Origin: Agelas oroides
Lineage: Eukaryota; Porifera; Demospongiae; Agelasida; Agelasidae
Direction of reading: 5' to 3'
DNA: 64,000 bases
Assembly (NCBI GenBank): GCA_949130485.1
Contig: OX422197.1
Location: 7,310,991 to 7,374,990, forward strand
The position numbers and the translations under genes were made by a program. Below, in pieces: positions 1 through 64,000 of this stretch; position 1 is the stretch's first letter, and each line of letters begins with the position of its first letter. The notes under the pieces are model-generated. The model made no database searches and was not told the DNA's origin. It saw only the letters and a program-made list of their open reading frames with translations.

Positions 1-189
1 AACACCAAGGCAGCACTTAGTTACGTGTCTGTTATCGTGCAAGCCTTCTACCTCAAAGGGAAATGGTTCAGTGGTCAGAAGACGACCAACTGAAGATGAG
101 AGTTCTTTGACATGTGTAGCTCTGCTGCTTCACTGCTGTCAACTGACAAGATGATAAGGCTAACGTAGCTGTTCTTCTCTTCCTCCCAG
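1..189. other. upstream intron, possible exon at the window edge
   Basis: This should be intron sequence of the UBR4 gene before the exon at 190. Frame 1 is open from base 1 to about 97, but I see no convincing donor and do not recognise the peptide, so no exon is called. Confidence 0.4.
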
Positions 190-8768
<8,579 letters not shown>

Positions 8769-9501
8769 AACATTATGGTAGTAACTTAATAAATGTTATT
8801 GTTGCTGTTAGCACCATTGTTGTAGACTTTGACCATATTAACTGATTTATCTGCTGGCTGTTTATATGAAACAGTACAATTGTATGCTGGGAAATTACTA
8901 CTGTTGGTGAAGGCAAAAGTCAAGCAGTGATTTCACAAGGAGCTTCAAGTATCCGTGGAGCAGCAGCAGGCAAAAATTTCCAATATCTAATCAGACACAA
9001 TGTTATACTTGAGTCTTATGGGCCCTGACATTTGAATACTCTTGCATATTCGTGCTTGACCATGCAGTCTTATTCACACCCTTCACCGAAGTTCTCTCTC
9101 CAAACTTCTCCCCAACAACAATGCCATCTTTCGTTCATCCTCCACCCAGCTTTACACTGACTAGGGTTGACAGTGAATTGTCTCTGAAAACATGCCCAAA
9201 ATATGCACGATTATTCTAAATGTTTCTAGATTTGGTAAGTTCTCCCAGGCAACATTGGCATTATGTATAGGGTTGGATGAGTATGTTTAATATGAAGTGG
9301 TGATGCAGAGGAGACCGATTCATGGTGAAATTTACCACTAACCTAGACCCCTATATAAGCATCCCCTTCAACCATGCTCTCTGTGTACACGTGATGGTCC
9401 TAATGAGCTCAACTATTTCCCCAATTATAAAACTGGCATCGTACAGCTATACGTTTTGCATTTGCATGCGTCGTACTAGTAGCTGTTCGAATGCGTCGAA
9501 G
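8769..9501. other. intergenic, UBR4 3' UTR to first RBR gene
   Basis: It contains the UBR4 poly(A) signal at 8788-8793. I see no gene or clear repeat in the rest. The promoter of the RBR gene at 9502 should lie here, but no TATA box is obvious. Confidence 0.6.
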
Positions 9502-10667
9502 ATGCCACTTTGGCAGGTTTTCATTAAAGGGCTGCAGGGGCGAACCTACACTATTAACATCAATAATCCTGACCCGAAGGTACTACAGTATTAAAGTCGT
9601 TGCAGAAACAATACGTATAATATACGGGATGCGTATTTCTACATGTCTAGTATATAAGCTATATTACAAACGTGCCTGGTTGTTGATTCTGTGTTCTTAT
9701 GATATAGAAAGTGAAAGTTCAAAGGCTCCAAGACCTGATCACTGAGAAGACAGGGGTTTCCAATGACAAACAATATCTCACCTATGGAGGGGAAAAGCTT
9801 AAGGAAGGGAAAGCACTTGGTGATTACCCTCCATTGGGACACCAAGCCACTATCTTTATGATGATGCGACTACCAGGTGGTGGATGCTGTACCTCATCAC
9901 AGAGAAACTACGCAGTTGAGGAACGTGCCCATGCAGTTGAAGAATTGTGTCAGTATAAGTTAAGAACTACAAATGACCCTTGCATGATCTGCCTAGAGGT
10001 AGGTGGTGCAATAAAAATGCCCTGTGGTCACTCCATTTCACCTGAGTGTTTGATGAACTACTGTTGGAATCAAATCAAGTTAATAAAATATGAGATTCGA
10101 TGTCCGGATCTTTCCTGCGCAACAGAGTGGCCCATCAGTGTCCTACGCAGATGTGAGGAAGTAGATAAGGAGTTGCATTTGCTTGAAGAAGCTCTTTCCA
10201 AGAACTATTGTGACAGCCCAGACAAAGGGATTACTGATTGTCCAAAATGCAAGAGCTACTGTACCCGACAAGATCCTATGAAATACAGCATGCAATGTAT
10301 AGTGTGTTCAAGAAAAGGAAACACCTACCGTTTCTGCTTCAAGTGCAAGCAGGAATGGAAGAATGGAAGTGATGAATATTCATGTGGCAATATTCAGTGC
10401 ACAACCAATGAGAAGGAGCGCCAAAAAATTCTGGGAAATTGTCCCACGATAGAGATCATAGGTGTTTCCTGTCCAGAGATTCGTGAATGCCCAGTTTGCA
10501 AGACACTGATCAAACATGATGGACACTGCAAAAAGGTTGTTTGCGGTAGATGTAAGAAAAGCTTCTGCTTTGTTTGTCTTCGAAGATTGACTAATGATCC
10601 TAGCACCGAAGGAGTGTGTGGTGGAGGATATGAACAATGTGCAGTTGCTCCAAGACAACTTATGTAA
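9502..10667 (+). CDS. ubiquitin-like/RBR E3 ubiquitin ligase, copy 1 (345 aa)
   Basis: Two exons: 9502-9579 and 9708-10667, in phase 0. Residues 1-84 form a ubiquitin-like domain ending in RLPGG. The rest is a RING-between-RING ligase. RING1 starts at C118/C121 with C132/H134 and C140. The IBR is around C204-C230. The Rcat domain has C287, C290, the presumed catalytic C300 (DGHCKKVVC) and C305/C308/C313/C316. RBR ligases pass ubiquitin from E2 to this cysteine before substrate transfer. The Ubl plus RBR order recalls parkin, but the RING0 domain of parkin is absent, so I give no symbol. The ATG at 9502 was chosen because exon 1 supplies the first beta strands of the Ubl fold. A near-identical architecture follows at 11663. 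The substrate is unknown. Confidence 0.9.
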
Positions 10668-11662
10668 TTCTGAAGACAGTGGTTATTAGCCTTGTTCACA
10701 GGCCCACCCAGATTTTTGTTGACTGTGACAGAAAACTGGCCAGGGGCCTGGGAACAAAGCTAGTTTTGCATAGTAGTCAGTATTTAGTACAGTTTTCAGA
10801 CTTTGCCTCCACTCTTGAATATCAGTTGTTGAGTAATTGTCATTGCTATTTGTATTTCCACGCCTCATTATCACTTAGATATCATGCATGGTAAATTGAA
10901 TCACATAGCTAGCTGCATGCATGCAATTCCAGGTCAATGTATCATCATGATTTGTGCACTCATTTTCAGGGTTTTAACATAATTTGACATACATAGACAA
11001 CTTAGGAGCTAAGTTCCGCAACACCTAGCTATTTATTTTTTGACAGCAAACTTTCAAAACTGTATTCAGCTTATAGTTATACTATAAGCTGAATACAGGG
11101 TTTTGAAAGTTTGCTATAAGCTGAATATACAGTTTTGAAAGTTTGCTGTCAAAAAACCATTGCAGACAGCTCTGCTCTATAAGCTGTCTGCAAATGGCTT
11201 AATACCAACAGTATTCAGAGTTTGTACAAATACACAGATATTCTGCACTAATATACAAAAGGATGAAGTGGAGAGGATGGCTTAAAGAGGATGAGCTTCT
11301 CGTGAAACATTCTCAGTTCTTGCCCACAACATACTTTTGTACAACACTATCTGTGCTGCCGTCTTATGAGCCTAGCTGGCTTGCTGTCCTAGGGACAAGA
11401 CGTAAAAATAAAATTCATTCATTCTTTTGACTTCCATGCGTAGCTACTAGCTCCAACACAAATCCCGAGCCCTAGAGTGTCCAACTGGCCAGCCTGAGTT
11501 CCAGGTGAGTGAACATGAGTGGACCTGTCTTTATTAAAATAACATAGAGCTGTGGCTCATTGATTGATTGTCTAGACGTAGCAGCAATACGCCTACGCAA
11601 GAACGAGCGTGCACATTCGCATCGCATGATTTCAGAGCATCTATGTTCTGAGATTCGCGGCA
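10668..11662. other. intergenic between the two RBR genes
   Basis: It holds the hairpin repeats at 11041-11151, a shorter hairpin at about 11163-11200 (GCAGACAGCT paired with AGCTGTCTGC) and AATAAA within 11403-11412. No gene was recognised. Confidence 0.6.
11041..11151. repeat. inverted plus direct hairpin repeat
   Basis: The 36-bp segment at 11041-11076 is followed by its reverse complement at about 11082-11115 and again at 11116-11151. This gives alternative hairpins around TATAAGCTGAATA. Confidence 0.85.
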
Positions 11663-12821
11663 ATGTCAAGGACGTGGCAGTTATCTGTTCATGGTTTGGA
11701 GGGAAAAACGTACAGCATTGACGTGGAGAACCCAATGGTAAGATCCACGTCTGGAAGCGCGTAAGTAGACTCCAAATCACGCGAAGAGTTGGGCGTGTAT
11801 TTGTCTGCTGACTTGTCAACCATGTTACAATAAAAGCCTGTATGGTTTTGTTCCTCAGCAAACAACAGTTCTTGCGCTGAAAAAGAAACTAGAAGCAAAA
11901 ACAGGAATTGATCCTGAAGTCCAGCGTCTTGTATTTGGTGGAAAACAGCTGCAAGATGAGGATCTTCTGACTTCATATGATGGCATCCAAAACAATTCCA
12001 CTCTGTTTCTTGTTTTACGACTGCATGGAGGTGCAGAAGCCAGTGGATTCGGCCTACCAAAACAGCACCAAAACCGAAATCCTGACCCTTCACTTCCAAA
12101 GAGCAATAAAGAATGCATAATAATGTACATGGAAGGTGAGTCACTTGAGATGCCCTGTGGCCATGCAATATCACCGGAAGGGTTGATGGAGTACTCCAAA
12201 CATGAACTTGACACCGAAAAGAAACCCGCTGTCAAGTGCCCAGAGTGTAGCACCGAATGGCCAATAGGTGTCTTAAAACGGTACAGTGGTGCAACTCCAC
12301 TGGAATCTATGTTCCTTGAGTTCCAACTCTCCGACAACTATTGCTCAAAAACAACAACAATTGTTGAATGTCCCAGCTGCCACACGCTCAGTGAACCAAA
12401 AGACCCCTCACGAGTCGATGTGAAGTGTGATATATGTTCAAAAGGAAAAGAAAGACCTTACGTGTTTTGTTGGCACTGCCTGAAAGAGTGCACGTGGAAG
12501 TCAAAAGATGCTAAGTATACCTGTGAGAATCCAGACTGCAGTTCTCAGAATCAAAAGCAAGTGAATCGACAAATCCTCCAAAATGCACAAATGACCGAAG
12601 TTATCGGTGTTAAGTGCCCATCAATTCGTGCTTGTCCGCACTGTGGTGTTCTTATTGAACACATTGCATACTGCAAACACATGAAATGTAAAATTTGTAA
12701 CACTAACTTTTGCTTTCTGTGCCTTCGAGTTAAACCCAAAGATCGTGACTGGCCATGTGGTTTTGCATACAAGAAGTGCAAAGTTGCCCCTCGACAGAAA
12801 TCGATACCACTACAACCTTAG
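11663..12821 (+). CDS. ubiquitin-like/RBR E3 ligase, copy 2, with degraded RING1 (345 aa)
   Basis: Exons: 11663-11737 and 11859-12821, in phase 0. Same length and domain order as the copy at 9502: a ubiquitin-like domain ending in RLHGG, then RING1, IBR and Rcat. Rcat keeps C284/C287, the presumed catalytic C297 (AYCKHMKC, close to the parkin active-site context) and C302/C305/C310/C313. RING1 is eroded: the second ligand of the first CxxC is Met114 (CIIM) and the Cys after the CGH motif is Gly133, although C125 and H127 remain. RING1 normally binds the E2, so E2 recruitment may be altered or lost. The reading frame is intact, so this is a diverged gene rather than an obvious pseudogene. Confidence 0.88.
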
Positions 12822-14065
12822 TCTAGATGCATTACTAACCAGAGTGTGCATTGTGCGTAGTATTGTAATCACATAATAAGCTATTATGTATAATTTATAC
12901 TAGAGTAAACACTTTCATTATTTTATTACTGCCCGGGTATATACATGTAACAGAGCGGCCACACATAATCATTGGCATTCTTATATACTTGTTAGACAAG
13001 ATATGGAGTCGCTTGCTTTCCTCCACAATGTGCCAGCACACTGCCTGCCATGCATGCACATTCTGAATGGCTAGTTATTACTGTGGGTAATGGCTTGCAT
13101 TCCTTAGTATCAATGGACTAGCACAAGTCATACAAATATGCACCCATTTAGTGCCCAAAAATTTGTACATGAGGCAAAAGGAGTACATATGAGTACATGT
13201 AGTGTATGCAGTTACTATAGTTAGTAGTGGCAAATCATTCCTAGAGCTGAAGAACTCAAACAACTGTGAACATAGCTAACTATATTTGTAATGACAGCAG
13301 TGGTACAGCCATTCTTCCACACATACCCTTGGTTTTCATCTTATAAATGGCATGAGGTGAATCATGCCAAAGTACATGAATGAAGCAGCTGTAAGAAGGG
13401 TTAAGTTTGCTCCAGTTGTTCTTATATCAAAAACACAGCTCATGGCATATTTCCTTGCTACTTTTGCAGTAGCAAGCATATGGGAGCAGTTGATAGGAGT
13501 TTCTTCCAAGCTTACATTCAGTTACACTTTGCTGTTGGGCCATGGCATCATTTTGAAATCTAGCTCTCTAGAAGAGCCAGTATTCAAGGCTCTGTATATC
13601 TTTGTGGCCTTGTGCCCAGACTTTCGCACCCTCAGCCTTCATATACTGCAAGTGATGCAAGCTGCAAGCTGCAAGCTGCAAGCAACGATAGCTGGGAGCA
13701 AGAGAGTGCACTAACAAGGCTAGGGTCTGTGTATTTCCCAGTAGAAAGCCATGTTGAACTTACCTTTAAGTCTCTTGACCCAGATACACAGTAGCTAGGC
13801 AACTAGTGCTTGTACAGCCAGCATTTCCCACATGCAGCCCTTCCCCCTTCTTTTGCAACGTATCATGCATGCATGTTGCTAAAATTTCAATACACATTCA
13901 TTTTTGATATTGATTGCTATCTTTTTGTACACGCACTGAGGTGATTTTTACCATGATTCAAGTGAGTTTCTGAATTTAGCAATGTCAATTTGTTGGTGCA
14001 TGCTGGTGGCTTGCAAGCACCTGTTGGCTTCAAGACCTACACAAATTGAAAATAATCCCAAAAAA
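12822..14065. other. intergenic between convergent RBR copy 2 and RTEL1
   Basis: I see no gene. An open frame at 13364-13714 has no recognisable domain. There is a short GCAAGCT repeat at about 13662-13683. The 3' ends of two convergent genes flank this stretch. Confidence 0.6.
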
Positions 14066-17000
14066 TTAATTTGAAACACTCTGTAAGAATGTATATCTAC
14101 TCACAGTATCCTTCTCTGGTTTTAGCAGCTTTGTCTTGGGTTCATCTTTCAGCTGTGATGGTGCTTTTCTCTTACTAGTAGCAGCCATAGTTGATCCTAT
14201 TTCACAAGAATAAGAAGAGTTTGTACATGAAAATGCCTACTTCTCGATAAGCAATTAAGTTGATGTGCTTCCATGGGCTGTCCTAAAAGGCAAACACATT
14301 ACATAATTATATACTTAATGGAATTACTATCCTGGTTCCCAGATCCTCAGTACGGTACTAAAGGTCTTGCTAAGGGTTTGGGAATGGGACTAGTGAATCA
14401 CCAGTGGATGCAGCCGATATCAAATCTGAGTACATGGTGGTGTGTTAGTCCCCATACCATGTGAACTCATTAATTTGCTAATCAGCCCGAGAAGCTGGTG
14501 AGTTTTCTTTCTGCTATTGCTCATTATGTGTATGCTCACACCAGAACACGTCAATATTACAGGTCACTGCAGTTTCTGTGGTAAACTAGGCTACTCTGTA
14601 GCTTTGTGAACATCTTTGAGCTATAGGTGCAGTTTGTTGTATAATTATACAACAGCACTGCTAACAATGGTGGCTGAGTATACCTGGGAGGGTAGGAATC
14701 TGCTCAAGGGTCTTCCCTGTCAACTCACAGTAGAACACTCTGTACGTGTCTCTGTGCACATCATGAACAAACTTGTACATCCCTGCAAAGACATTATCAC
14801 AATCAAAGCCAAGACCAAGTAAAGCCAAAGCTAAATCAAAAAGTGATGTATTACATCATGTTTTTTTTCCATCTAATTTTCATCAATCGGTGGAGAATAA
14901 AATAGTTGGCTAGTAATACCTACCTACCTTTAAGGAGATGAAATGATGAAGGATGTCTGAAGATCTCTTTTAGTTTTTCAGTGAATGTATAAATGTCATG
15001 GCTCTGCAACCAAAGGACAAAATGGCAGGGACTACAAAACTGATCCTAGCAGCCCGAGATAGTCAGATACACATGCAATCATTTGGACAGCTTACATCCT
15101 TGTACGTTCCGAGAGCCTTCTTGAAGGTTTGAAAAGATTCATCACTTAGGCTGGATTGGATTTCTGCGATGAAACCAGCAACACTAGCCACCTTAGACAG
15201 CTGGCTCTGTTTCTGCGCAATAAGAAGGAAGTCGTGCATGTTGTGGGGAAGGGTGTGTAGTGTGTACGGGTGTGGGAGGTGGGACGAAATAAAAACTAGA
15301 CACGGATATAATTATATTTTCCAACCTGTATAGGTACCTTAGATATGACCACGGTCTTCTTGCTGGCTGCTCTGCCTTCTGAGGAGGAGGAAGGTTGTGA
15401 CTCAGCAGCTCCAGTGGTCTGCAGAATGGTCTCCGAAAGGCTGGGTCCAGCACGGAGCTAAAGATATGGTACACAAGTCAAAGTGTCACTGACTCTCCAT
15501 ACCTACTCTCAACTTACCTCTTGTAGAGCTGGTGGTGTGTACACATCAACCGTCTTTAGTTTCTTAGAGGCATCGCTAGACTGTGCAAATGATCACTACT
15601 GAATACTGCTGAACATAGGTACATCCCAAATACTGGAGTGCATGTGGTTATAGCTTACATGTAATGACATAACTGGTACAGCACACTTACTTCACATTTG
15701 GCTAGTGAGCTCAAGAGGCTCTTTTCAGAAGCAGTTTTCTCCGATTCTGCTTGCAACTTTGCCAAAGATGCTACATACAAGAAGCAAGGTTGTTTCTCCA
15801 TGTAACCGGTGGTCACTATATGACATCATCTTGATGTCACTATAGTCATTACATCAAGATGATGTAATGTGGTGACTGGTTACACGAAGAAGCACCCAGA
15901 AGCAAGACAATGACACACAATCATAATGTTGCTATCGTGAGAGCAATTTAAGAGTGAGCAGAACAATTGTCCTTCTCACCTTGGGGCACTGTTCTCATCT
16001 TGCTGGGGAGATGTGTCTCAACTAGGCTAGCATCCTGGATGTGCGGCCTGCTGGTGCTCCGGTATGAAGGGAGGTTCTTCACAACAATGGGAGTGCGGAG
16101 AGAGGAAGTGCCGGGACCTGCTGACTGCTGCTTCTTTGGTGCTGCTTTGCTAAACTAGGGTTAAACAAGACAAGTGGTGTCACAGCACAATTTTAGTGAC
16201 ATCTATTGTACTCCCACCCTGACAACCAAAAAATAGATGAAGAGGAAGGTTATCTGTTACCAACTTGAGCTCGGAAAATAACTTGCCGACATTTCGACTG
16301 AATGCTCCAATCGTCATCAGGGTGAAATTGGCGCATGCAGTCGAAATGTCAACAAGATACTTTCTAAGCTCAAGTTGGTAACAGATAACCTTCCTCTTCA
16401 TTTATGCAGGAACCAACTGAGAAGCCACTGAAAACCAAAAAAAAAACCTAATAGGCTACAAATTGCTATACAGGTGTTGCTGCTGTCACTCCATTCTTCC
16501 AGCAAGTAGAGAACTACCTTCTTTTCAGCATTCCTGAAGAACTGGGTCAAGTCTCGCTGAACCAGGCCAAACTTGTCGTAAGTCTTGGCGTAAGGTCTTA
16601 CCCAGCGGGGGAGCTGGTTCAAGGCATTGGAGAAGGAAAACCTGAAGAGAAAACTAAACACTCATGAAAGCTACGTCATGAACAATCAATGAACCACATC
16701 TTCCTGAAAAAAGCAGACCTTGATGTTATACAAGGTCATGCACCCACAGTGCAAGATACATTTCGACCAATACCAGGCCTCACCAGCTACGCTGGGGTGA
16801 CCACGACATGGGGACTGCTGTCTCATGCGTACTGTTCCATTGCTACCAGTGCCATTACCACCACTAACCTCTCATCACAGAGAATGATGGCTCCATAGTC
16901 CATCCTGTGTCGTATCACCCTCCCCACGGCCTGGTTCACAGCACGAGAAGCCTGCTGCTTGTACCATTCCTCTCCACCCAAACCCTACCAAAACACACAT

Positions 17001-20000
17001 CAGACTTGAGACACCATACTTGACTAATATCTTAACATAGGTAGCCGTACTGTTGGTTGTCTCTTCAGAGCCTCTTCCAAATACTTCATCTTCAGAACAA
17101 TCTGTAAACCATTGAAGGACTCGATTAAAACAGCTGCAGTAACTCACGAATTGAAAAAGTACACCCGAATCACAGCCTCATTCCCAGGCTCTTCCCCATA
17201 CAAGTGATGAAAAGATGGGTGGGTGCCTTGGAATGAGGCTAGCAGAACCTAAAATGTACGAAAACGTGAACATTGTTACTGGTACTAATGCTAATGCTCT
17301 CTTCCTTTCTGTTTCAATTTCCATACCTTTGGTTCCATCCGAGGTGGGTAGGGTAGCCCAGTGATGATCACAGCTCTTCCGTTGACGTCTGCGAAGTCAA
17401 GACCCTCACTCACCTGAAAGAAAAGCAAGATGTACTAGATAGCTACACATACCAGATGGTAGTAACTACAATCCACATAAGCTAGTTTCCAGGTCTTCTC
17501 TGTTTGTTGTCATTTGGTTTGCATTCAGTACATTACACGGATTATACTGATCACAAACTGGAAACACAAAAAACGGGGAAGGCCTGGGAATGAAGCGACA
17601 TAGAAGCTGTACTGCACCTTTCCTCTGCACACAGCAAAGAAGGTGGCTCCATTGTACTTTGGGTCTGAGATCTTCTCATAGAAGGCGTCCATTGTCTGTG
17701 CAGCAGTACAAGCAAATGTTGAAAGAACCGCACAGTGTATGAACTATGAGGAAATATCACAGCAAAGCTAGCCCTGTACCTAGGCTGTGTTGGAAAAGGA
17801 AAGAGTAGCTTGGGTATGAGACCAAGCAAAAGCATGGGTATTTTACAACAGTAGCACACACAACCAAGCAAAAAACATTGGCAAGTACTTCTGAGCTGTG
17901 GAAACGTTGCTTTTGTGGATTCTGGAGCAGTTTGCTGTTAATGGTACTGTTAACAGCGAAGCACTGCTCCTTAGTCAGCAAAAGCAATTTTTCCAAATTT
18001 AGACATATCTATATAACAGTCTTTGGCCCATGATACTGGCTGGTTTCACATTACAAATACTGACAATAAACTCCTGCAGTGTTAGAGACAGCTGTGTGCT
18101 GCCTATCAATAACATACTGGGTTGAAGTCTGCCTTCCTTCTAGGCTCCTGAAACACTGGCTTGTACTGTTCAATCCTCTGAAGAATGCCACTCTCCTGCA
18201 GCAAAGAGATACCAGTTGTACTCACATTAGTCATTCCCTATGAGCCAAGTAACCTTTGTAGCTGCATTCCCAGGGACTAACAGCTTACTAACCTCATTCC
18301 CAGGCCACTTCCTGTGACCTGGGAATGAGGTTAGTAAGATGTTAGTCCCAGACTGTATACTAACCCTCCAGGTGTCCATGCATCCATACATGACTGGGTA
18401 GGAGGGAAAGAACACCAGCAACCCATGGGGAACAATCCGGGAAAAGTTCACTAATAAGAGAGGGGACAGAGATTACTTGCAACATGTAGTAAACTATAGG
18501 GTTGATTTAGCCTCGAACCCAGAGTCTCTCACAGAGGAGAGAGCCTGAGACTTGAGTTAGACAGACAGATGGGATTCAAGTGAGAGTGGGATTCGAGTGA
18601 GACCAGGGTGGACTCATAATCATATGCAGACAAATGGGTCATAGTCGAAATGTGATATATACCTCTGCATACAACCAGCATGGCATATGTGCAACATACC
18701 TACCAATTGTGTTTCCAAGGCTGGTTTGGTACTGTATACTGAACCTATGTAATGAAACATAATGTTATTATCTGTGTACTCAATATATCCAACTGTGTGT
18801 TAGGGAGGAGGGCGTGAAGAGCTTGCCTGTTTTTATAAGAGGAGTTGAGAGGTGTTCCATCACAGCCCTTCACAACCACCCCCACCCACACCTGCTGTTC
18901 TGAGATCACATGTGGACCCTCAAACTGAACAGGAAAGTCACTGCACCAAGAGAAGAGAAAAGCACGATAACCCCAACAAGAGGTGACTTGCTCTGCCACT
19001 GTATTTCTTTAAACATGAGGTGTGAATCAATCCCAAGCCTTTACTCAGCCTTTTTTTACTTGTAGATGCCTCTAGACAGTCACATGATCCACATGCAAGT
19101 ACGTCACTTCAAAGATGGCTACAACCTTCTAACACTACAAGCAATGGCGAATGAGACTATATTCTACCACTAACAGTTGGAGTTCGGAGGAGAAGGACTG
19201 GAGGGGAGAGAGGGTACCACTGGTGAGAATGACAGACCTCACTCCGTGTGTCATCAGGTCACCCATTGCATGGCCTGGGCTGAAACACCAGTAGCTCAGA
19301 GTGCGGGCTATGTCAGAGGTATGTAGCAGTGGAGAGAGATGAGACAACGGAGGGGAGAGAACAGTTAGGCATTAGTTGAAACAAACTAGAAGGGCTTTAA
19401 TTACTCTCTTTCTTGGACGTCTCAGCTGCAGAAACAGTCCAGACATCTGATTTATTCTTTTTTGCTTCCTCTGCCTTCAGAAACACCTTGTAGTGCTGGG
19501 AGGAGCCTTGTGGGTTCACAGCAGAGCCAGGACTGAAGACAACCTGGAGTTTAGAAAACAACCACAACAGTACAGTATTGTCTCACTCACTCTGCTTGGG
19601 GTTGTTTCTACTCTTCAATGTTCCTTCAGCACGTACTGAGTAATAGTGCTGTTCAAACTAACCCGAGCTCTCAAATTACTTTTAGTATCACATGCAGTAT
19701 ATCTACATGTTGGATGAAGTGGGAGCGAGACTAGGTGTTTAATATCTGTTCTTCCTCCTCCACCTGTACACAGAGGTACAGTGTCTCACTATAGGTATAC
19801 TGTGCTCAAGTGAAGTGGATGCTAAAACAGCATGACACACCTCTTGAATGTGGACCAGAACTACCTGAAGGAATATGCTTGAATCAACCACTTACAGTAA
19901 ATTTCACAATTTTGAGGAATGTCCTTTGCTACTGTGTATTATTTTATCACACAAGCTGTGAAAATCTCAACTACTTGTTCTGGCTCACTTCATGATGATA

Positions 20001-23000
20001 AGCTATGTTCCTAGTCTTTGACCATGTCCCTAATCTTGTCCCTAACCTTGTACACAACCATTGCCTGTGGTACATGTAACTAAACACTGGGCCTAGTTCG
20101 CAGGCTCTCCCCATGCACAAACAACTGCAAGCGATGGAAAGCCCGGTCGGGCCTGGGAACAAGGCTAGCTACACAGTAGACATTCCCTGTCTCTCCCAGT
20201 GCCAGGGGTGTGGGCATGCGATCACCATGTTTGATCATGTCGGCAGCAACCCAGGAACAGTTAGTCCTGGGAGCCAATCGACACAAATGGTGCAGGGAGC
20301 CTCAAAGAGACTCCTAAAGGCTACTCGCCTGCAACTCCAGGGGATATGTGTCGTTGCTTTCTCAAGGCATACCACCACTCAAGACATATGCAAATGGCAG
20401 CAGTACATGGGAAGAAAGTCCACACAAGCAGTGCAACATTTACAAAATGTCCCCCACCTTTGCAGCATCCACGAACTTCTGGAGGTTGTTTCCACTCCTG
20501 TGCACAGAGTGGCCGGTGGTGAGCGCGGAGATAGCCTTGTCACACTGGTCTAGCAGGGTTGGACAGGTGGAGGGGGTCAGGCCGGCAATGGCAAAGAAAT
20601 CAAAGATGAAACTAAGTGGAGAGGAGAAGAGGAGGAGAAGAGATGGTATTAACTTTAGTAGCACCGGGAATCCAGTGATAGGTTGGACACTACTTCATAA
20701 CATTCTGTTGTGTAACTGAAATTCCTAGAAAAATAGTATTGGAGTTATCTTCTCATTTCAATTTAATCCTCAGTTTGTCGACTTTCCAATTTGTCAATTT
20801 ACACGGTCAAAGTGGGAAGCTGAAAATATGGCCAAGCTAGTGGGATTTTAAATTAACCTGTCTGTACATCTCTCAAGTATGAAAGAAGCTCATACAGTTC
20901 AACGTACAGGCCAGGTTTGACTGTACATCTCTCAGGTATGAAAGAAGCTCATACAGTTCAACGTACAGGCCAGGTTTGACTGTACATCTCTCAAGTATAA
21001 AAGCAGCTCGTACAGTTCAACGTACAGGCCAGGTTTGACTGTACATCTCTCAAGTATGAAAGAAGCTCATACAGTTCAACGTACAGGCCAGGTTTGACCA
21101 TCTCCTTTTTGCTTGCACCCTCAAACTCAACGGTATCCAACGCGTCCTCAACCGCCAGGAAGAACTCTATATAGGAGTTGAAGTGACGACAACCATAATT
21201 CTGGTCACAGGTTTGTGAGTAGCCCCATTCCCAGGCCTTCTCTGGGTCGAGTTTTTCATTGCTTGCCATTTTTGCAAGTGACCAAAACTGGAGCCAGGGA
21301 AGGCCTTGGGAATGAGGCTACTCACAAACCTGGAGCCAGGGAATGAGGCTAGTTTGTGAGAGCAACTTTACAAGTCGTAGAACATACCATGGAATTCTAC
21401 AAGACCCAAAGAATATAGCCATTAATACCACCCTTCATACTCATATTACATACGTTTTAAGTTTACGAGATCTTGAATATCATCCCCAGAAGCATCATCT
21501 AGATACCAAGAGGGTAGAAAGTTGTAGTGACATTGATAAAGGTGGGCTGCTCTAATTCACCGCTGTAACACAAAGTGTCAACGTGCTAGGGACATTTTCT
21601 ACCTTCGTCCAGGGTGCTCTGTTCTGTTTTCTTTGCTGTCAAGAGATGATGAATGTCGGCGATGCAGTGGGCAATGTCTGTTGAGGTCAGATCAAAGGAG
21701 GCGGAGTCCTCACACACTCTCTCCTGAGGAACAGGGGGTTCACACTATACCACAGTACATGCATAGTATTGGGTAGTCTCACAAGCCACACCCACTTTTG
21801 CAAAAAAGGGAAGGGCCTAGTGAATTGTGTATTCAAGCTGTGTCCCACTGGAATGCAATTAGCTGGATGTTACAACCAGATTTCAAATACTGCACTTTTG
21901 AAATACCTGTTGTGAATTGATACACTTCCTGAGAAGCAACTCCTGCCATAGCGAGAAAGACGTCCTGCCTCTCTGTCAATGTTTTTCAAAATCGTTATCG
22001 CTACTGAAATGGTAATGTAGTGTGTCGTGTGACAAAATACTGCAATGTGATTGGACCGCATGGTACAGCTTGTACACACATTTCGCAAGACCCTTCCTTT
22101 TTCTTTACAGAAGTGGGTCTGACTCATGAGACTTAAGTATAGGGCACCATAGTGACTGAGTTGCACACTATAGTATATATACTGAGTTACAAAGTATGGT
22201 AGACTTCAGTACATGTACACTGCTGAGTTAAACATTACAGGACATTGCACTCGGGAGCATGTCTTCTAGGGAGGATGGATTGTAAGCAAAGCTAGGCATC
22301 AAATGATTGTAGCCTCATTCCCAGGCTCTCCCCCTTCTTAGCGGGAAGAGCCTTGGAACGAGGCTAAATTAATGATTGCATGTGAGAGTTCCACTGTTAT
22401 CAACTCTTTGCCGACATTTGGACTGAATGCTTCAGTTGCAATTGGATGTTTTGATCAGCTATACACTTACAATGTTGTGTGCCTCATCAAGAATCACCAC
22501 TGCCCCTTGGATATCAATTCCATGCATCTGACGGGTCTATGAAATGTAAACAAAGTGAACTATCAGAACAAACACTAATGTCACATGACCACAATATTAC
22601 AATGAGATTAAGGTATGCACTTGGTCTATCAATCACTCCAGGCTGAATCAGATACTTAACACCAGTCTGGGAACGAGGGCTATACCCACCGTCTTTTCCC
22701 CACAGAGCAAGCTACCACTGGGGTATATAATTTTCATCCTTCGTTTTCAACACACCTTGATATCTAGAATGTAGTTGTAGGGCATGAAGATCACGTCAGC
22801 ATCAGACTTCAACTCACGAGCCAGGTAGTAGGGACACATTCTACAGGTTGCAAATGATATTATACTGTGTTGTGACACTGTGTGACACCATGTAACACTG
22901 TGTGACACTGATAAACTGGACTATATTCTATTAGAACAATGATCACCCTGCCACTTATCATCTAGCACCATAACGACTTGTAACATCATGTAACACAATA

Positions 23001-25077
23001 CGACTTCAAGTCAGTGCATTGATCATTCACATTAGCTAGCTTTCACAATTTTCATAGCTAGATTGAAAAGAAGGTACCTTTGTCTGCTACCAGCAAGAAC
23101 CAAGTCTTCAATGTCCATTACACTCTCGGTGGTCCTCAGCTGTTTCGCTGCAGGCAGAAACCACCAGAGCAAGATAGAGACAACCTTCACAAGCTGTACC
23201 ACTCTGTGATGTCAGTAAATAATTTGAGCAGATACACTGTAGTATAATTATGTAGTACCATTCACGTTGGCGTAGTAGCCACAGGAATGGCTCTGAACTT
23301 TGGCTCGACACAAATGTACCTGGATTGATGAAGTCACGGTTGAGTCATCAACTACTGCTGGTAATCAGAGCTAGCTAGAGAGTGAGGTTAGTACAAGGCC
23401 CTGTCCCAGCTTGGAGTATGTACTGCAAGATGGGAGGGGGGGAGGGGGTAGGACTGAAATACTCACCTTCTCTGAGTTGGACTCCTTCTTTGAAACTTCG
23501 GGATGAATGCACAGCTGCTCCCGTGAGCCAATGATAGCTACTCTTGGCCTGCAGGAGGATGAGACGTGGTACCTCAGTGAAAGTCTATCAAGCTAAACCA
23601 TCTCTCACCCTTGAGGTGGGTGAGGGCTTGTCTAGCTTGATAGACTGACACACTCCGTAATGATAAGATATAAAATCAACCAGAGAGTGCCAGCTAGCTC
23701 AAACCCAGGCTTTCTGATTTTGTCTCGCAGCTTTTGAAAAACTTTGTTCTCCAAAGCTGTGAGACAAAATCTATAACGAAAAGCCTGGGTTCAAGGCTAG
23801 GTATGGGTAGTCTCGGTCCCAGACAACCCCAGTGCAGATTGCCTTCAGTATCGCGTGCGGGGAATACTGGAAGCGATATATGTGCCGAATGAGGTCTGGG
23901 GACAACACTAAGGTATGGGCTGATCTAATGCTTATTATCTAGAAACTACACAAAGTCTACCAGAGGGCTAGGTTTTACAGAAGAATAAAACTGTCTTTCC
24001 TCCCACAAGGTCTGAAAGCTGTCTTAGTAAGAGGGTGAGAGGAGGTGGAGCTTGTTGGACCTGTATCTAGTGTTCTTGAGCTCATGGATGACTTGAGACA
24101 GCTGTGAATGTGTCCGTGAGGCATAGATTATCCTGGGAATGTTAGTAGGACGACCTGAACAAACAAACAAACAAACAAACAAACAAACAAAAATAAACAA
24201 GCAAACAAGAAGTAGAAAATATTCTGAAGGTCAAAAGCACATCTAATTTTCTAATTCAGAGACGTTTACTCTTTACCGGAAGGATTGATGTCCCACATGT
24301 TGTCACCTTCCATCTCCTCCTCATCATCTAGCTGCTGTCCACGTATGAGGCTCTCCCTCCATGCCAGCGTAGCACACAGGAGGCATAGCGTCTTTCCTGT
24401 ACCAGTGGGAGACTCTAAGATTGCATTGGTACCCTGCAAGAAGGAGCACAAACAGTTTGAAGCTCGATCAGGCTTAGGCATTTACGGGAAAAGGCTTATG
24501 TCGGTACCCAAGATATCTTGAGGCATTGTACCCTTCTCAGTTGTATTCTGTCACACTGACAGAACTGGGTGCATGCATTTATAACAGATCACAGTGTCAT
24601 ATTTAGAGGCAAAACACACAGCTTTAATATGTACAAGCACATCTCACTGCAGCTCTACCAATGTTCCTACAAGTAGCACTCCTCTCTTGTCCTCAGCAGC
24701 CTTCCATAAAATGTGAAAGCATGTTCCACACATCTCCAATGTTATTATGCGGTGACACATATCCCAGCAGTGTACATGAAAGTATGGCAGCTGTGACCTT
24801 AAACACAATTGCACTCAGTATTCCGACTTCATGCACCATTGTTGCTATGTTACAGTAGAAAGTGTTGCAATTTAGCTACATACTGAAGTACATAAGGGTC
24901 ATTCATAAGTTGCAAGCAGGCTTGCTGAATAGTCTCGTGCGGAGTGGGTCGGGGCACGAGACTAGCTTGCTGTACCTTCTGAAGGCACTGCAAGACCTTC
25001 TCCATGTAGGCCAGCTGACAGGGGTAGGGGGTGAATGGGAATTCCACCTGCACGTCGCTGATTGTGTGCGTTTCCAT
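14066..25077 (-). CDS. RTEL1: regulator of telomere elongation helicase 1 (RTEL1), complete, 30 exons, 991 aa
   Basis: Exons 5' to 3': 24976-25077, 24277-24433, 24061-24154, 23467-23548, 23259-23319, 23078-23147, 22756-22840, 22471-22536, 21603-21723, 21085-21166, 20458-20611, 19405-19543, 19175-19307, 18827-18940, 18704-18738, 18365-18450, 18118-18195, 17618-17695, 17327-17413, 17051-17101, 16869-16984, 16518-16641, 15980-16154, 15691-15770, 15518-15580, 15338-15457, 15096-15212, 14928-15003, 14684-14782, 14066-14196. They sum to 992 codons with every phase joining. It is a 5'-3' XPD-family Fe-S helicase that dismantles T-loops and D-loops in the nucleus. Seen: Walker A SPTGTGKT with K48; candidate Fe-S cysteines C131, C149, C158, C191; DEAH box 234-237; motif VI around 643-652; one harmonin-N-like domain at about 852-945. 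The tail is short and basic. I see no second harmonin domain, PIP box or C-terminal RING of the long vertebrate form. One intron appears to be GC-AG. Confidence 0.95.
15801..15884. repeat. perfect-type hairpin in an RTEL1 intron
   Basis: TGTAACC at 15801 pairs with GGTTACA ending at 15884, and the centre holds ATCATCTTGATGT inverted copies. It is MITE-sized and non-coding. Confidence 0.75.
16236..16401. mobile_element. foldback element in an RTEL1 intron
   Basis: The arms carry ATGAAGAGGAAGGTTATCTG and its complement, with an inner pair around GACATTTCGACTGAATGC. A related element sits at 30145-30302 in the MFS-A intron, and a fragment at about 22410-22440. Confidence 0.75.
18739..18826 (-). 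other. GC-AG intron of RTEL1
   Basis: On the minus strand the donor reads AACAG followed by GCAAGC and the acceptor is TTCAG. With this choice the phases join and the protein reads [18 protein letters not shown], which fits the RTEL1 family. No GT donor in this position keeps the frame. Confidence 0.7.
20863..21098 (-). repeat. 59-bp tandem repeat (4 copies) that duplicates an RTEL1 5' splice site
   Basis: Copies start at 20863, 20922, 20981 and 21040. The last copy overlaps the final 14 bases of the RTEL1 exon 21085-21166. Every copy contains, on the minus strand, GTCAAACCTGGCCT followed by GTAC, the native exon/donor junction. Three extra donors therefore lie downstream of the real one. 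Confidence 0.95.
21210..21330. mobile_element. MITE-like foldback, GTTCCCAGGC family, in an RTEL1 intron
   Basis: Ends read GGTTTGTGAGTAGCC and the complement ending at 21330, enclosing CATTCCCAGGCC and its partner GGCCTTGGGAATG. Confidence 0.75.
22312..22368. mobile_element. short hairpin MITE, GTTCCCAGGC family
   Basis: TAGCCTCATTCCCAGGCTCT pairs with AGAGCCTTGGAACGAGGCTA across a short loop, inside an RTEL1 intron. Confidence 0.8.
23583..23646. mobile_element. short hairpin element
   Basis: GTCTATCAAGCTAAACCATC pairs with the sequence ending CTAGCTTGATAGACT. It belongs to the same family as the longer foldback at 30726-30986. Confidence 0.75.
23701..23795. repeat. hairpin in an RTEL1 intron
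   Basis: AACCCAGGCTTT at the left end pairs with AAAGCCTGGGTT at the right end, with further pairing of GATTTTGTCTC and GAGACAAAATC. Confidence 0.75.
24159..24200. repeat. (AAAC)n microsatellite
   Basis: Eight or nine AAAC units lie just upstream of the RTEL1 exon 24061-24154 on the coding strand, so the transcript reads GTTT repeats close to the acceptor. Confidence 0.9.
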
Positions 25078-27159
25078 CCTCAAACAAACTTCGCTCTCCT
25101 GTCCTATCCTCTAATCTAATCGGAGAGCACCACGACTTCGCGGCACTTCGGTACTCCGAGCTCGAGCGCGAGCCAACCAATAAATATTTTTCTGCTGAAA
25201 TCATTTCCTGTGTTGTTGGGCCAAAAGTGGGCCCCGGGCGCACTTTTCTCTGGTCTCGTCCGGGTCCCCTGGTCTCATGCATGCTCTGCCCGCGCGCACT
25301 TGGGTCCCCCCAAATTGTGGTGGAGGACTGGGTACGAGGCTATTTGTTGGGTGCTTGTACCATAGATGATATAGTACTGTATTACTATGCTTGTACATAT
25401 CAGTGGGATGCAAAAATTTTGCTTTACGAAGTGGCTAGAGAGCCGGTAGTGGAAATTAAATTCTAGGGTCGATAACTTCTGATAGCAAACTCCAATTTTA
25501 ATGAAACTAGTATCAGTAGATAGAGCTTTAAAAGAGCTACAAAATGACACCCTTTTCGTTAGGCTGTGCCTTATATTGTTGTAAATACAAATACAAACGC
25601 TTAAAGAACCGGTACCGGTACTTTAAGATTATGCGAAGTGAATTCTACTAGGTACGGCGGCTGTACTAGACAGCTTGCTGGAAAAAAGGATATCATTTTG
25701 TAGCTCTTTTAAAGCTCTATCTGCTGATACTATTTTCATGAAAATTGGAGTTTGCTATCAGAAGTTATCGATCCTAGAATTTAATTTCCACTACCGGCTC
25801 TCTAGCCACTTCGTTTGCCTTATTAAGCACACTTTTTGGACAGAGTAAATTCACTGATGTCAGGGGCTTGTCGAGGTAGTTCACCCTTGCTGAGAAGTCA
25901 GTAAACTAATGGGTTTGAGAGATTATCTAGACGGTAGTAAGTTTGCTCTAGCCCTCCACTCAGCTTTTCATCTCTTAAAAGCACCTGGAAAAGTAGGAGT
26001 GTATTTATAGAAAAAAGGAAAGGTCCTCAATTAATTAGTGGACAGAGAGTGGACACCATAGAGTAGACATGCCCCACCTCTAGGTCACTAGGTAGCTTAT
26101 TGCCATGCTCTGGTGCCCAGGTCCAACTTTATGGCAGGTTGTGCCAGGGTAGCTCATTCTAGAAACTTCTTAGTAAGGTAGCTAGGTAGTGCACCCAGGA
26201 CAATAGCCTCTCGTGCACTGTTTGGAAATGTCACGGCAGAAACAATCCCTTGCCAGACCTGAGCCTAACTTCATTAAAAGCTTAGTAATTTGAGAGCTCC
26301 CATTACCCTTGGACAAGCTCTGCAGACCACAGTGAATACTTATGATAGACCGCAGGAAGAACTTATGAGACCCAGTGTTTACTACTAGAAGTACGTATAG
26401 CTAATTAAACCACAAACACTTGGCAGCTTGTCTTCCTTTCTGTGACACTAACCTCACCTTTCCACCATTCAGTTTTGCATCACTTCAGTGCACACGGTGT
26501 AAGTGATCAAAAACTAGCTGGATAGTGGGAAGGCCTGCATGGGCTCTGTTGTACAATTCTTTCATTTGGCTTCACTGTTTGTGAAAGGACAGGGTATAGG
26601 TTGTGGTGCAAGGTCATTAGCAGCTGTAATGTCTATATCACCTGTTGTGCTTGGACACCAACCTGCAAAGCTCTGTATACACTCTGGAGTCTGCGGTGTT
26701 ACTTACTTTCTTTCTTCTAACAACTTTCTTTGCAAATCAGGGCCACTTTAGTTAAATCAGTCTATTTTTCAGTCTCCATTTGGGTATGTTTCTGGCATCT
26801 CTGCCACACCAAGACATGATCATCCAGGGGCCAGATATGCTCGATCATAGCATCACAAATCTCTTCATGCAATGCTGATTACTGCAGGTCTTCTGACTAA
26901 CTGGAGACTAAGATTTGTTTGGTTACTAGCTACAGTGCATTCCTACAGTAAATGCTGTGATTGTAATAATAGTCAGTAGGGTGGGGCTGATGAATTTGAC
27001 TCAAGTAGCTATCAATCAGCTCCCCTTTCCAGCATAAGAAGGATAGTCATGCAAGTCAGTCCTTGAGTTCTGAATTTCAATATACAGCTGTAGAAATATA
27101 TAATTGTACCATAATTATTGTCAGAGCAGAAACAGTACATACAGAAAAGAATTGTTTTG
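25078..27159. other. intergenic, RTEL1 5' flank to terpene synthase 3' flank
   Basis: The first 250 bases upstream of the RTEL1 start are relatively GC-rich and probably hold its promoter. The foldback at 25427-25816 follows. I recognise no gene between 25820 and 27159; the open frame at 26539-26751 has no known domain. Confidence 0.55.
25427..25816. mobile_element. foldback element with about 125-bp arms
   Basis: The left arm 25427-25553 and right arm 25690-25816 are reverse complements with few mismatches (CGAAGTGGCTAGAGAGCCGG at the left end). The loop contains ACCGGTACCGGT. Confidence 0.85.
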
Positions 27160-28149
27160 CTAGTCGTATCGCCTGGAATTGCATTGCCATGGGAAAAATC
27201 CAACTGCACATACTTCTACTTCTTCCATAAGCCTTCTTGTGTCTCCATCCAGATGTAAAATATGCTTTCGGAGACATTCCGCTTTCTCATTATGGTGGTG
27301 GGCAATCTCACTGGCTGTTGCAATCTTGATAGTTTTTATGCTAATACTGTCATTCTCGGTCTGTAGGTCTTTTTTCTTACCAAGTAAATCATTAGCAAGT
27401 GAGGTCATGATTGCTGCATCATATAACAGGTCATTGCAAGCAGTAAAATGCTCTTTCATTATCCACTTATTGACAATATAAAGAGGTCCAACCAAAGCAA
27501 AAGGTACACCTCCCGAACGTTTACGAACTTCATTGCATCGATCAAGGTTCCAGCTAGATGTATCATGTTGATACACATCTGGTGCCCACTCTGTGAGTTC
27601 CATTTCTACACCGAAGCAGTAGTCAAGGAAGGTGTAATGGACAAGCTCAGCTGCTCCTCTCCTCAAATCCTCGGCTTCTCTCAGGAGCCAGCAGTAGACT
27701 TCCCTGTGAGGAACTGCAGTGGGCCAGTCATCAAGACTTCCCTGCAAGCCGCTTAGACCATGCCTACTGAGAGCTCTTTGTACAGCCCTCATTTCCGTGG
27801 AGAGTCTTGAGACATTTTCTGGAGTGTTGGAAGGCTTATCAAAGTAGTCATCAAACTCAAAAAGGAAGATACCCAAAGTTGCAGTAAATATCCACTGTCG
27901 GTCTTCTTCCTCAGTTGCATGGTACTCAACACCAATATTACTCATTTTAGCAACAAGGTCAGCGATGTTCAATTCCTCAATGTATCGAGGATTGAGTTTT
28001 AGAGCAGAGCAGTGGTTTTGCAACTTGTCTTTGAGTGACGAACTTACTGAAGAAATTCGCAATTTTGCCGAATCGAGCGCTGAGCGAGCATATCGAAGGG
28101 GGTGCTGAAGCACCAAGGACTTGATGGGAACTTCAACGAACTGAGACAT
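27160..28149 (-). CDS. class I terpene synthase (terpene cyclase), intact, 329 aa, intronless
   Basis: A single open frame without introns, starting MSQFVEVPIK; this ATG is shared with the copy at 43720. Class I terpene synthases ionise prenyl diphosphates with a Mg2+ cluster and cyclise them. Seen: the aspartate-rich motif FEFDDYFD (D100, D101, D104); an NSE-type motif NDLLGKKKD (N253, D254, G257, D261), in which the usual Ser is Gly and Glu is Asp; a candidate diphosphate sensor in VRKRSGG (R209); and a C-terminal WQCNSRRYD resembling the RY motif. Length and motif spacing fit bacterial-type and animal (octocoral and sponge) enzymes. Flanking genes are heavily intronic, so the lack of introns is notable. 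It is divergent from the MFS transporter at 29174. A TATAAAA box lies 62 bases upstream of the ATG. The product cannot be predicted from sequence. Confidence 0.88.
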   Translation of the reverse strand: MSQFVEVPIKSLVLQHPLRYARSALDSAKLRISSVSSSLKDKLQNHCSALKLNPRYIEELNIADLVAKMSNIGVEYHATEEEDRQWIFTATLGIFLFEFDDYFDKPSNTPENVSRLSTEMRAVQRALSRHGLSGLQGSLDDWPTAVPHREVYCWLLREAEDLRRGAAELVHYTFLDYCFGVEMELTEWAPDVYQHDTSSWNLDRCNEVRKRSGGVPFALVGPLYIVNKWIMKEHFTACNDLLYDAAIMTSLANDLLGKKKDLQTENDSISIKTIKIATASEIAHHHNEKAECLRKHILHLDGDTRRLMEEVEVCAVGFFPWQCNSRRYD

Positions 28150-28204
28150 GTCGTGAGTGAGCTGCAACTAAAACAGTGAAGTGAAATGTTGTGCTTACTT
28201 TCTA

Positions 28205-28211
28205 TTTTATA
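28205..28211 (-). promoter_or_regulatory. TATA box of the intact terpene synthase
   Basis: TATAAAA on the minus strand, 62 bases upstream of the ATG. The second synthase copy has TATAAAA at 43658-43664 at the same distance, in a conserved context (CTCCATGTATAAAAT). Confidence 0.65.
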
Positions 28212-28227
28212 CATGGAGCAGCTGGAT

Positions 28228-28346
28228 TAGCTGATTCTTAAGGCAGGATGCACCCATTAGCTGATTCTTAAGGCAGGATGCACCCATGCACCCATGCACC
28301 CATGCACCAATTAGCTGATTCTTAAGGCAGGATGCACCCATGCACC
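28228..28346. repeat. short tandem repeats upstream of the terpene synthase
   Basis: Three copies of AGCTGATTCTTAAGGCAGGA followed by TGCACCCA, with an inner CATGCACC run. A single related stretch (GGGTGCATCCTGC) lies at the same place upstream of the second synthase copy, so the expansion is specific to this copy. Confidence 0.8.
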
Positions 28347-28383
28347 CAGCAGGATGAAACAAAATGACAGCTGGTCGGGGTAT

Positions 28384-28640
28384 GGCACGCCGTATGTAAC
28401 AAAATTAAAAACGTCATTACGTTCGTTCCAGCCATGGACGTCACGTCTCCCTTTGTAACAAAAATAAGAAATGCACCATTACGTAACGTCATTGAGACGA
28501 ACGTAACGTCATTGAGACGAACGAACGTCATTGAGACGTAACGTAACGTCATGCATTTTTGTTTCAAAGGGCGACGTGACGTCCATGCATGCTGGAACGT
28601 AACGTAATGACGTTTTTAATTTTGTTACATACGGCGTGCC
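28384..28640. mobile_element. MITE-like foldback in the divergent promoter interval
   Basis: GGCACGCCGTATGTAACAAA at 28384 pairs with its complement ending at 28640. The arms are about 90 bp. The centre has repeats of ACGTAACGTCATTGAGACGA with many ACGTCA-type motifs. Confidence 0.85.
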
Positions 28641-28666
28641 TTACAGTGTACTTGTTGCAACTCCCT

Positions 28667-28768
28667 CATGGATGTTCTCAGGCTTTATGAGACTGGCCCA
28701 TTGTGTTTGCAAACACGATGGGCCAGTCTCAGGCAGTCTGACTAAAGCCTGAGAACATCCATGCTCAA
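28667..28768. repeat. hairpin upstream of the terpene synthase
   Basis: CATGGATGTTCTCAGGCTTT pairs with AAAGCCTGAGAACATCCATG, and an inner stem GAGACTGGCCCA pairs with TGGGCCAGTCTC. Related sequence is repeated at about 43430-43600, upstream of the second synthase. Confidence 0.85.
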
Positions 28769-29173
28769 CAAACCTAGACATGTCGTGAGTGAGCTGCAAC
28801 TAAAACAGTCGACGCGCGCTAAACAGTGAAATTTTGTGTTGGAACAATAATACTGCCAGACCACTTGTGCCGTGTAGCCGGAGACCCGGTGAAAGCGCGG
28901 CATCCCCCAACAAAATGACAAGGGGGAACATTATAGGTCCCCGCGATATCAATCGAACACCTGGCCCTCGGGGTCACTGTGGGAAAAATTTGGTCGGGGT
29001 CAAGCTACCACTAAGTGCGGTTTGTGCGAGCCTTGAAGGGTCATGGCCTATGGTTGTCTGGCGAAGCCATACCCGAGCGCGCAACCTATGGCAGCAATCT
29101 TCGAATCGTATAACGAAACTCAGTACCCCAGATTGCAGACAGACTGTGTACTTGTTGGTGACAACGTGACACC

Positions 29174-32100
29174 ATGGTGAAGATCAGGCTGTGTTGCCAA
29201 AGGACAAGGCAAGACCATGAAAGTTCTTCAAGGACCAAGGCCACTCCTCTACCATGGGGCAAGGTGAACAGGATTCATGCTCAATGTGTACATCTCTGTC
29301 TACTGTCTATTCATCCGTAGGTTCTTGTTCTGTCTGCTGTGCTGTTTGTTGATCAATTTGGTAAGTCGCTGTAGCTGGCCCAGAGGAGGGAGGATGCGAT
29401 CATATGATAGCTACAATTAACAAGATCAAGAAGTGTAGGTACCAAGCTAAACAAAGTCGTAATGGGTGTGATGGGCATGCAAGGTTTTCAACAAAGCTGA
29501 AGTTAAAAGGACATGTGACTCACCTAGTGCTGAACCGGTGAGTGATAGTAACCAAAATGCTACAGCTTAGTAGAAGATCCTATATACCTGTCATGCATGA
29601 CTTAGTCCAAAGAGTGATGCTTGCACCCACGATTCTTGCCGTTGGGAGTATCTCAGAGTTCACTAATTGTCACTATGACAGACGTCATGTCCTCCCTCCT
29701 CTGCTTCTTGCCTTTGCTTGCTACTAGATGCCACCCAAGCATTTCAGTTATGCACTTTATCACTCTATCCAGGAACCAATATGCTTTTTCCGTTCCTGCC
29801 ATTTATGATACATGACTTTTTCCCTGACCTAAACAGACAGGAAATTGGTAAGAAACTAGTATCACATTGGTAAGAGTTTTTACCTGGCAACGAAGGGTTG
29901 CTGGCGGCCTAGTGAGTAAAGTGCTGGACTGTGGTCCCAAGTTCAAGTCCCAGTAACAGTAAAACTTTTCCTGGCTCGGGTGCATCCAGCCCTATCTAAT
30001 AAATTGGGAAGGTTTTTTACCTATATGTCATTTTGAGGGAGTGTTAAACTGTTGGAATATCGTAACACTGGTCTTATTATTCTCAGCTGTAAGGTGGTTG
30101 TATGTGGTGCATATAACAGCATGTCTATTTGAGCTCTATACAACAAATGAAGAAGAAGTTTTTTTGTTACCAATTTGAAATCGGCAAACTCTGTGCTGAT
30201 GTTTCGACTAAATGTTTCAGTTGTTGCTTGGACCATTCAGTTGAAACATCGGCAAAAAGTGTTCAATTTCAAGTTGGTAATAGAGAACCTTATTCTTCAT
30301 TTAGGCATGCAGGAGCCAACTGAGCAGAGAAGCTGCTGAAAATATAATTTGCTACTCTGGAAACTGAGTTAGCTAGCTGTGCATGTGGAATCTACACAGA
30401 ATAAACTTTGTACAGAGTAGGTATTTGTAATCAAACCTGCTGCAGATATCTCAGGGCGAAAATGTTTAGTACACACTCGCCTCATACCCAGCCCAATCTG
30501 AAAATCAGAGAAAATGGCTTGGTATATACACTGTAAAAACGTGGAGGTTGGTTAAATGTCATCTCAGTTGCCGTCTGGAGTGGTCCAGGTGGTGACCCAC
30601 CTTCTTTTGCCGTGCTTTAGGGTAAAATTCCTTGTCCAGTCAAGAATTCCAGCAAAATACTAGTTGCAAATGAAATTCATTTAGTAATTGCATGTTTTAG
30701 TCTGGCCTTAGTGCAGGAACCAGGCTAGTCTATCAAGCTAGACCATCTCTCACCCTCCAGAAAAGTGAGAGAGGGTCTAGCAGATGTTATTAGTTCACAG
30801 CTTGTTTAATCTGCAACCTTAAAACTGCACAAGTATTGGTCTTACATACTGAAGCCAAGGTGTTGCTACTGTCTCAAAATGGAACAGTAGGATCTGATTG
30901 GTCAGCATCTCATGCATACTAATAACATCTGCTAGACCCTCTCTCACTTTTCTGGAGGGTGAGAGATGGTCTAGCTTGATAGACTAGAACCAGGCTATTG
31001 TATGCTTATGCCAAAAAGGGCTGGAATCCTTGACTCTGTATTATTCATATACTTATGGGCAGCATTCATGTATTGCTGCATAAGTATTCATACCTTATTG
31101 GAACTTTGATTACACAAAGTCTACACTGTGATAAAAGTGGGAGGCCAAGGTCCCTCATCCTGGTTAAAAGTTTTTCCAGTGTATTCACTGTTTGCACATC
31201 TGCTTAATTTTTTCACATTCCAGAAGTTCTGGATGATATTATGTGATCTCCACATGTGGTGACATCAGCCATGTGTATGTCGGAAATATTGCCATATATT
31301 CCACATGAGCTTTATGCACTACTAACCCATGCACAAAAGACAAATTTCAAATGGGCTTGGGAATGAGGCTAAAATACATGTACACATGATCAATCATGAC
31401 TCTGGAAGTTTCTCTGTGCCATACCCAGGTCAGAAGGCTGGGTACTTGGGCAGTGCCTACTTTATTGGTAACTTTGCTGGCAGTATGACATGGGGGTGGC
31501 TGTCGGACATTCAGGGTAGAAGACCGGTGATGCTACTGGGAGTTTGTGGCACCATTTTCACAGAACTGCTGTTTGGGTTTTCCCAGAACTTTGGTTGGGC
31601 TATTGCAGGCAGGTTTCTGTGGGGGCTGCTGAATGGAAATCTTGGTGTTGTGAAGACTTATCTTTCAGAAGTAAGAGTAAGATATAGTGATGGTAAGCTT
31701 GTTAGTTATGTCAACAGTTTTCTGGTCCCTATGCATTTATTCTGTAAGTGGTGAAATCTAGAATTTGTAATTTGTTTTTCTTTATCTGTGTGTATGCATT
31801 AGATTTGTGACGATACTAATCAGGCAAAGGGATTTGCAATTATAGGGACTAGTTCAGGAATCAGCAGACTTGTGGTTAGTTAAAAACGTTACTGTGTGTA
31901 CCTTCCTATGTGGACACAGGCTATTTATTGTATATTGTATTTTGCATTGATACAGGGGTCAGTTGCTGGTGGTTTCTTAGCTCAACCAGCTAGCAAGTAT
32001 GCTGTCTTGCAGGTGCCTTTCTTCTGCCAGTTTCCATATGTATTGCCCTGCCTGGTTGGAGCAGGCATTAGTGTTTTAAGTCTTATTGGTAAGTATATTT

Positions 32101-34349
32101 GTCTGTTGGGTTCACTCAATGTAGGCATTGTCCCAGTTTTAATGTCGGCCAATCCTAATCTTCGACAGTTGCTTTTGTGTTCCTTGATGAAACACTACAC
32201 ACCAAGAAGAAAAAGAAGAAAAGCAGGCGAGTCAGTGATCAGTCAGATTGCTCCCAGAGTTCAGACATTGAAATGAAGCAACAAGGCAGTGGAGAGAGAA
32301 CAGAGACAGATGACTCTGAGACTGAAATGAATGGTACTGCCAGACTGATTGCAGAGAGTGACATAGATAGCCAATCAGATTTCGAGATTGTTTCAGCAGA
32401 ATCATCAGATGTTGAACTTTTGGTGCGAGTTCCACAGCACAATAAACGCAGGAGGTGGATAACTAAAGTTAAAAATGCTCCTTCAAAAGCTGCTGAAAGG
32501 GCCAAAGAGGGAGTACGTCATTACAGGCAGCAGTGTACATCGTGTGTAATGTGGTGCACACAGTGCAAATGTGAATGTTCTGTAGAGATGACAAAATCAT
32601 ATGCGGTGGAGAAATCCAAGGCTGGGGTTGCTAAACTGAAGATGATGCTCAGTCTATTACAAGATCGGAGAGTGCTTCTATCAACTGGCATCTATGGACT
32701 TTTAGGCTTCATCACCATCATAAGCATTGAGGTGTGTCAAATGTTACACTGTGACAGGTATACTTGGCAAGATATACACAGGCTTGGAGGAGGGTGGAGG
32801 GAGTCCTACAACGACTGGCTTGCTTGGTTGTGGACTACTGTTTGTTCAGCAGAACATAGTAGCGAGTTGTATCTGCAGCAAGTTCAGCATACAACTCCCT
32901 ACTTTGTTTGACAGGTCATTTTGATACCTTATACCAACTCAATTCCTACTAGTTGCACATTGCAATGCTCTTCACTGGTAACGAAGTAAGTTTGTTGTAA
33001 GTTCAAAAGCTACAAAATCTATTTCAAGACCTCACTGTAACCACATAGGTATTTCCACTACTCATGGTGACCTATCATGAACACGGAGGCTATACTATGG
33101 ACAGCAGTGAAATTGGTGTTGTGCTGATGGTTGTTGGCATATGTCAGCTCCTCTGGCAGGTAATGTTTCACCACACATGATAAGTATATGATGGAGTTTC
33201 AGTGGATGGTGTATAATTGTTTCACCACACATGATAAGTATATGATGGAGTTTCAGTGGATGGTGTATAATTGTTTCATTTGTCTTGGCACATTTGCAGC
33301 TCAGCTTGTTCTCCCGACTTACAAAATGCTTGGGTTATCGATGGACGTTTAGATTGGCTATGTTGATGTTTGCAGCAGCTTGTGTGTTACTGCCATTCTC
33401 CAACCAAATCACTGGACCTGTGCCGGTGCCTACACACCCAAATGATACCTTCTCAGGCAGTGGATCTGGAAATGGATCCGGAAGTGGGTTTGAAAGTGGA
33501 TTGCTGAACGCCATCGACTATTGTGGAAATGATTTAAACAGTACAGCAGTATCTGTCAATGAGAATTCAGTGAAACGGATTCCAGTGTACATCTGGGTGG
33601 TCGTGATCGGAATCTATGGATTTTTGGTGGCCGGCAGGTGTGCTATTGGCCATTGCATTGCTTATACAAAACGCATGCATTGTATATAGTGTGCACATAC
33701 AGTTAAACCTTTTACAACAGCAAGTGGAGAACAACTCGGCCTTGATCAGCCAGGCAATTCCACAGCCTATACCTCATGATATTAATTTGGATAAGCAGTC
33801 TTCACTGTTTTTATGCATTGTTGTATGGATTTAATCAGATACAAACTATTCCATGTACTAGGCAATTATAACACGCACACACAAACACACAACACACGAC
33901 ACACACACACACACACACACAGAGTGACATCTATCACCTGTGATATGGTGTTTATTAGCAATTCAGCACTGGTATGTTAGTCATGCATGTCATGGTGAAG
34001 AACACCCAGTCTATATCATTATGACACATCCTGCAGCCGGTGACAAGGGGTACAGTGAATGGCATCGGGCAGTCTCTAGCTGCATTGGGTCGTGCTGTAG
34101 GACCCATGACTGGAGCACCACTGTTTGCCTGGACTGCTGACCACGGTATACACCAAGTTGTTTGTGTAATGAATGTGATCGTTAACTTACACTTTCCCAC
34201 TGTATCCAGGTAAAAGCTGGCCAGTGAACTACCACTTTACCTTTGACTTTATGGCTGTGTTAGCACTACTGACAGTAGCTATTAGTCTGTTACTCCCCAA
34301 GACTATTGAGAAAAAGAGAGACACTGTTGAAAGTGCAAAGCACAACTAG
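29174..34349 (+). CDS. MFS transporter A, ZIF-like type, 12 exons, 653 aa
   Basis: Exons: 29174-29263, 29321-29360, 29773-29847, 31429-31670, 31803-31874, 31956-32088, 32169-32731, 33049-33159, 33300-33637, 33923-33971, 34037-34145, 34210-34349. All phases join. The product resembles plant zinc-induced-facilitator-like and fungal major facilitators. Seen: FPFLPFMIHDFFP in TM1; motif A GWLSDIQGRRPV at about 91-102; GGFLAQPASKY; DETLH before the central loop; and RGTVNGIGQSLAALGRAVGP in the C-terminal half. The central cytoplasmic loop is unusually long (about 165 residues): Lys-rich, then Ser/Asp/Glu-rich, then a Cys cluster. A Gly/Ser-rich loop with NDT and NST sites lies in the second half. 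The substrate is unknown; the neighbouring terpene synthases make terpenoid export a reasonable guess. The exon at 33923 directly follows a CA repeat. Confidence 0.87.
29898..29960 (+). repeat. tRNA-like segment, possible SINE head
   Basis: GGCCTAGTGAGTAAAGTGCT resembles a pol III A box and AAGTTCAAGTCCC a B box, at tRNA-like spacing, inside an MFS-A intron. It does not look like a functional tRNA. Support is motif-level only. Confidence 0.4.
30145..30302. mobile_element. foldback element in an MFS-A intron
   Basis: AAATGAAGAAGAAG at the left pairs with the right end TTCTTCATTT, with an inner pair around GATGTTTCGACT. Same family as 16236-16401. Confidence 0.7.
30726..30986. mobile_element. 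foldback element in an MFS-A intron
   Basis: TAGTCTATCAAGCTAGACCA pairs with TGGTCTAGCTTGATAGACTA. The arms are about 68 bp and nearly perfect, around a 130-bp loop. Confidence 0.9.
33165..33273 (+). repeat. 54-bp direct repeat, 2 copies, in an MFS-A intron
   Basis: Copies start at 33165 and 33219 and are nearly identical (GTTTCACCACACATGATAAG at each start). They are absent from the corresponding MFS-B intron. Confidence 0.9.
33870..33922 (+). repeat. CA-rich microsatellite forming the 3' splice site of MFS-A exon 10
   Basis: A CA-rich run ends in CACACACAG, and that AG is the acceptor of the 49-nt exon 33923-33971. MFS-B has a longer CA run in the same position. Confidence 0.85.
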
Positions 34350-34519
34350 ACTGAAATGTATTTATCAATTAGTACAATTATGATTATTTATTTATTTAAA
34401 TTAATTCTCAGTATTAACATTATTTATTTATCATTCTAATCCCAATTATCTACACTACAAGTTTACTAGCCTCGTTCCCAGGCCGTTCCCGGCTCCAGTT
34501 TTGATCGCTTGCAGTATAA

Positions 34520-35313
34520 AAACGGGTCACTCTAAAAGTAGGAACGAGGAAATGAGAAATGGGAAATGAGGAAATGGGGAAATGGGAAGAAGGTACATTG
34601 CATTTCACTCAGCAAACTGCCGATGTTTTGTTACTGCTGTGATGAGAGAGTCAATGTCCATCCATGCACTCACTGAGAGATCATCTTTGCCTGACAGTTG
34701 GCACAGTCTGCAAGCTAGCTCTATGTATAAGTTCTTCACTTTGGCAGCTTGTTAGCTTTCTTGAAGTTTGTTGAATCTGTGAATTGTTCCAACTTCATAC
34801 AAGTAGTCATTTTGAGGCTTCTTCATGCAGTTGCTTGCATTGTTATTGATTTTGTCTCACATACAGCACTATTATTTATGACAGCATGTACTATACAAAT
34901 GTAATGCATCTATAATGGTGTTCACAAAATGCCTGTTTGCAGTCATTCATCACAGTGGATACACACACCGGCTCTGTAGAGAATATAATCACTGTCTGTG
35001 AATTATAGTTTGCATGCACTGAGTGGAGGAGGGAATGTACAACAGCATGACTGAGACAATTCTGTTTACTGTCTTAGATATTAGCCTATGCACACACTCC
35101 AGTTCTATTTCCATGCTACTGTTAGTGCTGATTTATTCTTCCTGCTTTTCTCACTGAGGACTCTATAGGCCTACCTCCTCTAGCTACTCTGCACAACATG
35201 TACACTCCACTGTCCTCTTTTACACTGACTCACCACTTGTGCGTTGCAGTTCCATTTCCCCATTTCCTCGTTTCCCATTTCTCATTTCCCATTTCCCGTT
35301 CCTACTTTTAGAG
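34520..35313. mobile_element. inner element with GGGTCACTCTAAAAGTAGGA termini
   Basis: The left arm at 34525-34590 (AAATGGGAAATGAGG-rich) pairs with 35251-35313. The interior of about 650 bp is non-coding. A poly-C run follows at 35318-35340. The MFS-B 3' flank (42476-42577) lacks this element, so it is a later insertion. Confidence 0.8.
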
Positions 35314-35338
35314 TGACCCCCCCCCCCCCCCCCCCCCC

Positions 35339-35641
35339 CCGAGGGGAAGGCCGGCCTGGGAGAAAGAGTCACGTGCGTGACGTCAGGTAGACGTGAGGGT
35401 AGACGTGAGGGTAGACGTGAGGGGGGGCGGTGCCCGACGAAGAATCTCGAGGTCCTTCCTGTAATATCTTGTCCAAGAACTTGAGACTGTAACATTCGAA
35501 ATACAGCGTCAATACAGCTCGTTGTTTGGTAGACTCGAGGCTGATCAACGCAAAGTTTGTGAGTTACAACGATCGGGCACCGCCCCCCTCACGTCTACCT
35601 GACGTCACGCACGTGACTCTTTCTCCCAGGCCTTCCCCTCC
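35339..35641. mobile_element. inner foldback, GAGGGGAAGGCC family
   Basis: The left arm has GTCACGTGCGTGACGTCAGG and the right arm has its complement near 35600-35625. A fragment is also present at 42533-42577 after MFS-B. The loop resembles 3245-3360. Confidence 0.8.
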
Positions 35642-35647
35642 GTTTTT

Positions 35648-36152
35648 ATAGCCTCGTTCCCAGGCCTTCAATCACAGCTAACGCGGTGGAAGGCCTGGTA
35701 AAACTCCTATGTAGAATGACGTCAGGTGGACGTAAGGGTACGGTGGACGTAGGACTTTTGGAGGCGTGGTACTTTCAGTCTAGGAACTAAGCTAAAGCAG
35801 GCGCTATCGCGGACAGGCGTTCAACAACGACAGAGCAGTACATGTCCCTGACAGATGCATAAAGGACGTCTGAAGCCAGGGAATACATGTACACAAAAGG
35901 ACATTTATTCCCTGGCTTCACGGACGTCCTTTATGCATCTGTCAGGCGGCATCCTGAACCCGAGAAGTAACACCAGACTGTTCTGTCGTTGTTGAACGCC
36001 TGTCCGCGATAGCGCCTACTTTAGCTTCCTAGACTGAAAGTACCACGCCTCCAAAAGTCCTACGTCCACCTGACGTCATTCTACGTAGGAGTTTTACCAG
36101 GCCTTCCATGATCCACCGCGTTAGCTGTGATCGAAGGCCTGGGAACGAGGTA
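35648..36152. mobile_element. inner foldback with about 240-bp arms
   Basis: Both halves contain CGCGGACAGGCGTTCAACAA or its complement and GCATAAAGGACGT or its complement. The ends are CTCGTTCCCAGGCCTTC and its complement. Pairing is close to complete, apart from a short asymmetric stretch near 35950. Confidence 0.9.
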
Positions 36153-36522
36153 GTCTCGGAACCAGACCCTCGAAAAATCGAAAAGGAGGGTCTGGTAAAC
36201 GGGGCGGGGTGGAAGTGTACACTGCGGAATGTTAGGAATTTTATTAATTGTTGAACCTTCCGTAGCCAGTAGAGCTCTCTGAAGAACCAGACACTCGCAG
36301 AAGCGTTCTAATCTTTCCCGCTTGGTGTTCACAGCTTTCTGAAACGAAGCTAAACGCGAAGACAGCTCTCGTGCGGTTAGTATTTCTAATAAACGCACAT
36401 CAGAATGCTAATCAAAAGCCAATCGGAAGTGCGCCTGCATACCGGGCGCAGTGTACACTTCCACCCCAGCCGATTTACCAGACCCTCCTTTTCGATTTTT
36501 CGAGGGTCTGGTTCCGAGACTA
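36152..36522. mobile_element. inner foldback, TAGTCTCGGAACCAGACCC family
   Basis: TAGTCTCGGAACCAGACCCT at the left pairs with AGGGTCTGGTTCCGAGACTA at the right. A family member with a larger interior lies at 58996-59811. Confidence 0.85.
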
Positions 36523-36908
36523 GGAACGAGGCTACCGTTTTTATACTGCAAGCGATCAAAACTGGAGCCGGGAACGGCCTGGGAACGAGGCTAATGCACC
36601 AGTCCAGTTCGTTCCCAGGCCATGAGCGGATATCGGGATTGGCCTGGGAACTAGCTCGAGTGCACGTGCGCGGTCCAAAAAATGGGTAGCTTCGTTCCCA
36701 GGCCACCATTTTGGAGACAGCGATATAGCCTGGGAACGAGGCTAAAGAAAAATCGTGATTTGAGCCGCCACGCCTTTCATGTCGTGTCATGATGATTACG
36801 AAGTGTTGACCAGTGAAGAAGTAATGGGATTCCGCGTCAGCAACCTATACACTCTAGACAGCTTTACATGTGTGTGTGTTGGTGCATAGTTGGTGACAGT
36901 GTGACCGC

Positions 36909-39900
36909 ATGGCAAAGATCAGCTTGTGTGGCCGGAGGACAAGGCAGAGTTCTTCAATCCCCAAGGCCACTCCTTTTCCTTGGGGCAAGGTGAACAAGAA
37001 TCCAGTGGATGATTTCTGTCTGTCTAGTTCTAGTCTGAGTACTCTCAAGAACCCACTGAAACCATTACTTAATATTGGTCTTGCTGTCTATCCATAGATT
37101 CTTCTTCTGTCTGCTGTGCTGTTTGTCAATCAATTTGGTAAGACAGTAACATGAGATTTGAGGTGGCTGTCCTCTAGTCTTGTAATCCATGCTCCTTGCT
37201 TGTCACACAAGCATAATTTTCGATTTACCACTCCATCCAGGAAGCAATATGATATTTCCGTTTCTACCGTTTATGGTACATGACTTCTTCCCGGACCTAA
37301 ACAGACAAGAAATTGGTAAGAAACTAGTTGAACACATTTCATATTCAGGTAAGAGGCTGCATTTTGTGCAGTTATAACACAGTGCTAGGGATTTATGGTA
37401 GTAAACCAACCGAGTCTGAGGGCATGAGAACATGGTTATTTACCTGAAGCATAAATTCCTGTTGTTATCATTATAACACATCTTTACATGTGCAATGACA
37501 TCTTGACATGCTAACAATGTTATTTACACACAACTGTATGTATTCTTCACTTCACCTTATCCGTGCGATCATTTTGTGATTACGTCATTCACTTCCGGAT
37601 GGCATTAGCTGCTGTGTGTACGGGTGTGTGCGAGGAGGAGTGAAAGGAAGTAGTGTTTGGTTGTTTCAATTCTCCAAGGACCCAAACTTGTGGAGACTGT
37701 AGAAAAAGCTATCAAAAGGCAGAAATGGTAGGCAGTGGCGTAGCCAGGTCACAGACGACGCCCGGGCACTGCATTTGGTCGGGGGGGGGGGGGGGGGGGG
37801 GGCGGGCTGGGGGCATGCTTCCCTAGTAAATTTTTGCATCTTAGAGGTAGCTACTCAGATTGTTCTTGAGACTATTTTTTAAATGCCGTCGGTCTTGAAT
37901 CGGGAGAAGTTCTGACCCATGACTTCGGCATACGTGCGCGCATGCAGTACAGGTCTTCACCAGTATTAAACGCCAAACGTGCGAACAGTGAGGTTATGAG
38001 AGCGTAGGAAACTGCGTCATTGCAACATGATAGCTACACTACGAAAGTACGATGTTCAACTGTTTTCCGGACGCTGACGCCCGGGCCCAGGCCCGGGTGG
38101 GCCCGGGTTTGGCTACGCCACTGATGGTAGGCAACAGCCTATATAAGATTTGTGGATGTAAGTTCGTTACTGGTAGGTAGCTACAGCTGCATGATAAAAG
38201 CGTTTGGATAGTTTATCTGCTTAGTGGTGGGCTAGGATTGCTTCTACATTATGGGAATCCTCATAGGCGTAGGAACCGGGGGGGGGGGGGGGGGGGGGGC
38301 ACCGGGGGCACATGCCCCCCCAAGTTTTCATAAATTGTTATATAAATTGCTCACTACTCTATGTGTAGTTTTAAACTGTGCCCCCCCAATCAAAAAGTCT
38401 TTCCTACGCCACTGATCCTCATACTTTCGCTGTTTGCATCATACACTGCTAGCCTGCTGAAAAACACCGCACCCTTCCCTCCTTTTGCAATTTGCCATTC
38501 GGAACTTATGGCATAATCTCAAAATGATCGTGCGTGGATAAGGTCTACAGTAACAGGTGGGTATTGTCTTTCATAAATAATAATTATACTGATAGGAAGT
38601 TGTAGTTTCATATACACAGGTACCACGCATTATCTATTACCTAATACCTGCAACTATAGCCTAAAAGTATAAGTACATCGAGAGGAAATTATGAGCCATG
38701 CAATTTTCCCTTGTACTCCTGTGGAAAGGACAAGACCACAACCCCTATGACAAAGTATACTAGGTAGGATATATTGTTCTGTGTCCATGATATACCCAGG
38801 TCAGAAGGCTGGGTACTTGGGAAGCGCCTTCTACATTGGTAACTTTGCTGGCAGTATGACATGGGGGTGGCTGTCGGACATACTGGGTCGAAGACCGGTG
38901 ATGCTACTGGGAGTTTGTGGCACGATTTTCTCAGAACTCCTGTTTGGGTTTTCCCAGAACTTTGGTTGGGCCATTGCAGGCAGGTTTCTGTGGGGGCTGC
39001 TGAATGGAAACATTGGTGTTGTGAAGACTTATGTCTCAGAAGTAAGGTTGCTCTGTAAGCCTGTACCACGTAGTCAGTAGTTCTACTACAGCAATATAAT
39101 TTATATGCATTCTTGTGCTATACGTTATTATAGCGAGAAATTTATTTATTCGTTTAAATAGATCTGTGATGATACTAATCAGGCAAAGGGATTTGCAATC
39201 ATAGGGACTACTGCAGGCGTCAGCAGACTTGTGGTTAGTGATATCGCTATGAGACATGTTTTGTCACTGTACCCTCCTTGCCATATTTAGCTACTAAGTT
39301 ATGGCACTGTCTCTATCATTTTTTCAGGGTTCAGTTGCTGGTGGTTTCTTAGCTCAACCAGCTAGCAAGTATGCTGTCTTGCAGGTGCCATTCTTCTGCC
39401 AGTTTCCATATGTACTGCCCTGCCTGGTTGGAGCAGGCATTAGTGTTTTAAGTCTTATTGGTAAGTACATTTGTCTGTTGGTTCGCTCAATTGTCCCAGT
39501 TTTAATGTCGGCCAATCCTAATCAAGTATTATCTTCGACAGTTGCTTTTGTGTTCCTTGATGAAACACTACACACCAAGAAGAAAAAGAAGAAAAGCAGG
39601 CGAGTCAGTGATCAGTCAGATTGCTCCCAGAGTTCAGACATTGAAATGAAGCAACAAGGCAGTGGAGAGAGAACAGAGACAGATGACTCTGAGACTGAAA
39701 TGAATGGTACTGCCAGTCTGATTGCAGAGAGTGACATAGATAGCCAATCAGATTTCGAGATTGTTTCAGCAGAATCATCAGATGTTGAACTTTTGGTGCG
39801 AGTTCCACAGCACAATAAACGCAGGAGGTGGATAACTAAAGTTAAAAATGCTCCTTCAAAAGCTGCTGAAAGGGTCAAAGAGGGATTACATCATTACAGG

Positions 39901-42303
39901 CAGGAGTGTATATCATGTGTAATGTGGTGCACACAGTGCAAATGTGAATGTTCTGTAGAGAAGACAAAATCATATGTGGTGGAGAAATCCAAGGCTGGGC
40001 TTGGTAAACTGAAGATGATGCTCAGTCTATTACGAGATCGGAGAGTGCTTCTATCAACTGGCCTTTACGGACTTTTAGGCTTCATCACCATCATAAGCAA
40101 TGAGGTGTGTCAAAGGTCATACTGTGACATGTATAGTTGGCAGTTTTTTTGTACAATCAATGGACCACATCTGCCTGGAAAAAAGGCAGGCCTAGATATT
40201 ATGCAGTCTCCCACACTGCAAGACATGTTTTACTCAACATTAGCTCTGCTGTGATGACCGACCAGGAGATGGGGACTGCTATCTCATGCAAGAAATGGTG
40301 TCAGGTGGCTGGTCTTATCCGTAGTAACATCTCAAAAGTAGCATCTCTCCATGTAGCTGTCCCTCTCAGTTTTAAAATTGTTGCTACAAACAATCATAAA
40401 CATTATAAGTTATCAAATGCTATGTGCACATGTGCTTGTGTAGAAGCAGCAGTATGCTTTGCTGATGAATGATATTGCCTTCTTTTTTTAACTATAAGAG
40501 CTGGTATGAAATAGGTCACATGGTGTTGGTTTTGTAACCTTGGACTCTCTAAATCCTTTCTTCATATAGGTATTTCCACTGCTGATGGTAACATATCATG
40601 AACACGGTGGTTACACTATGGACAGCAGTGAAATTGGTGTTGTGTTGACAGTTGTTGGCATATGTCAGCTCCTCTGGCAGGTAGGAATAATTCTCACATG
40701 TGCAAGGAGTGTATGATTCCATGTTGCATTGATGTTAGTGGGTAGGTAGATCATTTCAGTGGATAATGCAGCAGGCTGTCAGGTATATTGTGGCCCTCTT
40801 GTATACCCTTTGCAGCTCACTTTGTTCCCTCGAGTTACAAAATGCTTGGGTTATCGATGGACGTTTAGATTGGGAATACTGATGTTTGCAGCAACTTGTG
40901 TATTACTGCCATTCTCCAACCAAATCACTGGACCTGTGCCAGTGCCTACACACCCAAATGATACCTTCTCAGGCAGTGGGTCTGGAAATGGATATGGAAG
41001 TGGGTTTGAAAGTGGATTGCTGAACGCCACCGACTATTGTGGAAATGATTTAAACAGTACAGCAGTATCTGTCAATGAGAATTCAGTGAAACGGATTCCT
41101 GTGTACATCTGGGTGGTCGTGATCGGAATCTATGGATTTTTGGTGGTTGGCAGGTGTGCTATTGTGTATTTTCATGTGCATAGCTGCTGTATATAGTTCA
41201 GACCCTTGAAGCATTATAATTATGGAAGCAAGCACCGCAAACATCTAAACTACCTAGCTTTTTCCAGCCTACACTCCATGAGATTTTTGGTGCATGGTCG
41301 TTACATAATTGGTATGACTTTGTAATGTGCAAATTCCATGGAATATATATGCCTCCTTAAATTAGTGCATTAGATTAAATGCACATTGAATGTGCTATGG
41401 AAATAAAAATCACATTGAAATGACCAACCAAGCCGCAGTGGCTTGGTTGGTCATTCCAATGTGCTTTTTGCACAATGAATAAGCAACACAAGAGGGCAGT
41501 CCACTACTGACTGAGTTTTCATATCACACACTGAATCAGGTGTTCACTGTCAGGTTGCCTTCGGTTATTCACGGACACCTGTACAAACTTGCAAGGAGAT
41601 GTACTTCGCAAGATATTTCATTATCCGATGATTGGAATATGGAATTTGTCCAGATTTCTTTTTCTTTTTGCAATACAAATCACATGATAGAAATCAGGTC
41701 TATAATCATAATTTCCACACATACACACCTACACATCTACACCACACACACACACACTCACACACACACACACACATACACACACACACACACCTACACA
41801 CACACATACACACACACACACACACCTACACACATACACCACACACCTACACACATACACCACACACACACACTCACACACACACACACTCATACAGAAC
41901 AACATCGCTCACTAGTGATATGGTTCTTATTAGCAATTCAGCACTGGTATGTTAGTCATGCATGTCATGGTGAAGAACACCCAGTCTATATCATTGTGAC
42001 ACATCCTGCAGCCAGTGACAAGGGGTACAGTGAATGGCATCGGGCAGTCTCTAGCTGCATTGGGTCGTGCTGTAGGACCCATGACTGGAGCACCACTGTT
42101 TGCCTGGACTGCTGATCACGGTATACACCAAGTTGTTTGTGTAATGAATGTGATGGTTGACTTACACTTTCCCACTGTATCCAGGTAAAAGCTGGCCAGT
42201 GAACTACCACTTTACCTTTGACTTCATGGCTGTGTTAGCACTACTGACAGTAGCTATTAGTCTGTTACTCCCCAAGACTATTGAGAAAAAGAGACACAGT
42301 TGA
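36909..42303 (+). CDS. MFS transporter B, tandem paralogue of A, 12 exons, 643 aa
   Basis: Exons: 36909-36989, 37098-37137, 37241-37315, 38800-39041, 39162-39233, 39328-39460, 39542-40104, 40570-40680, 40816-41153, 41898-41946, 42012-42120, 42185-42303. Internal exon lengths equal those of MFS-A; only the first and last differ. The product keeps the motif A segment, the long Lys/acidic central loop and the Gly/Ser-rich NDT/NST loop, and is nearly identical to A across most exons. Relative to A, a 2-nt deletion near the end (about 42293) shifts the frame, so B ends in KKRHS instead of the longer A tail. All splice sites and phases are intact, so it looks functional. Same orientation as A and directly upstream of the broken terpene synthase copy. 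Confidence 0.86.
37735..38125. mobile_element. MITE-like element with GTGGCGTAGCCAGG termini
   Basis: GTGGCGTAGCCAGG at the left pairs with TTGGCTACGCCACTG at the right, enclosing GACGCCCGGGC repeats and a poly-G run at about 37782-37802. It lies in an MFS-B intron. Confidence 0.75.
38265..38420. mobile_element. MITE-like element with GGCGTAGGAA termini
   Basis: ATAGGCGTAGGAACC at the left and TTCCTACGCCACTGAT at the right, with a poly-G run near the left end and C-rich tracts inside. Family members also lie at 51222-51773 and 57645-58008. Confidence 0.7.
40156..40225. repeat. dispersed repeat fragment
   Basis: Third copy of the CAATCAATGGACCACATCTG-type repeat, also seen at 6506 and 16681; here in an MFS-B intron. 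Confidence 0.6.
41418..41458. repeat. short perfect hairpin
   Basis: AATGACCAACCAAGCC pairs with GGCTTGGTTGGTCATT across a 7-base loop in an MFS-B intron. Confidence 0.8.
41700..41894 (+). repeat. CA-rich microsatellite before MFS-B exon 10
   Basis: About 190 bases of CA and CATA/CCTA repeats end a few bases before the acceptor of exon 41898-41946. It matches the position of the shorter run in MFS-A. Confidence 0.95.
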
Positions 42304-42475
42304 AAGTGCAAAGCACAACTAGACTGAACAAACTGAGAGAATGTATTTATCAACTAGACTGAAATGTTTATCAATTAGTACTATGATAGAATTATTTATT
42401 TAAATTAATTCTCAGTATTAACATATTTTATTTATTTATCATTCTAATCCCAATTATCTACAGTACAAGTTTACT

Positions 42476-42577
42476 AGCCTCATTCCCAAGCCGTTCCCGC
42501 CTCCAGTTTCTGATCGCTTGCAGTATAAAAACGGAGGGGAAGGCCTGGGAGAAAGAGTCACGTGCGTGACGTCAGGT
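42476..42577. mobile_element. MITE remnant shared with the MFS-A flank
   Basis: It starts TAGCCTCATTCCCAAGCCGT and continues through CAGTATAAAAACGG straight into GAGGGGAAGGCCTGGGAG, without the element that splits these two parts at 34520-35313 in the A copy. Confidence 0.8.
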
Positions 42578-43657
42578 AAATTAATTAACATTGTTGAATT
42601 TAGTACTGGAAGCACACACTTCCTCTGGTGCAGTCATTCACAACTATATATAAATATATATACAACAGGCATGCACTAAATCATCATCAATTTCCTTTTG
42701 CAGGTCACTAATTGTGCATGTTGCAACATCAGCAGATTGCGGAGTCCAGGTCAGCTGTCAGCAAAATTATGCACCTTGGTGACTGCCATTAAAGAATGGA
42801 AGACACCAGCATGCACTCAGAGCCTTGTCTATGCTGACAGTGGGTCCTTCTAGCAGTGTATACATGATTCAAGAGTGTTCTCAACACACCGTAATGGGTG
42901 CCATCGTTTGTATGACTAAGTTCTTGAACCTTATCCAAAATCCACCCAGTCTGGTCCAGTCCGGGTTTTAATGAGGGCCCTGAAAACCCTGGGATATGAT
43001 TGGAAAGTAAACAGTTTCAGCACAACCTTCTAGGTTCAAAGCATGTGACTGCAATGTCACTGCATAGTAAAAATGTTGGGAGATGCAAACTGAAAATGTT
43101 AGTGGGTGTCTAGGTACCATGTGTCATAATATATAGCTTTCATTAATTAAGTTGTATACAAAAGTAATAGCTAATTCTCTAAAATCAAACATGTTTTATC
43201 ACTGAATAGCATAGGCACATGACGTTAAATCCACGCACTAAAATCAAACATTAGCTAAAGCCACTACTTTTAATAGTTAAATGAACATTTTTGTGTTTCA
43301 TAAATACATTCCAGGAAGCAGAGGTGCCGCTATACTAATTATTTGTGGTGCCCACAACCACAATGGTCTAACAAAAACCTGAGAACATCTGTGAGTGAGT
43401 CACTATCTATACAAGAGGAAGCAAACACAACAGGCCAGTCTGACTATAGCTTGAGAACATCCATGAGGAAGTTGGAATAAGTGCACTTCCATCTCCTGAC
43501 AGGAAGCAACCACAACAGGCCATTCTGACTACCATGAGAACATCCATGAGGGAGCCACTAGAAGTACACTTATAAGTCTCCTGAGAGGAAGCTGCCTTAC
43601 TGTGTTTCATCCCGCTTGGTGCAAGGGTGCATCCTGCATGAATCCGGCTGCTCCATG

Positions 43658-43664
43658 TATAAAA
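43658..43664 (+). promoter_or_regulatory. TATA box of the second terpene synthase copy
   Basis: TATAAAA, 62 bases before the ATG at 43720, as in the intact copy. Confidence 0.6.
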
Positions 43665-43719
43665 TGAAAAGTAAGCACAAAATTTCACTTCACTGGTTTG
43701 GTTGCTGCTCACTCACGAC

Positions 43720-44709
43720 ATGTCTCAGTTCGTTGAGGTTCCCATCAAGTCCTTGGTGCTTCAGCACCCCCTTCGATATGCTCGTTCAGCGCTCGATTCG
43801 GCAAAATTGCGAATTTCTTCAGTAAGTTCGTCACTCAAAGACAAGTTGCAAAACCACTGCTCTGCTCTAAAGCTTGATCCTCGATACATTGAGCAATTGA
43901 ACATTGCAGATTACGTTGCTAAAACAAATAATCTTGGTGTTGAGTACCACGCAACTGAAGAAGAAGACCGACAGTGGATATTTGCTGCAACTTTGGGTAT
44001 CTTCCTTTTCGAGTTTGATGACCACTTTGATAAACCTTCCAACACTCCAGAGAATGTCTCAAGACTCTCCACGGAAATGAGGGCTGTACAAAGAGCTCTC
44101 AGTAGGCATGGTCTAGGTGGCTTGCAGGGAAATCTTGATGACTGGCCCACTGCAGTTCCTTACAGGGAAGCATACTGCTGGCTCCTGAGAGAAGCCGAGG
44201 ATTTGAGGAGAGGAGCAGCTGAGCTCGTCCACTACACCTTCCTTGACTACTGCTTCGGTGTAGAAATGGAAATCACGGAGTGGGCACCAGATGTATATCA
44301 ACATGATACATCTAGCTGGAATCTTGATCGATGCAATGAAGTTCGTAAACGTTCAGGAGGTGTACCTTTTGCTTTGGTTGGACCTCTTTATATTGTCAAT
44401 AAGTGGATAACGAAAGAGCATTTTACTGCTTGCAATGACCTGTTATATGATGCAGCAATCATGATCACACTTGCTAATGATTTACTTGGGAAGAAAAAAG
44501 ACCTATAGACCGAGAATGACAGCATTAGCATAAAAACTATCAAGATTACAACAGCCAGTGAGATTGCACACCACCATAATGAGAAAGTGGAGTGCCTCCG
44601 AAAGGATATTTTACATCTGGATGGAGATATAAGAAGGCTTATGGAAGAATGGGAAGTAACTGTGGCTGGACTTTTCCTGTGGCAGTACAATTCCAGGCGA
44701 TATGAATAG
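43720..44709 (+). pseudogene. second terpene synthase copy with one in-frame stop
   Basis: It has the same length as the intact gene at 27160-28149 (990 bases) with no frameshift. The intact CAG codon (Gln263) is TAG here at 44506-44508, just after the NSE-type motif NDLLGKKKDL. A truncated product would have 262 residues, with FEFDDHFD and the NSE-type motif present but without the last helices and the RRY end. By eye the two copies differ at about 28 residues; about 12 of these lie in the last 66, after the stop, which suggests relaxed constraint. Start, TATA box and 5' flank are conserved. A truncated enzyme, recoding, or an assembly or allele difference cannot be excluded. Confidence 0.85.
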
Positions 44710-45389
44710 TGAAACAAACTGTCCCATGATGTATATATTTCCTCTATAACTGCATCTTTGTACTTTGTCAATATGTGCACATGTATATCAGCACAAATGT
44801 TGTTGCTAAGATCTTTATTTTTTTTCTTTCAGAAGTCCTATTTGGCTACATTACTGGCATTTCTACCACAACTATGTAACCAAGCCTTTTCCAGAAATGA
44901 TAAGTTTCTCAACATTTTGATTTTAAGGTCTTCAGAGGACCTGTTTGGAAGCATTCCTTGAACTTCGTGATGTCTACACCACACACATGCAACTGAGATA
45001 TGGTTGAAGTAACCTAAATGTTTTTACAGTGTGGTGGCTGGAACTGAGGGAGTGGACACAGTTGCATGACTCATCAGAGTGTCATGTATGCTGCCACACA
45101 ACCTGCATCCAGGTACTTCACGAAGGAGGACCTAAATGTTTGTACAGTGTGCTGGCTGGAACTGAGGAAGTGGACACAGTTGCTTGACTCATCAGAGTCT
45201 CATGTAAGCTGCCACATAACCTGCACAGTTGTTCAACAATTCCAGGCGATATGAATCTTATTTAATTGGGCTACAGTTTCACTCAAACAGAGTAGGTCTA
45301 AAAACAACAGTATAACTAAAACTAATTGTATCAAAATCAGTCTAGTTACATCTACAATGTCCTGACAAATGTATGCCCACAAATTAGTG
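44710..45389. other. intergenic with direct repeats after the second synthase
   Basis: About 95 bases at 45013-45108 are repeated at 45131-45226 (period 118). A 21-bp copy of the synthase 3' coding end (44687-44707) recurs exactly at 45236-45256. No gene was seen. Confidence 0.7.
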
Positions 45390-45632
45390 TTATTTTCCAT
45401 CCTGGACGATCTTTTCCAGTGTTTCCTTGGTAACAGGTATCACCTGACTCCTGGCCACCCCCTTTGTGATGACACTGGTGATGGCACGGCCCATATCCAT
45501 GTTGTTCATTTCTCCTGGCTTGGCCTTCTCAACTGGCTCTATCCAGCCATAGATTGAGAACTGTGTGAGTGAGTGAGTGTGTGTATGTGTGTGTGTGTGT
45601 GTGTGTGAGTGAGTGAGTGAGTGAGTGAGTGA

Positions 45633-45672
<40 letters not shown>

Positions 45673-48600
45673 GTGTGTGCGTGTGTGTGTGTGTGCGTGC
45701 GTGTGTGTGTGTGTGTGGCTATTTCATTCATATGTTAAATGCCTTACAACGGCGGCCCATATGATAACTTCACATCATTTCAATTATGTGCAGTCATTGC
45801 AGTAGTACTAACCACTTCCCAGTTATTCAAGCCATCGATTAATAACTCATATATAAGCAGGATTGAAAATCGTGCACAAGTTCCTGGTGGCATCCATCCA
45901 CTATTGAGCAGCTGCGTGTAACAATACTAAACCAACTTAAAGGTTCAGGCTAGTCCAAACAAAATGAATTCTGAGTGGCCAAAAATACCGCACTAAATAT
46001 GTGCTTTCTACTCACATAGAAACTGTTGTTGATGTTTGTGGGACAGATTTATGCATTACTTGTCTGTTACAATTTCATTACTACTGTCTGTGAACAGCCT
46101 GCCTTGTCTGTCTTGGTGCAAAGTTAAAATAGCTTAAAGAAATCAGAAGTAACTCAGTATGCATCCTTCAACTTCAGTCATCTTTGCTCTCCTTTGTGCT
46201 GACACTGCAGCCTCCATTCACTCTCGATCTCGCGCTCTCGGCTGCACGTGGAGGATGTGTGCAACGCAGTCCCGCTAGTGTGGGGCTCACTCAGGCTCAC
46301 CCCAATAAGGTCCCTTACAGTACAATGATATCAACTGAAGAAAGTACCTCGTTAATCCTGATTGGTCTGCCCTCGTACTCACAGAACAGCACATCCATCA
46401 TCTTCGAGTGGGCAAAACCAAATATCATGATGAAGCCAGCATTTGGAATATACTCAGATTTTCCACCTGTGTAGTATTAGTAATCAAACAAACAGGAGAA
46501 AGAAACAATGGCCAGGCGGAGAGTACAACAAAGACAAACATTCTCTCTAGGTCTATAGAAAGGTCACTGTGCCCTTTGGGGCTTCTAATGTACCCTTGGG
46601 GTCTGTCTCAAAACCAACGATGTGCTCCTTTGGGTCCAGCCAAAAATATTTAGCAGCCACTTGAACTGGCAGTTCTGTTCTTGCAGTACAGCATCTGAAA
46701 TGGTGCTCGCTTTCTCTGTCTGCATGTGATGTCAGAGGTCCTGAGGCCAGACCTGACTACATACAGTATTCAGCAATGCTGTTCTGCCAGGACAACTACT
46801 GATGAGATGTCAGAGGCATTGCGTCACATATACAGTACCTCAATTGTGGCACAAAGTGATCTACCCACATGCCACAATGTACCAGACAAATTTTCCTAGC
46901 TTCCATGTACAGAGGTAGCTTGGATCAAACTTTAATTCAAGTATTAAGGTTACGATGAACAACCTGTCCTATCTCAGAATTCAATAAATGCGCTTGAATG
47001 TCAGCGTTATAACTCTAGAGTGCTTGGAGGTATTTTAGCGCTTCAAAAGCCTATGGAGATACCGAAGACCAGGCTATACACAATGCTCTTTTGGTCATAA
47101 CAGCTCTAGCAGCTTATAATCCACACCATCCAGAACAAAGCCTTCGCATAAACTCTCTTGCGTCAAATATCTGCTTACTGACGGCCCTCAAACTCACCGT
47201 TTTCGGTTACTAGTCTCCTAGCACAAGTATCTAGGTCGACTCGATGGCAAATTTTCAAGCAGCGCTCGAAATGTGGGCGCTACATAAAATTTTGAGTAGC
47301 ATTCTTCGTAAACCACGACCGAAAAAGCCATTTTCTGACGGTTTGTCCAGAACTTTTTTGGCAAAACTCACGAGTCGACCTCGAAAACTTAGTATGGAAG
47401 GCCGTTGAGCTGTTATCTTCCGCAGAAAATAAAAGTAGTTCACTAAAATTGACGCAAAGTTAGTAACGGTAGGAATGCATTCGGACTTGCGGGTATACGT
47501 CATGAATATAATTATAAATAAGCGCACGCACAGCTTGTTCATCGTAACCTTAAAGCTTCCATGCCACTTGTCGAGTCTTACTCTAGCTACTTAGGCAACC
47601 ATACACAGCAAGATTATAGGGGCTATGAGCTCTCTATCAAATTCAACAGCCCTAGGCTTCTCCTAAGACTTACCGCTCAGAAGTGTATGCACGCCCTGTG
47701 GGGTCAAGGGTCGGCTACCACCTGAATAGAAAGAGAAACATAAGCTGTTAGCCAGCTGTGTATAATGATTGTCACTACACTGATATCATACTACATCACA
47801 CTACACACCGTAAGCCAACCGCTCTTTAGGATACAACTACTCCGAAGTACACCTAGTGTAGAATTACATGTAACAGTCCAGCACTCGAAATCAAAGATTA
47901 TTCCATCACGTATTTGGATTACAATGGCCAGGATCTCAATTACGGGGACAATCGCCCCCCCTTGCCAGAATCTCGTCCCTCCCCCCTTGGAAGTTGGGGT
48001 GGCATTTGTTTTCAGCGTGTAATTGAACGTAATAATACGAAAATCCACCAGAATCACTCTCAGAGGGTCTAAATTCTCAAAAATTTTCTTGGGAGGGGCA
48101 TGCCCCCAGGGCCGCGAGCAGCAAAACTCTCCCCCCCCCAATTTTTCTAAATCTTGTTTTTCCCCTGTAGCTTCCATTGGCACATTTGAAGCTCTGTAAT
48201 GCCAAAACTTCTGTTAAGGCAGGGCTTCTACATGCTTTGTAGATAGATCAGAAATTTACAAAATACATGTAAGGCCCATCCTTAATGGAAATTCAAACAC
48301 CGACGATGTAATCAAAATAAGCGATGGAATAATTTTCAATCTCTACACATGTAACATCAGAGTCGACACCTACTAGCGTGGTTTGGTGCAGGCCGGAAGC
48401 AAACTTAGAATGGTAGGCAGGTCGCTATATGATAGTTAGGAATGTGTGCTGTGTGTGCATGCATAAGTATGCAAGACTAGGGAGGGGGGGGATCTGGGGG
48501 GCATGCTCCCCCAGGAAGGTCTGGTACTTCAAAAGGTGGGCCCACTTACATGTACTGCGCAATATGATACTTGGCCAAAAGATTGATAAGGCAAAATACT

Positions 48601-51600
48601 ACATAGCACCAGCCCAGCGTATTTTCGAACGAAAAACACTCCAAAATATACCCAACTTCTCTCTTTGAAATCACTGAAGTCATTGCCCATGAGCATAAAT
48701 ATATAGGAGATTACAGTAAATTACAAGCATAGCCACCATCTACCTGAGATAGACAAGTAGGATGCTCCCTCCTGGTCGGCCAACAGAGGGATGAAGGTCT
48801 TGGCCGCCATGTAGTGGGACTCCAGGTGTGTTTGAGCCACCTGAAATAGAGACAGTGTGAGCCACACATGATCACCAGCCGCATGGACAGCAAACGAGCC
48901 CCTTCTCACAAACTGATTAACCACTGAATCTTAAAGGTCACGTTTAGCTAGACTAAGGATCCTCTCAACGTACTCTGTCGAGATTTAGCTTTCAATGCCT
49001 TACACCTTGCAACCATCCTATCCAGTTTCACAACTCTAACCACACCCACTGGTTAACAAGCCTTAAATAGTCAGTCAATGAACACCAGCTCATGCTGAAA
49101 CTGCCTTCATAGCCAAAACTGGAGATCCCACAAGGTCTAAGCGAGTGAGGAGGAAAATGGTCAACCAAGTGCTGACCAAGGCCATTTTTTTTACAGCCAA
49201 GCACAGTAGCAGGCAAGTGCTTTTCAACTAGCCTCATACCAAGGCCATGTAGGCAGAGCATGTGGTCTGGGCATGAGACTTTTTCACCCACGTACACCTT
49301 TTTTGGTAGTGCAGAACCTACACTGCTTATATGAATAGTGTTGATGACGATAGCACTAGTTACCAGTGGTCAACAAGCTGAAAAGCAGGTGTTATACGGA
49401 GCCACTCACTCCACAGATCTATTTTGGTTAACACCACAGCTGTGGTAAGGTGAGGCATGCTACAGGTTTTTCTTCCGCATTACTGAGACTCATGGAGGGT
49501 CTATGAACTCAAGACATGAGTTTGATGCCCGAATATCATTTTACAAAGACAAGCCTATTTTAGGATGTCACTTTGACGTAGCTTTGATGCACAAATATCA
49601 CTTTTTAAAGAGTAGGTGAAACACAACTTTTTGGGCTAAAGTAGGTGAAACGGGAGTAGGCAAACAGGTACCAATTCCTATTCAAATTCTGTCAGGCTAT
49701 CATGTCACATGACAGCTCACAGCACATAATGCCGCTGGACAGTGAGCTGTGAGAATGGTACAGAAATTCCTTACTTAGAGGACATATCAACCCAGGAAAG
49801 AAAATGAGCTAGCTTGTAGCAGTCAGCATAAGGCCGCTCTTTGGTTGCATATCATTTTTTTATCAGGGACTTTCTCTACAGTTCATGAGGGCGGGCAGCC
49901 ATTACCACTATAAAATTGTTCATCAATCTGCAAAAACGTTCGGCTCCTGGACTTTAGAAGCCATTCTCCCTATGAAAAAAAACACACAAAATGTAGCATC
50001 GGGATGGGGGGGGTGGGGGGTGGTATGCACTCCGGAGTTTTAACCTATTATACACTGAGTTTCATTTTCTAGAAGTCTTTCTGAAGCTATGGATACCTTA
50101 TATGATGTGTACTTCCACTTTTGTTGCGAGCTAGCACTGGAAACTTGAGCCAAGGGTTTTCCCATCAATTCTCTTGGGGTTCATGACCTCGGCCACACCC
50201 ACTCATTAGCAAGCTTACATTTTACAATGGTCAGGGCTCTCCCACCAGTAAACGCTTCTGAAAAATGTCTACAGTGTAAGAAATGGAGCCCCTACAAAGG
50301 CAGAAGAGTGGTTCCACGCCCATTTGTGCTAAAAAGAAGAGAAGCGGCCCAGCTAGTGCCAACCAATGCAGCCACCATTTGCACAGCATGTCGTGAATAC
50401 GCCCGCCCACCTCCCCCTATCCCACCTTTTTTTTGCTAGCACAAAACCTATCTTCAAAACGGATTGTGCCAACTGATAACATGCGGCCAAAGTTGCATGA
50501 CGAGTACACTCATCTTCAGTGGTTAAAGGGTTAATTAAAGGAGACATCTTTTAGCTGTTTTGCAATATGCCGAGTAGTTCCAAATTGATATGTAAATCAG
50601 CAGTATCTGATACATGCACAGCATAGCAAGTGAAGTGGTTCCCAAAAAACATGTTGGTGAGGGGTGAGAAACTAATTGCAACAAAAAGTGGCCTAATACG
50701 TATGTGATACTTCAATTCCTCAGTGGACTTAAATCTCAGGCAGGAAGAGCTAGGTTTCAGAAGGACTGAGTGGCATTACCCTTCTGTATTCCTCGAGGGT
50801 TTGGTCCAGGATGGGTCCTTTCATCCACCACTCTCCGATGGAGGCCACCACATCTGTGATTGTGCCAACCTTGGCCAGGATAGCCTTCTTCAACTCTGCA
50901 GCACTCTCATCAGAAGCTAGAGGAGAGGGAGGAAGTTGGGGGGGGAGGAAGAGGGGAGAGGGAGAAGGAGGGAGGAAGAGGGAGAGGGTGGAAGCGGGGA
51001 GAGGGAGGGAGAGTATGAGGCAGGCCAGCCAACAGAACACTGTAGAATAGCAACAGAGCTTCAACCTGAGTACGAGGCTATGCTGATTGAGATTGGCCAA
51101 TACAAAGCTAAACTACACATGTTTGATGGAGGGGCTAAGATCAAATAAATTTAGCAAAATGCAAAATCTCAAACGATTCTTACATGCAAATAAAAAAATA
51201 TAAAAATATATATATATTTCATAGGCGTAGGAAGCAAAGTTGAAGTGTAGAGGCCATGTTGTACTGTGCGAAGTGCGGCAGAAAAATGTAAAATAATTTC
51301 GCCGCGCATAGCGCGGCGGCGAATTTTTTCAAAGTGTGCACCTTTGGACTGCAAAAAAAAAAGCCTTTTTTCAAGGGTATAAGCTTTCAGACCTTCCCAA
51401 CCGTCCAGTAAAATATTTGAAAAACAGTAAGATTATACGTACTGACTGCGTCGTTGCTCCCAGGAGACCGCCCAGCTTTCGTCGCTTGTAGTAGTCTCTG
51501 TGAAAATGTGTACTAGCCTCGTACCAAGCCATCTCACTGCCAAGATTTTGACTGCTTTGTAGTGTACTTTAAGCGGAAATGTACGCATGTAACTGCATAT

Positions 51601-54070
51601 GAGACTGGTGCAACGAAGAGGTTGCTTGAGCTTAGCCTTAGGCTCGTTCCCAGGGAACGAGGCTAGCTTTAGCTATTATAGTAACTTTAGCAGGTTATGA
51701 ATATTAATTTGCGGCCTAAAAAGTGTAGCGGCCAAAGCTGCTACGGCCGCTACGGTTCCTACGCCACTGTATTTATTATCCAGTTGATACTTCTACAACA
51801 GTATTTTCCTATTCTCATGCATTATCACTTGCCTTACTCGCCTTTAATTGGCTCGTGAAAATTCTGCACCCAATAAGGTACATATTTTCGCTAAATATGA
51901 AATAATAACAAGCCTAAAGCACTTGCCATATTTGATTATGCATGCATAAGTGATAAGTGATTTGCTACTCTGCAGCCAGCCTACACAAACCTCTATTCAG
52001 GGTTTCACTTAGTCTCGTCCCCAGACCTAATTTTTCGCATGCGCCCTGCGGACTCGTTGAAAAATAGGGTCTGGACATTTTCACTACGAAAACTGGGGCA
52101 AGTTTACATACGGCGGCGGTCAGTAAATTGGGTAATTGTAGGTGTTAGTTACATTATCAGCTACCGGCAGCGTTTGCTTTGGCGCCAAAAAATTTGCAAG
52201 CTGGCTATTTGTGATGACGCATAACGCAATTTACTTTACCTGAACAATCTGATTGGTGCGACAACATGCCAATACGCTCGTATGATTACGCCCCAGTTTT
52301 ACCAGTGAACGTGTCCAGACCCTATTTTTCGACAAGGCCGCAGGGCGCGCGCGAAAAATTTGGTGTCTGGGGACGAGACTAGGTTTCACTAGCCTCGAGG
52401 TTTCGCAGAAGCTACCAGCTGGTGTTTGGATGATAATGAAGTGGCTGTGAACAAGGTGTTACTTCCCACATAGGCACATAATTAGATAAAGGGTGGATCA
52501 TATTACATAACTGCATAGCTTCAGCAGTGACCCTACATTCCTTCCCAACTGGGCTACTCACACAGGTTTCCCTGGACAGTCACCAGCTTGTCCTCGGAAG
52601 GGTTACCCAGCTTCTGGCGAAGGTCTGTCAGACTCTGATCCCTCCTGGAGATTGCCACCACACGAGCAGCTGTGCACAAGGAAAGGCATGCAACACCTTG
52701 ATTGATTGAATGAACCAAACTTGGAATGTAATGGTGGAAGGATTAGGTCAAGTTTGACTAGCCTCATTCCATTCAGGTAAGCAGCTAGCTGCTCACTCAT
52801 ACAACACTTTGTTGTTGAAATCTGGCATCTAAAATACATGTTTGTGTTGTCAGTATAAATGGTTTTTCAGGTGGTGTGGCTTCACTTCCAGAGGGCAAGA
52901 CCATGGGTCTGTGTTCGGTGCAAAATACAGGCAAGGAAGTGCTACATCGAGTCCTTACCATTAGTGCCGAAAGATAAAAGAAGCTGCTTCTCTCAAAGTG
53001 AAAGGTCCGCTGTAGAGCTACCTCTTCATTGCGTGTTTGCACTCTGGAAGAAGGACACTTAACTGACATTTGGAAACTATCTATACTTGTATTTTTTGCT
53101 GATCATGTTATTAGGGATCTTCACAGGATCTTGAAATCTCATACAGATTTCTTCCAGTGACCAGCCCCTCTGACTTAACATGGTTTAGTGTTAACTGAGA
53201 GGGCCCCAATTTTAGTCATGAACTTCATCTTGTGACGTAATGTTTACTTAAAAATGGACAAATGTGCAAATCATTCTTGCCAGTGAAGAGCTTTCGTCAC
53301 TTCCTCGTCCTTGTTCACACAGAAGCAGACAATAGCAGACTGGAAAAACTGAAAGACTAACATAAGTTGGATTAGATTTGTGGGGCACTTGTGCAAATGG
53401 TGTGTTCCAAGCACTATCTCAGGGGTATTCCAACCACCATAGCTCAGAGGAGGTTGTAAGCTAGTAATTAGTGACACATACAAAGTAACTATTAGTGCTA
53501 TATAATTATACAGACTGACATAGAGGCCCATAGTTAGTCTCGCAAGCCAGCCGTATTTTTCTTTATTTCCGGTGGGAGGAGCAAGAGGGAGAGAAAAATA
53601 CGTCTGGACACTCTGGCCAGCTTTCCGTGGACATCCGCACTAATGTATTATGAGGTTCAAATCTGATCAAGGGTGACCTCCGAACTGCTAAAAATCACGA
53701 ATGTGCGGCTGCAATTTGACCTTTGACCCTTGGAAATGAAGCGATCAAGACTACAAGAGCCTCAGAACACTTTTTGCCGATCAAAAAACTTGATCACGGT
53801 CACAAACGCTTCTACATGCGACATATAAGTGACTACCCCTTGTAAAATGCCGTAGCAGGTGATCTAGAGCTGGTCGAGGTAGCGTATACGCCTATACTAG
53901 CCTCGTTCCCAGGCTCTCCCCCTCCTTAGCAGGGAGAGCCTGGGAACGAGGCTACGCCTATACCCCAACCCCATATCACGTACACACTTACAGCTCTCCA
54001 GGAGCAATTTAACCACGGCAAAGCCGATGTTTCCACACGCTCCAATCACCACTACCACTCGTCCAGCCAT
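45390..54070 (-). CDS. short-chain dehydrogenase/reductase-like protein, 7 exons, 252 aa
   Basis: Exons 5' to 3': 53992-54070, 52562-52669, 50780-50916, 48744-48840, 47674-47721, 46348-46466, 45390-45560. They total 253 codons with all phases joining. The N-terminus has a Rossmann nucleotide-binding motif, VVIGACGNIGFAVVKLL (G10-A-C-G13-N-I-G16), followed by ARVVAISRRDQ, as expected for an NAD(P)-binding SDR. Length is typical. The expected YxxxK catalytic motif appears as FAHSK (F174, K178) after a Ser-containing stretch SYLSIS, so the catalytic Tyr seems replaced by Phe. It may be a non-canonical reductase or a nucleotide-sensing protein. The last exon is preceded by a long CA/GTGA-type microsatellite that forms its acceptor. 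It lies next to the terpene synthase block; a link in function is only a guess. Confidence 0.8.
45561..45718. repeat. (GT)n and (GTGA)n microsatellite at the SDR last-exon acceptor
   Basis: GT and GAGT repeats run from the 3' splice site of the last SDR exon (minus strand CACACAG at 45561) to about 45718. The splice acceptor itself is part of the repeat. Confidence 0.93.
46944..47552. mobile_element. element with TTAAGGTTACGATGAACAA termini in an SDR intron
   Basis: TTAAGGTTACGATGAACAA at the left and TTGTTCATCGTAACCTTAA at the right. The interior of about 570 bp has no recognisable coding sequence; the open frame at 47255-47542 overlaps the terminus. Confidence 0.75.
50927..51020 (+). repeat. 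purine tract (GGAGAGGGA-rich)
   Basis: About 90 bases of nearly pure A/G lie immediately upstream (on the coding strand) of the SDR exon 50780-50916, so the transcript has a long pyrimidine tract there. Confidence 0.9.
51222..51773. mobile_element. element with GGCGTAGGAA termini in an SDR intron
   Basis: CATAGGCGTAGGAAGC at the left and GGTTCCTACGCCACTG at the right. The interior includes a copy of the GTTCCCAGG hairpin (51645-51665). Confidence 0.6.
52012..52381. mobile_element. foldback, TAGTCTCGTCCCCAGAC family, in an SDR intron
   Basis: TAGTCTCGTCCCCAGACC at the left and GTGTCTGGGGACGAGACTA at the right, with inner pairs around GAAAAATAGGGTCTGGAC. Confidence 0.85.
53897..53954. mobile_element. 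short hairpin MITE, GTTCCCAGGC family
   Basis: TAGCCTCGTTCCCAGGCTCT pairs with AGAGCCTGGGAACGAGGCTA across CCCCCTCCTTAGCAGGG, 38 bases after the SDR first exon on the transcript. Confidence 0.9.
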
Positions 54071-54543
54071 GTCGCATAAGCAGAGGGACCACAAATGACC
54101 GTTGGTGCAGAAACAGGATTATAACCGTCTCCCGAAGCCAGACACCCGCAGAAACCAAACTTTGTGTGCGTGTCTGGCTTCGCGAGACACGGAAACTACT
54201 ACACGCCCCTAGGCGCCTAACAGACTGCAGCTGCTGTGCAAGATGGCAGTGTACTGTTGGTCAGTCGTGTAGTTCTTGTGAGGACCCTCAGGAAGACCAG
54301 CAAACAGGCCAATTGGACCAATACATAGCAGCCACTGCCAAACTGATCACGTTACTTGGGAATGAGACTAATGAGGAGCAATATGTATGCTCTAAATAAT
54401 TCCCAGCTCCAGCCTCAGATGTCTGTAGACTCATTCCTGAGACAGCTTGCTATGAACTTTGTATATACAAACATACAAAAGTTTACAATACTATGATACT
54501 ATAAACGCTAAGAGTCAATGAATGCACATATGACTGTACTAGC
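54071..54543. other. intergenic, SDR promoter region
   Basis: It holds a hairpin at about 54121-54188 (CGAAGCCAGACAC paired with GTGTCTGGCTTCG). The SDR promoter should lie here; no clear TATA box. Confidence 0.55.
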
Positions 54544-57500
54544 TTATGTTTCTGGAAGTGGGGAGAGTAAGGCCGTAATCTTCCAAACTGAGTAGGTAAA
54601 AAGAGGAAATGCCTCGGATACTTCAAGAAGTGAAGTTTCAAGTTCTTCTGCTAGCTTCATACGCACTGAGGAGTGAGGGAGAGAGAGTGGGAGGGAGTGA
54701 GGGAGAGAGAGTGGGAGGGAGGGAGGGAGGGAGGGAAGGAGGGAGGGGGATATGGCTCCTTAGTCATCTTTACTGACAGGAAAATGAATCCATCATTCAT
54801 CATTACCCTCTTGTGGTAAAGCAGTTGCATCGTATGTTGTGAGCAATACTTCAAGGGTTTTCAGCAGGGCCGCCATGTTCTCTGTCATGTCAGCATCAAC
54901 ACAGCTGCAGTCTATGCAAGAGAAAAGCATTAGCAGTACCAACAAAAGAATGATAATTCCCACTCAGAACAGTACATCCCAAGGGTGCCTTACAGTCTAC
55001 AAATACCTGCATGAGATTCAGCGAGAGATTGCTGATCAGTGAAACACAACGTATTGACAAAAACAGCAGATTTCAGAGATCAAAGGATTTCAGCCCAAGT
55101 GCAACTCTTGTATTCACAAAAATTGAAGGCATTCTGAGTTTAATTCTTACACTGTATCGAGATATTTAGCTCTTAGTCTCATCCCCAGACCCCACCCTCT
55201 CCCACGAGGTGTGTACAGACTGGGCACGAGACTATGTATCTCCATGGGAGAGTCAGAAACTGCCAAGAATCGGAAATCGGAAATTCTTGAAGCTACGTAC
55301 ATACGCTAACCTTGCAAGACTCCACTCAGTGTGTGGGTATATGCTGCCACATGTTGGGCCATTGTCTCCACCACATGCCGAAACAGCCTGGGAACATGAC
55401 ACAGCATGCAGAGCTGAGACCGGAGGCATAGCTGGTCACCCTGGGAGGAGGAGGAGGAGGAGAGTGGAGTCAACTTTGTATCTGTTACCCTCCATAGCTA
55501 CCCCACTGTTAGCAAGTTTTCTGACTTCTCCTAGACTCCATGGCTAGGTGAAGTCAAACAGTGGAGAGGATGCGTGTATGAAATCAAATAATTTATTGAT
55601 TTCATTATTACGGTGAAAGGAAATATACTTCCACCTAGTTTATCCCACAAGCTACAGTGATGAATGTCCAGCAGGATATGAGTGGTATTATATAATTATC
55701 ACCATAGTACAAAGCTATACCGGAAAATATCACGAGTTTGTTGCCGTCTGTATTGTTACGAGTGCGCAGCATAAGTAACAATACCAACGGCAACAAACGA
55801 GTGATTTTTTCGGTATAGCTTGGTACTATGGGGATAATGATTTTATCATACGAAATTTCGATTTCATTCACATGTTCAGACACACACACGTGACCTGATA
55901 CGGATTCTCGCGTGACTTGTAGTACCTGATACGGATTCTCGCGTGACTTGTAGTACCTGATACGGATTCTCACATGACTTGTAGTACCTGATACAGATTC
56001 TCGCGTGACTTGCAGTACTGATACGGATTCTCGCGTGACTTGTAGTACCTGATACGGATTCTCGCGTGACTTGCAGTACTGATACGGATTCTCGCGTGAC
56101 TTGTAGTAAAAAATACGGCTTTTTATAAACTGCGTGCAGCTGCAAAGGCTTCCCATTGACTCCCAACATTAGTGTGAGTTAGACGTATTATAATAATTGA
56201 AGGCCTCGGAATCAGAGTGGTCTAACCAAAGACAAGAGGATTCAACTAGCTACAAGAAATTTCTGCCGGGAAAAATAACATACATGGAAAGATATCTTAG
56301 CTAGGTACAATACCGTGAAATGCCAGCTACAATCAATATCATCAGGTACCTTACTAGATACATGCAGCAAAATGTCACTTATAGTCCAAAATATATCTTA
56401 CGTACCACGAAATGTCAGCTACTATCAGTAAATGTCAGGTATCAATGCCTAAAAATGTTAGGTACATGGCCTATAGCAGGTATACATGAAACTGTCAGGT
56501 ATTGAAATGTCATATACATGACCTATAGCAGGTATGGCTGGAATAACACAGGAAGCTTAGTGGCCCTTTGACCTTCATATTGCATTTAGCAAATATATCT
56601 AAAGGCCTCGAATACCATACAGCAAACCCATGCAGTGTTTGGTGAGTTAGCCCACCATGGTTCTGAGCTCTTCAAATAGCCTCTCTTCCTACAGGGCACA
56701 CATGGGAGGAGGAAAAGTACACTTTTCCCCTTCACTATGTTGCCTGGGTACAAGGATGAGCCTGAGCAGGGTTAGGTCTAGTAGAGTACAGAGGTATAGC
56801 AACATGAAAGTGCATGTCCACTCATTCAAGGATGAGTAGGAACAATGGCCCGGGTACGAGGGAACGAGGCTACTGAGGAAGCTACTATGGCCGAAGCATT
56901 CAGGTTATGGTAATTTACTAGTCTCGTCCCCAGACACCACCCTCTCACGAGGAGAAACAGTCTGGTGAACCAACTCGAATTTCTTGGGCTAGGGCACACT
57001 TTTGCAACAGTGTCACCTAGCAACGTCCAAAACATTTTATGCCAAACCCACTCAAAAAAAGGTACGGACACTCGAGTAGAGATAACTGTTGTAAGGGAAG
57101 TGATACGTAACAATCTCATTGGTCCTTACCACTTTTGGAAATAAGCCCAAGGAATTCAACTTCGTTCGCCAGACTGTTTCTCGCTGGGAGGCACATGCAG
57201 GCTGGGCACGAGACCAGTAATTTACTAAGCTTAACACTGATACAACTCCATAGGATTTGCCATATTTGGGCAGTGATCATCACGACTGAAGTAACACACC
57301 AAAGAAGCTGAGGAGATTGAACCATGCATACCTTCTCCACGCCCTGGTGTTGTACCAGCCTCTCAATGAGGGTGCTGGTGAGTGTGACACTGGCGTCCAT
57401 CAGCTCAGACTCAAACGGTGATAACACAGGCATCCGTAAAACCTCTGCAGAAATATTTAAAACTCAATGTGATGAATGTTGCTTAAGTACTGCATTAATG

Positions 57501-58274
57501 AGAGTCTAGCGCTAAATCTCTCTACACAGAGAAGAATGGAACGGCTTGGGGGCCTAGACAGCTTTGGGACCAACAGTAATGTGCAAGCTCTGGTTACAAA
57601 CCCTACTGCCTATCGCTTGTAGACTATATGGACCCTATGCTACATAGGCGCCGGAAGCACTTCAAATTTGGGGGGGCACAGGTGTAGCGCGGCGGCTGCT
57701 TAGTGGCCCTAGGGGAGGGGTGCGGGAGGGGGGTTAGGTAGCTCAGAGAGTGTACCGTACTTGAAAAGGTCAGAATGGCCGCGAGACTACAGGAAGTAAA
57801 CCCACTTCTTTCATTCGTAACCTGGTAATGTTACAAGGCATGTACTTTTTACCTCCTGTCACTTGCTGTCTTCTTTTTCTTGGCTGCAGGTAGCTAAGTG
57901 TCAAGCATTCTCTGGCTCACTCAAAAATATGGTTCCCCCCCAGTCTCAAGGTTTGGGGGGGCACGTGCTCCCCCCGCCCCACCCCCCCCCACTTCCATCG
58001 CCTATGTGCTAACCCAGTTTGATGCGTGCAGACGATATGAAAACTGAATGTCTGGACACAGTGCTATGGTATACTGCCTTGATGATGCAACTAATACACA
58101 CATACGTATAGTCCTTTAACCCATCATCACCTTTCATATCATCTGAAACCGAATTTTGAGTGAGTGACTTAATCCAGGGGTACTCACCAACTATCACTTT
58201 GATGGCAGCGTCTATTGTCGTCTGTGACAGAGGAAGTTTTGTAAGCTGCCTGGAACTTAGAGCCTCCGATATAC
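54544..58274 (-). CDS. unrecognised helical protein, 3' part of gene (5 exons, last 184 aa)
   Basis: Exons 5' to 3': 58188-58274, 57332-57444, 55311-55440, 54807-54911, 54544-54665 (stop 54544-54546). All phases join and the peptide reads smoothly across every junction, which is the main support. It is rich in Leu/Ala/Val helical patterns (for example TIDAAIKVIVEVLRMP, HVVETMAQHVAAYTHTL, ENMAALLKTLEVLL, MKLAEELETSLLEVSEAFP) and ends in LSPLPET. The first listed exon starts in mid-codon, so upstream exons must exist, probably beyond the repeats at 58337-59811 or outside the window. It suggests a HEAT/ARM-type or similar helical scaffold, but I do not recognise the family. It runs head-to-tail with the SDR gene. 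Confidence 0.6.
54668..54750. repeat. GGGAGGGA/GAGTGAGGGAGA simple repeat
   Basis: Purine-rich simple repeat in the intron between the last two exons of the unrecognised gene; on the transcript it is a pyrimidine tract ending just before the CAG acceptor at 54666. Confidence 0.9.
55692..55850. mobile_element. foldback in the unrecognised gene
   Basis: ATCACCATAGTACAAAGCTATACC-type left arm pairs with the right arm GGTATAGCTTGGTACTAT; an inner pair is GTTTGTTGCCGT and ACGGCAACAAAC. Confidence 0.8.
55897..56108. repeat. 30-31 bp tandem repeat, about 7 copies
   Basis: Units read CTGATACGGATTCTCGCGTG followed by ACTTGTAGTAC, with point changes and a 1-base length difference. No spacers lie between units. 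Confidence 0.95.
56919..57214. mobile_element. foldback, TAGTCTCGTCCCCAGAC family
   Basis: TAGTCTCGTCCCCAGACACC at the left; the right end is CTGGGCACGAGACCA. Inner pairs include GAGAAACAGTCTGG and CCAGACTGTTTCTC and sequences around AATTTCTTGGGCT and CCCAAGGAATT. Confidence 0.75.
57645..58008. mobile_element. element with CATAGGCGnnGGAAG termini
   Basis: ACATAGGCGCCGGAAGCACT at the left and CTTCCATCGCCTATGT at the right, with G- and C-rich tracts inside. Related to 38265 and 51222. Confidence 0.65.
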
Positions 58275-58336
58275 CTACAGAAGATTACATACATTCTTAT
58301 ATTCATGTATATCAAATATGTGAATCACTGTATTCA

Positions 58337-59001
58337 TAGTCTCGTACTAGGGACATGGGTGAGGAGCAGCAGGGCAGTGCGTGAAGCAGACTACCGGTAG
58401 TCTAGTCTCGTACTAGGGACATGGGTGAGGAGCAGCAGGGCAGTGCGTGAAGCAGACTACCGGTAGTCTAGTCTCGTACTAGGGTCACGGGTGAGGAGCA
58501 GCAGGGCAGTGCGTGAAGCAGACTACAGGTAGTCTAGTCTCGTACTAAGGTCATGGGTGAGGAGCAGCAGGGCAGTGCGTGAAGCAGACTACCGGTAGTC
58601 TAGTCTCGTACTAGGGTCACGGGTGAGGAGCAGCAGGGCAGTGCGTGAAGCAGACTACCGGTAGTCTAGTCTCGTACTAGGGTCACGGGTGAGGAGCAGC
58701 AGGGCAGTGCGTGAAGCAGACTACCGGTAGTCTAGTCTCGTACTAAGGTCACGGGTGAGGAGCAGCAGGGCAGTGTGTGAAGCAGACTACCGGTAGTCTA
58801 GTCTCGTACTAGGGTCACGGGTGAGGAGCAGCAGGGCAGTGCGTGAAGCAGACTACCGGTAGTCTAGTCTCGTACTAAGGTCACGGGTGAGGAGCAGCAG
58901 GGCAGTGTGTGAAGCAGACTACCGGTAGTCTAGTCTCGTACTAGGGTCATGGGTGAGGAGCAGCAGGGCAGTGTGTGAAGCAGACTACCGGTAGTCTAGT
59001 C
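58337..59001. repeat. 66-bp tandem repeat, about 10 copies
   Basis: Units start TAGTCTCGTACTAGGGTCAC and end AGACTACCGGTAGTC. Copies differ at a few positions (ACG/ATG, GCG/GTG). The array runs directly into a foldback whose end is also TAGTCTCG. Confidence 0.96.
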
Positions 59002-59811
59002 TCGGAACCAGACCCTTGCACGTGGAGGAGGAGGGTCTGGTAAACTTGCATACATAAAAATTTGAAGTCTGTGGAATTTCGGCAGGATGAATCTGATTGG
59101 TTGATGACTGTGTATTTACATTTCTGCCCACGAAGGCAGGTGTTCGTGTAATAACAACGTGGCAAATTTGATTGACAGGAGACCAACGGTTGATGCAAGA
59201 ATCGAAGCGACCATCGTTCACCGAGCTTAGATATTCCCCAGCGAATCTCAAGCAGCTGGAAAGCTGTTATGAAAGGGATAGAAGTCTTCAGTTTCACTAC
59301 CCGGGCAGTGGAACTGTGAAAGTCCCTCTGCTACGGTAGTCTGCGTTCATCAGCGAATTTTGGTGCAAGGAAGTCACGGAGGCAGACGTAAGTCCATTGT
59401 AGTTGTTGTAAGCCCTCTGGAGGCGCACATGCTTGATGTAGCTGAGGCATTCACAACAATGGATAATAAGTTATGCTCATTTCGGTAGCCAACACCACAG
59501 TTCTGGGCTGCCCTGCTACTTCGCTGTTTAAATTGTCTGCCAAAAGTAGCAGTGACGCTCTCCAAGGTACTATCAAACAATCGCTGCTTCATTACTAGTA
59601 TCTTCACTGGCAGCGACAGTCTACAGTAGCTAATTGAGCACATGCATATTCGCACACAATCAACACCTTCAATTATCGTTTAGGAAGCCTGCTGGGCGGG
59701 GCCTGGGAACGAGGCCTGTAAGGAGGCCATATCCAACAGTTTATTTATGCAATATAGTTTACCAGACCCTCCTTCTCCTCTGCGTGAGAGGGTCTGGTTC
59801 CGAGACTACCG
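58996..59811. mobile_element. foldback, TAGTCTCGGAACCAGACCC family, with long interior
   Basis: The left end 58996-59046 pairs with 59757-59811 (GTTTACCAGACCCTCC through GGTTCCGAGACTA). The interior of about 700 bp shows no recognisable gene. The right end runs into GAGACTACCGGTAGTC, the end of the 66-bp repeat unit. Confidence 0.8.
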
Positions 59812-60020
59812 AGACTACCGGTAGTCATGCTCTTGAAAATCCATTCTTTGACCACACTTTGTAAGTCTTCTGTTTTCAGTTTATATTAAGTTTGACTGCA
59901 GTCACCCATGTTTGTGTTTCATGTCGTTAGCACTTCCCTGTCTGTGGCAGATCACAGGCTGCTGTAAGTTGCTCAACAGTCAGACTAAAGCCTGAAAAAT
60001 CACTGCCAAGTAAGTAGCTA

Positions 60021-60114
60021 CTAGCCTCGTTCCCAGGCTCTCCCCGCACGCGAATGAAAAACTTTTCAGTACTGCAAGCGATGGAAAGCTGGGCGGGGCC
60101 TGGGAACGAGGCTA
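60021..60114. mobile_element. short MITE, GTTCCCAGGC family
   Basis: CTAGCCTCGTTCCCAGGCTC at the left and GGGGCCTGGGAACGAGGCTA at the right, with CAGTACTGCAAGCGATGGAA inside. It looks like the single-copy relative of the satellite that starts 220 bases later. Confidence 0.85.
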
Positions 60115-60329
60115 AGTAGCTACTTTGTCTGCTTAAAGGAAGGCTAAGAACAACAGAATGTTTCGTATCATATGAATCGGAATTTTGAGTGAGTGACTTC
60201 AGAAGTGAGGCCTTGAATTGGTGAACATAAGATGAGAGACCTGAAGATTTGAACTTTTGAAGAGGCAGCACAACGTAATTGCTCAAGTGGAGGCCTCTAG
60301 CTTCTAGCCCTATTGCAAGCAAAACAAGA

Positions 60330-63300
60330 TCTAGATAGAACTAGCCTCGTTCCCAGTCCTTCACCACAGCTAACATTGCTTGAAGTATGAACAGTGCAGT
60401 GACGACGACTATGGTGGAGGACAGGGAACAAGATCTAACTAGAACCAGCCTCGTTCCCAGTCCTTCACCACAGCTCTAACATTGCTTGCAGTATGAACAG
60501 TGCAGTGACGAAGACTATGGTGGAGGACAGGGAACAAGATCTAGCTAGAACTAGCCTCGTTCCCAGTCCTTCACCACAGCTAACATTGCTTGCAGTATGA
60601 ACAGTGCAGTGACGACGACTATGGTGGAGGACAGGGAACAAGATCTAGCTAGAACTAGCCTCGTTCCCAGTCCTTCACCACAGCTAACATTGCTTGCAGT
60701 ATGAACAGTGCAGTGACGACGACTATGGTGGAGGACAGGGAACAAGATCTAGCTAGAACTAGCCTCGTTCCCAGTCCTTCACCACAGCTAACATTGCTTG
60801 CAGTATGAACAGTGCAGTGACGACGACTATGGTGGAGGACAGGGAACAAGATCTAGCTAGAACCAGCCTCGTTCCCAGTCCTTCACCACAGCTCTAACAT
60901 TGCTTGCAGTATGAACAGTGCAGTGACGACGACTATGGTGGAGGACAGGGAACAAGATCTAACTAGAACCAGCCTCGTTCCCAGTCCTTCACCACAGCTC
61001 TAACATTGCTTGCAGTATGAACAGTGCAGTGACGACGACTATGGTGGAGGACAGGGAACAAGATCTAGCTAGAACCAGCCTCGTTCCCAGTCCTTCACCA
61101 CAGCTAACATTGCTTGCAGTATGAACAGTGCAGTGACGACGACTATGGTGGAGGACAGGGAACAAGATCTAGCTAGAACCAGCCTCGTTCCCAGTCCTTC
61201 ACCACAGCTAACATTGCTTGCAGTATGAACAGTGCAGTGATGAAGACTATGGTGGAGGACAGGGAACAAGATCTAGCTAGAACCAGCCTCGTTCCCAGTC
61301 CTTCACCACAGCTAACATTGCTTGCAGTATGAACAGTGCAGTGACGACGACTATGGTGGAGGACAGGGAACAAGATCTAGCTAGAACTAGCCTCGTTCCC
61401 AGTCCTTCACCACAGCTAACATTGCTTGCAGTATGAACAGTGCAGTGATGAAGACTATGGTGGAGGACAGGGAACAAGGCTAGATAGAACTAGCCTCGTT
61501 CCCAGTCCTTCACCACAGCTCTAACATTGCTTGCAGTATGAACAGTGCAGTGACGACGACTATGGTGGAGGACAGGGAACAAGATCTAGCTAGAACCAGC
61601 CTCGTTCCCAGTCCTTCACCACAGCTAACATTGCTTGCAGTATGAACAGTGCAGTGACGACGACTATGGTGGAGGACAGGGAACAAGATCTAGCTAGAAC
61701 CAGCCTCGTTCCCAGTCCTTCACCACAGCTCTAACATTGCTTGCAGTATGAACAGTGCAGTGACGACGACTATGGTGGAGGACAGGGAACAAGATCTAAC
61801 TAGAACCAGCCTCGTTCCCAGTCCTTCACCACAGCTCTAACATTGCTTGCAGTATGAACAGTGCAGTGACGACGACTATGGTGGACGACAGGGAACAAGA
61901 TCTAGCTAGAACCAGCCTCGTTCCCAGTCCTTCACCACAGCTCTAACATTGCTTGCAGTATGAACAGTGCAGTGACGACGACTATGGTGGACGACAGGGA
62001 ACAAGATCTAGCTAGAACCAGCCTCGTTCCCAGTCCTTCACCACAGCTCTAACATTGCTTGCAGTATGAACAGTGCAGTGACGACGACTATGGTGGAGGA
62101 CAGGGAACAAGATCTAGCTAGAACCAGCCTCGTTCCCAGTCCTTCACCACAGCTCTAACATTGCTTGCAGTATGAACAGTGCAGTGACGACGACTATGGT
62201 GGAGGACAGGGAACAAGATCTAGCTAGAACCAGCCTCGTTCCCAGTCCTTCACCACAGCTCTAACATTGCTTGCAGTATGAACAGTGCAGTGACGACGAC
62301 TATGGTGGAGGACAGGGAACAAGATCTAGCTAGAACCAGCCTCGTTCCCAGTCCTTCACCACAGCTCTAACATTGCTTGCAGTATGAACAGTGCAGTGAC
62401 GACGACTATGGTGGAGGACAGGGAACAAGATCTAGCTAGAACCAGCCTCGTTCCCAGTCCTTCACCACAGCTCTAACATTGCTTGCAGTATGAACAGTGC
62501 AGTGACGACGACTATGGTGGAGGACAGGGAACAAGATCTAGCTAGAACCAGCCTCGTTCCCAGTCCTTCACCACAGCTAACATTGCTTGCAGTATGAACA
62601 GTGCAGTGACGACGACTATGGTGGAGGACAGGGAACAAGATCTAGCTAGAACTAGCCTCGTTCCCAGTCCTTCACCACAGCTAACATTGCTTGCAGTATG
62701 AACAGTGCAGTGATGAAGACTATGGTGGAGGACAGGGAACAAGGCTAGATAGAACTAGCCTCGTTCCCAGTCCTTCACCACAGCTCTAACATTGCTTGCA
62801 GTATGAACAGTGCAGTGACGACGACTATGGTGGAGGACAGGGAACAAGATCTAGCTAGAACCAGCCTCGTTCCCAGTCCTTCACCACAGCTAACATTGCT
62901 TGCAGTATGAACAGTGCAGTGACGACGACTATGGTGGAGGACAGGGAACAAGATCTAGCTAGAACCAGCCTCGTTCCCAGTCCTTCACCACAGCTCTAAC
63001 ATTGCTTGCAGTATGAACAGTGCAGTGACGACGACTATGGTGGAGGACAGGGAACAAGATCTAACTAGAACCAGCCTCGTTCCAGTCCTTCACCACAGCT
63101 CTAACATTGCTTGCAGTATGAACAGTGCAGTGACGACGACTATGGTGGAGGACAGGGAACAAGATCTAGCTAGAACCAGCCTCGTTCCCAGTCCTTCACC
63201 ACAGCTCTAACATTGCTTGCAGTATGAACAGTGCAGTGATGACGACTATGGTGGAGGACAGGGAACAAGATCTAGCTAGAACCAGCCTCGTTCCCAGTCC

Positions 63301-64000
63301 TTCACCACAGCTCTAACATTGCTTGCAGTATGAACAGTGCAGTGACGACGACTATGGTGGAGGACAGGGAACAAGATCTAACTAGAACCAGCCTCGTTCC
63401 AGTCCTTCACCACAGCTCTAACATTGCTTGCAGTATGAACAGTGCAGTGACGACGACTATGGTGGAGGACAGGGAACAAGATCTAGCTAGAACCAGCCTC
63501 GTTCCCAGTCCTTCACCACAGCTCTAACATTGCTTGCAGTATGAACAGTGCAGTGACGACGACTATGGTGGAGGACAGGGAACAAGATCTAGCTAGAACC
63601 AGCCTCGTTCCCAGTCCTTCACCACAGCTCTAACATTGCTTGCAGTATGAACAGTGCAGTGACGACGACTATGGTGGAGGACAGGGAACAAGATCTAGCT
63701 AGAACCAGCCTCGTTCCCAGTCCTTCACCACAGCTCTAACATTGCTTGCAGTATGAACAGTGCAGTGACGACGACTATGGTGGAGGACAGGGAACAAGAT
63801 CTAGCTAGAACCAGCCTCGTTCCCAGTCCTTCACCACAGCTCTAACATTGCTTGCAGTATGAACAGTGCAGTGACGACGACTATGGTGGAGGACAGGGAA
63901 CAAGATCTAGCTAGAACCAGCCTCGTTCCCAGTCCTTCACCACAGCTCTAACATTGCTTGCAGTATGAACAGTGCAGTGACGACGACTATGGTGGAGGAC
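60330..64000. repeat. satellite of 104-106 bp units, about 35 copies, continuing past the window
   Basis: Each unit begins TAGCCTCGTTCCCAGTCCTT (or CAGCCTCG), passes through TTGCTTGCAGTATGAACAGT and GACGACTATGGTGGAGGACA, and ends GGGAACAAGATCTAG. A 2-base difference (AGCTAACA or AGCTCTAACA) sets the unit length. Ends and interior match the GTTCCCAGGC MITE family, so the array appears to be a tandemly amplified MITE. Short identical frames repeated on both strands are products of the repeat, not genes. Confidence 0.97.

Follow-up and report, generated by a model that had tools for sequence, protein, structure and literature searches.

Terpene-making animals raise the question of how they avoid poisoning themselves, and whether the genes of maker and exporter are grouped in their genomes as they are in microbes. 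A locus in the sponge Agelas oroides bears on this question. It lies in a window of 64,000 bases (the whole stretch of DNA analysed, positions 7310991–7374990 of contig C15) in a genome of 259,295,671 bases and 141 contigs; the contig carrying the window has 8,715,278 bases. Two putative terpene synthase copies here flank two MFS transporter genes in the order T(-) M(+) M(+) T(+) (T, synthase; M, MFS), and the coordinates given for all four in a preliminary description proved correct. Our preferred reading, held with modest confidence, is that this is a small sponge terpene locus in which an intronless class I synthase with its own TATA-like box lies beside MFS transporters of the drug-transporter kind, the linked pair having been duplicated and the transporters putatively serving in export. 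One synthase and both candidate transporters are intact here and lend themselves to direct testing.

The left-hand synthase copy, TPS1 (27160..28149, minus strand), is a single intact exon encoding 329 aa. It matches the Pfam family PF19086 (Terpene_syn_C_2) with 28.3 bits (E 1.8e-6), above the cut-off of 23.7, and the right-hand copy, TPS2, does so with 26.8 bits over the part that precedes its stop codon; the terpene synthase profile match that the preliminary description had asked for is thus present in both copies. A genome search with PF19086 matches TPS1 and TPS2 and nowhere else, and one with PF03936 finds nothing. An Asp-rich motif of the DDxxD/E type, DDYFD, lies at residue 100 of TPS1, followed by EVRKRSGG at residue 207, which we take to be the diphosphate-sensor Arg region, by the second metal motif NDLLGKKKD at residue 253, and by an RY dimer near the C terminus (RRY at 326–328), and this is the motif order of class I synthases. 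Compared with the pattern (N,D)Dxx(S,T)xxxE, the second metal motif keeps the Asn and has Gly for Ser/Thr and Asp for Glu. Gly is unusual at that place of the NSE/DTE motif and is said to be tolerated by some plant enzymes. The closing Asp is not unusual, as it also occurs in the coral synthase PcTS1, as NDLYSYQRD, in the accessible part of its description (PMC11864185). TPS1 is likely a member of the class I terpene synthase family, as profile and motifs indicate and as the preliminary description had proposed for this intact frame, and it would ionise a prenyl diphosphate (GPP, FPP or GGPP) to give a terpene hydrocarbon. Comparison of TPS1 with PDB sequences gave no match up to E 10, NCBIfam gave one meaningless match far under its cut-off, and PHROGs gave none. 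Two AlphaFold predictions are mostly helical, but their mean pLDDT values are 34.2 and 38.8, and a Foldseek search with the second of these low-confidence models returned 39 matches, of which even the best had E 1.2 and none was a terpene synthase.

The two transporter genes had been described as tandem MFS genes, and both can be modelled as complete genes of 12 exons with no internal stop, using paralogues on contig C13 as a guide. MFS1 (29174..34349, plus strand; 653 aa) has exons at 29174-29263, 29321-29360, 29773-29847, 31429-31670, 31803-31874, 31956-32088, 32169-32731, 33049-33159, 33300-33637, 33923-33971, 34037-34145 and 34210-34349; MFS2 (36909..42303, plus strand) encodes 643 aa. Each gene has 11 introns, all of the GT..AG type, and the exon order is identical. 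Ten of the 12 exons are equal in length (the first and last differ), and the two proteins share 92% identity across 643 codons. The Pfam MFS_1 profile matches the whole of MFS1 with 124.8 bits and one exon frame of MFS2 with 48 bits, and the closest relative of MFS1 in the PDB is MFSD10 (6s4m, E 7e-11). Motif A is present in the MFS copies as GWLSDIQGRRP or GWLSDILGRRP. GPxxGG, the antiporter motif C of MFS drug:proton antiporters, is altered to GSVAGG in both MFS1 and MFS2, and the two C13 paralogues that were aligned with them keep its GP. A crude hydropathy scan gave nine segments in each protein, where 12 are usual in the family, and both proteins have a long central loop. MFS1 and MFS2 may export the terpene or a derivative of it from the cell, or load it into a vesicle.

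The start codons of TPS1 and MFS1 are divergent and separated by 1,024 bases, in agreement with the 1 kb first reported. No other gene had been seen between the four, and this also stands: none of 10 frames picked from the spacers has a Pfam match over the cut-off (one has a match far under it, which we take as noise), and six of them lie in the spacer between MFS1 and MFS2 (34350..36908), which is repeat-rich from 34.5 to 36.9 kb and in which no gene was recognised. The left neighbour is a frame resembling the ARCH domain of the RTEL1 helicase (20443..20694, minus strand; PF23109, 36.1 bits, cut-off 27), with a second RTEL1-like frame under the Pfam cut-off at 19138-19371 on the same strand; this is an ordinary housekeeping gene. 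Farther left are UBR4-like frames (4371-5823) and two ubiquitin-like/IBR frames (9708-12818). On the other side, beyond TPS2, no Pfam match over the cut-off came from 15 frames selected between 46 and 59 kb (reaching 58.3 kb) and scanned singly and unspliced, a procedure that could miss a gene of short exons, and one of the frames to the right of TPS2, run against the PDB, gave no match there.

A further observation concerns the cysteine-protease family of the same genome. In a looser look at 10 of its loci, one exon reads CGASY as against the catalytic CGSCW, and we take CGASY, with Ser for the catalytic Cys, to be a mark of silicateins, by which the genome is likely that of a siliceous sponge. 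The silicatein-like reading comes from that single exon, beside which other loci have Cys, and a stricter pattern search covering 20 cysteine-protease loci found ordinary Cys active sites alone.

Self-similarity within the window is far above chance for both gene pairs. The synthases lie in a 1,077-base inverted repeat (93.1% identity), and the transporters match each other in seven direct blocks, each 53 to 996 bases long and 88.6 to 94.7% identical. Synonymous divergence is similar in the two: by NG86, with intervals from 2,000 bootstraps, dS is 0.161 (0.106-0.226) for TPS1/TPS2 over 328 codons and 0.141 (0.105-0.180) for MFS1/MFS2 over 643 codons, so that the intervals overlap. A Biopython check gave 0.168 (NG86) and 0.121 (YN00) for the synthases, and 0.146 and 0.136, respectively, for the transporters. 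Both pairs are also constrained, with dN/dS below 0.5 (0.16-0.43 for the synthases, 0.18-0.38 for the transporters). The similar dS values fit a co-duplication of the linked synthase and transporter; alternatively, the pairs may have arisen in two independent events at about the same time, or gene conversion may have acted. A single tandem duplication would not yield T(-) M(+) M(+) T(+), and at least one further rearrangement is required. Under co-duplication, a linked synthase-MFS pair would have been duplicated within one period and then rearranged, leaving a synthase in opposite orientation at each end.

It is quite possible, if not probable, that the synthase and the transporters are chance neighbours, a putatively working terpene synthase adjoining unrelated general MFS transporters in a region prone to duplication and rich in repeats. 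Paralogues elsewhere in the genome speak for this. The sole further synthase relative found is a dead copy on contig C3 (10418751-10420692), which has no related MFS gene nearby. Counting the two in the window, five close MFS relatives turned up in the genome; the other three are on C13, with no synthase beside them, and one distant match lies on C2. MFS is moreover a large superfamily, with 113 first-look PF07690 candidates in this genome, of which nine were scored, and repeats and synthase fragments abound in the region. As for tailoring genes, the frames scanned near the locus and the genome-wide searches for P450 and prenyl diphosphate synthase genes revealed no P450, prenyltransferase or other such gene near it, and no second pathway enzyme was recognised in the scanned frames beside the linked synthase and MFS genes. 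Among the 96 P450 matches listed, the nearest on C15 is at 4.73 Mb, about 2.6 Mb from TPS1 at 7.34 Mb, and of the prenyl diphosphate synthase matches, two on C2 exceed the cut-off and one on C9 falls short of it. Against chance stand the similar age of the synthase and transporter duplications and the fact that two members of this MFS group of five share a locus with the sole intact synthase.

Because no further pathway gene was recognised and the paralogues elsewhere are unlinked, the name of biosynthetic cluster given to the locus in the preliminary description can be used only tentatively, although physical linkage and similar copy ages do speak for it. We consider it rather doubtful that the locus is a minimal animal terpene cluster in the full sense, that is, a synthase and a dedicated MFS transporter duplicated together and kept under selection, with no oxidases, and corresponding in an animal to fungal and bacterial clusters of synthase plus exporter.

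The second synthase, TPS2 (43720..44709, plus strand), 91% identical to TPS1, is also a single exon, with its ATG at 43720 and one frame running through to 44709 save for an in-frame TAG at 44506-44508. The preliminary description was right that a second copy is present, but did not mention this stop, which stands in place of a Gln codon of TPS1 and lies 66 codons short of the end. As it stands, TPS2 would give 262 aa, including an Asp-rich motif (DDHFD, residue 100) and losing the RY end behind the stop; DNA identity to TPS1 is 95% over the 262 codons ahead of the TAG and 88% over the 66 beyond it. Judging from these frames, a full-length enzyme could come from one synthase copy only, TPS1; TPS2 would have acquired its stop codon later and may now be dead or dying.

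Upstream of both copies, the resemblance continues. An identical TATA-box-like TATAAAAT, read by eye, lies 55–62 bases upstream of the TPS1 start codon (28204..28211, minus strand) and in front of TPS2 (43658-43665); the C3 relic is preceded by a similar TATATAAAA, likewise read by eye. The 1,077-base inverted repeat covers some 80 bases in front of the start codon, the TATA-like box among them. Farther out, homology is interrupted by stretches that do not match and extends to 28710 and 43421, where an element common to both (28645..28710, minus strand, and 43421-43487) is 85% identical. Because the TATA-like box and upstream sequence are common to the synthase copies, copying at the DNA level is likelier than fresh retrocopying; a retrocopy origin of the window synthases, tried as an explanation, is not favoured, since box and leader are common to all three copies.

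The synthases of this sponge genome form an intronless family that includes dead copies, and one might ask whether the family is simply declining, with TPS1 perhaps a late survivor that has no current role. Besides the TAG in TPS2, decay is visible in the C3 copy, which has a frameshift, a transposon-like insertion of about 1 kb and FDGHFD for DDYFD, so that DDxxD is lost, and which differs from TPS1 with dS 0.49 over 257 codons; an intron had been considered in this copy and was rejected when the sequence showed these defects. Between TPS1 and MFS1 lies what is left of the 5′ end of one more synthase copy (28764..28809, minus strand; 46 bases, 87% to TPS2, E 8e-11), and a weak match of 18 bases to the synthase 3′ end (45237..45254, plus strand; E 0.039) is possibly another. 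The frame and motifs of TPS1 are intact, however, and dN/dS between the copies is well below 1, and we think a survivor without a role improbable. Least credible of all, and very improbable, is a bacterial or symbiont gene or an assembly contamination: the synthase frame is indeed intronless, and the PF19086 family is typical of bacteria and fungi, but the frame sits within a contig of 8.7 Mb, next to genes that have introns (11 in each MFS gene, with the UBR4-like and RTEL1-like frames near), which upholds the initial assignment to an animal genome, a decayed copy lies on another contig, and scans that reach only close relatives confirmed none of 46 and 11 pattern matches in bacterial and archaeal genomes and found no pattern match in viral contigs.

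Among known systems, MFS1 and MFS2 presumably resemble the plant ZIFL exporters. With MFSD10 (6s4m) they have in common the MFS_1 family and the signature GWLSDIQGRRP; from MFS drug transporters they differ in having Ser for the Pro of GPxxGG and a long central loop. Type I terpene synthases from marine sponges have reportedly been described by Wilson et al. 2023 (PNAS; cited in PMC12685057), and terpene cyclases and clusters of octocorals are said to have been described by Scesa 2022, Burkhardt, and Grayson 2025. Like the marine sponge type I synthases (Wilson 2023), TPS1 would be a sponge-encoded class I synthase. In the accessible part of PMC11864185, the octocoral cyclases are also class I enzymes of animals and carry an Asp-rich, an NSE(D)-type and an RY motif, and the structure of the coral PcTS1 is PDB 8ZWZ; in that of PMC12685057, cembrene B synthases of octocorals are colocalised with oxidative-enzyme genes. 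In contrast to the octocoral clusters, the window locus has transporters and no recognised oxidase, and its motifs are DDYFD and NDLLGKKKD. A search of open-licence papers, which is no proof of absence, found no linkage of a synthase with an MFS gene in an animal. Sponge genomes also contain bundles of biosynthetic genes, among them oro for alkaloids, which share with this locus the linkage of such genes; as far as the accessible part of their description goes (PMC12833800), those bundles were identified through conservation across species, whereas the window locus was examined in one genome, and the main text of that description uses neither the word transporter nor the word MFS. Both sponge class I synthases and octocoral clusters that include oxidative enzymes are already on record, and any novelty of the A. 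oroides locus may be confined to the linkage of its synthases with MFS copies of like age.

A MITE-like insertion with inverted ends, recognized by reading the sequence by eye, lies at about 28380–28640 of the window, between the intact class I terpene synthase copy TPS1 (27160–28149, minus strand) and the first MFS transporter copy, MFS1 (29174–34349, plus strand), and it falls within the upstream region that TPS1 has in common with the second synthase copy, TPS2 (43720–44709, plus strand). The MFS paralogues on contig C13 of the same genome (loci L016–L020, at 2.976–3.006 and 3.260–3.280 Mb) lie amid repeated long frames of up to 1,259 codons, a family with a start region in common, around YYVKPSEAE. 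Elsewhere in this genome, exons similar to cathepsin L/silicatein form dense arrays on C11 (0.396–0.436 Mb) and C4 (0.288–0.303 Mb), and P450 exons are arranged as a tandem array on C16 (5.995–6.063 Mb).

The right part of the window carries two satellite arrays. One consists of ten copies of a 66-base unit (58337–59004); in the other (60323–64000), which extends to the window end, a 106-base unit is repeated about 35 times at 97%. To the left lies a large inverted repeat (1941–2613 and 3645–4317), perhaps a transposable element, whose 673-base arms are 97% complementary and about 1 kb apart. Two adjacent long open frames (9708–10664 and 11769–12818) encode IBR domains and an N-terminal ubiquitin-like domain, a layout that resembles that of parkin.
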